Shown in pieces: positions 1 through 64,000 of a stretch of 64,000 bases of DNA. The notes below the pieces were generated by a model. It saw nothing but the letters and a program-made list of their open reading frames with translations, made no database searches and was not told the origin of the DNA. Each line of letters begins with the position of its first letter. Position 1 is the first letter of the stretch. Both the position numbers and the translations under genes were made by a program. This DNA comes from Antedon mediterranea (taxonomy: Eukaryota; Echinodermata; Crinoidea; Comatulida; Antedonidae): assembly GCF_964355755.1 (NCBI RefSeq), contig NC_092673.1, forward strand, positions 21,145,001 to 21,209,000, in the 5' to 3' direction.

Positions 1-59
1 ATTGTAAAATGCACGAATAGTCCTAGAGTTAAACCTAGTCTAAGGGAATGTCCCACAGA

Positions 60-540
60 GATCCATTTAAGTCACCTCATCGTAAAGTCGCCTATCCAAA
101 GTCCTGTTCCAAAGTCCCGGAACAGTTTCTCCATCGCAAAGTCGCCCCATATAATGTAGCCCCATTCAAAGTCGCCTCATACAATGTCGTCCCATACAAA
201 GTCTCCCCATACAAAGTCACCCCGGAACAGTTGCCCATCGCAATGTTGCCCCCATGTTGCGGCCACACGGAGTAATTATGGTGGGGCATGGGAGAGTTGC
301 CAAGCAGCCAAGGTAGTGGTGCTACCAGAGACTACACGACAGGGCTCCCCATTTATCCCTCTAGTAATAATAGTCGGCCTCTATCTACTACTACTAGAGT
401 ACACGTTCTGTGTTATTATATATCCTGTTTAAATTCCGCAAGAATTTCATTGCGCAAATCCATACGCATAACACTTGACTTTGCGATGGGGCGACTTGAT
501 GAAGGGTCGACTTTGCAATGGGGCGACTTGACTAGCAGCC
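60..540. mobile_element. Foldback element with 15-bp subrepeats, 10-bp target duplication
   Basis: The 10-mer GTCCCACAGA lies directly at 50-59 and again at 541-550, as a target-site duplication would. The left part (about 60-250) is a degenerate tandem array of a roughly 15-bp unit like CAAAGTCGCCCCATA. The right end (about 476-535) carries the same motif inverted (GACTTTGCAATGGGGCGACT). Subrepeat-built inverted ends plus a 9-10-bp duplication fit a non-autonomous MULE or foldback element (inference). The small open frames inside are repeat translations, not genes. Confidence 0.55.
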
Positions 541-550
541 GTCCCACAGA

Positions 551-3000
551 CAGTCTAGAGCCTAGGCCAGCATAGGCCTAGGCCTAGCCTAGCTAGTTTA
601 GTACTTCCTAGCTAGGCCTAGTAGGCCTCCCTAGTAGTGTAGGCCTAGGCCTAGGCTAGTTGTAAATAGAAAAGGCTGTAGGCCTACTTATACTTAACTT
701 ACGACTACGAAATAATGAGTGGTATGAGACGCTGTTTTGAAGTTGGCCTACCTAGGCTAGCCTAGGTATCGATTTTTATTATTTTTTGTCATGTTTTGTC
801 TACTCGTCGACTCGTTTAGGACAGGTTGTAATTAATTAGTCTGCTGCCACCAATTGTTATATTTTTTAATTTATTGAGGTCATTTGCATATGTTCAGCCA
901 GGTGTGCTGACAGTGCTGGCCTTTTGCTCGACCCTTTGTCTTTTGTTAAGTGTTAAAGCTATATGCTGAGTAGTGAAATAAGATTTTTATGTGTGGGAGG
1001 CACAACATTGGTAATGGTAAGATGTTATGAAATATACTTTTGTACTACTTGTACTAATACTAGGCCAGGCCCTTTATGCATGTGAATATTATAAGTTAGA
1101 CTTGACGTGGTGTTAGGCTTTATTTACCTGTGTTGTCCGTAGGCATCCCCGCTGTAAACTTCAGTAGTGATAAAATTGTTTGCTTCCCATACTAATCTGT
1201 ATTTTGATCATAAATATGTACCTGAGCATGAAAGATTTAGCTTTCTCACGTTTACGACTTATATCGCATAACCTTATTAGAATAAAAACTGGGGAGGTGG
1301 TCTTGCATGCCACCCGATGAATGTCTTTTTAAATGAGACGAAGTGCTGCATGCAGACTGAGCTATACGCATTATGTGAATGCCCATTTACTGTGCACAAA
1401 CGGGAAACTTATAATTTACATTGCCATAGCCTTGTGTTTTTATTTTCTATTGAACCTTTATTACTGTCAAAATTTGTTTTTGAAGTTCTTAAAGTTAGTG
1501 AAGATATTATTTAAGTTTGTTATTGCTATTTTCATGCTTGTATCGCCTACTATTTGTATGCCATGTTGGACACTGTTATCCCCAATAAAGAATAAATAAA
1601 TAAATAAATAATAAAATAAAATAGAAAATAGATATACTTCTACCATCTTCATTTTGGTCCTTCACAGTTGGTGAGTTTTTATTTTCTTTATACAGTATAT
1701 TTGTTTGTAACATGACTGACCAATGCTTTATTCAATAAATATTAATAATAATAACTTGTTTTTTCATTTTGTTCAAAGTTGTTTCGGAGATGGAGGTTTC
1801 CATGGATCTATCTACTAACTGAAAGTGAATGATCGAGTCAAAGTTGGCCAGTCTTTATTAGCTATATATTTGTTTGTAACCAATGCTTTAGTTAGTATTA
1901 TAATAATCAATTATTAATTTTGTTCTTTTGTTAAATGTTGTTTCGGAGATTGGTTTTCCATTCCATTTGGTGGCAGCACTCTATTAAAGGACCCTGGAAG
2001 TAGAAAGTTGTGGTATGTCGTCCACACCTGTGTGCAATTCAGCCCAGTAGGCTTCAAGTCGCAGGTTATACCGCGTACCCGCCATTACATATTTGCTTGT
2101 AATATCTGACCCATATTTTATATTATATTTATATTATTTATACTCAAATAATATTAATCAATTTTGTTTTCTTTTGGTTCAATGTTGTTTTGGAGTGAAT
2201 GTTTTGTTGCCATGGATCTATCAACTCTAAATTAAGTATTCTTTGGTACATGGATGGTGAAGGAATATGGGGACAATAATGCTGGTAAGTCTGAAAGGTG
2301 AAATTGGGGTTTTTTTCATATTTATTTTCTATCGCTATTTGAAACCTGTAACCTTTTCAACATAAGCATAATTGCAAACTGATTTGAAATTATTCTTTTT
2401 TTCTTACAGGAATGAAACTGATTTTTGTTTTTTTCGGCAGTAATTGCAACATTGGAAGAAAGGGTAATATTACAGATGAAAATTTGTTTTCAACCACACT
2501 TAAGGCTCCATTTTGAGTCAGAGTTTATTGGTTATGATTATTCTTATTTGATAAGGCGAATGAAAATAAACTACTGCGTGAGTATCTATCTCTAGGCTAT
2601 GGTAGTTGTAAAAAACATGTTAAAATTTTATTCTAAAAACAAGCATTAACTAATGTTCTCATTGAGCATGCATCGGGTTTGGGTAGCAAGCAACTACTTA
2701 AACTAAACACTTTTTATTATTCTGCCCTCTATTGTAAAATTGTTTTTTTAAGTGTGATAGGCTTTTGTCCAGATGACATTAGGCCTACTCACAAATGTTT
2801 GTTTTCATTGCTGACTAGTGTGCTGAGAATCTGAAACAAGGCCTGTGTTAGTTTGTGAGGTTAGTGAGTGGACCTAATCAATGACAACAGATTGTGATGT
2901 ATTAGTTTTTTTATTATGTATACTAATATTTTAGTAGCATATTTACTTTTAGAAAATTGAAGTTTACATAATTATAACGACCAATGTTAGATGTATGTAT
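551..3000. other. Upstream non-coding DNA with AGGCCTA/CCTAGG cluster
   Basis: Bases 551-745 are dense in overlapping palindromes AGGCCTA and CCTAGG. No convincing gene is visible. A sequence at 2263-2284 opening with ATG and followed by gtaagt could be a 5' exon, but its phase does not fit the first coding exon of the downstream gene. Promoter and 5' UTR exons of that gene may lie here unseen. Confidence 0.4.
1540..1625 (+). mobile_element. LINE-like 3' tail
   Basis: A stretch containing AATAAAG followed by an (AATA)n/(AAATA)n simple-sequence tail looks like the 3' end of a non-LTR retrotransposon. No reverse-transcriptase frame precedes it. Assignment rests only on the tail structure. Confidence 0.3.
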
Positions 3001-4057
3001 GACCCCATTTACACTTCATCGACGATTTCTTAGCCGGCCCGACGCCGGCTTTCTTTTTAGCCCGCAATGTGTTACACTTACCCAAAAAGCCGGCCTCGGG
3101 CCCCTACTATTGTGTTTACACTTGCTCTCGCGGAAGAGTGCTCGATGATACGATTTTGCTACATTCACATCATATCCGCTCATGTGCGCTCACCAACCGT
3201 CTTAAAAAGTTAATATTAAACGTTGTTGATCTACACTAGGCCTAGGCCTACCGAAATTTAGCAAAAAAGAATCAAATAACGGTATTTAATATGAATCAAA
3301 ACAATTGTATTATTGCTTTACTACTAATGTTTGCGTCTCGTTTTCTGAAGAATAGTAGTAGATCAATACGCCTTTTTCGCGAAACGGAAGACATTTTCGA
3401 TCGATGACAAACAATGCCGTGCAACAAAGCGTAACCAACAGAAATAACATCGCGTTTTCAGCCTATTTTCAGGACAAGTTACTCCATTAATTCGTAACTC
3501 CTCAACGGACAGTCGTATGGACAAAATTTTTACTGTAGAATGTTCTTTAAAGATTAGCCTACATAACTGTGTGTTTGAAAAAAATTAGAAAATTTGTTTT
3601 CACTTCTTAAAGGCCATCGAAAAAAACACCACAGTGTATAAGCATAGGCGCCACATGGGGTCCTGAAATCCCCTGAAAACGCTATGTTATTTCTGTTGGT
3701 TACGCTTCGTTGCACGGCATTGTTTGTCATTGATCGAAGATGTCTTCCGTTTCGTGAAAAAGGCGTATACATCTTCACCAATTTAATTTCAATGAAGAAT
3801 TCCCGTTCATCAGCAATAATTTTCGTAAACTTTAAACTATAGTTGACCCAGAACGTTCATTTTATGACCGCGAGTGTTTACACTATACGAAGTGCCGGCC
3901 CGAAGCCCGCAATTGCCGGCCCGAAGCCTACTCTAGACTAGGCTCAAAATTGAGCCGGCTCGAGGCCGGCTCGGTTGGTACCAGAGTGTTTACACTTGTG
4001 CACTTTTGGCTCGGAGCCGGCCTCGGGCTCGCTAAAGGCTGAAGTGTAAATGGGGTC
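3001..4057. mobile_element. GC-rich-ended foldback DNA transposon, about 1.06 kb
   Basis: The ends are inverted copies of GACCCCATTTACACTTCA (3001-3018 and 4040-4057), with TAT on both outer sides. Subterminal DNA is full of GCCGGC-type motifs (3033-3105, 3895-4025) that contrast with the AT-rich surroundings. A second internal inverted repeat of about 110 bp pairs 3367-3477 with about 3668-3777. There is no transposase frame, so it is non-autonomous. Superfamily unassigned. Confidence 0.65.
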
Positions 4058-4100
4058 TATGTCTGCTGTTGAGAGGGATATGAGTGGTATAATACTAATA

Positions 4101-4583
4101 GGGAGGTTTTGCAACCTTACGATAACGAAAACGGATATGTCATACATTTGTGAAACTTTTGAGCTGATCCCCATTTCATATTCGTAAAGCGTATTCGTGT
4201 TGATGAATATCACCAGTCATATTTGTAACTACAAAACGAGTATAGTTTTTGATCTATTTTGATCCATGATTATAATATAATTATAGATTTATTGAAAGTA
4301 ATTTACTAAAGTAATTTACTAAAATGCCAGGTCAATTTTGATAAATAGCAGTTTTTAAAGTCCTCACTCGCTTTGATGTTATGCTAGGCCTAGGCAGCCA
4401 AGCACCAAGCAACACGTACCTGCTGCTGCGCTTAAATTTACCGCAGTCTTATTTTGGACGGTGCCCTCAATATAATTTGTTGCCATGCGAAACACATTTT
4501 TCCTGGCTTACGAAAAACAAATACGTGTGATTGACGTACGTATCCATTTTCGTTATCGTATTCGTAAGATTGCGAAACCTTCC
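4101..4583. mobile_element. MITE, 483 bp, TAATA target duplication
   Basis: The left end, GGGAGGTTTTGCAACCTTAC followed by GATAACGAAAACGGATA, is mirrored at the right end (about 4540-4583). TAATA flanks both sides (4096-4100 and 4584-4588). The internal sequence has no coding capacity. Confidence 0.6.
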
Positions 4584-4933
4584 TAATATTGCACCTGTTT
4601 CTCAATGCTTTTATCTCCATAGGAATATTTATCCTGTATCATAGGCAAATTCTGTAATACGGTATCTTATTGTATCGCATGTGTTATCTGTATCATGGAA
4701 GGTTAGGTAAAGATCTATGATACATTATGCAGGTGTCACATGACAAACATATGATATGCTGTATGACTGTATCAGGAAATTCGCCTATGATACTAGAAAA
4801 TGTAGATAAGTATTTGGCTAGCCAGTAAGACCATAGAGATATTATAGTGAACATATCTATGGTAAGACATACGTCATAACATATGACCCCTTTCTGTGTA
4901 TTCAGATAAAAAAAACATTCATTTTTCAGTTTA

Positions 4934-5563
4934 ATGATGGCTGGGAAAATAAATGAAAAGGTGTCTTCGATTGAGGCTCAAAATTCATCATTAAAAAGAA
5001 ATTTAGAAGAAATGCGAATTCATATTGGACAACTAAATCAGCAGCTTGAACAAGAACAGAATGCAGTTAAGCAGTTACGACGCGAAAAGGCTTTAGAAAT
5101 TAAACAAGTAAAAGAGCATGAGGAACAAACCTCCAAAGTAACTATTAATGATTTAAAAGCCAAACTGCTCAATGACAAGGAGAAAGAGTTAGCTAACCAG
5201 AGGGAACAGTTAAACAGACAGCACAACACGGAAATTAATCGGATTTCTCGCGTAAATGATGAAGCATTCAAGAAATATCAATTAAAATCCCAAAAGGAAA
5301 AAGAGGAGGAGTTTTCAAGAAAGAAACATGAATTGTTAGCAGACTTAAAGTTGAATATAACAAGATCATTTAAAGCTGAGAAAGCAAAGCTTCTTCAAGA
5401 GATTGATGATCTAAAGAAAAGTAAAAAGCATTTGGATGAAGAGTTGAATCTGTTGGTAATTTCAGACAGACAGAAAGCAACAGATATTAGACGCTCTTAT
5501 GAAGAACATTTGCGAGAACTTGATCAGATCAGAAAGGAAGCCAAGACAGACATGAGAAGATTG
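4934..5563 (+). CDS. Exon 1 (residues 1-210), JAKMIP-like N-terminus
   Basis: First coding exon. An acceptor-like tttttcag ends at 4929, so a non-coding 5' exon probably exists upstream. It encodes a charged coiled coil including NDLKAKLLNDKEKEL and DIRRSYEEHLRELDQIRKEA, which resemble JAKMIP in order and spacing. Donor is ttg|gtatgt, phase 0. The open frame continues into the intron but becomes non-coding repeat. Confidence 0.85.
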
Positions 5564-8500
5564 GTATGTATCTTGTTAACTAAATTGGTAATTCGATTTA
5601 TACAGTCTCAACTCTCCCAATACCGGACACCTTTGGACTGAACAAATATGATTTTCCAGACAGTATTGGGAAAATTTCTGGTTTTCAGGGGGTCCGTTAT
5701 TGGGAGAGTTGACTGTACACATTTCAAAACTCTTATTTTTAAGGCATTTCGATTAGTACGTTTAGAGCCTTTTAAAAATTCTAGATTTGCTTACAAATTC
5801 TAGAGGAGGAGAAGCCCCTCTTAAAAACAGCTGCACTACAGCAGTACAGCTGACTTGAAGAGGCCCTCTTAAAAACAATACAAAGAAAATACAGACAAAA
5901 TTCAAACGTACAAGAAGATTTCATAAAGTCAAAATTCTTAAACAGATAAAAAAAAGATTGTACAAAAATTAGAAAAATGTTAAAATTCATTTTTTCTTTT
6001 AGGGTGCTTGCCCAAGTCCTTTTTTTAAAGCATTTTAAACAGTCTATTTCGTGCTTAGGTTACTTATAAACCGACAATAGCCGGTGCTCTCCAGACGGCT
6101 ATAATTTGGGAGAGTTGACTCATATCGTTTTGTATGAGCACCATTTAAGTTTCATTTTTTATCTAAACAAAATATGGTATGTTTCATAAAAATGTAGCTT
6201 TTAACATAACATGCTGTTCAAAAAGAATCATTTAAAATTCATATAACATGTGTCTGAAATCACTGTCATCAAAGCTTTGCTATTTTTGGAGGTAGGCATT
6301 CAGAATTCATTGATTTTATGGTATGAAAATCACCAGAGTGGATTGAAATACATTGTCAAAATTGATTTTTAATTCCATAACAATTGATCATGTATTGATC
6401 TTATGCCGTATTAGGCTGCTAAAGTTCTAAGCATTATGGGTTGAAATGATTTCCAATGCAACCCATTGTCAAGAAATTCCAATAGTCAAGTCCAGCTCTA
6501 GTATGTGGAGGAATAAAGGGTCTTCTGCTGCATAGCGCTGAGTAAACTGTTTATTTCAAAATAGATTTAAAATATAATTTTTATATCGCCTACATTTCTG
6601 CTCAATTTTTGCTCCAAAAAAACCGTTTTAATCAGTTTTCGGTCGTCTACGGAAATTGTTAGCAGTACCCGGTAAATTTTAATGTTACTGCAGTGTAGTT
6701 GACACAAGGTCAGCAGCTGTTATTTTGTGTTGCAGCTAAAAGTTGCACAGCAAAACCAGGTTAAATGGCGTTCTATTGATTGGGTGTTTTTTTTAAACCG
6801 TTATTTTCAGGCTGCCGTTTAACTGGTTATTGAAAATTGGAGTTAATTATTCACACAGTTATTAACCAGATTTTTGCTGTAGAAACACGACTTAAGTCAC
6901 TGATTTTAATACTTGATTTGTCCATCAAAGGTTCCACTAAAGTTTAATATAATAGTATAAAACTCTGTTCATCTTTAAGAATGAATAACATACATAATTA
7001 TAGGCACTATTTTTTAGACCACATCATCTTTTTTTTTTCTTAATAAAACAATTTCATTATAGAATCCTAGCTGTACAAAGTCATAAATCATTTTTTGTTA
7101 CAAATACCAGTTAACCCTTTGACCTTATAGCCAACATTTTATGTGTTTGCACTTTAGCTTTACCTTCCTCAGTATACAAGTGGCCTCCCATTGGAATCTT
7201 AGTTTATGGTTGTCATAGCAATGTGTAAACAGGTTAAGAACTACCCACCTTTTCTGCTAAAAGGATTAACTTAGCAGTTCACTCAGGCATATCAAAGTAA
7301 AACTATGTGTAGCTCATTACTGAACAATTGTGATATTAAGGTCGACATCAATATTTTTATTTGCGAAGTATTAAAGTACACAAATATTGATAAATTATTC
7401 ACTTAGCTAGACCTATCCAATAGTGATTAATGTTTAGGGTAATTTAATGCCATCAATTAGTAAAAAATAAAACAATAGCTTTTTTTAAACCAAATAGTTA
7501 AAATGACACCTTATTATGATTAAACAATAAGCCTCCCTTAACAATGCATCTGTTCAATTTATTCGCCTTTAAAACGAGAAAAGTTGCTGTATTGATTTAG
7601 CATTGTTTCCCAGCAAAGGATTGACAAGAGGGATTAACCTGGGTTTTAGTACTGACCCTATCTTCACTGCACACAGCGCAATTTCATTGGATAACACACT
7701 TGCATAAGTAGCATACAATAGGTCTCAGTTCATTCTTACTGTTCATACCTATCAATGTCTACTTAAAAGTGACTTAAGCAAGATGTACAGTAGGAAATAA
7801 TTTAGGGTGGATATAAATAATACTTGCATTTTTCAAGAAACATTATGCTGGAAATTGATGACTTGAGTACGGTAATTTGTTTTATTGGGTTTTTTTATAC
7901 CATGCTAGATAATTTTAATTATGTGAGGATTTTTTTCTCAGCAACATTATTTTCTCGATCACTACGTTGGCCATCTGCAACAGGAAAACCTGTCACAAAG
8001 GCGTTGGAATGTACTGTAACAACGTTTGTTAATAGTAAAATTGTGTAATTATCAAGGATCTAGAATATTATGTCAAATAGAATGATCAATTACAGTTGTG
8101 AGGTTTGTTACTATTTTTAATTTGGTACTGCAGTTGTGCATCTATCAGATTATAGTTCAATTGTGTTGCAGTGAGTGAAATTTGTTTTCTGTCCTACTAT
8201 CATAGCCTGTGACTACAGGCGATGATAGGTACTAGTAATATTGCAGTAAATTTAATCAATTCATAAAAATGTATCCTGTAGTGACCAGTTTATCAAGTGT
8301 CTTTATCGCCATGATAGCGTCATATTAGCATAAACCTTTTGTTATCATTTTAATTTATTTACACAAACACTCAAAGCTACACCTAAAGGGCTGTAAAGTT
8401 CACTACCTTTAATGCATCTTGCTCAATCACTAATATTAGCTGTATATGTAGGCCTACAGTAAATGCTGTATATACTATATTAAAAAAACAGAAGAAATAG

Positions 8501-11500
8501 GTACAAAATTCTAAATCCTACAGGTAAAGGGTAAAAATGTATTTATGGTCATAAAGGGAAACTGAGGGGATTTGGATTAGGCCCTCCACAGACCCACGGC
8601 AGCCAGAAGTGCAGGCAGTGTCAACAAGATCAGCATAACGGAAGATCCCTTACTGTTAAAGATGTATTGTCCCCCAAAAACATGAAAAATAAAGATTAAT
8701 AAAATCAGCCTTTGAATAGACTATTTTGTAGCTTTAATAAAGTTAATAATTTCTGTAGACTAGAAAAAAAAACAAATTAATTTTTTTACTTATAAAATTA
8801 CAAAATAAATGGTAAAATTCAACCAAAAACACATTGGCTGGCAGCCAATTTGACTATTTTTTTGCTTTAAATTACCTTTCTTTAGGTAAATACTTTTTTT
8901 TTCCGATCCATTTTTGGTCAAAGTTGATAACTATTTGGTGTTAGGTATTAATTTTTTAGGGGGACAATACATCTTTAATAATGTACCAAGTTCTTTAATG
9001 TGCACTATGTACACACCAACGGCTTTACGTCCCATCCGAAGGACGAGGCAATGAGAGTAAACCATCTTACAGATAAGCTCGAACCCATGCCTATCACATG
9101 CTAGTGCAATCTTATCATTACACCATCACTCTAGAATGGCACTATAAGGGATGTTTAATCAAAGTTGGTTTTAAGTTGCAAGTTTTAATGACAAATTTAT
9201 TCTGTGTTGTAACTTACATGGTAGAAATTACTCTACAGTTTTAAATTACCATCATCGGTTTCAAATTGATTCACTGGCGTTTTATTATTTTTTTCACCTG
9301 ATACATTGAGTATGTCTTGTTTATTTCACTCACTTATTTTTTCAGATCGATGAGTTAAAATCCAAAGATCGAGTGATCGGTGACTTGGAGAAAGAATTAG
9401 GCTATCAATCTAGTTATTCCCAACGACTCCAACTAGAAAAGGATTCTCTCGGAAGCTTACTCAATCTAACAAAGATGGCAGAATCATGGGAAAAGCGGTC
9501 GCCCAGAGCAGCAATGAAGAAAAGCCGTAGCCTTGATCTAGATAATCTAGTAAGTTAAAACATTTAATTAATTGAAGATTATTATTTATTTCAACTAAGG
9601 CGAATAATATCACAAGTCACAAGGTTTAAATCTCTGCACAGGGAAGGCTCACTGAAATTCAAATATTTAGTTTAAATAGAATTTAGGTTCTAATAATGAA
9701 GCAAATGTTTAGCAATACTTGTACAAGAATATGCCAATGCTCAAGGTATATATATTCACTTTTATTATAATAATCTACATAAAATAAATTACATATCGTG
9801 GCCAGAGGCCAAATTGTAAGTAAATTTTACAAAAATATACAAATATAAAAGTCTCAAAAGAATTACAAGAAACTTAAATTTGATGATACATCTTTGGTTT
9901 TACAAAAGAGGATATCATTTCTCGGACTATTGAAATTGTTAACCACAAAACTATAACAGTGTTAATATTATTAGAAATGCCCTTTACACAATTTGTAGAT
10001 TGATTATCATGAAAAGAATGTAATTGTTTACTTACAGATATTGATTTAAAACTCAATGTTTGCCCCGCAGGCCTAATATTGTTTTGTATTGCCATTGGAA
10101 TTCTACTGTAAACTACTGCAACTAAAACCTACCCTATAGAATTAAATAGAATATATCGCTCTTAATCATTTCCAAACAGGGAGGTGCCGCATTTACGGGG
10201 TATATTTCCAAGGATTTGGTAGCACAAGCGTGGGAAATGACGTGGTGAAATTAGTAGTGAAGTCCCCCGGCCCGTTCCTTTGTCAAATGATGGCACAATT
10301 TATCGCAAAATTTGAGCAGGGATTTTCTGAGCTATACTGGATGCTAAGCCATCTCTAAAGGGATCCTAATCAATGAAAACTAGCCACCTATGTTATCCCA
10401 AAACCTGTCATGAACGGTTCCTTTTTTGCCGAGAACCAGTACAAATATTTGTATACAAGTGATCCACCAGGATGCCTTATTATACAGTCATAGCATTGCT
10501 GTATGAGTATGAGAAATCATTTTGTACATTCAAATTAACAGTCTATCATAGGTAGCTGCAAATTTGTTATTAATTCCCAGTCTATAGTTGTATCCTTTTT
10601 ATTATTCTTGAGTCTGCACCTGCTATTTGCAACCTAGACCTGCTATTTGCAGCCTAGACCTGCTATTTGCAGCCTAGACCTGCTATTTGCAGCCTACACC
10701 TGCTATTTGCAGCCTAGACCTGCTATTTGCAGCCTAGACCTGCTATTTGCAGTCTACACCTGCTATTTGCAGCCTAGACCTGCTATTTGCAGTCTACACC
10801 TGCTATTTGCAGCCTAGACCTGCTATTTGCAGCCTAGACCTGCTATTTGCAGCCTAGACCTGCTATTTGCAGCCTAGACCTGCTATTTGCAGCCTAGACC
10901 TGCTATTTGCAGCCTAGACCTGCTATTTGCAGTCTACACCTGCTATTTGCAGCCTAGACCTGCTATTTGCAGCCTAGACCTGCTATTTGCAGCCTAGACC
11001 TGCTATTTTCAGCCTAGAATATGATGCGAATGTGACACTTATGTGACATTATTAAAGCGTTCACATTGCAACTAAATTGTTGAAAACATAATTATCAACA
11101 TTTAATTTATATGATAAGTATACATATATGTGTTTATTTTCATAGACTAATGAAGACTCGGATAAAGAAAGACGCTTGCAGCTGAGACTCACAGAATTAA
11201 ACAATACAGTACGGAGGCTAGAAGATAGAAATAAACAGTTAATGGAAGGAAAGAGTATGGAAAGCCAACTTGAACAAAATCCAGAGAAAAATAAAGTGTT
11301 AAGCAAACGGTTAAATGATATGGAACAATCTAATAAAAGACTGGAGGAAAAGAGCAGGCTTTTGGAATTGGAAAATAAACGATTGGTAAGTTATTAATCA
11401 AATATAGATTTATTTATTTGAGGAAATTATTTTCAAAATGTTGTTAATTTATATTAATGATAATTATAAATATATTTCTATAAAGCGTACACTAAAGGAC

Positions 11501-14500
11501 CAAATGCGTAGTAGGTTGGAGCGTGAAAACAAACATTTAAAGAAGGCTCTGAATGAAGAACACGCCAGTTTGAAGGAAGAAGTTAGCGAAGTAGAACTGT
11601 TAAGAGCAAAGTTAGAACAGCAAGCACGAGTTATCGACAGATTGAAAAATAATGTGAGTTATTATTAACATTGAAGTCATTTAGAATTTAAATCTTAGTA
11701 TTTTTTAGCCTTAAATTAAAATATTTAAATATTATTTTTTTTCAGAATAATACAGATTTATTGAGTATTGACAGAAAAGCTGTTAAGTCAGTTAGTGATG
11801 AAGTTAGTTTAGTGTCTGATTCTGGTACAATTGATGAGGATGATTGGAATGAGGTAAAGTAATAAGATGGGTTCAAATCATTTCAAATTTGTTCTCATGG
11901 CAAAACAAAACAACTCCCTGAGAGGGGATAAATAATAAACAATTACAATTAGTATGTGCCATCTTTCTATTCAGTTTGATAAAGCAGAATTGGAAGCAAA
12001 TTACCAACAACTGAGTAAAGAGTGCCTACAACTACAGAAAGCATACACCCAGTTACAGACGGTTGTAGGTGGCACACTGGACACACAAAGGGAGGCTAAG
12101 GTAAGTGACAGTTACTCTCAGTCACCCTGTAGTCAAGCGAGCTACTGTATCTGTATGTCTCAATGACCTTGCCAACTGACAGTTTATTGGCAGTGGCATA
12201 ACGCAGAGGCCTTAAGGCCCCTGGTTTAGCAAACCTAAGTGGCCCTCTAACACTGGAGGCCTCAGGCGTTTTAACATATTTTAATGCCAGGGGCCCCATA
12301 AGCTCCGAAATTCCCAATTTAGCCAGTGAGCGCTCATAGCCATTACGGCACTGTTTATTGACTGTAAATGCTGCCCATAGAATAATGTGATTGTTAATCC
12401 AAGCATCTTTTAGTATACTTAGGAAATACAAAAACAAATTTGACTGTCTTATCTATGAAATGTATATCAGACAATTAAAACCTAGTCTGAATAAACAAAG
12501 TGACTCTGTAAAAGCTAAGATTTTCATTTGACAGGATGTTAGACAATAGGTCTTTTGTTATTTAAACTTTGACCCTTGGCTTGTGTTATTTAATTAGTTG
12601 TTTTTAGTTGTAATTTCATTCATTGGACTTGATAATGACCCCATGATGGAGTCGAAACGTCGTTCTTTTTGAAGCGTTATTTTTCTATTATGTATTTTAA
12701 ATAAACGTACCCTCATCCATAGAATTTGTGAACTTTAAAGATGTTTTCATTAGTCTGTGATTGTTGAAAACAACCACTGGTTCTTATAATAATGATACAC
12801 TGCTTTGAATTATAAATCTAAATGTCTATAAACGTTTTGGTTCTTTTCTTATGTTCTTGAAGATAAGAAGAGAACTAGAATCTGATCTCATTGAGAGCCA
12901 GGCTACAATAGAAAGTTTACAGCAACTCCTAATAGATAGTGGAAGGAGTGTGGATTGGCTGAAAGAAAAACAAAAGATGCAGAAACAGATTACTAAATCA
13001 AATGAAAAAGTGAGTTTATATTTGTTGGTGGTCTATTGTTAGATGTTGTACAAATAGATCAGTAAATTCTGCCAAACATCACATGAAAAACTGAAAACTT
13101 CTTCTAAGTTATCTGAGGATCATTTAGACAGCAGAAATTGCTTTGAATACTGACTTGGTATCAGGTGAATCAAGTACAGTATTCAATGAGTGACATTATT
13201 CATGTATCGTATGTAAACCCTCTGTATTTTGTATGTTATTAATGTTGTAGATTTATTTATATACAGTCTGCCGCACTAGATGCCTTCCGTACATCTTTCA
13301 ATAGGTAAAAGGCATGTTCATCCAGTAAATACAAAAACTGCAAATATATACATTTATTGTCGATACAAATTCAGCATTTTGATGAATAAACATTATTGTT
13401 TTAATAAAATCTTAGACAAGCATGTTTAGCATGGAATTGAAATTTTCTTTCTAAAAGCCTGTTCATGAAAATCGGTCTTAATTTACCAAATCTTGTAGAA
13501 AAGAAATTGTAACTAAACATTTGCATGTATCATGTATTTAAATCATCAATCATTGTCATTTCGTAAGCAGTAGTACAGTAGTTAACATTTCTTTTAATAA
13601 ATATTATATTTATTTCTGCCTTTTATTTATAGCCAAAGGTATGTTGTTCTTAATTTTTACTGAAACATCCTTTTTAGTTGAGCAGTCAATCATACCCCGC
13701 CTTCTGCCATTACCCCACCCTATGCTATTCCCCCACTCCTCAGATTCCCCTACCCCACCCTCTTAAATCCCCACTCTCTACCAATCCCCACCTCTCCTCT
13801 CATCTGATTACCATAAAAATACTACATAGTGAAAAACATTCCTTTTTTGATTTGATGTACTTGGGTAGTTTTTACAAATTTATTTTTTAAACTCCATTTC
13901 AGATTTAATTTCATGTCTAATAATGCTTAATGTTGTTATGTATGAATGTTAATAGTTAATGTAAAGTTTATATTCCTTTCTTTGATAATGTTTATATTTG
14001 ACTTTTATAGTTGCAGTTTAGATACTGTATACACAATGCATTGTATTGTTTAGTATCTAGCAGGGTTTCATGTACTGTAGCAATATTCAGAATATCAATC
14101 ATCATTACATTAGCTGTTGCAAGCAGTATCCCAACTCAAATTGGTCAAAAATGATAAATAATAATGAACCCATAATAATAAGTAATATAAAGTATTCATA
14201 TACTGTTACTAATGCTGATACAGAGCTTTCATGTGCGACCACTAAAGACATGGGAACTAATAATTATGTCATGTTAATTCATTGTATGCATGTTGGGACG
14301 TACATCCCTCACTTGATTCCATGACACAGTTTTGCCGGATTCTAGGTTCAGACAACGACCAATGACACAGTATCTCCCGCCAATATAAATGCAATTTCTT
14401 CCGATATTTTAGATAAAACATGCAATTGCCCTATATTTATACATTTACAATTTGTACTACTCTATATATTGATAAGAGAATAGGAAACATACGGTAATAA

Positions 14501-17500
14501 TATCGGTTCGTTAGATGTTTATAATCAATTCATGCATTTTGTTTAATAAGTGAAATAATGAGTTGGCATGCCTGACATACCCATGTTTACAACTATAGAT
14601 GCCAATATCTTTAGGGTTTTTATAGCACCCTCTGTTGTTTATGTATTATTATAGTGCCCTCTATAATGCCCTAGTTTTACCAAGTTGGTGCAAATTTAAA
14701 GCTTCCTAATTAAGAAGCATTATTGCTACTGTAGGTATTGATTGATATACAAACAATACATAAATCATTTCATTGTTCTACTTGCTGCTAACAACAAATT
14801 TGTGCAAGGCAAATTATAAAATTTTTATTTACATTATTTGTTTATTTATGCATAAATAAAATGAATACATTTTCCTAATTGTTTTCCCACAGCTTCATGA
14901 GCTTGAATATTCCTTAAAAGAAGTGAAAGATGAAAAGGAACTTTTAGAATTCCAATTACTGGAAACTTCGGAGCAAGATTTTTCAATATGTTCAACAGAC
15001 TCACCAAGAGCAAGTACACCAAGAATTTTGGTAAGTAGAAATGAGGAAATTAGAGAAGAAAGGAAGGAGTAGAGGAGAGGAGATAATGAGAGAAGAAAGA
15101 GTGAAGGAGAGGAGACAATGAGAGAAGAAGGAGTGAAGGAGAGGAGATAATGAGAGAAGAAAGAGTGAAGGAGAGGAGACAATGAGAGAAGAAGGAGTGA
15201 AGGAGAGGAGACAATGAGAGAAGGAGTGAAGGAGAGGAGACAATGAGAGAAGAAGGAGTGAAGGAGAGGAGATAATGAGAGAAGGAGTGAAAGAGAGGAG
15301 ATAATGAGAGAAGGAGTGAAAGAGAGGAGATAATGAGAGAAGGAGTGAAAGAGAGGAGATAATGAGAGAAGAAAGAGTGAAGGAGAGGAGACAATGAGAG
15401 AAGAAGGAGTGAAGGAGAGGAGACAATGAGAGAAGGAGTGAAGGAGAGGAGACAATGAGAGAAGAAGGAGTGAAGGAGAGGAGATAATGAGAGAAGGAGT
15501 GAAAGAGAGGAGATAATGAGAGAAGGAGTGAAAGAGAGGAGATAATGAGAGAAGGAGTGAAAGAGAGGAGATAATGAGAGAAGAAAGAGTGAAGGAGAGG
15601 AGACAATGAGAGAAGAAGGAGTGAAGGAGAGGAGACAATGAGAGAAGAAGGAGTGAAGGAGAGGAGACAATGAGAGAAGAAGGAGTGAAGGAGAGGAGAC
15701 AATGAGAGAAGAAGGAGTGAAGGAGAGGAGACAATGAGAGAAGGAGTGAAGGAGAGGAGATAATGAGAGAAGAAAGAGTGAAGGAGAGGAGACAATGAGA
15801 GAAGAAGGAGTGAAGGAGAGGAGATAATGAGAGAAGGAGTGAAAGAGAGGAGATAATGAGAGAAGGAGTGAAAGAGAGGAGATAATGAGAGAAGAAAGAG
15901 TGAAGGAGAGGAGACAATGAGAGAAGAAGGAGTGAAGGAGAGGAGATAATGAGAGAAGAAGGAGTGAAGGAGAGGAGACAATGAGAGAAGAAGGAGTGAA
16001 GGAGAGGAGACAATGAGAGAAGAAAGAGTGAAGGAGAGGAGACAATGAGAGAAGAAGGAGTGAAGGAGAGGAGATAATGAGAGAAGGAGTGAAAGAGAGG
16101 AGATAATGAGAGAAGGAGTGAAAGAGAGGAGATAATGAGAGAAGAAAGAGTGAAGGAGAGGAGATAATGAGAGAAGGAGTGAAGGAGAGGAGACAATGAG
16201 AGAAGAAGGAGTGAAGGAGAGGAGACAATGAGAGAAGAAAGAGTGAAGGAGAGGAGACAATGAGAGAAGAAGGAGTGAAGGAGAGGAGATAATGAGAGAA
16301 GGAGTGTAAGAGAGGAGATAATGAGAGAAGGAGTGAAAGAGAGGAGACAATGAGAGAAGGAGTGAAGGAGAGGAGACAATGAGAGAAGAAAGAGTGAAGG
16401 AGAGGAGATAATGAGAGAAGGAGTGAAGGAGAGGAGACAATGAGAGAAGAAGGAGTGAAGGAGAGGAGACAATGAGAGAAGAAAGAGTGAAGGAGAGGAG
16501 ACAATGAGAGAAGAAGGAGTGAAGGAGAGGAGATAATGAGAGAAGGAGTGAAAGAGAGGAGATAATGAGAGAAGGAGTGAAAGAGAGGAGATAATGAGAG
16601 AAGAAAGAGTGAAGGAGAGGAGACAATGAGAGAAGAAGGAGTGAAGGAGAGGAGATAATGAGAGAAGAAAGAGTGAAGGAGAGGAGACAATGAGAGAAGG
16701 AGTGAAGGAGAGGAGACAATGAGAGAAGAAGGAGTGAAGGAGAGGAGACAATGAGAGAAGAAAGAGTGAAGGAGAGGAGACAATGAGAGAAGAAGGAGTG
16801 AAGGAGAGGAGATAATGAGAGAAGGAGTGAAAGAGAGGAGATAATGAGAGAAGGAGTGAAAGAGAGGAGATAATGAGAGAAGGAGTGAAAGAGAGGAGAC
16901 AATGAGAGAAGAAGGAGTGAAGGAGAGGAGATAATGAGAGAAGAAGGAGTGAAGGAGAGGAGATAATGAGAGAAGAAAGAGTGAAGGAGAGGAGACAATG
17001 AGAGAAGGAGTGAAAGAGAGGAGATAATGAAAGAAGAAAGAAAGAAGTAATCTTTTTACATGTCGTCATAAATTATTAATAATCCAGTTAGATAACTATT
17101 GCTCATTGGCGATAGTTGTATTCGACAGCTCGTGTCTTTCCTCAGTGCTCCCTTTTTATGTATCACTGAAAGGAATTCACTATTGTTACAGGGGTTGCAG
17201 CCACTATAATGTGTTATGATTTAACCCGTGGACTGCTTGTTAAATAAATAAATGTACTGTATTTATTTTGTTTAGATTACTCAGCACCCAAGAACAGAAG
17301 AAGCTGGACTTCATTATGCTTGTACACTTGATCAATTTAATGTATGTATTTTTGTTTGGCCTTTTAAACAATTAATTCCATTGATATTGATATAAAGTTT
17401 GCTGTACACCACGTATATTAGTTCTGAAAAGAACTTCTCACCAGTTCTTTTCAGAACTAATATACGTGGTGTACCGCAAACTTTATATCAACATTTGATT

Positions 17501-20500
17501 TCGCAATGCAAACCTTTAAACAATATCATGTTTTAAATTATATGTCTTTGTATTCAGGAAATTATGTACAGTGAATTAAGGCAGCGCTTGCAGGCATTAA
17601 ACTCAAATAAGGTACAGTATGTTGTGTTTTATTTATCAAATAAACTGAATGTGACCATCTCTTTGGATATGTTGAAAGATAAACAAACATAAATATTTCT
17701 ATGCTTTCACATGTATACTTTTTGATGGAGTGCACTTTGCAGTTTCTCCCAATAAACTTTAAAATGGCAATTAAATTGTAGCTTTCATTCTAGTGCAATT
17801 ATCAGAATGTATTCTGTTTTCTTGTTTTAGGATTTTGTGGTATCCAAGGCCGATTCAGAATTACTTAATCAAACACTCAAGATGTTGGATATCGCTGATA
17901 TGGTACAATTCAATTTGTTGAATAAAATAAAACAATTGATGTTGTTATTTTTATAATCATTAATATTTCCTTACTTCAAAACATTTTTTTTAAAGGCCAA
18001 GTTTTACAGGACTTTATACTGATTTATCTTTTTAATGTTAATTTTTCAGCGCCTGGTATCAATGGATGAAGAAATGGCATCGTTAAGAAAAGTTATTACA
18101 GAATTAGAAATTGAGAGAAATAACCTGGCAACGGATAATATGAACATGTCCACAGAACTTGTCAATCAAACGCTAGAAGGTCAAAATACACAAGAGGTGA
18201 GCTGTCAAAATCTAGATTTTCCACATTGCTTTTGTTGGCCGTTTTGATTACAATATGCAACATTTACATTACCTAAGCTCTCCTGGCAAAAATCTATACA
18301 GAACCAACTTTGAATTTATCTGCTCAATACAGGTGTAAAAGTGCCTGTAGGCAAATTTGCTGTGCACCTGTTTTATGCAAGTTTATTAATAAATACAATC
18401 ATTTCAGTTTAGTTAGTTGACATGTTTATAATAGGATAACAGTAACACTGACAATACAGAGTAAACATAAGGCTACACTTTGTGTTTCAGCATTTTAAGA
18501 GATTGACTGATATGTACTGATTAGTCGCAGTCCTTTGGCAACGACCTTTTAACTGCTTTAAATTTGAAATTGCAATTGATTTTTGTGTATGTTTGAGTAT
18601 TGTTCCTTAACCATAGAAACTATATATCCTTGTAAACCAAGAAGCTACAGTAATAACATGCACAATTGAAGAAACTAAATTTCTTCTGATAACAATTATA
18701 TTTACATCAATTTACAGAAAGTTACTGAGTTAGAACAAGCATTGGAACAATTTAAGAACAGCGAGACAAAATTAGATTTGGTTGAGGGCGCTTTCAAGCG
18801 AACGGAAGAACGCTTAGAAAAAGAAAATAAAAAATTGAAAAAGCAGTTGAGTGATGCTAACGAAGGAAGGTTCAGTGAAAATGAAATGTTGCAACAGAAA
18901 GTGAATGAAAATAGACAATTGGCTAATGTAAGTATTTTGAATGAATAGAATTTTTTAAATTATTAAAGATCAATACAGTTTAATAAATATAGTATTTAGT
19001 AACAGCTGAAGAAGCTTAAATAAGATTCAATTATTTTTAAAGATGTATTTTCCCACTGAAAAATAATTGTTGTTGTTGGATATGCCATTTTAATATCACT
19101 GCATAATCATGGATTTTGGTTAAATTTAACGATTTATTATGTTATTTTTATAACTGAAAACATTTTTTTTTGACAGAAGGGATTCACTTTATTAAAACTA
19201 CAAAATAACCTATTCAAAGTCTGATTTAATTATTGTTCATTTTTTATGTTTTTGGAGGACAATACATCTTTAATAGTACATTATTTTAAAGATATTTTAG
19301 ATAAAATTCGCATTTTAAATAGTGTAATTAATTTTTCTTCTATTGAAGAGAACCCCTCATTCTTCAAGGTGCCTATTGAAACAGGTGAAATTTCATTTTA
19401 AAACACTTTACCTATTTTTATCTTTTTTCCAATCCAAGTAACATATTCCTAATACATCCATTGGTGCATGCTTTTTCTATAATTAACTTTTTGTTTTTTT
19501 ACTTAATACTGACTTTCCAATTCCACAACCCAGCACTAAACTAGACTATGGCTATTGAGTCTAAGAGACATTCTGTACATGCTCAGAAACTTACTGAGAT
19601 GCATCAAATGTTTAATATACTTAATAGCTTCATAGTTTAATTTCATGAAATCGACAGTGGATACAAACAAATTATTGTACAGTACAACATTTAAAAAAAT
19701 TCAATTGTTTTTCCAATTATTTCATCACTTATTTTTATTACATCATGTTTTATAGATATTTTGGTTAAATTGTGTTTCTGTTGGATTGATGAATTGACTG
19801 AAACCAATTATTATTTAACCTACTCATTTTAACAGCATGTTTTGCAGTATGATTTTTGATAAAAACAATTTATATACATATAAGTATATATTACTTGTTG
19901 CATGTGTCTGAATAAAGTAAAATTTCCAAATTAAAAATGCTCTACTTACAAAAATAATGATTGTTTTGGGTTCCTATTGAATACTATAATGTATCTTTAA
20001 ATTATTTTATTTTGGATAAAAGAGTGATTTTTTTTGTTGATTCAATAAATCGAAAAAGCAAATGAAACGTTGACAAAATGTTGCATTAAGTACTTTTTGA
20101 TTGGATCAGCAATATACAAAAATTCACTCTTATGAGGTGTATTGTTATCTGTACATAAATTTTACTACTTTTATTAATGAAAATATACTTGATATTTTAT
20201 AGAGAGTGACAGAGTTAGAACGAGAACTAGCGGTTAGAGAACGCCATTTAAATAAAACAGAACGTCAACGATTGATTTCGATGGAAAAGGAAACAACACA
20301 ACATAAGAAGGTGAAAATCTTGTAATCATATTATTGTAGTGAATGTGCTACCTGTAATTTAAATGATATTTGTACTGTTTATATTAATTATTATACATAA
20401 GAGCCGGGCAAAACACCTGACCATTTAACTCGGACGCAATGCTATTTTGTTCGCAGTTAGTTATCATGTGATTGATATAATTTTGTAAATCATCTTGTAT

Positions 20501-23500
20501 TAGTTTGATCCATATTATTTTCTTTATGTCTCTTTTTTATACTGTAGACTATAAAGAACCTACAGGACTTTCTCATGGAACATGAAACAAAAAGTGCTGA
20601 GATTCAAGAAGAGAAAACTTTACTGGAAGACGAAAACAAGGAATTAGTACAAGAAATATCGCATCTTAAAATGGTATGTTTGCTTTATTGTTTTCTTGTC
20701 AAATGTTTTTTGAAGGCCAGAATAATTGCATTTGATTGAATACAACAATTTTCTTAATTAGATTTTAATTCATTTTTAATTAAATTTTAATTCTTTTTTA
20801 ATTAATTCCACAGAATAACGTCCTTCCAAATCCTTGCTTTTATTATTTAAATTTGATCTGTAGCCAATTATATTACTCAACTAATCACAAAAACAAATCA
20901 ATAAATACGTATTAAACAAAGGGAAATAGCTGTCGGATATATTCCCATATGCCATAAAATACCTGCACTAGTATGACTGTTAATGAATAGGTGGTAGGAT
21001 TTCCTCACCTAGGTTTTGTTTCCTTTCGCTGTGTCAGCATTGTTAGTAGGAAAGTTGTCTTTACGCTTCACTGATTTTGTTGAATATATTATTGATCTCC
21101 ATGGTGATAATACTCATGATAATTGGCTTGTGTGGCTATTCTAGGATGATTCAAGCTGTGTGAGCGAGCTTTAAACTGTGATTGTACGCAAGGAAATAAA
21201 AGTTAATAGAAGGGTTTGTTTTTTAGTTTTTATTTCATTCACATACTACCATGTCATTAGCTATGTTCTTTAGATTTTGTGTTACACTACAGCATACTAT
21301 ACCACAAGTACCAATGTCTGTACTTTGTTCTCTGGTCTAATTAAATATGAGTCATAGGTGATTCCCCTTCCATTCATTCATTGCATCGTTATGCTCTAGC
21401 ATTCTTAGAACTATGTTAATAGCTGGTTCTTAAAAGCAGTGTAAACAATTTCAATTAATAATCATTTGTTATACATTTCCTCTAACTTATTAAATGCTCT
21501 CCATGACTAGAGTGCATGTATTGTTTTTTTTGATTTGCTTAATAAAATGGTTATATGATTGTTGTGAAACATTGATCTTTCTTTTTGTCATTCCATTTTG
21601 TATTGAAATTTCATTATCTAAAAATCACCTGTTATTCTGATAACCTATATTGACAAGCTGTGTTGACTTGAGGTCATAATCAGGATTAATTGATTTTGAA
21701 TTGACGAACTTACAACATTTTGAAGTACTAACCGTCTTTAAAGTAAACACTTACAGTAGCATGGACTTTAACCTTCACACAGAGGGTTAAGAAAGGGGGA
21801 GTAAATACCACCAATTGTGATGCTAATGGCAAGGTACATCTATTGATTTGTTATTCTACTCAAAGAATGTAAAGCAACAATATAGCATCTCCCAAAGGAG
21901 TTTAACGGTTTTTATATTGTGTACAGTAGTATAGTAATGCTTTACTACGTGTACAGTACCTGTACTTAACTTTAGTTGGAATCAAAATACTTTGGATGTT
22001 ATTTTTAGGATTTTTATATGACCTTGCTATAAAAAATGTTTGATCGATCTTGCATGGAAATACTGTAATGTATCTGATTTGTTTAAACCACAGCCAGTAT
22101 ATTGCTATACAATATTATAGTTATTGTTGTAACACCAGTGTAACTCCTAATTAAATAATGAGATGGAACACATGTTGATAATAGGTCTATAGTACTTCTC
22201 AATATGTGTTTTTTTTTAGTTAACTTTGCTTTGCTCTATATGAAATTATTCAGTGGATCTTCTGTTATTTTTGTATACCCTCTACACACTATGTACTTTT
22301 AGGTTGCATTATAAAATTGAGTAATTTTTTAGTTGGGTAGTATACTTTTGAATTGATATTAAATACATTTTTTTTATATATTTGGCTGCATTCCGCATAG
22401 ACTATCATACTTTAAAATTAAAATTGCTTGTTTCTTTCAGAAAACAGCACAAAGCATTACAGAAAACTCAAAACTTCAAGAACAACTTCAAAAATTGAAA
22501 CTAGAGAAAAACTCTCTTGAAACGACAATTATTGTTGATAAACAAGAACATTTAAAGAGATTTAATGAACTGCAATCCAAAATTACCAACATGGAAGAAA
22601 CGATCAAGAGGCTTGTTGAAGAAAACAAAGACTTAGTCTGTAAAACTAAGTATTTTGAAGATAATGACATGACTGTTGATAAATATAATAAGTTACTGGA
22701 GGAAGTTGAGAGGTTAAGAAATAATGAAACGGATCAACAATTTCAAATTAAAAAACTTGAGGAAAAATTAAACCAGTTGGAAAACAAGGAAGTAGAATCG
22801 ACAGATGAGGATACGTCGTGCAGTCTGTCGCTACCAATTGATAATAGTCATCTTAACCATGAAAAAGGAGATAACGAAAAATCAGAAAAAGAACTCAAAG
22901 AAAAGTTAGACGAATTTGAAACATCTGAAAGGGAATTAAAGAATGAGATTAAAAAATTAAAATCCTCTGATGAAACATTGAAGATGACCCTGTCTCAATT
23001 GATATCTGAAAATTCCATTCTTCAGCATGAGAAAAGTCAAGCCCGAAGCGAAGTAGAGGAGTTAAAAGAAGAGGAAGTAATGTTAAAGAAGGTTATAAAA
23101 GATCAAATTACAGAAAATGGAAAACTAATAAATAATCAAGATAGTGCAGTTGATAGTTCAAATATTGATGTTGCCAAAGATACATTGATGAAAGAACTTA
23201 CTGACATGAAAGCGTCTGACTGTATGTTGAAAGAACAAGTTCATGATCTGATGCAGAAAAATGATAAGCTTACCGCTGAAAGGTCAGATATGAGCAGACA
23301 GTTAAAAGAATTTCTTTCCGTTGAAAGTCGTCTACATGACGAGATTTCAGGTTTACAAACGACAGTTATGGAATTACGGGAGTCTAACAAATCTGTAAAC
23401 AATCATATTGATGAAAATGAAATTATGTTGAAAGATATCCAAGTATTAGAAGATATTAAATTACAATTGGAAAGTAAAGTAAAACTTTTAGAAGAAGATA

Positions 23501-26500
23501 AAGATGAACTTGAAGGGAAATTACAGGATTTTGAAACGCTTGTCAGAGATGCAGGGATTGCAAACACAGAAGAGTTGGAAAATTCCAATAAAATATTAAG
23601 CGATAAGTTACAGGAATTACAAGAACAACACAACATGTTACAGACAGAAGTCAAAGATTTGAAAGAAAATGAAAATACATTTCGTTTAAAACTTGATGAA
23701 TTACAAGAATCAGAGCAATCTTTACTTGAAAAAATATCAACTGAAAATGAAGATAATAACAGATTGACAGATGAGTTAGATGAATTACGAGAGCAGATTG
23801 CAAGTTTAGAGGAAATCAGAGGAAATCTAAAAGAGAAGTTACAGGAATCTGAAGAGCAAATTGAAGAATTGAAAATGACCTCTATGTCTGTTTGCAATGA
23901 CAATCTTGAGGGTACCGCCAAATCTTTACAAGGTGACCTATGTGGTAGTTTTGATGATGGTACTAAAAATGATATAATTGAAGAACTGCAGCTACAAATG
24001 AATGAGTTAAAGGAAGAAAATGAGAGGCTTCATCACGAATTAAAAAATAAGATGAAAGTTAAAGAAGAAGTAATAGGTGAAGAATCTTTAATTGACTTCA
24101 GCACTCCTCCTCCTCCTCCTTTACCAAAAACGCCATCACCACTTCCAACCTCAGCTACACCAGTCTTTCCAGCTTCTCAAACTTTGCTTCAAGCATCAAA
24201 GAAAGAAGCTGTTATTTGGCAAGAACTTGAAAAAGTAGGATTTCCTGGCAATCCAAGTATTTATTATACCAACAGTGCAAATCAAATTGGAGACAAATTA
24301 AAATTGAAAGAAGAAGAATGCAAAGATTTGCTAGACAAAATTGCAAACCAGGAAATTGCAATTAAAAAGTTTCAGACTGATTTACAGAGGACAGAAGAGA
24401 AATTAGCAGAGACGGAAGAAATGCTATTAGAGAAAACTAATGATATTGAAGATCTGGAAAAAGCAGTTGCACAATCTGGAAGAAGATGTAGTGTGAGTGA
24501 TATTCAAAATCGAGATCTTGAAGAGGAGTTACAAAAATCAAACCTTGAATTAGAAGATTTTAAACTTAGCATAATAGAAATGGAAGAAAATGAAGAAGTG
24601 CTAATGTCAAGGATTAAAGAATTAGAAAACCAATCCAGGGACTTACGAGATCAAAATGTCTTGTTAAAAGATCAAGTTACCTCTTTAGAATCTGTAGAAA
24701 AAGACTTGAAAATTGCATTGACAAATTTAGAACAGGAAAACGCTACTGTGTTTCAGCGTGTTGCGGACATGAAAAAGATGGAGGAGCAATTAAATGAAAA
24801 AATAAAGGAAGTTGAAACTAATTCTAAACTCGTAGATACATTGACCAATGAAATTAAAGAGTTAAAACAACACTTAAAAGATTTAACTACGACCCATTCA
24901 TCACAAATACAAAAATTGGAAGAGGCCACTAATATGTATGAGGAATGTAAACACAAGTTGCAAATTTTAGAAAATGAAACAACAGAGGAAAGAGAAATAC
25001 TTGTCAATAAAATTAAGGAGCTTAAAAATGAAGAATTAGAACTATTAAAAAAGGTACAAACTCTAGAAAGTGTGCAGCTCAAAACGAAAAATGACCAAGA
25101 CAATATTCAGATACTAACCAAGAAGTTGCATGAAATACAAGAAGAAATGTCAAAATCGCAAGACCAAATTAAAGATAGCGAGAACTACTGTAAACAACTG
25201 GAGAACCGTGTGGCCGAGCATGAAAAACATGAGAATGAATTTATGGAAAAGAATGAAGCACTTCTGTCGGAATGTAATAATTTAAAAGCTCAGATTAAAG
25301 AACTTTTAAAAGAGGAAAAGACCGATTTAGTTTCTGAGAATGCAGAAATAGAAGAAGAAATCGTTCAACAAGCAACATATCAAGAAACTGCAACCGAACC
25401 TCCAGAAGAACATAAGAATATGGTTTCTTCCCTTGAGGAAAAAATTCGAGAGCTTGAAGAAGAGAAGCAAGAAATGCAGCAAAGACTATTTGAACATGAA
25501 GAAAAAGAAAATGCCTTCAAAGAAACACTATCACAAGCAGATGCCATAATGAATGAACGTGAATCTAGTCTACGTGAACATATAAATGAACTTGAAACAT
25601 CTCAAAGTGATTTGAAAGAACGTTTGGAAGCAGCACGTACTAACTCAGAAGATAGAGCAAGTGATGATTGGCATGATGCTTTAGATGACAGGGAAGTACT
25701 TGAAGAAACTAAAGAACTTAGCAAAGATGAAGAAATTCGACATCTTCAACAAAGGATTGTAGAACTTGAAGAAACTGAATTACAACTGAAATTAGAACTA
25801 AAGAATATGGATCAAGGTATAGACACTTCAAACATGAATAATTATCAAAATAATGAAACAATAAAATTGCAAATTGACAGAATTTCAGAACTGGAAGAAA
25901 TTGAGATTAACCTTTTGGAAGAATTAGAACAAGCTAAAACTACACAGAAAGCATTAACCGAAGCAAATGAAGAACTTTTAGATGAGGTTGCAGTCCTCAA
26001 GACAACAGTGGATGATCTAGAAAGTCTTGCAGAAAATAATGCGTATTACCCACCTGTTGAAACTTCCAGTCATGACATTGAAAAGTTGCAAGAAGAACTT
26101 GAAAGTGTAATCTTGCAATTACAAGATTTGGAAGAAACAGACGAGAAACTCAGAGAAGACCTAAAAGGTAAGGAAAATGAAATAAAAGAACTTAAAAAAT
26201 CCAATTTACAACTGCAAGAAGATGTTGATAACTATAGTTCTCATTTAAAAGATTTAGAAGATTCTGAAAAGAAATTGAAAGACTTACTTAATGAGAAGGA
26301 GAAATCAGGTGATACGCTTAAATCAAATTACACTGAGCTTGAAGAAAAAATAAGTGATCTTGAAGCAACAGATTTATTTTTAACAGAGAAGTTAAATGAG
26401 AAAAATGAATCAGAAAATATCCTAAAAAAGGAATTAATATCTGCTGAAGAACGTTTAAAGAGGAGTGAAATATCATTAAAAGAATCGGAAGAACTGTTGA

Positions 26501-27790
26501 AGAAACAAATGCGTGAAAAAGAGGACCTGGATAAAGAGTTACATAATCATGTTACTGTGATGGCAGATTCCGAAGAGGATCTGAAGAAAAAAGTATTAAA
26601 GTTAGAGCTTGTGACGGTAAATGCTGTGCAACAGATTGAGCAATTAGAGAACTCAAACGAGAAATTGAATTCCAAAGCATTGTCATCGGAAGAGGCAGAA
26701 AAACTTATGAGGATTGATTTCAATCAGATGAAACATGAAAATGACCTTCTCAACGAACAAATGATTGCCGCAAAGAAGGCAGAGAAGAATTTAAGAGAAA
26801 GACTAAGTGAAGTAGAGAGTGTGGAGTCCCAGTTGAGAACTCAAGTTTGGAAATTAGAAAGAGGAGAAGCAAAACACAAGGACAGGATTCTAGAATTGGA
26901 GGAAAAGAACTCATCAATGGAAAGAAAGGTATGTTTTGCAAGATAAAAACACTAGCACTGTTGATTGCTCGAGTTGCAAAAAAGCATTGAAAAAAAAAAA
27001 GAATTATGTCGCAGCTAATATTGTAGTAAAATGCACTTTTTTAATGCTTTTCTGCTAACTATGGTACTGTAGTGTATATTATGAAAAGTGGGTTGTTTTC
27101 TATCTCTTGTAATTATTAAACAAATATTATATTTGACAGAGTAATCAAGCTATTGAGTTGGAGCAAGAGTTACTTCATTTACAGAATGAACTACAAGAGG
27201 TCAACAAGAAACAAGATGATCTTCAAAGGTCAAAAGATGAAATCCAAGGAAAATACAACACATTGCACAACAGCTTGGAAACTGGAAACACTGCAAGTGA
27301 CTTTGTTTATATCAAATTAACTACATTTGAAAAAACACATGGCTTAACATTTGTTTGCTGCCCTCATTAGTTGATTTTAAGTTTAATTATGACAATCTGT
27401 TTATTAAATGTTTTTGTTTTATATTTTTTTCTTTTATAACAATTTATAATGTGAAACAAATGAGTACAACATTTCTGTTGATTTCACTAGGTAAGCATAC
27501 CAGAGAATGAATATCAACAATTGAAAACACAAGTGATGTTACTATCATTTGATGACCAAGAAAAACCACAGGTAATTGTCTATTTTCCAATTAATTATTT
27601 TCATTTTCTGTTCCAATATCATAGATGGATCCAAAAATCCCTCTCCTTACACCCCCATTCCTAAATTTTAAAAAATCAATAAAATCTATTAAAAATAAAA
27701 TATATTAAAGAACAGGAAACCTCCAATTTCACCATGACTATTTCCATTATAATAGTACTGTATAATCCCACCCCCTGTGACTATACTCAG

Positions 27791-27829
<39 letters not shown>

Positions 27830-30800
27830 ATATAAAATCTAGTATTGTAATATTAAAAGAAAAAGTAAATAGAGAACTGGGCTATGTCAATTCCAGCATC
27901 AACAATATTGTCATTATTCTACAGTATAATACTTGCTTTACTATGAATATGTAGTTATAAATTGTATTTCTAGTTTATCTCGTTAGTTTAGATATCACCA
28001 ATGTCTTTATCTTTATTAATACTACATTATGCTAATGTGTACAACTATTGTATATACAAGGCAGTACAGGCATTGTCCTCCTACAATGACTGTTTAATGA
28101 CACACTATGGACTCCACCTCTTCATACAATGGTAGATTCTCAATTACTAATATCCATCTGTTGGCTATCATCTATTGTCATGCAAATACATTTTATTACT
28201 AAATATTGATCACTTTATAACACATGTTCCACACTATATGAAAAGAAAGCTCATTCCAATATCCGACAAGGAATTTCCAGCCAGGAATAATATTTTTATG
28301 AGTTAATGGATTTGATTCTGTGGGAAAATATGTTAGAAATATGGAAATATATATGTGAGTATTGATAAGAAGCAATTGCAACTTGTTGATTAGGAATATA
28401 AGACTACAGAAATCTGTTGGAATCATCCATTGTGATTATAGGGTGATTAATTGTAACAGGTAATTTGTTTTCTTTATCAAATCATTGTTTTGTTAAAGCT
28501 GGTGTTACCAAGACAACAATATACATGATAGGTATTATATTTTGGAAAGTCCTATTATTGTACATACTATATCTATTAATTGCTTGATAATAAATGTAAT
28601 ATGAAATTACTTTTTATTTTCTATAAAAATTAAAAACATGCTTCTTAAAAAATTCTTAAGTAATTTGATTGATTTATTCTTTTCATATTATACATCTTCT
28701 TGCATATGGCAATGATATTATTGTCCTTGTTTTTGTATTCAATTGAAATGTCAAGGCTTGCATATACTGTACTACAGAAAGACGTGTGGTAAATCAATAA
28801 TAATCAATAGAGGAATACTTATTGATTAATGAAAATATGTAAGAATCGGAATAGACTATATGTATTATGTATATTTTACTCTCTGACAATATTTCCCATA
28901 TGAAATCAATATTAATTTGTGTGACCATATTTTGGAAGACAATAACTTGAGTCTGGTAACAGGATTTTCCTAAAACCATTCCATGGGTGTTTTGTTTTCA
29001 GAGTGTTTTTAATTTATTTTCTTGCAGACTGTTGCAAAATTACCAGATCTACTTCACCAGTTATCACATCGTTATTCATGCAAGTTCATCAATGACTTTG
29101 TTCTTCAGAACACACCAACTACAGGTACAGTAATTGCTAGCCCTCTTAAAACCACCCAACATTTTGGTAAAGCCAAAGATCATATAAATAGTTTTGAACA
29201 AATTTACATTCAGATCAATCAAAACATTCTAAATAAAATATTCTAAAGACCATCACCCAACAAGTAATTGTAATGAATTTGTTGCTATGTAGTACTGTAC
29301 TGTAGTGATGGTCATCAAATCATTAATTGTAAAAAAAACGATTTTGTTACATTGTTTAAAATATTGTTTTAGGTCACAAGTCACTAAAGGATGCACTGGA
29401 GTCTGTTTCCCAAGATAATTATCCAATTCAACTTACCGACGCCTCAATAGGACATTTTTATGTTTTATATCGACTACAAGCATTGGAAGACATGTTTGAT
29501 GATATGGAAGAACCGTTGAATGCCACCAGATTGCATAACACACCTGGACACTCGCACATTATCTTTGATGAAAATGACCAGCCAGTGGAAATCCACTGTG
29601 CTTTGTGTGCACGCAAGAAAATGGAGCAAAAGAAACGAGCCGCAGAACAGTGGTTAGCAACAGTTGCCAGGGAAACACATCCTACGAATATGATTCAACG
29701 TGAGATAGTAAATCAGGATTCATATTCTTCATTGGAAGAGAACACTCCATTACAACAAGCTAGTCCAAATACCCGACGGAAACTCATAGAAGATCTTGTG
29801 AATGCGCTTCCGTTGATTACAGTAGAAGAATCCATTAATGAACAAAGTGTCGATGGTGGGTCAATGATAATGGAAGATCCGATAAATGAGATTAGAATTG
29901 ATGACAAACTGGAAGCGCCACCAATGCCTTCAGAACCTCCACCACTACCTGGAAGCGCCCCGCCAAGTCATAACAGAGTTAATTCCACGAGTTCTGAATT
30001 CTCAGATAACGCACCTCCTCTTCCCCAGTCGGCTCCGCCGCTTAGTAGGAATCTGTTAATCGGAAATGAAGCGCCGCCATCAAATGGTTCAACCAGACCG
30101 ATAAATGGACTTGATGAAAGTGATGGCATTCAAAGACCAAGATCATTGTTCATGCGACCATTGTCTTTTGACAGTGGGACAGAAACCCTTTCCACTACAA
30201 CTGTTGAACAGGACAGTGATCATAATCCAGTTGGCAGAGCTTTTTCACTGCCTCAAGGTTTGCCAAGAGGTAAACGAGAGACACCAGAGCTAGCGCCAAA
30301 GCCACCAACTCCTCTTTGGTTGAAGAAGATGATGGAATGGCAGAGTCAAGAGAAGGAGAAGGATATTAATGAAGCACAGAGAATGAAGACCCAAAACACT
30401 ATTCTGCAATCAAAGATTGATGTAAGATATTGCCTCTTGTTAACTTAATGTAATGGCACTGCAAATTGATGTTTAGCCTGCTTGCTTTCCATTTTCAAGT
30501 TCAAACCATTGCACCCACCCTTCTAAATAATACTTTTTTTAAACATAATTATGTTAATAATTACTGTGGTACAATCATATACTTTTTTTTACAAAGGGAA
30601 TGTTACTATTCAAAGAGTCACCACATCTTAAAAACCTAAGGAGGAGTAACTCTTAATTGAGTAGCGCCAGATTGTACCCAAATTTTGATTATAAAAGAGG
30701 AAAATCAATTGAAATGTAAGTTTTTTAAACTGAGATTAAATAATTTACTTATTATCTGCAGGAAAAGGACAACTTGATTCAAGAAATACGCAAGAGAGAG

Positions 30801-33800
30801 GAAGAACTAAAAAGAAAATTGCGAGATATGGAACATATTAGCATTAGTCGACAAAAGGTATAATATCTATAGATTGTGTTAATGTTATATACACTAGTAG
30901 TTAATGCTTGAATGTTTTTGCTTTGAAATAATCTTTAAATATTTTAATAGATTCAAGCAAAAGAATTGGATCTAGAAGATAAAAACTTTGAAATTGCGAG
31001 ATTGAAGTCAGAAAATTGGCAAAAAGAAAGAGAAATTGCAACGCTACAGTCAAAAGTGAGTAACTTTTAAATAGATAACACATAATAGACACTTTTCTAG
31101 TACTAGTGGAGAAAATTAAAAGAACTCAGCCAACCACTGTTAAGACGAGCATTGTATTTTTCAAAATTTAATTTGAATTTTAATTGTTTTGTTTACTGTA
31201 ATAATTTCAGATTGAAGAACTTAAACGTTTAAATGGTAATTACAGTAATGAAGACGGAATACTGAAGAAGTTGCGTGATGAGGTATAATAAATATCTTTT
31301 ATCTTTAAATATTGAATTACTTAAAAGTGCTGTGGTTCATTAATTTGGTAGTATGAAACATGATGAAGCAACTCGTAAAATTAATATAAATTTTTTAATG
31401 TCTAGTTGGATCTAACAAAGAATCATCTTCGGGTAAAAGAAAATCAACTTCAGAATTTTGAATTTGATGACAGCAATTTCAAAGACAACTTGCAAAGGAC
31501 CAATAAACAAATGAAAGAAAAGGTATGATAGAGAAATGCATCTTCTTTCCATAACCTAATTGTTTTGTATAAAACCTGATTAAAGATAGATTTCTCAATG
31601 TTGTGTGTAATAAAGCACTCTTGTTATTATGTAGAAACCACAGTGTCCTTAGAATATCAAATCACAATTTTCTAGGTTTAATCAGGTTGGCCGGTTTTTT
31701 TGATCAACCTCACATATTTCCTCCTAACCATTTAAAAATGAATTAATTTCCAGACATATCAAAGAGCGGTTTCGAGTTTAGTTCTCCATACCTGTTGAAT
31801 GTATACATTATACATTTAGGCCATATGATAGAACTCTTTTTCTTAAAACTACTCAAAACAGTAATGGTGCACCAAATATTGGTTCATATAAATTAGTTAT
31901 ACCTGCTGTAGTGTAGTGTACTATAATTAAAGTGACTGATTAAAACTGCATTACAACTCGCATGCTAATTCCATTTAGCTGTATTCAATAATTTAACAAG
32001 CTTTATTACTAAGAAGATTATCTACAAACTGCACATGTTGTTTATCAATTATTAATTAAAAATAATAAGTGAAGAATCAATAGTAGTAGGCTAACAGGCA
32101 TATACTGAAAACAAACTGCAATGAAAAGGACGATATACTGTATTATCTACTGTATATTATAAATAGCTATACCACTTCTTCTCCTATCTATTCTACCTAT
32201 CACAGAGGGTCAGGTACAGGATTAGACACCTATCAATTCCCAAAACAATCTTTAGGGTATTTTAAAATGCCAATTTTCCATGAAACATGTGTTTTTTGGA
32301 CAATTTTCTTTGAATCACCTACTGTAGTTGTCATTAATATTAATAAAATAATGTACAACATGATGATGTAATGAATAATATATAAACAAGTGAACAAGAT
32401 GATATTGTTGTTTTACTTTCATTATATGCAGAATTATCCAAGATAGAAAATACATAAAAAGCTACTTGAAACAAATTGCTATATAAAAAGCATGATACCC
32501 AGTGGATTGTTGATGGGTGATGCTATTTTCTTCACATGAACCCAAAATAGTATATATTTAATTTAATACTTTTTTTTTTAATTTAGGAAGAAGAGCTGAA
32601 AAAGAAAACAGATGAATTGCAGAATTTGAAGGATAAACTTGACAAGTTGGAGGAGGAAGTGAGTGCTACACGAGGGAACGATGCTACACACTTCCAACAA
32701 ATGATTGATAATTTACAAAGAGAGGTAAGATAACACAAGATAAAAAATTATGGGTAATAAAAATGGTAGATAGTCTATGATAATTCATGTATAATAGAAA
32801 TATAGAACTTACATGTAGCTACATTTTTTTTGCAGAAAATTCAAATGGAAAATGAAGTTGCCAAATTACCGGAAATGGTGGAGACTATTGAGGCTCTTAA
32901 AGAAGAGCAACGTAACATGGATCTAGCACTGAGAGAGAAAGATGCTGTTGATAGAAAACTACAGTTGGCTGAGAACATGCTTAAAGATAAGGTATGATAT
33001 CCTTACCATTTGAATGGTTGATTGAAAATAATGCATGGCATGTGATATACACAATTATATAAGACCTAAATAAATTTCTGTCCTGGCAATAGTACGCACT
33101 ATTAAATGGTTGTTTAATAGTACTTTTTTTCATTTACGAAAAAAAAATCTGTTTGCGTTTCGAACATTTTTTTATACTATTGCTTTTTAAATACAACAGC
33201 ACCATCTATTTTGTACATTTTTTGAGAGACGTATGTATACTAATCCAACATTCAATTTAACAGCTGATCAATTGAATATAAAAGAAGATGTGTTAATTGT
33301 TGATAATGAATGTTCTCTCCCCATTCATTATTTGTATGATACTGAATACTCAAAGATTGTTTTAATATAATTATTTATCAAATGGTACTGGTTTCCTTGA
33401 TAAAAAATATAACATTACATTTTATGTTGCCAGACGAGTCAGGAGATGTATTTAGCAGATGAGAACGCTTCACTACAGGAGAAAGTGAATCACTTAGAAA
33501 AACTGAGTAAATATAAAGACAACATAGAAGAACATTATCAGGATATCAAAGACAAGGTAAAACTTAATATACAAAATTATAATGTTCTTGAAATAAAGTC
33601 AAATGATAAATATCAAATAAAACTAATACTGTATTTGATCCTTAATCACAATACTTGAAGCTCTGTCTACACTATTAATTAATTCATTTTACTTTAAAGG
33701 CAAAAACTCGAGTAGCGAAAGCTGATTTATTTTGGTCTTTTTTGTCACATTTGTTATAATGAAGTTTTATTGTTTATGTTATGTTATGATAGTGACAAAT

Positions 33801-36800
33801 AAACTATTTACACACATCATACACACACTTTATGTGACAAAAAAATGTGATGTGCCCATATATGGACATGATGATGCCATATCACTACCACATTTAAGCA
33901 TATCACTACCATATTTGGGTACATCACACTTGTTTGTCATATAAAGTTTAATAGTGTAGATAGAGCTTAATGCCAATTGCACCCATATTGATTTAAGTGT
34001 TTTGCTTGCTTTTATACATACAAAATCAACATAAATTGATTTTAATATTATGGCACGTAATTGTAGCAGGAAAACATAACATAACCATGATTGTATTATA
34101 TATATATTTAATTAAATTTCAGTATATCACCGGGCGGTTTAGAATTAAGGTTCTTTGCCTGATTTGTTTATATATATATATAAACACATTAGGCAAAGAA
34201 CATTAATTCTAAACCGCCCGGTGATATACTGAAATTTAATTAATTAATTTGAAACGATAAAGATGAGGAAATCTGTGAGAATGAGAAAAGGTCGCCCCAA
34301 CCAAGACTCGAACTCGGACCGTCTGCTTGATATGCAGTTGCCCTAACCATTAGACCACTGGGGCTTTCATGGTATTGTTCAAACTCGATTGGATACCGAC
34401 CTTTTAACATTCTCAGCGTGGTACGGCGGAACAGCACTAGTCCTCATAGTGGTATATATATAATATATATATCATATTGTAATGTAATGATATAGATTTA
34501 TAATTGAGAAATCAACCTTTGTATTACAATTCAATTGAGTTCACCAATTTGCCCCAGAAAGGGCCAGTGAAGAAATTGTCCAGATGTTTTAATGTCCATT
34601 AGACCATAATTAAATCCCCCCAAAAAACTGTTGATTTGACCTTATGACCCTAAAACTATTAGATATTGACAGTTTTAAACAGAGATTCGACAGGGCCAAT
34701 CCATCATTGTTACCCCCCACCCCAGATAAAATCAATCACTCCCATCCAAACTTACCTGGACAGGCTTAGGACTAATCATTAAACTCACAGATGATGTAAT
34801 GACATATGCTAATGAACAGAAGCCGATATACACCTCACAGACACTTCTTCGAAGACACACGTTACAGACACTTCGTCGAAGACACACCTCACAGACACTT
34901 CTTCGAAGACACACGTTACAGACACTTCTTCGAAGACACACCTTACCGACACTTCTCGGAGAACACACCTCACAGACACTTCTTCGGAGCACACATCTTA
35001 CCGACACTTCCTCAGAAGCATATCTACAGCAACATCTCACTTACAGCATCACTCTTATACTTTGTTCCCGTTTCTTTATATTTGTATCGTATTGTGTATT
35101 ATAATGTATTATTGAATAAACAACTGTGATATTCAATCAACCAAGCGAGTAGAGTCTTTAATACAGTAAAACCTCCACACATTATATTACATTGCACATG
35201 TCACTGTTCATTGAAATGTACAAAGTAGCATAAACCCTACCTGTCATATGAATAAGAATCCTAATTGCTATATTTGTTTATATTCTGTTAATTTAATATG
35301 TATGGTGTTGTAATCATGTGTTTACACATTAACTGTATAGATTGTACTAAGATTTGTTTACGTTTAATATATATGAATTGTATTTCAAGTTTAATGTTTT
35401 TAAATGTTTTGAATGTTATAGTTTGATAGAATGGAAGAGCAGAAAAATGAAGCTGAATTATCTATTTGTCCCCTTAAGGTATGTCATTTACCCTTTGTTG
35501 TTATATTTGTCCCCTTAAGGTATGTCATTTACCCTTTGTTGTTATATTTGTCCCTTTAAGGTATGTCATTTACCCTTTGTTGTTATATTTGTCCCTTTAA
35601 GGTATGTCATTTACCTATTTTGTTATATTTGTCCCTTTAAGGTATGTCATTTACCCTTTGTTGTTTATTTGTCCCTTTAATGTATGTCATTTACCCTTTG
35701 TTGTTATATTTGTCCCCTTAAGGTATGTCATTTACCCTTTGTTGTTTATTTGTCCCTTTAAGGTATGTCATTTACCCTTTGTTGTTATATTTGTCCCCTT
35801 AAGGTATGTCATTTACCCTTTGTTGTTATATTTGTCCCTTTAATGTATGTCATTTACCCTTTGTTGTTTATTTGTCTCTTTAAGGTATGTCATTTACCCT
35901 TTGTTGATATATTTGTCCCCTTAAGGTATGTCATTTACCCTTTGTTGTTATATTTGTCCCTTTAAGGTATGTCATTTATCCTTTGTTGTTATATTTGTCC
36001 CTTTAAGGTATGTCATTTACCCTTTGTTGTTTATTTGTCCTTTTAAGGTATGTCATTTACCCTTTGTTGTTATATTTGTCCCCTTAAGGTATGGCATTTA
36101 CCCTTTACTTGTTTACTTGTTTACTTGTTTCCGGAGCTCAGCAATGCTGGGTCCGGAGTCGAGGCTAGGCTATGCCTATAAGCCCCTCTTGATAATTACA
36201 TCAACTCTTGAATATGGCGCAAATTTAAGAGGGTGGTTGGACCATGCCCGTTCAAGACCGGACTTAAATTGATTGGTTGATCTTGAAGCTACTACATCCT
36301 CCGATAACGAATTCCATAATATAATAGCTTTTCGACCAAATGAGTCCCTCATCCAATTTGTGCGCGAGAACTTAAATTTCAATTTAAAAGAATGACCACG
36401 TGTTCTAACATCTTCATCATGCTCAAAAAAAGTCAGCAGAAATACTATCCACTCCGTGTAAAATTTTAAAAATCTGTATCAAATGAGCTCTTTGCCTTCT
36501 GTATGCGAGAGTAGGTAGGTTGAGAATTTTCAGCCTTTCTGCAATGCTGGGTCCGGAGTCGAGGCTAGGCTATGCCTATAAGCCCCTCTTGATAATTACA
36601 TCAACTCTTGAATATGGCGCAAATTTAAGAGGGTGGTTGGACCATGCCCTTTCAAGACCGGACTTAAATTGATTGGTTGATCTTGAAGCTAATACATCCT
36701 CCGATAACGAATTCCATAATATAATAGCTTTTCGACCAAATGAGTCCCTCATCCAATTTGTGCGCGAGAACTTAAATTTCAATTTAAAAGAATGACCACG

Positions 36801-39800
36801 TGTTCTAACATCTTCATTACGCTCAAAAAAAGTCAGCAGAAATACTATCCACTCCGTGTAAAATTTTAAAAATCTATATCAAATGAGCTCTTTGCCTTCT
36901 GTATGCGAGAGTAGGTAGGTTGAGAATTTTCAGCCTTTCTGAATAAGGTAAATGACGAATGGAAAAAATAAGCTTGGTGGCACGTTCTTGGACTTTTTCC
37001 AATAGGTCTTCCTCCTTACAATGTAGCGAGTTAAAAACAACGTTGCAGTATTCCAAGGTCGGACGAATAATAGCTTTATATAAACGAAGAAACCCATCCA
37101 TATTTAAAAACTTGTTATATTTGTCCCTTTAAGGTATGTCATTTACCCTTTGTTGTTATATTTGTCCCTTTAAGGTATGTCATTTACCCTTTGTTGTTAT
37201 ATTTGTCCCCTTAAGGTATGTCATTTACCCTGTGTTGTTATATTTGTCCCCTTAATGTATGTCATTTACCCTTTGTTGTTATATTTGTCCCTTTAAGGTA
37301 TGTCATTTACCCTTTGTTGTTATTTTTGTCCCTTTAAGGTATGTCATTTACCCTTTGTTGTTATATTTGTCCCTTTAATGTATGTCATTTACCCTTTGTT
37401 GTTATATTTGTCCCTTTAATGTATGTCATTTACCCTTTGTTGTTATATTTGTCCCTTTAAGGTATGTCATTTACCCTTTGTTGTTATATTTGTCCCCTCA
37501 ATGTATGTCATTTACCCTTTGTTGTTATATTTGTCCCTTTAAGGTATGTCATTTACCCTTTGTTGTTATATTTGTCCCTTTAAGGTATGTCATTTACCCT
37601 TTGTTGTTATATTTGTCCCCTTAAGGTATGTCATTTACCCTGTGTTGTTATATTTGTCCCCTTAATGTATGTCATTTACCCTTTGTTGTTATATTTGTCC
37701 CTTTAAGGTATGTCATTTACCCTTTGTTGTTATATTTGTCCCCTTAAGGTATGTCATTTAGTTTTACCCTGTGTTGTTATATTTGTCCCCTTAATGTATG
37801 TCATTTACCCTTTGTTGTTATATTTGTCCCTTTAAGGTATGTCATTTACCCTTTGTTGTTATATTTGTCCCCTCAATGTATGTCATTTACCCTTTGTTGT
37901 TATATTTGTCCCTTTAAGGTATGTCATTTACCCTTTGTTGTTATATTTGTCCCCTTAAGGTATGTCATTTACCCTGTGTTGTTATATTTGTCCCCTTAAT
38001 GTATGTCATTTACCCTTTGTTGTTATATTTGTCCCTTTAAGGTATGTCATTTACCCTTTGTTGTTATATTTGTCCCTTTAAGGTATGTCATTTACCCTTT
38101 GTTGTTATATTTGTCCCTTTAATGTATGTCATTTACCCTTTGTTGTTATATTTGTCCCTTTAATGTATGTCATTTACCCTTTGTTGTTATATTTGTCCCT
38201 TTAAGGTATGTCATTTACCCTTTGTTGTTATATTTGTCCCCTCAATGTACTGTTATGTCATTTACCCTTTGTTGTTATATTTGTCCCCTTAAGGTATGTC
38301 ATTTACCCTGTGTTGTTATATTTGTCCCCTTAATGTATGTCATTTACCCTTTGTTGTTCTATTTGTTCCTTTAAGGTATGTCATTTACCCTTTGTTGTTA
38401 TATTTGTCCCCTCAATGTATGTCATTTACCTTTTGTTGTTATATTTGTCCCCTTAATGTATGTCATTTACCCTTTGTTGTTATATTTGTCCCTTTAATGT
38501 ATGTCATTTACCCTTTGTTGTTATATTTGTCCCTTTAAGGTATGTCATTTACCCTTTGTTGTTATATTTGTCCCCTCAATGTATGTCATTTACCCTTTGT
38601 TGTTATATTTGTCCCCTTAAGGTATGTCATTTACCCTGTGTTGTTATATTTGTCCCCTTAATGTATGTCATTTACCCTTTGTTGTTATATTTGTCCCTTT
38701 AATGTATGTCATTTACCCTTTGTTGTTATATTTGTCTCCTCAATGTATGTCATTTACCCTTTGTTGTTATATTTGTCCCTTTAATGTATGTCATTTACCC
38801 TTTGTTGTTATATTTGTCCCCTTAATGTATGTCATTTACCCTTTGTTGTTATATTTGTCCCTTTAATGTATGTCATTTACCCTTTGTTGTTATATTTGTC
38901 TCCTCAATGTATGTCATTTACCCTTTGTTGTTATATTTGTCCCTTTAATGTATGTCATTTACCTTTTGTTGTTATGTGTATTTGTCCCTAAAAATTAAGA
39001 TAGTAGAATCAGACATTAAATAGGCCATTTTTCAGTTTTAATAAAGTTATTCACTTCAATAAAAAAAAAAATAATAATAATTATTTCACTTATAAAAAAA
39101 CAAAAGAAACAATTAATTTTAACCAAAAATCATTATCTGACAGACAATGGTATATTTTTTGCTTTAAATTACATTTTTTTTTAATCTAGTTTTTGGTCAA
39201 AGTGAATAACTATTACGTGAAATTAAAATGTTATATTAAAAATAAAATGTTGTTAAACTATTTTTTAGCGGACAATATATGTTATTTACCGTGGTTATAT
39301 TTGTCCCCTTAAGATATGTCATTTACCCTTTGTTGTTACTCCTTGTCATCACTTTTCATGCAGTAATCTAAAACAATCCACACTTCATGTTTTAACAAAA
39401 TTATTTGTACTATAATTACACTTTTTTTTCTTAAATCATTGTGTCTATGTATTAATCATTGTGATTTTTTAATTATTTAATTCATAGAATATTTATACAT
39501 TTTTTTTAGGCTAAGGTGTCCTATCTTCGTGAAAAATGCAAAGAAAGAGACTTGATGATTAAGAAAATGAGCAGAGTTCTTCAGGCACATGTTGATTCCA
39601 ATGTAAGTGGAAAACTGTTGTCAGAGATCACAGAAGTACAGACTCTGATACCAGCAGAGGAATACAACCAGCCATTACCACTACCATCACAATTGAAGAA
39701 ATCTCCCAAAAAGGACTATCTACCCAAGGGTAACTCCGCTGCAACTTTTAGCCCGCTTTCGCAAAGGAGCTTTTCATCAGACGGTCTTGATAAAACATCC

Positions 39801-42800
39801 AAATTGCTAAGATCAAGATCACCCGTTCTTAGTGGTCTGCAATCACAGAGTTTACATAATGGTTTGGATGAACTGGATATGACTCAAGGAATCTCTGTAG
39901 CAGATTTGCTTCAAAAAACATCTAAACCTCAAACAAAGTTTACAGCAAGAAGTGATAGCATGGAAGACTTGTTTGACTCTCTGCAGACACTAAGTGAAAA
40001 CATTCGGGGAAGATCTGATAGTCATTCAAGAGATACAAAAAGGGCACCATCATTAGAAAGGAGCTTTGATTGGTTAAGTCCGTCATCACCTTCGGGAGCT
40101 GATATTTTAAGTAGAACAAAGCATAGGCGATCAAAGGTGAGATGTTTGTTTTATTTTTAAATGTATCCAATTAATCTTGTATCTAATCTTTTTTTGTTTA
40201 TTGAATGTGGAACTTCATTTTGTTCTGTTTTCTTTGAAGCCATCGGTTTACTTGGATTCCAGTCCAGAACGCATTGTACAGATGCATCAAGAACTTCAAG
40301 ATGCTCATGTAAATCAATATAAAGTTCCTTATCAAAGCTCTATTGATCCAGTCTTCTCATCTGGTGTGACCACTAACATCCCTGACCACAGAAAGCTCCA
40401 ACAAAATGGAGTAATGTCAGCAACAAGTACTAACTACCTCTCTGGACCTACAACAAGTACACAAATGAATGGGCATAGTAATGGTTTATTAATCGTAGGG
40501 CCATCTCTGAACAATACTTTATATCAATCCATCCATCATCATTCACCGTCTCATTTACATAGACTACCAGGTGAAAACAGCACACCTGTTATAACACACA
40601 ATGGTATCGTACTACCACACAGTGTTGGACTTCTAAACACTGGTCAGTTAAACATGAGTGACCTGTCAAACGGTTTACCCCAAAGAGTGTTGTCGGAACC
40701 GCATATAAAACCATTCCCGCACACTCAGCCAAGGCACTTGCAACTTAACCACACAAATGTTACCAAAGCCCCTACAGTGAATGGTGTTGATGCGCCAGAC
40801 TTGCCTGGCCTCAAAAGAGCAAGTAATGGACATATTAGGCCTGAGACAAAGCATGGAGGTAAATACTATTTGTTATTTGATGTATGAGAGTAGATAGATA
40901 GATATATAGTATTCTGTGATAGATATTAAAAATATGATGACACTTTATTAATGAGACTTCAGTTAACAAGTAACACTATTAATGTTTAATTTTGTATTAT
41001 TATTATTATTAATATTATTTTATTGTATTGTTATTATTTCTTTAATATATCATAGAACCACCTGATCCTCCTACGCACTTTACTGTTGCTAAGCAACTTG
41101 GTAAACATGGAGTTCTTCTAACATGGGTGCCACCAGTAATGGATAGTAATTACTGTAGTAATGGTTCACATGTGAATGGATACAAGTTGTTTGTTAACGG
41201 GCAACAGCGTCAATTTGTTGCTAATGCTACTTTAAAGAAGGTAAGACAATCATTTAAAATAACTTATAAAAGTTCTTTATTTTACATTCATTTATTAAAC
41301 TGTATTAGGAATAGATTGGTAGATAGATTGCAGCACTTATATTCTCCAGATAAATATTTCAGCGTGTTTCAGTTTCCTATATTAAATTGTATTAGGAATA
41401 AATTGGTAACTATGACTACTGCAGTAATTTCTAATTATTGTAATTCACTAGTTCCTGCCTCAAATTTATATATATATATATATATGTTTTTTAGTTCCAT
41501 TCCAAAATTGTTTATATCTACTAAGCTAATGTATATGTTTTAAATTACTTAGGCTCTGGTTGATGGTGTTGACCTCACAACTTCTGTGACCTTTGGTATT
41601 CAGACAATGTCGGAGGTCGGTCTTCACTCAAGAATTGTACACAGCAAATATAACCACATTTTGGCAGTCCCATACACAACACCACAATCACAATCGGCAG
41701 CGACAGAATCGTTTCAAGACGTCACAACTGATTCTTCTGTCTTCAGTGATGATCAGGAACAGAGATTGGTGAGTTTCCAAGAATAAATGAACAACAGGAA
41801 TTGGATAACACAATAACAATCAAATACAAAGATCACAATCTTTGTAATCTGAGTCGATAGATTGTAAATTCAAAGAAACATTTAACTGCTAAATAGTACA
41901 ACAACAATTTCCTGATGTATGTCTGTTACACTACTACAAAGTAAATAAATTAATGTGTTGCAACATTGTAGATGTGCAAACTGTGTTTTATGTAATTTTC
42001 ACTCTTATTTGTATTTATTTCAGTTTATTGCTGTTTATGAATACATACCTGAGAAACACTCTCCTAATGATTATCCTGCTTATGAGTTAGCATTTGAAGA
42101 GGGCGATATTTTGACCATATATGGCCAGAAGCGACAAGATGGGTTTTTTCAAGGAAAGGTAATATCAAGAATTTTACAAGTAAAAAAATCACACAAATGT
42201 TTTGTGTTAATATAAATAAAAATCAATCCAATTTGCTGATATTCTTTCTTTTAAAGCGAACAAAATTCATTGAAATTCTTTACTTTTTTAGGTAAGAGGA
42301 AAGCGTGGTCTGGTTCCATCAAACTTTATTGAGGAGATTTCAATGTCCACAAAGCATCATTCAAAGGTATTAATTACCATTACAGATATTTGTATTCATC
42401 ATCATTTAGGTATATGTGTCTATTTGATATTGTACATTTTTCATAACTTCTTGTTATGTCGGTATTAAGCAAACCTCTGCTCGAATTTCTGTTTTACGTT
42501 ATCACTTGGATTATGCTCTTTGCTAATTCTATCTAATGTGAGATCCAGCCACTACAGTATTAGCCACAGCAATACCCACAGCAGTGTCATTGTCGATAGA
42601 TTTCAATATTTTCCATGTCTTGATTTAAAGCTTTTTTATATTTTGTATAAATAGCCTCTGTTAAAACTCATTTATTTTTGCAGAGTAAACGTAGCCAAAA
42701 CAAAATCAGTGAACGTACGCGTCCTTCTAGACATTCCAGGAAAACTCTTCCAGTGCCTCATCAGAAAGAAGCTGCGGTTTCTAAACCCAAAAAATATCAG

Positions 42801-42833
42801 GATAATAACAGATCAAGTTACAAACAACGCTAG
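4934..42833 (+). CDS. Giant JAKMIP-like / RIM-BP-like coiled-coil protein (35 exons, ~3760 aa)
   Basis: Conceptual joining of 35 exons gives one uninterrupted frame; every junction is phase-compatible and nearly all are phase 0. Residues 1-565 align in order with JAKMIP-family landmarks: DELKSKDRVIGDLEKELG at 212-229, RRLEDRNKQL at 301-310, LQTVVGGTLDTQREAK at 477-492 and ELLEFQLLE at 557-565. Vertebrate JAKMIPs are about 600-850 residues and bind microtubules and kinases. Residues about 570-3090 are mostly heptad-type coiled coil with two proline-rich breaks. Residues 3508-3605 form an FN3 domain and 3642-3703 an SH3 domain of RIM-binding-protein type. The likely role is a cytoskeletal or presynaptic/centrosomal scaffold (inference). 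The start ATG ATGG at 4934/4937 matches the JAKMIP N-terminus to within a few residues. RNA evidence is needed to exclude two abutting genes. Confidence 0.75.
5601..5717. mobile_element. Short inverted-repeat element with CAACTCTCCCAATA ends
   Basis: TACAGTCTCAACTCTCCCAA at the left is the inverted mate of TTGGGAGAGTTGACTGTA at the right (5700-5717). A third copy of the motif at about 6108-6120 (gggagagttgac) suggests a nested or longer version. Related ends occur at 43299-43318. Confidence 0.5.
5718..8655. other. Intron 1, mostly featureless
   Basis: AT-rich intronic DNA. A near-duplicated segment with CCCTCTTAAAAAC lies at 5815-5875. I see no exon, RNA gene or clear repeat family in the remainder. 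Confidence 0.5.
8656..8978. mobile_element. MITE copy 1, TTAA-flanked, AGATGTATTGTCCCC ends
   Basis: TTAAAGATGTATTGTCCCCC at 8656-8675 is inverted at the right end (GGGGGACAATACATCTTTAA, ending 8978). Both ends finish in TTAA, the target duplication used by piggyBac-type elements. It is AT-rich and non-coding. The same family recurs at 19037 and at about 38970. Confidence 0.65.
9346..9549 (+). CDS. Exon 2 (residues 211-278)
   Basis: Acceptor tttttcag, donor cta|gtaagt, phase 0 to 0. It opens with IDELKSKDRVIGDLEKELG, the strongest JAKMIP signature in the protein. It ends in a basic/serine linker (SPRAAMKKSRSLDLDNL) that could be a phosphorylation-rich hinge (inference). Confidence 0.9.
9550..10613. 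other. Intron 2, upstream part
   Basis: AT-rich intron between exon 2 and the 20-bp minisatellite. No supported feature; the minus-strand open frame at 9874-10095 lacks any recognisable content. Confidence 0.5.
10614..11018. repeat. 20-bp minisatellite, about 20 copies, acceptor-like units
   Basis: Unit CCTAGACCTGCTATTTGCAG, with variants CCTACACC and AGTCTACACC. It is highly homogeneous and in register throughout. Each copy ends in ctatttgcag, which resembles a 3' splice site. The array stops about 127 bp before the real acceptor of exon 3. Confidence 0.9.
11146..11385 (+). CDS. Exon 3 (residues 279-358)
   Basis: Acceptor tttcatag, donor ttg|gtaagt, phase 0. Contains RRLEDRNKQL at 301-310, matching the JAKMIP coiled coil. 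Continuous heptad-like leucines follow. Confidence 0.9.
11486..11653 (+). CDS. Exon 4 (residues 359-414)
   Basis: Acceptor ctataaag, donor aat|gtgagt, phase 0. Coiled coil with LRAKLEQQARVIDRL, aligning with the JAKMIP LEQQHVID region. The acceptor has a weak pyrimidine tract. Confidence 0.85.
11746..11853 (+). CDS. Exon 5 (residues 415-450), acidic/serine linker
   Basis: Acceptor ttttttttcag, donor gag|gtaaag, phase 0. It encodes a serine- and acid-rich non-helical linker (SDEVSLVSDSGTIDEDDWNE), at the place where JAKMIPs carry a Ser/Thr-rich linker between coiled coils. Confidence 0.85.
11975..12100 (+). CDS. Exon 6 (residues 451-492)
   Basis: Acceptor tattcag, donor aag|gtaagt, phase 0. 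Ends with LQTVVGGTLDTQREAK, a diagnostic JAKMIP motif. Confidence 0.92.
12101..12862. other. Intron 6
   Basis: Contains a GGCC-rich patch with local inverted symmetry (12204-12300) that may be an old repeat. Nothing else supported. Confidence 0.4.
12863..13009 (+). CDS. Exon 7 (residues 493-541)
   Basis: Acceptor cttgaag, donor aaa|gtgagt, phase 0. Encodes a coiled coil with SLQQLLIDSGRSVDWLKEKQ, which parallels the JAKMIP segment after the GGTLD motif. Confidence 0.88.
13010..14892. other. Intron 7
   Basis: AT-rich intron. A pyrimidine-rich cytosine patch lies at 13690-13800. A possible 6-nt exon (ccaaag at 13633-13638 between tttatag and gtatgt) is not favoured because direct joining of exons 7 and 8 fits JAKMIP better. 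Confidence 0.5.
14893..15030 (+). CDS. Exon 8 (residues 542-587), end of JAKMIP-like region
   Basis: Acceptor tttcccacag, donor ttg|gtaagt, phase 0. Encodes KDEKELLEFQLLE (553-565), matching the conserved LLEFRVLELE stretch of JAKMIP, then a Ser/Pro linker (STDSPRASTPRIL). The GA minisatellite begins about 15 bp after its donor. Confidence 0.9.
15045..17040. repeat. GA-rich 29/32-bp minisatellite, about 65 copies, in intron 8
   Basis: Units alternate between a 32-bp form (GAAGGAGAGGAGACAATGAG then AGAAGAAGGAGT) and a 29-bp form lacking one GAA. Further variants are ACAATG/ATAATG and GAAG/GAAAG. The plus strand is almost pure purine. All three minus-strand frames are open for 577-724 codons because both unit lengths equal 2 mod 3 and no unit holds a stop. 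That is a by-product of composition, not a protein. Variant order repeats in blocks, indicating higher-order amplification. Confidence 0.95.
17276..17341 (+). CDS. Exon 9 (residues 588-609)
   Basis: Acceptor ttttgtttag, donor aat|gtatgt, phase 0. Short linker ITQHPRTEEAGLHYACTLDQ. No family match beyond position. Confidence 0.75.
17387..17491. repeat. Near-perfect 49-bp inverted repeat (hairpin)
   Basis: Arms 17387-17435 and 17443-17491 pair with one mismatch around a 7-nt loop (TCTCACC). It lies in the short intron between exons 9 and 10 and would fold into a strong stem in pre-mRNA. It is probably a minimal foldback MITE; a small-RNA precursor is an alternative. Confidence 0.85.
17558..17611 (+). 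CDS. Exon 10 (residues 610-627)
   Basis: Acceptor gtattcag, donor aag|gtacag, phase 0. Encodes EIMYSELRQRLQALNSNK, short coiled coil. Confidence 0.75.
17831..17902 (+). CDS. Exon 11 (residues 628-651)
   Basis: Acceptor cttgttttag, donor atg|gtacaa, phase 0. Helical segment with ADSELLNQTLKMLDIADM. Confidence 0.75.
18050..18196 (+). CDS. Exon 12 (residues 652-700)
   Basis: Acceptor atttttcag, donor gag|gtgagc, phase 0. Coiled coil. Confidence 0.85.
18197..18717. other. Intron 12
   Basis: AT-rich intron. Nothing beyond splice signals seen. Confidence 0.5.
18718..18927 (+). CDS. Exon 13 (residues 701-770)
   Basis: Acceptor tttacag, donor aat|gtaagt, phase 0. Strong coiled coil (KVTELEQALEQFKNSETKL at the start). 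Confidence 0.88.
19037..19273. mobile_element. MITE copy 2 of the TTAA / AGATGTATTGTCC family
   Basis: Left end TTAAAGATGTATTTTCCCAC, right end GGACAATACATCTTTAA, TTAA at both termini. Shorter and more diverged than the copy at 8656. Confidence 0.55.
19274..20202. other. Intron 13, remainder
   Basis: AT-rich, no feature supported. Confidence 0.5.
20203..20310 (+). CDS. Exon 14 (residues 771-806)
   Basis: Acceptor attttatag, donor aag|gtgaaa, phase 0. Coiled coil RVTELERELAVRERHLNKTE. Confidence 0.8.
20548..20673 (+). CDS. Exon 15 (residues 807-848)
   Basis: Acceptor atactgtag, donor atg|gtatgt, phase 0. Coiled coil. Confidence 0.82.
20674..22440. other. Intron 15
   Basis: 1.77 kb of AT-rich DNA with scattered TACAGTA/TACTGTA motifs. 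No repeat family or gene recognised. Confidence 0.5.
22441..26928 (+). CDS. Exon 16: single 4488-bp coiled-coil exon (residues 849-2344)
   Basis: One uninterrupted 1496-codon exon (acceptor tttctttcag, donor aag|gtatgt, phase 0). It is almost entirely Glu/Lys/Leu-rich coiled coil with recurrent LEE/LKE/LEES spacing, like golgin, CENP or myosin-tail rods. One break at about 1395-1430 carries PPPPP (1404) and TPSPLPTS, followed by the non-helical EKVGFPGNPSIYYTNSANQ. Its size contrasts with the 54-240-bp exons before it, so it may derive from a retroposed or intron-stripped segment, or from internal duplication (inference). Confidence 0.92.
27140..27292 (+). CDS. Exon 17 (residues 2345-2395), GC donor
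   Basis: Acceptor atttgacag. The only phase-0 donor is act|gcaagt, a GC-AG intron: using the nearby gt at 27297 would break the frame into exon 18. The open frame continues to 27370 if the intron is retained. Confidence 0.8.
27491..27571 (+). CDS. Exon 18 (residues 2396-2422)
   Basis: Acceptor ttcactag, donor cag|gtaatt, phase 0. Encodes VSIPENEYQQLKTQ, then an acidic segment. Confidence 0.78.
27572..29027. other. Intron 18, with (TA)n at 27788-27828
   Basis: AT-rich intron with a TA dinucleotide run of about 20 repeats. No other feature supported. Confidence 0.6.
29028..29124 (+). CDS. Exon 19 (residues 2423-2454)
   Basis: Acceptor tcttgcag, donor acag|gtacag, ends in phase 1. Encodes a hydrophobic helical stretch (TVAKLPDLLHQLSHRYSCKF) outside the coiled-coil rod. 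Confidence 0.82.
29373..30421 (+). CDS. Exon 20 (residues 2455-2804): Cys/His module and proline-rich region
   Basis: Starts in phase 1 (G|GT) and ends in phase 0. Residues 2455-2545 look globular: a conserved-looking IGHFYVLYRLQALEDMFDD helix, then an IHCALCARKK Cys-x2-Cys near 2530 and several histidines. I do not recognise the fold. Residues about 2636-2700 hold three proline-rich stretches (PSEPPPLPGSAPP, APPLPQSAPPL, EAPPSNG) that could bind SH3, WW or profilin. RPRSLFMRPLSFDSG and GRAFSLPQGLPRGK are candidate phospho-serine sites. The end returns to coiled coil. Confidence 0.88.
30422..30761. other. Intron 20
   Basis: AT-rich, nothing notable. Confidence 0.5.
30762..30857 (+). CDS. Exon 21 (residues 2805-2836)
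   Basis: Acceptor tatctgcag, donor aag|gtataa, phase 0. Basic coiled coil. Confidence 0.82.
30951..31055 (+). CDS. Exon 22 (residues 2837-2871)
   Basis: Acceptor ttttaatag, donor aaa|gtgagt, phase 0. Coiled coil. Confidence 0.82.
31211..31282 (+). CDS. Exon 23 (residues 2872-2895)
   Basis: Acceptor taatttcag, donor gag|gtataa, phase 0. Coiled coil. Confidence 0.8.
31406..31522 (+). CDS. Exon 24 (residues 2896-2934)
   Basis: Acceptor aatgtctag, donor aag|gtatga, phase 0. Coiled coil with LDLTKNHLRVKENQLQNFEF. Confidence 0.8.
31523..32586. other. Intron 24
   Basis: AT-rich, about 1.06 kb, no supported feature. Confidence 0.5.
32587..32724 (+). CDS. Exon 25 (residues 2935-2980)
   Basis: Acceptor ttaatttag, donor gag|gtaaga, phase 0. 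Coiled coil. Confidence 0.83.
32836..32991 (+). CDS. Exon 26 (residues 2981-3032)
   Basis: Acceptor tttttttgcag, donor aag|gtatga, phase 0. Coiled coil. Confidence 0.83.
32992..33433. other. Intron 26
   Basis: AT-rich, nothing notable. Confidence 0.5.
33434..33556 (+). CDS. Exon 27 (residues 3033-3073)
   Basis: Acceptor gttgccag, donor aag|gtaaaa, phase 0. Coiled coil (ENASLQEKVNHLEKLSKYK). Confidence 0.83.
33658..33968. mobile_element. MITE with AAGCTCTGTCTACACTATTA ends
   Basis: The 20-bp left end is inverted at 33949-33968 with one mismatch. 311 bp, no coding capacity. It has internal half-palindromes around TGTGACAAA/TTTGTCACA. Lies in intron 27. Confidence 0.65.
34108..34243. repeat. 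67-bp inverted repeat (foldback)
   Basis: Arms 34108-34174 and 34177-34243 match at all but about three positions. They include CCGGGCGGTTTAGAATTAA, with a TA-rich centre. It is either a foldback MITE or the end of a composite element that includes the adjacent tRNA-like sequence. Confidence 0.85.
34294..34364 (-). tRNA. tRNA-like sequence (anticodon ATC), probably SINE- or MITE-associated
   Basis: The minus strand folds as a cloverleaf: acceptor GCCCCAG with TTGGGGC, box A TGGTCTAATGG, a four-pair anticodon stem CTGC/GCAG (plus one A-A mismatch) around loop ATATCAA, a T-stem CCGAG/CTTGG and box B AGTTCGAGTCT. There is no encoded CCA. The anticodon would read GAT (Asp), but A34 is unusual for Asp. 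The surrounding inverted repeat GAGAATG..AAAAGGTCG (about 34276-34294 and 34397-34415) suggests a mobile tRNA-derived element rather than a working gene. Confidence 0.55.
34829..35030. repeat. 27-bp minisatellite, about 7 copies
   Basis: Unit ACACACGTTACAGACACTTC plus TTCGAAG. Each unit carries the palindrome CTTCGAAG, and the final copies are degenerate. Three overlapping frames are open across it, a repeat by-product. Confidence 0.85.
35422..35478 (+). CDS. Exon 28 (residues 3074-3092), 3' end inside a minisatellite
   Basis: Acceptor atgttatag; encodes FDRMEEQKNEAELSICPLK; donor aag|gtatgt at 35479. The last ~16 nt (ATTTGTCCCCTTAAG) and the donor itself are the first unit of the 41-bp array, so the residues ICPLK may be repeat-derived. 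Phase 0 on both sides. Confidence 0.72.
36107..37110 (-). mobile_element. 5'-truncated CR1/L2-like LINE fragment with 400-bp internal duplication
   Basis: The minus-strand frame at 37101-36874 encodes a reverse-transcriptase C-terminal segment with LYKAIIRPTLEYCNVVF and LLEKVQERATKL, typical of CR1/Jockey-clade LINEs. The downstream ORF2 end (RKAIILWNSLSEDV) appears twice, because 36141-36540 is repeated at 36541-36940. The 3' end is an (ACAAGTAA)n-type tail at 36107-36130. Degenerate; inserted into the 41-bp array. Confidence 0.8.
38970..39282. mobile_element. MITE copy 3 (TTAA / GTATTGTCC family) in the array
   Basis: Shares internal blocks with the 8656 copy: GGCCATTTTTCAG.., TTTTAATAAAGTTA, ACCAAAAATCATT, TTTTTTGCTTTAAATTAC and TTTTTGGTCAAAGT. 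Right end is GCGGACAATATATG. Its left end blends into the minisatellite unit. Confidence 0.55.
39510..40136 (+). CDS. Exon 29 (residues 3093-3301)
   Basis: Acceptor tttttttag, donor aag|gtgaga, phase 0. Starts with AKVSYLREKCKERDLMIKKM, the last coiled coil, then a long Ser/Pro-rich disordered region with basic-serine sites (LLRSRSPVLSGL, RTKHRRSK). Confidence 0.9.
40240..40858 (+). CDS. Exon 30 (residues 3302-3507), disordered linker
   Basis: Acceptor tttgaag, donor ggag|gtaaat, ends in phase 1. His/Asn/Ser/Pro-rich, low complexity, no domain recognised. Such long linkers precede the FN3 region in RIM-BPs. Confidence 0.88.
41056..41240 (+). CDS. Exon 31 (residues 3508-3569), FN3 first half
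   Basis: Acceptor atcatag, starts phase 1, donor aag|gtaaga phase 0. Encodes PPDPPTHFTV, the core VLLTWVPP (Trp 3531) and VNGYKLFVNGQ, the FN3 B-C strands as in RIM-binding proteins. Confidence 0.9.
41553..41768 (+). CDS. Exon 32 (residues 3570-3641), FN3 second half
   Basis: Acceptor attacttag, donor ttg|gtgagt, phase 0. Encodes TSVTFGIQTMSEVGLHSR (FN3 F-G strands), then a Ser/Thr/Gln linker. Confidence 0.9.
42024..42158 (+). CDS. Exon 33 (residues 3642-3686), SH3 first half
   Basis: Acceptor ttatttcag, donor aag|gtaata, phase 0. AVYEY (ALYDY motif, 3644-3648), HSPNDYPAYELAFEEGD and GFFQGK, closest to RIM-BP SH3 domains with the SPN insert after ALYDY. Confidence 0.93.
42292..42366 (+). 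CDS. Exon 34 (residues 3687-3711), SH3 second half
   Basis: Acceptor cttttttag, donor aag|gtatta, phase 0. RGKRGLVPSNFIEEI supplies the conserved SH3 peptide-binding Pro and Phe. Confidence 0.93.
42684..42833 (+). CDS. Exon 35 (residues 3712-3760) and stop
   Basis: Acceptor atttttgcag, TAG at 42831-42833. A strongly basic tail (Arg/Lys/Ser/Gln) follows the SH3, with no second or third SH3 domain as RIM-BPs normally have. Confidence 0.88.
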   Translation, partial: SKRSQNKISERTRPSRHSRKTLPVPHQKEAAVSKPKKYQDNNRSSYKQR

Positions 42834-45800
42834 CAAAGACCACCTCTAGAAATCTTGTAATTAGCAATAATGTTTTTTATTTCACTTGGAAAGCAATTCA
42901 TCAAAAAACTCAACCAACATCATAAAAGTCATGTATGCCTTTTTCAAATAAGCCTTTTTATGGCTTAATTGTGTTAAATTTAATCAACACCATTTCTTGA
43001 CAGTGGTTTCATAATTAATTTTTTTAATTTCACATTTTAGTAATAAGAAGCTGTCATGCATTTAGTTAATGTTAGGCATGCTGCCAAGGATGTATCAATC
43101 AAGATAGAGGCTACACACTAGCTGTCTACCTTAATGTATAGTGTAGAAATTAACATTAATCAAGATTATATAAGTGGATGTACTATATTTATCAACTTAA
43201 ATTATTAATAATTCCGTCCAGAAACCGTCCATTTTCTGCATCAGTTTTGAAGCATACAGTATGTGATATTTTGTGCTGTTCTTATAGAGAAATGTATGGA
43301 ATCAACTCTCCCAATACCAGACTCCTTTAGAAACAAGAAACTTTTCTCAAAATCTATATATAAATTATGGTTAATTCTGACATAGGCGAACACAATGGAA
43401 AAACTTTGGTACAAATCTCTGCCTTAGATACCTACCTGATCTATATCAGATGTACCGTGAAATGTAAATTTGATAATATTAATTTTCACTATTACGATAT
43501 TGTTCCATATTTCTATCTTAGGAAGATATTATAAAGAGTTTGTTAACAAAATTTATGATTTCAACAGTAGATTTTCAACTCAATTTTAATTCTTCGCGGT
43601 CAAAGTAATTTCCGGGTTCACGATGAGTTCACCTTGCAACAACCTGGTTATTTAAAATTTCTTTAAAAATTCTGAAACCAAGCTTTCGGAGAAACATTTT
43701 GGGCAAACATTGGGAGAGTTATTCAAAATCTATAGGCCTAAGCTTAAATTAAATTTTCTATTATTATAATGTTATTTATTTATGTTACACATGTTTAATT
43801 TTTTTTTTAATTTGAAATGGTTTTGATTATAAATATCATAAAATATTAAGAGGCGAATAAATGTTACATTTATATAAATATGACTTCTGATTCTTCCTTA
43901 TTTACTGTCTGCTATTCACATAAATTAATTTTAACAACAATTTGTTTTGCATTGATTGTTCCATGAACTTTAGCCACATGATTTAAAAATAACTAAATTT
44001 CCTGGAAAGATGGCAAAACAATTACTACAGTATTGTTTCAAGAAGTATCAATTGCTAAAAAGAGGAATAAATATTTCGTTTTTAGAATCACCTGCGTACA
44101 TAATAGCAAACCAACTATACCACCAGCAAAACAATTAATTTTATTGGGGGAAAATTGAAGAAAACAAAACTATAAAAGTGGTGTTCAGTGCAACCATGGA
44201 GAATTGTCACCAACTTTACCAGCAAAATAATTAATGTTATTGGGGGAAAATGGATGAAAACTAAACTACAATAATAGTTCAATCCAACCATGGAGAATGG
44301 TCAAACAAAACGTAATATCAGTGTAACATTAAATGTAGCATAACAAATGTGTACATTTGCCTAATATTACATAATCCATTTTCTAAATTAAATGAAATCT
44401 TACCACCATATGTCACATGCCATAGGACTGTACAACTATCTACTCCTTCAAATATAAATTAAATAAGAAGTACATGATTGGTTATAAAAATGAAATGGTT
44501 CGGTGCAATTTGTAATAATATGACTGCATTATTACGTCGGTGTTACGTAAAATCTTTATCAAGCCTATTGTTCTCAAAAATGAAAAGCTCCTTGTTGTAG
44601 TTCTGTCTTTAATGTTTTATTTTATTATTGTTTTTATGTAAGGGCTCTGCATGAAAAGCTAATTGATTATTAGCAGAGTGCCTATTTCACCATTATAATG
44701 AATTGTTATAATATGTACAAATTTATGTGAAACAAATATTACTTGAATTTATATCTTGTTCAGGTATTTGGTGATTTCATCTCTCCATCTTCTCTTTACT
44801 CTCGCGCGCTCTCTCTCTCTCTCTCTCTCCACTTTTTACCATTTCTTGATGCTATTCTGTGAGCTTCTTGGTCTATCAATTATTCTCTTATGTGTTATGC
44901 CTATCTTTTCTTCATTTCATTTCTTTGACCTTTCCTATAATGTCATGGATGTTGTTTTGTCTTATTTCGGTATTTCTATAACATTGTCACAAAATACTGT
45001 AGTATTTCAAACAAGCTACCCTCATTATTAATATGGAACGATCCATTTGATGATCTGAGTTTTCTAGTACCATTCTGGAACTAGAAAAGTCATATATTGA
45101 TTTGACTTTTCTAGATCTAGACTACTCAGATATATCTGAGATCTGAGTTTTCTAGATCTGAGTTTTCTAGACACCTGTCACAAAGTGATCAATTCTTCTT
45201 CATAGAATCCAAAGCTAATACAATTATATTTTCACACCGTCATCATCCATCATATTAATTCTTAATACAATTAATTATTCTTTTAATGCATATCACATAC
45301 CAAACAATGTGGTGTAAAGTGATCTTCATTGAAGAGGACATAAGCACTAGTGAATTGGGGCGTAACCCATACTAGTTGCTGCTGTACATTATTCTATGAG
45401 GTGTGATGTTGTTATAACTTTTTAAAACTAAATAAAAACGGTGATTTTATCAAGAAATCTTTTATTGAATGAAATTATGATTTGTGGAATACTATAGGCC
45501 TATACTGTACAAGATTGAAAATAGCAACAAGAAAATGGAGGTTTATTTTTATTGATTGATTAAGATGATCAAATTAAAAATTATTTTAAAAGTTATTTTA
45601 AAGCTCAGGTACAGGCATGAATTTTAAATATAATATTTGGTTAATTGTACATAAATCAAATATTTGTAACAGAAATCGAGACGAAAAAACATGAATTTCC
45701 CTTAATATGGTCAAATACAAAATTTGGCAAAATTCTTCCAAAAAAACCAGGAAGACTTTTTTTTAGTAGTTAGGTACTTAACCTAATGTAATAACATGTC

Positions 45801-46379
45801 GGGTGACTCCCTAGACGGTGAAAAAAGATGGTGGATATACGGTGGATAATTTTTGCTATAGCATGAAAATAAAAATCTGAAGTTGAATAAAAATATCAGA
45901 AATGTAATATTCAAGTTATATTACCTATATTTAGTCATCTGATAACATTTTTTACCACACCGTTTATTTTTCATAGCTTTTTAAAATGCCTCGCTATTTA
46001 CAAAATTTGTGTACAAAAGAATAGAGATTTTACTGTGTAATTTGAACTATCCCCCCACTGATAAGAAAGTGCTTATTTCCAACAAGCTCGTAGCCTCGTG
46101 TAACACAAATAAAATCCCCAAAATTATGAAACATAGGGGAAACTATCGATCAATAATTATTGGAATGTATGATCAATAGAAATTTTTTGCCCGCACCACC
46201 TGGCCTTTTTAAAAGTATTTGACCAAAAATCGGATGGAAAATAAAGTTATTTATGAACAAAATTCATAGTCTCTTTTTATTAATTTAGTTTTTGGGAACA
46301 ATACTCTTCTTTCAAATTGTTTATTGAAAATGAATCAATATTTTACAATTATTGAATTTGGATCGATACTGTAAACATT
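42834..46379. other. Probable 3' UTR and intergenic DNA
   Basis: Ends of the CAACTCTCCCAATACC element family lie at 43299-43318 and, inverted, at 43708-43722, implying a ~420-bp MITE in the UTR. A roughly 105-bp imperfect tandem duplication (ATTGGGGGAAAA core) covers 44116-44310. A (CT)n run sits at 44810-44829. Hairpins built on CTAGAAAAGTCA lie at 45050-45170. No gene seen. Confidence 0.5.
43856..43861 (+). promoter_or_regulatory. Candidate polyadenylation signal AATAAA
   Basis: First AATAAA after the stop codon, about 1.02 kb downstream. A second follows at about 44070. Choice is by position only. Confidence 0.45.
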
Positions 46380-46395
46380 AGCGCGCATGCGCGCT
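46380..46395. other. Perfect GC palindrome AGCGCGCATGCGCGCT
   Basis: A 16-bp perfect palindrome of alternating purine/pyrimidine, a potential Z-DNA or cruciform site, just before the satellite. Confidence 0.7.
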
Positions 46396-46439
46396 ATACA
46401 ATCTTTGCTTTTGAGATCGAGGAGACTGTGACCGTAGGA

Positions 46440-49400
46440 GGCGGTGTTCTAAGAAATCCAACCCCCCCATAATTCTCAACCCCCCCTTAACAACGCATGC
46501 GCGAAAAGGGAGTTTTTCATGTTTATTCAACGATTACACGCTTCACTGATCTTCGCTGGCTTGGAGGGGAGGTTGAAAATTTTAGCTAAGCTAAAACTTT
46601 CAACCCCCCGTGAAAGTTAACCCCCCCCCCCCCCCCCCCACACCTCCCTTCTCTTTTGACTGACCCTCTCCCATCTCTTATAGCAGAACCACATAGTTAT
46701 CTAAAACAAAAAATAAATAAACATGGATATTACGAGGGCCTTTTTATAATCATAATTTTATTTTTTTATGTCGCAATAATAATAATACAATTTTCAGAAT
46801 ATCTCCCTCTGTTTTACAAAGAAGTTCTGATTCATTTTTTCATAATCGATCGGTTGTCAACACTATGTCAAATATAAATATAAACAAAATGGTTTTATTT
46901 AAGAACCATTTTGTTTGCGGGGTTCGTTTTCATGGCCTATCTAAAATGTTCAACCCCCTCCCCTCACCCACCTTGGTACCTTCTGTTTAAAAAAGTTCTG
47001 AATCGATTTTCATCATTATTTTTTTATAATCGATCAGTTCTCAACACTAAAAAAAATTGGTTTTAAGTCCGACTATCATAGAAATTGGAGGGGGTTCGTT
47101 TCCACAGCATATACCATGAGGTAGGCCTACTTGTCTAAAATCGTCAACCCCGCTGTGAAAGAATGTCTCCCCTCTGTTTAAAGAAGTTCTGAATCGATTT
47201 TCATCATTATTTTTTCATAATCGATCAGTTCTCAGCACTATGTCAAATATCAATACAAACAAAATTTGGTTTTGAATATCACAGAAATTGGAGGGTGGGG
47301 GGGGGGGGGTTCGTTTTCATGGCCTATCTAAAATTTTCAACCCCCCTGTGAAGGAATGAACCCCCCCGCTTTGTTTAAAGAAGTTCTGAATCGATATTCA
47401 TCATTATTTTTTCATAATCTATCAGTTCTCAACACTATGTCAATTATCAATACAAAAAAAATTGGTTTTACATCAGAATATCATAGAAATTGGAGGGGGT
47501 TCGTTTTCATGGCCTATCTAAAATTTTCAACCCCCCTGTGAAGGAATGACCCCCTTTGTTTAAAGAAGTTCTGAATCAATATTCATCATTATTTTTTCAT
47601 AATCGATCAGTTCTCAACACTATGTCAATTATCAATACAAAATGAATTTGGTTTTACATCAGAATATCATAGAAATTGGAGGGGGGTTCGTTTTCATGGC
47701 CTATCTAAAATTTTCAACCCCCCTGTGAAAGAATGGCCCACCTCTGTTTAAAGAAGTTCTGAATCAATATTCATCATTATTTTTTCATAATCGATCAGTT
47801 CTCAACACTATGTCAATTATCAATACAAAATGAATTTGGTTTTACATCAGAATATCACAGAAATTGGAGGGGGTTCGTTTTCATGGCCTATCTAAAATGT
47901 TCAACCCCCCTGTGAAGGAATGACCCCCCTTTGTTTAAAGAAGTTCTGAATCGATATTCATCATTATTTTTTCATAATCTATCAGTTCTCAACACTATGT
48001 CAATTATCAATACAAAAAAAAATTGGTTTTAAATGCGATTATCACAGAAATTGGAGGGGGGGGGGGTTCGTTTTCATGGCCTATCTAAAATTTTCAACAC
48101 CCCTGTGAAAGAATGAACCCCCTCTGTTTAAAGAAGTTCTGAATCAATATTCATCATTATTTTTTCATAATCGATCAGTTCTCAACACTATGTCAATTAT
48201 CAATACAAAATGAATTTGGTTTTAAATGCGATTATCACAGAAATTGGAGGGGGGTTCGTTTTCATGGCCTATCTAAAATTTTCAACCCCCCCTGTGAAAG
48301 AATGTCCCCCCCCCCCCCCTCTGTTTAAAGAAGTTCTGAATCGATATTCATCATTATTTTTTCATAATCGATCAGTTCTCAACACTATGTCAAATATCAA
48401 TAAAACAAAATTTGGTTTAAAATGAGAATATCATAGAAATTGGAGGGGGGTTCGTTTTCATGGCCTATCTAAAATTTCCAACCCCCCTGTGAAAGAATGA
48501 CCCCCCTCTGTTTAAAGAAGTTCTGAATCAATATTCATCATTATTTTTTCATTATCGATCAGTTCTCAACACTATGTCAATTATCAATACAAAATGAATT
48601 TGGTTTTACATCAGAATATCATAGAAATTGGAGGGGGTTCGTTTTCATGGCCTATCTAAAATTTCCAACCCCCCTGTGAAAGAATGATCCCCCCCCCCCC
48701 CCTTTGTTTAAAGAAGTTCTGAATCGATATTCATCATTATTTTTTCATAATCGATCACTTCTCAACACTATGTCAATTATCAATACAAAAAAAATTGGTT
48801 TTAAATGCGATTATCACAGAAATTGGAGGGGGGTTCTTTCCACAGCATATAACCAGATAGGCCTACTTCTTAAGATTGATTAATGGCTTAAAATATCTAA
48901 TCCAAAATCTGTCATTCTTAAATTGTTTTATGATGTTAAAGGTCGAGGGGTTGGTAGACTTCATTCTTTTGAAAATATTTTTTTCTTTTAAATAAACAAC
49001 TGGTCAATCAGCTAGTAATATTGCAGGTCACCGGTACTGTCAGTATACAGTTGTTAAATTTTATAATATTGAAAATTTTAAACTACATCACATTACACAA
49101 TCTAAAATGTTTGTTTAAAAAAAAACTTATCTAGGCTCACTTCTGCACATGCATTTTAATATGTAACATCTTGTATTTTTATGTATGCGTAGAGAATTGT
49201 TTAATAAACGAAACGAAATGTTCAACCCCCTGTGACGAAATTTCCTCCTCAGTTTTAAGAAGTTTTGAATCGATATTCATCATTATGTTTATAGTAATCG
49301 ATCAGTTCTCAACACTACGTTAATTATCAATACAAACAAAAATTTGTTTTAAATCAGAATATCATAGAAATTGGATCGGAGGGGGGTTCGTTTTCATGGC

Positions 49401-52400
49401 CTATCTAAAATTTTCAACCCCCCTGTGAAGGAATGACCCCCTTTGTTTAAAGAAGTTCTGAATCGATATTCATCATTATTTTTTGATAATCTATCAGTTC
49501 TCAACACTATGTCAATTATCAATACAAAAAAAATTGGTTTTAAATGCGATTATCACAGAAATTGGAGGGGGGGTTCGTTTTCATGGCCTATCTAAAATTT
49601 TTAACCCCCCTGTGAAAGAATGAACCCCCTCTGTTTAAAGAAGTTCTGAATCAATATTCATCATTATTTTTTCATAATCGATCAGTTCTCAACACTATGT
49701 CAATTATCAATACAAAATGAATTTGGTTTTACATCAGAATATCATAGAAATTGGAGGGGGTTCGTTTTCATGGCCTATCTAAAATTTTCAACCCCCCTGT
49801 GAAGGAATGACCCCCTTTGTTTAAAGAAGTTCTGAATCGATATTCATCATTATTTTTTCATAATCGATCAGTTCTCAATACTATGTCAAATATCAATAAA
49901 ACAAAATTTGGTTTTAAATCAGAATATCATAGAAATTGGAGGGGGGTTCGTTTTCATGGCCTATCTAAAATTTCCAACCCCCTGTGAAAGAATGACCCCC
50001 CTCTGTTTAAAGAAGTTCTGAATCAATATTCATCATTATTTTTTCATTATCGATCAGTTCTCAACACTATGTCAATTATCAATACAAAATGAATTTGGTT
50101 TTACATCAGAATATCATAGAAATTGGAGGGGGTTCGTTTTCATGGCCTATCTAAAATTTCCAACCTCCCTGTGAAGGAATGACCCCCCTTTGTTTAAAGA
50201 AGTTCTGAATCGATATTCATCATTATTTTTTCATAATCGATCACTTCTCAACACTATGTCAATTATCAATACAAAAAAAATTGGTTTTAAATGCGATTAT
50301 CACAGAAATTGGAGGGGGGGTTCTTTCCACAGCATATAACCAGATAGGCCTACTTCTTAAAGTTGATTAATGGCTTAAAATATCTAATCCAAAATCTGTC
50401 ATTCTTAAATTGTTTTATGATGTTAAAGGTCGAGGGGTTGGTAGACTTCATTCTTTTGAAAATATTTTTTTCTTTTAAATAAACAACTGGTCAATCAGCT
50501 AGTAATATTGCAGGTCACCGGTACTGTCAGTATACAGTTGTTAAATTTTATAATATTGAACATTTTAAACTACATCACATTACACAATCTAAAATGTTTG
50601 TTTAAAAAAAAACTTATCTAGGCTCACTTCTGCACATGCATTTTAATATGTAACATCTTGTATTTTTATGTATGCGTAGAGAATTGTTTAATAAACGAAA
50701 CGAAATGTTCAACCCCCTGTGACGAAATTTCCTCCTCAGTTTTAAGAAGTTTTGAATCGATATTCATCATTATGTTTATAGTAATCGATCAGTTCTCAAC
50801 ACTACGTTAATTATCAATACAAACAAAAATTTGTTTTAAATCAGAATATCATAGAAATTGGATCGGAGGGGGGTTCGTTTTCATGGCCTATCTAAAATTT
50901 TCAACCCCCCTGTGAAGGAATGACCCCCTTTGTTTAAAGAAGTTCTGAATCGATATTCATCATTATTTTTTCATAATCTATCAGTTCTCAACACTATGTC
51001 AATTATCAATACAAAAAAAATTGGTTTTAAATGCGATTATCACAGAAATTGGAGGGGGGGTTCGTTTTCATGGCCTATCTAAAATGTTTAACCCCCCTGT
51101 GAAAGAATGAACCCCCTCTGTTTAAAGAAGTTCTGAATCAATATTCATCATTATTTTTTCATAATCGATCAGTTCTCAACACTATGTCAATTATCAATAC
51201 AAAATGAATTTGGTTTTACATCAGAATATCATAGAAATTGGAGGGGGTTCGTTTTCATGGCCTATCTAAAATTTTCAACCCCCCTGTGAAGGAATGACCC
51301 CCTTTGTTTAAAGAAGTTCTGAATCGATATTCATCATTATTTTTTCATAATCGATCAGTTCTCAACACTATGTCAAATATCAATAAAACAAAATTTGGTT
51401 TTAAATCAGAATATCATAGAAATTGGAGGGGGGTTCGTTTTCATGGCCTATCTAAAATTTCCAACCCCCCTGTGAAAGAATGACCCCGCTCTGTTTAAAG
51501 AAGTTCTGAATCAATATTCATCATTATTTTTTCATTATCGATCAGTTCTCAACACTATGTGAATTATCAATACAAAATGAATTTGGTTTTACATCAGAAT
51601 ATCATAGAAATTGGAGGGGGTTCGTTTTCATGGCCTATCTAAAATTTCCAACCCCGCTGTGAAGGAATGACCCCCCTTTGTTTAAAGAAGTTCTGAATCG
51701 ATATTCATCATTATTTTTTCATAATCGATCACTTCTCAACACTATGTCAATTATCAATACAAAAAAAATTGGTTTTAAATGCGATTATCACAGAAATTGG
51801 AGGGGGGTTCTTTCCACAGCATATAACCAGATAGGCCTACTTCTTAAGGTTGATTAATGGCTTAAAATATCTAATCCAAAATCTGTCATTCTTAAATTGT
51901 TTTATGATGTTAAAGGTCGAGGGGTTGGTAGACTTCATTTTTTTGAAAATATTTTTTTCTTTTAAATAAACAACTGGTCAATCAGCTAGTAATATTGCAG
52001 GTCACCGGTACTGTCAGTATACAGTTGTTAAATTTTATAATATTGAAAATTTTAAACTACATCACATTACACAATCTAAAATGTTTGTTTAAAAAAAAAC
52101 TTATCTAGGCTCACTTCTGCACATGCATTTTAATATGTAACATCTTGTATTTTTATGTATGCGTAGAGAATTGTTTAATGAAACGAAACGAAATGTTCAA
52201 CCCCCTGTGACGAAATTTCCTCCTCAGTTTTAAGAAGTTTTGAATCGATATTCATCATTATGTTGATTGTAATCGATCAGTTCTCAACACTACGTTAATT
52301 ATCAATACAAACAAAAATTTGTTTTAAATCAGAATATCATAGAAATTGGATCGGAGTGGGTTCGTTTTCATGGCCTATCTAAAATTTTCAACCTCCCTGT

Positions 52401-55400
52401 GAAGGAATGACCCACCTTTGTTTAAGAAGTTCTGAATCGATATTCATGATTATTTTTTCATAATCTATCAGTTCTCAACACTATGTCAATTATCAATACA
52501 AAAAAAATTGGTTTTAAATGCGATTATCACAGAAATTGGAGGGGGGTTCGTTTTCATGGCCTATCTAAAATTTTCAACCCCCTGTGAAAGAATGACCCCC
52601 CCCCCCCCCCTCTGTTTAAAGAAGTTCTGAATCGATATTCATCATTATTTTTTCATAATCGATCAGTTCTCAACACTATGTCAAATATCAATAAAACAAA
52701 ATTTGGTTTTAAATCAGAATATCATAGAAATTGGAGGGGGGTTCGTTTTCATGGCCTATCTAAAATTTCCAACCCCCCCTGTGACAGAATGACCCCCCTC
52801 TGTTTAAAGAAGTTCTGAATCAATATTCATCATTATTTTTTCATTATCGATCAGTTCTCAACACTATGTCAATTATCAATACAAAATGAATTTGGTTTTA
52901 CATCAGAATATCATAGAAATTGGAGGGGGTTCGTTTTCATGGCCTATCTAAAATTTCCAACCCCCCTGTGAAGGAATGACCCCCCTTTGTTTAAACAGGG
53001 AGTTGTTATTAACTCCCTGGTTTAAAGAAGTTCTGAATCGATATTCATCATTATTTTTTCATAATCGATCACTTCTCAACACTATGTCAATTATCAATAC
53101 AAAAAAAATTGGTTTTAAATGCGATTATCACAGAAATTGGAGGGGGGTTCTTTCCACAGCATATAACCAGATAGGCCTACTTCTTAAGGTTGATTAATGG
53201 CTTAAAATATCTAATCCAAAATCTGTCATTCTTAAATTGTTTTATGATGTTAAAGGTCGAGGGGTTGGTAGACTTCATTCTTTTGAAAATATTTTTTTTC
53301 TTTTAAATAAACAACTGGTCAATCAGCTAGTAATATTGCAGGTCACCGGTACTGTCAGCATACAGTTGTTAAATTTTATAATATTGAAAATTTTAAACTA
53401 CATCACATTACACAATCTAAAATGTTTGTTTAAAAAAAAACTTATCTAGGCTCACTTCTGCACATGCATTTTAATATGTAACATCTTGTATTTTTATGTA
53501 TGCGTAGAGAATTGTTTAATAAACGAAACGAAATGTTCAACCCCCTGTGACGAAATTTCCTCCTCAGTTTTAAGAAGTTTTGAATCAATATTCATCATTA
53601 TGTTTATAGTAATCGATCAGTTCTCAACACTACGTTAATTATCAATACAAACAAAAATTTGTTTTAAATCAGAATATCATAGAAATTGGATCGGAGGGGG
53701 GTTCGTTTTCATGGCCTATCTAAAATTTTCAACCCCCCTGTGAAGGAATGACCCCCTTTGTTTAAAGAAGTTCTGAATCGATATTCATCATTATTTTTTC
53801 ATAATCTATCAGTTCTCAACACTATGTCAATTATCAATACAAAAAAAATTGGTTTTAAATGCGATTATCACAGAAATTGGAGGGGGGTTCGTTTTCATGG
53901 CCTATCTAAAATTTTCAACCCCCCTGTGAAAGAATGACCCCCCTCTGTTTAAAGATGTTCTGAATCGATATTCATCATTATTTTTTCATAATCGATCAGT
54001 TCTCAACACTATGTCAAATATCAATAAAACAAAATTTGGTTTTAAATCAGAATATCATAGAAATTGGAGGGGGGTTCGTTTTCATGGCCTATCTAAAATT
54101 TCCAACCCCCCTGTGAAAGAATGACCCCCCTCTGTTTAAAGAAGTTCTGAATCAATATTCATCATTATTTTTTCATTATCGATCAGTTCTCAACACTATG
54201 TCAATTATCAATACAAAATGAATTTGGTTTTACATCAGAATATCATAGAAATTGGAGGGGGTTCGTTTTCATGGCCTATCTAAAATTTCCAACCCCCCTG
54301 TGAAGGAATGACCCCCCCCCCCCCCTTTGTTTAAAGAAGTTCTGAATCGATATTCATCATTATTTTTTCATAATCGATCACTTCTCAACACTATGTCAAT
54401 TATCAATACAAAAAAAAATTGGTTTTAAATGCGATTATCACAGAAATTGGAGGGGGGGGGGGCGGGTTCTTTCCACAGCATATAACCAGATAGGCCTACT
54501 TCTTAAGATTGATTAATGGCTTAAAATATCTAATCCAAAATCTGTCATTCTTAAATTGTTTTATGATGTTAAAGGTCGAGGGGTTGGTAGACTTCATTCT
54601 TTTGAAAATATTTTTTTCTTTTAAATAAACAACTGGTCAATCAGCTAGTAATATTGCAGGTCACCGGTACTGTCAGCATACAGTTGTTAAATTTTATAAT
54701 ATTGAAAATTTTAAACTACATCACATTACACAATCTAAAATGTTTGTTTAAAAAAAAACTTATCTAGGCTCACTTCTGCACATGCATTTTAATATGTAAC
54801 ATCTTGTATTTTTATGTATGCGTAGAGAATTGTTTAATAAACGAAACGAAATGTTCAACCCCCTGTGACGAAATTTCCTCCTCAGTTTTAAGAAGTTTTG
54901 AATCAATATTCATCATTATGTTTATAGTAATCGATCAGTTCTCAACACTACGTTAATTATCAATACAAACAAAAATTTGTTTTAAATCAGAATATCATAG
55001 AAATTGGATCGGAGGGGGTTCGTTTTCATGGCCTATCTAAAATTGTCAACCCCCCTGTGAAGGAATGACCCCCTTTGTTTAAGAAGTTCTGAATCGATAT
55101 TCATGATTATTTTTTCATAATCTATCAGTTCTCAACACTATGTAAATTATCAATACAAAAAAAATTGGTTTTAAATGCGATTATCACAGAAATTGGAGGG
55201 GGGTTCGTTTTCATGGCCTATCTAAAATTTTCAACCCCCCTGTGAAAGAATGACCCCCCTCTGTTTAAAGAAGTTCTGAATCGATATTCATCATTATTTT
55301 TTCATAATCGATCAGTTCTCGATCAACACTATGTCAAATATCAATAAAACAAAATTTGGTTTTAAATCAGAATATCATAGAAATTGGAGGGGGGTTCGTT

Positions 55401-56960
55401 TTCATGGCCTATCTAAAATTTCCAACCCCCCCTGTGAAAGAATGACCCCCCTTTGTTTAAAGAAGTTCTGAATCAATATTCATCATTATTTTTTCATTAT
55501 CGATCAGTTCTCAACACTATGTCAATTATCAATACAAAATGAATTTGGTTTTACATCAGAATATCATAGAAATTGGAGGGGGTTCGTTTTCATGGCCTAT
55601 CTAAAATTTCCAACCCCCCTGTGAAGGAATGACCCCCTCCCCCCCTTTGTTTAAAGAAGTTCTGAATCGATATTCATCATTATTTTCTCATAATCGATCA
55701 CTTCTCAACACTATGTCAATTATCAAAACAAAAAAAAATTGGTTTTAAATGCGATTATCACAGAAATTGGAGGGGGGGCGGGTTCTTTCCACAGCATATA
55801 ACCAGATAGGCCTACTTCTTAAGGTTGATTAATGGCTTAAAATATCTAATCCAAAATCTGTCATTCTTAAATTGTTTTATGATGTTAAAGGTCGAGGGGT
55901 TGGTAGACTTCATTCTTTTGAAAATATTTTTTTCTTTTAAATAAACAACTGGTCAATCAGCTAGTAATATTGCAGGTCACCGGTACTGTCAGTATACAGT
56001 TGTTACATTTTATAATATTGAAAATTTTAAACTACATCACATTACACAATCTAAAATGTTTGTTTAAAAAAAAACTTATCTTGGCTCACTTCTGCACATG
56101 CATTTTAATATGTAACATCTTGTATTTTTATGTATGCGTAGAGAATTGTTTAATAAACGAAACGAAATGTTCAACCCCCCTGTGAAAGAATGAACCCCCT
56201 CTGTTTAAAGAAGTTCTGAATCAATATTCATCATTATTTTTTCATAATCGATCAGTTCTCAACACTATGTGAATTATCAATACAAAATGAATTTGGTTTT
56301 ACATCAGAATATCATAGAAATTGGATCGGAGGGGGTTCGTTTTCATGGCCTATCTAAAAATTTCAACCCCCCTGTGAAGGAATGACCCCCCTTTGTTTAA
56401 AGAAGTTCTGAATCGATATTCATCATTATTTTTTCATAATCTATCAGTTCTCAACACTATGTCAATTATCAATACAAAAAAAATTGGTTTTAAATGCGAT
56501 TATCACAGAAATTGGAGGGGGTTCGTTTTCATGGCCTATCTAAAATTGTCAACCCCCCTGTGAAAGAATGACCCCCCTCTGTTTAAAGAAGTTCTGAATC
56601 AATATTCATCATTATTTTTTCATAATCGATCAGTTCTCAACACTATGTCAATTATCAATACAAAATGAATTTGGTTTTACATCAGAATATCATAGAAATT
56701 GGAGGGGGTTCGTTTTCATGGCCTATCTAAAATTTTCAACCCCCCTGTGAAGGAATGAAATCCCTTTGTTTAAAGAAGTTCTGAATCGATATTCATCATT
56801 ATTTTTTCATAATCGATCAGTTCTCAACACTATGTCAATTATCAATACAAAAAAAATTGGTTTTAAATCAGAATATCATAGAAAATGGAGAGGGGGAGGG
56901 GGGTAGGTACGTTTTCATGTCCTATCGAAAATTTACAACGCCCCTAAATAAGTTCTGAAT
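46440..56960. repeat. 10-kb satellite: ~190-bp units in 1.3-1.5-kb higher-order repeats
   Basis: The basic unit runs from a C-run (CAACCCCCCTGTGAAAGAATG) through GTTCTGAATCGATATTCATC, ATAATCGATCAGTTCTCAAC and TCATAGAAATTGGAGGGGGG to GGCCTATCTAAAATTTTC. I estimate about 40 units. C and G homopolymers vary from about 4 to 19. An extra ~360-bp segment (beginning CAGCATATAACCAGATAGGC) recurs at about 48846, 50331, 51818, 53157, 54476 and 55794. That defines higher-order periods of ~1.49 kb early and ~1.32 kb later. No coding frames of substance. Confidence 0.95.
48840..49220 (+). mobile_element. LINE/retroposon 3'-end-like segment captured in the satellite (first of six copies)
   Basis: Contains GAGGGGTTGGTAGACTTCAT, AGGTCACCGGTACTGTCAG and a terminal TTTAATAAACGAAACGAAA, resembling a retroposon 3' UTR with AATAAA signal. 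It is present once per higher-order unit and amplified with it. Family unassigned. Confidence 0.4.
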
Positions 56961-58363
56961 TGGTATTCATCATTATTTTGTCATAATCAATTAGTTCAGT
57001 GGGTGTTTATTGACAGAAATCCAAATAGCCTAGTACTACTAGTATACTCTTACGGTGTTGTTCTATTGACAAAACTACATGGTGCAGTATTTAAGTTGAG
57101 TTATTGTACCACCAATTGTGTTTGAAATTATTATGAGTATATTCATTACTTTGAATGGTGCAAGAATTCTATTTAAAATGTCATCACTGAAGAGTACACT
57201 GTGCAGTACTTGATGGACCAGGCTGCCAGGCAAAACAGATCACTCCAAAAATATCTGAATGATGATTGGGTATTGGTTCACTATAATCACAATCTTATTG
57301 GTTAAAAATAATAACAGAAGTTTAATAACAAAGTTAGAAATTATTTTGCATACAAATGTTGATTGGTATCCTATTGGTGGATAGTAATGAATTTAGTGAA
57401 ATCCTATTGGTTAATAGAAAGTATCCTGGAAGCAATAAAAGAACGAAACCGTAATTGTTAAAACTGTTTTGCTGTCTGATCAGCTGAATCTAGATACATT
57501 TTTTCAAGTTTAACATCAACAAGGTAGGCATGAGTACCTCTCATTATATACTGTAGTAAATAAATTTCCAGCATGATAATTCAATTGGCTAGGTTGATAA
57601 TTTTTTTTTACATAATTAATTAGCTGTATGAATGTATACATTTCTCCTAGAACTTGTTGAAAAACGATCTTTTTGTAAGCATATTTCTGTAAGTAATATG
57701 TTCTTGTAAATAGGTCTTGTGACATACTGTGATTACATATAAATAAAAAAAAAAATTATCAACCTAGCCAATTGAATTATCATTACTGTTAAATTGCATT
57801 TCGAGAATAAATAAAGTTTTGAATTGAATTGAATACATCGTTTGGTTCATACTAGACTAGACACGTGTTGGTTTGTCAGTTGGTACTATTCTAGTAGTAG
57901 ATAAAATACTTATAACATATAACCAGGGTGTTTACATGAATAAGCATATGCTTGATCATAACACATGAATAGAATGATGTATCGTTACACAAAATAATAT
58001 AGAATTTGAGTATCCGCTCATTAAATCAATTTTATTATCATTTAAACTATCAACCGGATAAACGTTTTACACATTATTGCAGACAATTTTAAGCAAAATT
58101 AATATATGCCTGTAAAAAAAATAATAAAATATATTTGGTTAAATTAAAATTGTGTCCATGAAGACAATAGGTTTCAATAAGTCTTGATACAAATTAATTA
58201 CTTTGGTGAAATTTATTTACACAATTATTAAGCGGTTACTTTCTATTTAAAACTGGGCCTTAGTTACAGTGCCTATAAATTAAATACAAACATTTAAAAA
58301 ACATTTTTTTTAAAAGTAAACAATTTTGCCCATCTCCAAAGTAAATGTTTAGGTTGTAAAACT
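56961..58363. other. Spacer upstream of the integrase gene
   Basis: Contains a 211-bp foldback (57573-57783, arms of ~37 bp around CAATTGGCTAGGTTGATAA) and an adjacent LINE-like tail ending in (GAATT)n at 57808-57835. No promoter recognised. Confidence 0.5.
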
Positions 58364-58481
58364 ATGGAAGAAGAATATGACAAGGTATATAATTACCTGA
58401 GTAATTCTAGTTATCCAGAGGGATGTTCCAAAGAGGATAAACGGAGGATCAGAAGAAAATGCCTGAATTTTGTTATACAAG
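58364..58481 (+). CDS. Integrase exon 1 (residues 1-39)
   Basis: ATG at 58364 followed by EEEYDKVYNYLSNSSYPEG; ends caag|gtatat, phase 1. The Y..L..YP..S..DKRRIRRK pattern is the usual start of GIN1/KRBA2-type proteins, which supports this start. Confidence 0.8.
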
Positions 58482-60199
58482 GTATATAAACATTTACTAC
58501 TAATTCACACCATCCCCAACTACAGGGAGGTTGCGAACAACTGTAAAAACTATTTCTCTTATAATACAGATTATAAATAATTCAAAAATAAATATCAATT
58601 TGTAGGCAAAAATCTAAGAGTAAACAAATACTCTTCAAAGGTAAATGACTATACAGTTTTGTTTTGTTATTACAAATTAGTAGTATTATAGAACTTGTGT
58701 TATCAACGCTGACTCCATTCTTCATTGTTTTAAATACTTCTTTAATTCTTGTTTTGTTTTTCCTTTTTGTAATCTACAATAAAATAAATACAATTTGATA
58801 TCAATATTAATCATTATTCATAATTATATTTTTATTAAATCTAGGAAAAATCCTTCACCGAAAAATAAAGGATGGAAGAGTTGTCAAATGCATAAAAACA
58901 AAAGAAGAAGCAAAAGAAGTCTTGAGACAGGTACACGACATACCAACAGGGGGGCATCTAGGCCGAAACAAAACACAAAAGATGGTGTGTGCACGTTTTT
59001 ACTGGCCAGGCCAAACACTAATGATAAATGAATGGGTAAGCTTGAAATCTTATGAAGGTATACATTTTTTTAAGATTACAATTTCTCTTATGGTAACAGT
59101 CTTTTATTCAGTCTATTTACAATTGGAAAGTTTTGTTTAAATAAACAATTATTTACATAAATAATGTTTAGCTGTCAGACATCATATGAAAGTTTGGAGA
59201 TGTAAATTGCTAGAATATATAGAACAATGTATCTTAACAATAAAATATTTTGTTTAACTTCTAGATAACAAACTGCTTGTCTTGCCAGAAAGGAGACAGC
59301 TTAAAGTCAATTTCAAGGGAACTCCAACCAATAGCAGTATGACTTTATTGTTTATTTTTATTCTGATCTAAGAATGGTTTTTTCATTACAAAAAAAAGAT
59401 CATCATCAAAACATTATTAATCAAACCAGGCAACTCACTCATACTGGTTGACCAAGTATTGATTTTTAATTGAGGGTGTATGTTTCCATTCATGTTTGTG
59501 CCAAAAAATGTTTTGCAGTTTAAAAAACGAATTTTGTTTTACAGTATAATTGTGAATCTCAAAACTACATTACTTTTAAAGGTTTCAAAAATTCTGCCCT
59601 ACCAGACCAACAGCATTATTTAAAATATATGTTGTAAATTAAATTTAATTGTTTTGTTTCTGCAGGTAACTGGCCCTTTTGAGATGATGGGCATTGATTT
59701 AATGGGCCCATATAAAACATCAGACGGAGGAAAAAAGTACATATTTACCGCTACTGATTACTACACCAAATGGTGCGAGGCCTTTGTCATTCGGCAAAAA
59801 ACAAGTGAGGAGGTAGCAGAGTGCATGGTAAAAATTTACCACAGACATGGTGCCGTTAAATCAATCATAAGCGACAACGGAAAAGAGTTTGTAAATAAGG
59901 TTAGTTCATTATGAGTTAAGTATATATTAAGCGTCTCTACAACAATATATAATTCGTTGAATTTCAAATGGGAATAGAAAATAATGTAATTGTTAATGTT
60001 TTTCAAAACTGAAGGTTAACGAGAGACTTTGCAAAATATTGGGGGTACAACATAGGAAAACAACAGCTTACCATCCACAATCAAATGGCTTGGATGAAAG
60101 TACCAATAAAAAAATAAAGAGGTATGTGCATCTTTACAATTATAATATTCAATCAGCACGTTGAAACTAAAATAAATACCCGCCCTTGAGTGGTTGCCA

Positions 60200-60236
<37 letters not shown>

Positions 60237-63200
60237 GTTGGTTTTTAAAAGTATAAAACATTTCCAGTACAATATCGGTTATTTTAAAATTCAATTATAC
60301 TCTCCCGAACACTTTTCTTTTACACCAAACCAGTAAAATTTGGCCACTAGTCCCAACTCCAGTAACATCCAGAGAAAGTGGATAACAAGGACCCCATATT
60401 GGCCGCTATATTTGATTTAAGATGACGGATAATGTTCAAAGTTCACATCAATATTCCTAGATGTGTAAGGATGTGTGGAAAAAAAAATCTTATAAACCTT
60501 CTCAATTGTATACAGATGGCAATAACAAATCCACTATTATCAAACAGTAAATATATGTATAGTCATTAATTTCCATAACATCATCCAAATGTTGGTTTTA
60601 TATTTCAGTTGCCTGAGTAAATTAATGGATCAAAAAAAAGATGACTGGGAAAGGTACCTGGATTCAGTCGTTTTCGCCTTAAATATCAACTGGCACACGA
60701 CTACAGAGTACAGTCCATTTTTCCTCCTGTACCACAGAAAACCTAAAATACCAGCTGAGATAAGTGACGAAGATGAAGAGTGGGTAGGGACCAATGTATT
60801 TTTACATCCATTTTCTCTTCATCTGAGCAGAATGCCATTTGGCAGGAAACATCATCAATGTTTTGCATAAATGCCTTACTGACAACCATATTTCTAGACG
60901 AAATAAAATTATGGTTTCAATTATTATCGTTATTAACAATTGTGCAATTTTTAATTTATTAGTGTTCTGATATTATGTATAAATTTGTATCTCTAAAAAC
61001 AGTTATCAAACCTATCGTGCATAACAGAGGCAAATGAAGAAATGGTGAAAAACAGAGGCAATGCCATCAAAGAAACGACCAAAGCTGTTCTAAAAAATAT
61101 AAAGAAAAAGCAGAAACAATACAAAACAAAATATGACAAAAAGTTAAAAAAACCAGCCATTGAAGTAGGTTCAAAAGTTTTAAAATTCAACCAAAGAAAA
61201 CGAAATATTAAAGGAAATCGTTTGCAACCGAACTTCAGTGGTCCCTATATTGTTGCATCCATTGAAGGTAAGACTGTCACACTAAAAGATGAAAATGGAA
61301 GTGTTTTGAAATCAAGAACAAGCCTTGATCACATCCGTATATGCAATGAGAGTAACACAGAAAAAAGTATCTGTGAAGAGCCAAAAAACAATGATGATGA
61401 AGATCTACGTAAGTACATAATGTAACATTTGAATTAAACTCATCTTTTAAATCTATAGTATAGGAATTGTTTGTGGTCATGAAGACAATGTAAATACATG
61501 TCTCTATAAATTAACATGCATATGTATAGTATTCAATATGTTTTTATTTCAGCAAATCAAGGTTATAATAATTATATTTTTCTAGCAGAAGATGTTACAG
61601 AACCACACCATGAGCCAGGTAAGTTGTTACATTTATAAATACATTATTCTTAACGTTCTTTTATGGCATTTATTTACATTTAATTATTTCAGCAAATCAA
61701 GTTTAAAATAATTATCTTTTTCTAGCAGATGATGTTACAGAACCACACCATGAGCCAGGTAAGTTGTTATATTTATAAATACATTATTCTCAACGTTCTT
61801 TTATGGCATTTATTTACATTTAATTATTTTAGCAAATCAAGTTTATACTAATTATCTTTTTTTAACAGATGATGTTACAGACCCACATCATGAGCCAGGT
61901 AAGTTGTTATATTTATAAATACATCATTCTCAACGTTCTTTTATGGCATTTATTTACATTTAATTATTTCAGCAAATCAAGTTTATACTAATTATCTTTC
62001 TTTTTTAACAGATGATGTTAAAGAACCACGTCATGAGCCAGGTAAGTTGTTATATTTATAAATACATTATTCTTAATGTTGATTTATGGGATTTTCTTTT
62101 ATTTAATTAGTTTAGCAAATCAAGTTTATACTAATTATCTTTTGTTAACAGATGATGTTACAGAACCACATCATGAGCCAGGTAAGTTGTTATATTTATA
62201 AATACATTATTCTCAACGTTCTTTTATGGCATTTATTTACATTTAATTATTTTAGCAAATCAAGTTTATACTAATTATCTTTTGTTAACAGATGATGTTA
62301 CAGAACCACACCATGAGCCAGGTAAGTTGTTATATTTATAAATACATTATTCTTAATGTTGTTTTATGGCATTTATTTACATTTAATTATTTCAGCAAAT
62401 CAAGTTTATAATAATTATCTTTCTTTTTTAACAGATGATGTTACAGAACCACATCATGAGCCAGGTAAGTTGTTATATTTATAAATACATTATTCTTAAC
62501 GTTGATTTATGGGATTTTCTATTATTTAATTATTTCAGCAAATCAAGTTTATAATAATTATCTTTTGTTAACAGATGATGTTACAGACCCACACCATGAG
62601 CCAGGTAAGTTGTTATATTTATAAATACATTATTATTAATGTTGTTTTCTGGCATTTATTTACATTTAATTATTTCAGCAAATTAAGTTTATACTAATTA
62701 TCTTTTGTTAACAGATGATGTTACAGAACCACGTCATGAGCCAGGTAAGTTGTTATATTTATAAATACATTATTCTTAACGTTGATTTATGGATTTTTTT
62801 AAATTTAATTATTTAAGCATATCAAGTTTATAATAATTATCTTTTGTTAACAGATGATGTTACAGAACCACATCATGAGCCAGGTAAGTTGTTATATTTA
62901 TAAATACATTATTCTTAACGTTCTTTTATGGCATTTATTTACATTTAATTATTTCAGCAAATCAAGTTTATAATAATTATCTTTTGTTAACAGATGATGT
63001 TACAGAACCACATCATGAGCCAGGTAAGTTGTTATATTTATAAATACATTATTCTTAATGTTGATTTATGGGATTTTCTTTTATTTAATTAGTTTAGCAA
63101 ATCAAGTTTATACTAATTATCTTTTGTTAACAGATGATGTTACAGAACCACATCATGAGCCAGGTAAGTTGTTATATTTATAAATACATTATTCTCAACG

Positions 63201-64000
63201 TTCTTTTATGGCATTTATTTACATTTAATTATTTTAGCAAATCAAGTTTATACTAATTATCTTTTGTTAACAGATGATGTTACAGAACCACATCATGAGC
63301 CAGGTAAGTTGTTATATTTATAAATACATTATTATTAATGTTGTTTTATGGCATTTATTTATATTTAATTATTTCAGCAAATCAAGTTTATACTAATTAT
63401 CTTTTGTTAACAGATGATGTTACAGACCCACACCATGAGCCAGGTAAGTTGTTATATTTATAAATACATTATTATTAATGTTGTTTTATGGCATTTATTT
63501 ACATTTAATTATTTCAGCAAATCAAGTTTATAATAATTATCTTTTCTTTTTTAACAGATGATGTTACAGAACCACACCATGAGCCAGGTAAGTTGTTATA
63601 TTTATAAATACATTATTCTTAACGTTGATTTATGGGATTTTCTATTATTTAATTATTTCAGCAAATCAAGTTTATAATAATTATCTTTTGTTAACAGATG
63701 ATGTTACAGAACCACATCATGAGCCAGGTAAGTTGTTATATTTATAAATACATTATTATTAATGTTGTTTTCTGGCATTTATTTACATTTAATTATTTCA
63801 GCAAATTAAGTTTATACTAATTATCTTTTGTTAACAGATGATGTTACAGAACCACGTCATGAGCCAGGTAAGTTGTTATATTTATAAATACATTATTCTT
63901 AACGTTGATTTATGGGATTTTTTTAAATTTAATTATTTAAGCATATCAAGTTTATAATAATTATCTTTTGTTAACAGATGATGTTACAGAACCACATCAT
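58364..64000 (+). CDS. GIN1-like: GIN1/Ginger-type integrase gene with micro-exon array (3' incomplete)
   Basis: Seven phase-compatible exons give ~434 residues, followed by an array of micro-exons running past the window. Order: N-terminal helical segment (1-39), H2C2 zinc site (H70, H77, C107, C110), rve integrase core with D138, D197 and E233 (D,D-35-E), and GPY/F domain (GPY 379-381). This matches the whole architecture of vertebrate GIN1 and Ginger-type transposases, which derive from Ty3/gypsy-like integrases. I see no gag, protease, reverse transcriptase or LTRs, so it is not an intact LTR element. The intact triad means either a recently domesticated or a still active transposase (inference). 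The C-terminal decapeptide tail is not a known GIN1 feature. Confidence 0.8.
58845..59035 (+). CDS. Integrase exon 2 (residues 40-103), zinc-site histidines
   Basis: Acceptor aaatctag, donor tgg|gtaagc; phase 1 to 0. Carries H70 (RQVHDIP) and H77 (GGHLGRNKT), then FYWPG, the canonical integrase H2C2 (zf-H2C2) motif. Confidence 0.9.
59265..59336 (+). CDS. Integrase exon 3 (residues 104-127), zinc-site cysteines
   Basis: Acceptor acttctag, donor gca|gtatga, phase 0. TNCLSCQKGD gives C107 and C110, completing H-x6-H-x29-C-x2-C. Confidence 0.9.
59666..59899 (+). CDS. Integrase exon 4 (residues 128-205), catalytic D138 and D197
   Basis: Acceptor tttctgcag, donor aag|gttagt, phase 0. GIDLMGPY gives D138; TDYYTKWCEAF follows; SIISDNGKEF gives D197. 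Confidence 0.93.
60015..60121 (+). CDS. Integrase exon 5 (residues 206-240), catalytic E233
   Basis: Acceptor actgaag, donor agag|gtatgt, ends phase 2. HPQSNGLDESTNKKIK places E233 exactly 35 residues after D197. Confidence 0.9.
60122..60608. other. Intron with (ATT)n at 60201-60236
   Basis: AT-rich intron with a trinucleotide microsatellite of about 12 copies. Nothing else. Confidence 0.6.
60609..60783 (+). CDS. Integrase exon 6 (residues 241-299)
   Basis: Acceptor tatttcag, donor tgg|gtaggg; starts phase 2, ends phase 0. DDWERYLDSVVFALNINWH and YSPFFLLYHRKPKIP are the conserved end of the gypsy-type integrase core. Confidence 0.9.
61003..61408 (+). CDS. Integrase exon 7 (residues 300-434), GPY/F domain
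   Basis: Acceptor aaaaacag, donor ctac|gtaagt, ends phase 1. A lysine-rich helix (KNIKKKQKQYKTKYDKK), then FSGPYIVASIEGKTVTL and LDHIRI, the GPY/F domain and its chromo-like C-terminal fold, then an acidic tail. The phase-1 donor matches all downstream micro-exons. Confidence 0.9.
61553..61618 (+). CDS. Array unit 1: 66-nt exon with internal acceptor giving a 30-nt core
   Basis: Outer acceptor tatttcag at 61552 gives a 66-nt open phase-1 exon. An inner tctagcag permits starts at 61586 or 61589 (a tandem NAG-type acceptor). All three choices keep frame and end at agccag|gtaagt. The core reads (Q/E)DVTEPHHEP. Confidence 0.75.
61589..64000 (+). repeat. Tandem array of >=18 micro-exon units, period ~140 bp
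   Basis: Core exons: 61589-61618, 61729-61758, 61869-61898, 62012-62041, 62152-62181, 62292-62321, 62435-62464, 62575-62604, 62715-62744, 62854-62883, 62994-63023, 63134-63163, 63274-63303, 63414-63443, 63558-63587, 63698-63727, 63838-63867 and 63978-64000 (cut by the window edge). Each complete one is exactly 30 nt, bounded by ttaacag (tctagcag in the first two) and gtaagt, phase 1 on both sides, and encodes DDVTEPHHEP with variants E/D and H/R. Introns of ~110 bp contain a second, upstream AG (atttcag or similar). Intron variants recur 7-8 units apart, indicating block duplication. Confidence 0.92.
61729..61758 (+). CDS. Micro-exon 2 (30 nt, decapeptide DDVTEPHHEP)
   Basis: Representative unit: acceptor tctagcag, donor agccag|gtaagt; split first codon G|AT. 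In this unit the upstream acceptor would run into TAA, so only the 30-nt form is open. The other micro-exons are listed in the array entry. Confidence 0.78.

Follow-up and report, generated by a model that had tools for sequence, protein, structure and literature searches.

The 64,000-nucleotide stretch of Antedon mediterranea DNA analysed here (the window) carries a micro-exon array that, judged from its sequence, very probably forms the linker of a Ginger1/GIN-type gene. A single phase-1 micro-exon appears to have been multiplied to 24 copies, which would encode an acidic, proline-rich spacer with the potential to vary in length.

Within the window lie 17 complete array units. All have a 30-nt exon followed by a gtaagt donor, and they are spaced 139-144 bp apart; an 18th is truncated at the window end. 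Tandem Repeats Finder reported the same region (61544-64000, period 140, 17.5 copies, 92% matches). The first-pass annotation had described at least 18 uninterrupted units of ~140 bp, and this held when the array was followed past the window, where the unit reaches 23 contiguous copies (exons 61589-64699). A 24th array exon lies at 66607-66636, separated from unit 23 by a 1.9-kb insert, and completes the total in this assembly; a 6-nt remnant exon was found at 66520-66525. On the forward strand, the unit scan and the gene model placed micro-exons 1 to 6 at 61589-61618, 61729-61758, 61869-61898, 62012-62041, 62152-62181 and 62292-62321, micro-exons 7 to 12 at 62435-62464, 62575-62604, 62715-62744, 62854-62883, 62994-63023 and 63134-63163, and micro-exons 13 to 17 at 63274-63303, 63414-63443, 63558-63587, 63698-63727 and 63838-63867. 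Micro-exon 18 occupies 63978-64000 in the window, with its true end at 64007. All 24 array exons run from phase 1 to phase 1, and the integrase exon upstream (61003-61408) ends in phase 1. Its donor phase thus fits the array, and any subset of the 24 symmetrical 30-nt exons keeps the frame, both as previously noted. The repeat they encode is the decapeptide DDVTEPHHEP.

The predicted gene (C4) has 45 exons, 44 GT-AG introns and 1,142 stop-free codons, and ends at 71871, 7.9 kb beyond the window. Exon 1 (58364-58481, forward strand, as are all exons of the model) holds the start ATG and a YPYY-like N-terminus, and has a counterpart first exon in a paralog, C1. The N-terminal residues, MEEEYDKVYNYL, are non-hydrophobic by eye. 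A 35-nt second exon at 58606-58640 was dropped from the model, as its inclusion broke the frame. Exon 2 (58845-59035) encodes the H2C2 zinc finger (PF17921, E = 1.7e-17) and is followed by exon 3 (59265-59336). The integrase core spans exon 4 (59666-59899; PF00665, E = 4.8e-15), with the first two D residues of the DDE triad, and exon 5 (60015-60121), with the E; alignment to PFV integrase showed all three to be intact. After exon 6 (60609-60783), exon 7 (61003-61408) carries the GPY motif, NFSGPYIV by eye. The array follows. Its last six exons lie outside the window, as does the remainder of the gene to 71871, in which five further phase-1 micro-exons precede nine exons that encode a Ulp1-type protease, a PHD finger and the C-terminus. 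Pfam matches above cut-off were PF17921, PF00665, PF02902 and PF00628. The H2C2 and DDE domains agree with the earlier assignment to a GIN1/Ginger-type integrase gene, which had not included the Ulp1 protease and PHD finger into which the gene runs on. Further Ulp1 paralogs lie at C3:3.53M and C4:13.33M, and neither was among the integrase matches listed.

We assessed the splice signals of the array with a small weight matrix. The donor scored 11.6 in 24/24 units, a value reached by none of 2011 GTs at 20-58 kb, in line with the strong gtaagt donor first described. A TAMTAAT branch-point-like site lies 5' of 23/24 array exons. The acceptor of the 30-nt exon (the inner acceptor) scored 6.7 in 17/24 units and is ordinary, the control median also being 6.7. 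In 23 units another AG lies 36-40 nt further upstream, and it outscores the inner acceptor in 20 of them (2 lower, 1 tie). This raises an alternative that we regard as unlikely, namely that the true exon is always or alternatively 66-69 nt long, with ANQVYTNYLLLT-like residues preceding the decapeptide. In 17/23 units the extension from the upstream acceptor is open and in frame, and would lengthen the exon by 12-13 codons. Against this reading, the extension contains a stop in 4/23 units and a frameshift in 2/23, so that the protein would be disrupted if the upstream acceptor were used constantly. The branch-point-like site is located 3' of the upstream AG. By eye, C1 units have no AG at the equivalent place, with another AG present farther upstream. 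We consider 30 nt the likeliest length of the C4 array exon, with alternatives, which softens the "exactly 30-nt" of the first-pass annotation. That annotation had also begun the array at 61553, a position that follows the upstream AG (acceptor ATTTCAG) and opens a possible 36-nt 5' extension of micro-exon 1 (61553-61588, forward strand); the first 30-nt exon begins at 61589.

C1 is a distant paralog on another chromosome (protein identity 58% and 50%). Its predicted model has 50 exons and 1,138 codons and is open throughout. At the same gene position as in C4, it carries an array of 29 modelled exons, all phase 1-1, of which 28 measure 27 nt and the other 24 nt. At the edges of the array, three units (near assembled positions 10025, 10277 and 13850) have decayed, lack either symmetry or usable splice sites, and are left out of the model. 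The donor of the last modelled array exon is weak (score 5.1). The 27-nt and 36-nt micro-exons 3' of the array are equal in length and phase in the two genes and alike in sequence. Pfam matches above cut-off in C1 were PF17921, PF00665 and PF02902; PHD (PF00628) gave no match in C1 and was above cut-off in C4 only. The DDE residues are the same in both genes, and the C1 GPY/F motif reads NFTGPFKV by eye. Also by eye, the YPYY motif upstream of the zinc finger is YP in both genes, with the last two aromatic positions partial (F then L/H in C4, F then Y in C1). The predicted protease keeps its His, Gln and Cys in both paralogs, and both have Asn at the position of the SENP1 Asp.

The C1 array is the strongest evidence, by sequence comparison, that the repeats would be coding exons and not a satellite, because C1 is open throughout and has its own phase-1 array at the matching place. 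The opposite reading, an intronic satellite with splice-like motifs that is skipped in the mRNA, seems to us improbable. It draws on the richness of the window in tandem repeats (36 Tandem Repeats Finder rows, one of them for a 187-bp array whose end lies 1.5 kb upstream of the gene) and on the satellite-like homogenisation of the array units. Against it, the array exons of the two paralogs differ in length by exactly one codon (27 vs 30 nt), those modelled are open and share one phase, and C4 units retain the gtaagt donor (24/24) and the branch-point-like site (23/24). Gapped exon columns were found in neither unit set. With C4 and C1 units pooled, 0/57 exon columns were gapped vs 41/243 intron columns (P = 1.5e-4), and 10/57 exon columns were variable vs 91/243 intron columns (P = 0.005, Fisher), in tests that are non-independent, as the units are copies of one another. 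The exon column test for C1 alone gave P = 0.12.

Fourfold-degenerate sites were identical between C4 and C1 at 33% (24/73) and 40% (27/67), where saturation would give 28% and 34%. Purifying selection seems to act on both genes, because synonymous sites are near saturation while dN is 0.36 and 0.39. The array introns of the two genes are alike (median z 4.1 over 40 random pairs, range 2.1-5.9), although the range overlaps that of 112 control pieces (z up to 2.9); 13 other C4/C1 intron pairs are not alike (z −3.1 to 2.4). This likeness may reflect either a constrained intron or later sequence exchange between the arrays.

On sequence evidence, the C4 gene is descended from a Ginger1-type transposase. 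Published Ginger1 transposons have 0-4 introns and typically encode 500-800 aa; their terminal inverted repeats (TIRs) measure ~40-270 bp, and copy number reaches >100 in some (Bao et al. 2010, PMC2836005). That C4 is itself an active Ginger1 DNA transposon, and not domesticated, is a reading to which we give little credence, despite the intact DDE triad in C4 and C1 and a domain order as in Ginger1 elements with Ulp1 and PHD. Ginger1 elements with Ulp1 and PHD domains, such as Ginger1-9_HM, share with C4 an H2C2 finger, a DDE integrase, a GPY motif, a C-terminal Ulp1 protease and a PHD finger, and introns occur (PMC2836005). C4 differs from what is described there in its 44 introns, 1,142 aa, four close loci and micro-exon array, and in that no TIR was found at the locus (PMC2836005). 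Scoring 150 of 592 and 150 of 604 candidates gave no more than four close integrase loci. Two of these are intact and two partial, and the partial copies start and stop at unlike places, in the style of segmental duplication. In a tree, C4 and C1 cluster with a fish GIN protein (support 95/95). Comparison of 8.4 kb upstream with 12.1 kb downstream of C4 gave no Ginger1-size TIR pair; the best match (35 bp, 80%, E = 0.024) lies in satellite. At C1, a 42-bp, 93% inverted match joins many upstream satellite units to a single site lying ~3 kb beyond the stop codon. A simple-motif scan for CCGG/CCGT target duplications beside TGT ends at C4 found one candidate left end (57052) and no right end. C4 is more likely to be domesticated or immobile than to be an active transposon, because copy number is low and no TIRs were found at the window gene.

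C4 resembles vertebrate GIN1/GIN2 and malacostracan Imagin, described in the available passages as multi-exon, of Ginger1-type transposase origin, low in copy number and under protein-level selection (PMC3424704, PMC12863088). These passages give eight coding exons for GIN2 and three for PjImagin, vs 45 in C4, mention no repeated exons, and report the Imagin DDE triad as lost, whereas that of C4 is intact (PMC3424704, PMC12863088). The term Ulp1 is absent from both texts (PMC3424704, PMC12863088).

The first-pass annotation had likened the array to schistosome micro-exon genes (MEGs), a resemblance that is limited to layout. As far as the excerpts available describe them, MEGs share with C4 short symmetric exons (6-36 bp), some in tandem, whose skipping is frame-safe (PMC4350168, PMC5825161, PMC3961193, PMC10526429). 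This arrangement was seen in 24/24 C4 and 29/29 modelled C1 exons. The same excerpts describe MEGs as ~80% micro-exons, encoding secreted proteins with signal peptides, whereas C4 has integrase, Ulp1 and PHD domains (PMC4350168, PMC5825161, PMC3961193, PMC10526429). Against this MEG criterion of ~80% of coding sequence in symmetric 6-36 bp exons, phase-1 exons of ≤45 nt account for 26% in each gene (894/3429 coding nt in C4, 888/3417 in C1).

A protein search with C4 returned 330 relatives. The best-scoring of the 120 listed shared 36% identity across 49% of the query, and the highest listed identity was 38%. The C-terminal part gave one match (33% over 41%), and the linker gave none at E up to 10 among 746 candidates. 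A motif scan did not find the repeat in 121 listed relatives. Literature searches, with most subscription papers outside their scope, found no transposase with microexons and no equivalent array. Tandemly repeated 81-base exons were reportedly described by Davis et al. in 1988 in a Schistosoma mansoni gene, for another protein and another exon size. The PEVK region of titin is also encoded by repeated exons that give repeated protein segments, again with a different protein and different exon sizes. A separate PHD-OTU element, with five similar loci, carries a comparable row of larger repeated exons.

We propose that the linker between the N-terminal integrase and the C-terminal Ulp1 protease and PHD finger would be coded by symmetrical phase-1 micro-exons, one of which, with its intron, was multiplied to 24 copies, most likely via unequal exchange. 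Near-identical unit blocks occur 7 and 8 units apart and would fit such exchange. If the copies are spliced in series, they would yield an acidic, proline-rich spacer of DDVTEPHHEP repeats. Gain or loss of copies in the DNA, or exon skipping in the RNA, could then alter spacer length between individuals or transcripts and leave the downstream enzyme intact, because each copy comprises whole codons in one phase.

A broader and more tentative possibility is that this lineage has adjustable, genome-coded spacers in proteins that combine a transposase- or protease-type enzyme with a further module. The spacers would be tandem arrays of symmetrical phase-1 exons that vary in length via unequal exchange and skipping. 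Such arrays would have been retained on two Ginger1-type paralogs whose split is old enough for synonymous sites to have saturated, and the row of repeated exons in the PHD-OTU element would be a similar case. If the proposed reading of the array is true, the locus would be a clear example from nature of a protein spacer encoded by a minisatellite-like DNA array whose every unit contains an intron. The spacing of the two enzyme domains could then be adjusted by changes in copy number as well as by splicing. The separately homogenised 30- and 27-nt arrays on two paralogs would offer a built-in replicate for selection on frame and phase. The gene also raises the question of what host role the combination of a DNA integrase and a SUMO-type protease in one protein may have.

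With exons read by splice signals, the window gene (C4; the window is G000:C4:21145001-21209000) was modelled as 45 exons. The model opens with an ATG at 58364 and closes with a stop codon at 71871; all introns have GT-AG ends, and the 1,142 codons hold no internal stop. Pfam matches were obtained for Integrase_H2C2 (1.7e-17), the integrase core rve (4.8e-15), the Ulp1 protease Peptidase_C48 (2.6e-11) and PHD (1e-7). The integrase aligned with PFV integrase across the catalytic residues. The protease aligned with SENP1, with the catalytic Asp replaced by Asn, as in a distant paralog on another chromosome (C1), and the remaining catalytic residues kept. In this model the linker between the two halves comprises 24 array exons of 30 nt and then five more exons, of 33, 27, 36, 36 and 42 nt, and every one of them begins and ends in phase 1; the symmetry claimed for the micro-exons by the first-pass annotation holds in 24/24.

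Direct reading, a motif script and Tandem Repeats Finder (61544-64000, period 140, 17.5 copies, 92% matches) agreed on 17 complete ~140-bp units in the window and an 18th cut by its end, confirming the tandem 30-nt exons with gtaagt donors. Every complete unit carried a 30-nt exon ending in CCAG and followed by gtaagttgtt, and the encoded repeat was (D)DVTEPHHEP with few variants. In the downstream DNA, contiguous units rose to 23, reaching 64699. The run was then broken for 1.9 kb, with a 6-nt remnant exon at 66520-66525, before a 24th full exon at 66607-66636. The estimate of at least 18 micro-exons thus grew to 24 full exons, and the uninterrupted repetition first described applies to the 23 contiguous units but not to the 24th exon.

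The insert before exon 24 (64715-66430; 715-2430 of L010, the region directly following the window) contained two exon-like open pieces of 162 and 167 nt in phase 1, the second closing with a stop; a Pfam search of both gave no match. If spliced after array exon 23, these pieces would yield an alternative C-terminus without the protease. The insert was related (82% in part) to a PHD-OTU element found with equal top scores at five loci, two on C2 and one each on C3, C5 and C11. At the locus we read (1804-6517 of fetched region L056; G000:C2:15345804-15350517), the PHD and OTU domains were just above cut-off, and there were eight or more repeated exons, each 162-522 nt long and divisible by three, open in one phase. 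We infer that these exons and the PHD-OTU frame form one gene, which would give this genome a second linker built from symmetric exon repeats.

Using a weight matrix built from 40 non-array donors of the C4 and C1 genes, we observed a donor score of 11.6 in 24/24 C4 units, matched by 0/2011 GTs at 20-58 kb. Inner acceptors were ordinary (6.7 in 17/24, the rest 8.2-9.9; control median 6.7). An AG 36-40 nt upstream outscored the inner acceptor in 20 of 23 units, fell below it in two and tied in one; its use would give an in-frame open extension in 17/23, a stop in 4/23 and a frame shift in 2/23. A TACTAAT or TAATAAT site lay upstream of 23/24 array exons, at 18 nt in 19. Expression of the array and skipping of its exons are predictions from the DNA.

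The DNA search that placed the window also turned up a diverged array on C1. The C1 model has 50 exons and 1,138 codons, with H2C2, rve and C48 above cut-off; PHD had no Pfam match, although the corresponding region aligns with C4. Its array was modelled with 29 exons, all phase 1-1: one has 24 nt and the other 28 have 27 nt. They encode a DNITEPQEP-type repeat, and the 27-nt exon is one codon shorter than its 30-nt counterpart in C4. At its edges the array also holds three decayed units, which the model excludes; the last array exon of the model has a weak donor (5.1). Independently of the model, Tandem Repeats Finder gave a 132-bp period and 26.8 copies. Between C4 and C1, 236/408 aligned residues (58%) are identical in the integrase half, where dN is 0.36, and 214/430 (50%) in the protease half, where dN is 0.39; dS could not be computed, and fourfold sites were near saturation level. 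The post-array 27-nt and 36-nt exons were alike in sequence and identical in length and phase.

Units within one array are copies of each other, and column counts are not independent. With that reading, variable columns numbered 4/30 in exons versus 40/114 in introns for C4 (Fisher, 0.025; 22 units, 24 exons in all), 6/27 versus 51/129 for C1 (0.12; 24 units, 25/29 exons used) and 10/57 versus 91/243 for the non-independent pooled units (0.005). Gapped columns, pooled with the same non-independence, were 0/57 versus 41/243 (1.5e-4). C4 and C1 array introns were still alike: over 40 pairs, z ran from 2.1 to 5.9 with a median of 4.1, and none of 112 controls exceeded 2.9. No likeness was found across 13 other intron pairs; either constraint or later exchange may account for this. 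Within C4, comparing units 5-6 with 12-13 gave 0 and 1 differing positions, and comparing 7-11 with 15-19 gave 3, 2, 0, 1 and 3. These near-identical blocks fit the pattern expected from block duplication by unequal exchange.

Other repeats were observed around these genes. A 187-bp tandem array (~52 copies, 47134-56896) ends 1.5 kb upstream of the window gene. The C1 gene is preceded by a tandem array (37-6267 of fetched region L014) whose units are spaced at ~94 bp. Its units have one inverted match (42 bp, 93%) on the other side of the gene, ~3 kb beyond the stop codon. The window also holds long arrays of 32-bp (15073-17038, 63.8 copies) and 41-bp units (37112-38975, 45.2 copies), and its + strand is strongly purine-rich at 14-18 kb.

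Among the 150 (of about 600) candidates scored in each search, we found four close integrase loci: C4 and C1, both intact, and two partial copies. The copy at C2:24.21M has three array units and a deletion running from the array to about 70738; its match extends upstream into satellite-like sequence at the fetched-region edge. The C4:15.47M copy corresponds to about 58170-61288 and is without an array. Weaker matches were at most 48% identical, many in long open, retroelement-like frames (two looked at individually). An integrase-core fragment, DLFGPMPTTEHGNKYVVTSTDLF, recurred in four neighbouring matches at G000:C4:12555775-12556364 (L054/L052). Further Ulp1 exons, 46-58% identical to those of the window gene, lie at G000:C3:3530474-3530917 and C4:13324419-13330189, with no close integrase match there among the matches listed.

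Among 5.8 billion database proteins, the best-scoring relative was 36% identical over 49% of the window gene. The C-terminal part had one match there and the linker none, and a motif scan found the repeat in none of 121 listed relatives. In a tree of 19 hand-chosen integrase rows, C4 and C1 paired (support 100/99). Grouped with the pair (95/95) were a GIN protein from a fish and a third gene of the same genome, one in several pieces. The GIN/Ginger-type assignment is supported. A wider group with lower support (91/97) added the database proteins P0002, which is Ulp1-bearing, and P0042 of Hydra, Ulp1-bearing by eye.

The first-pass annotation had likened the locus to schistosome micro-exon genes. 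In the cited passages, those genes carry signal peptides (PMC4350168, PMC10526429), and symmetric exons of 6-36 bp make up ~80% of their coding sequence (PMC5825161), versus 26% micro-exon share here. The analogy stands for exon layout, in which the predicted gene works like them, but not for membership. No paper describing a transposase-derived gene with a micro-exon array turned up in the literature searches, although one may exist. Ginger1, as defined in the cited part of Bao et al. (PMC2836005), has the same domains as the window gene, plus TIRs and 0-4 introns; we found no Ginger1-size inverted-repeat pair at the C4 gene. GIN1/2 and Imagin are described, in the cited parts of PMC3424704 and PMC12863088, as domesticated or immobile Ginger1-derived genes. 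The low close-locus count, the search for inverted repeats at C4 that found none of Ginger1 size, and the tree grouping fit the window gene being likewise a domesticated or immobile Ginger1-derived gene, but one that has retained its protease and PHD finger.
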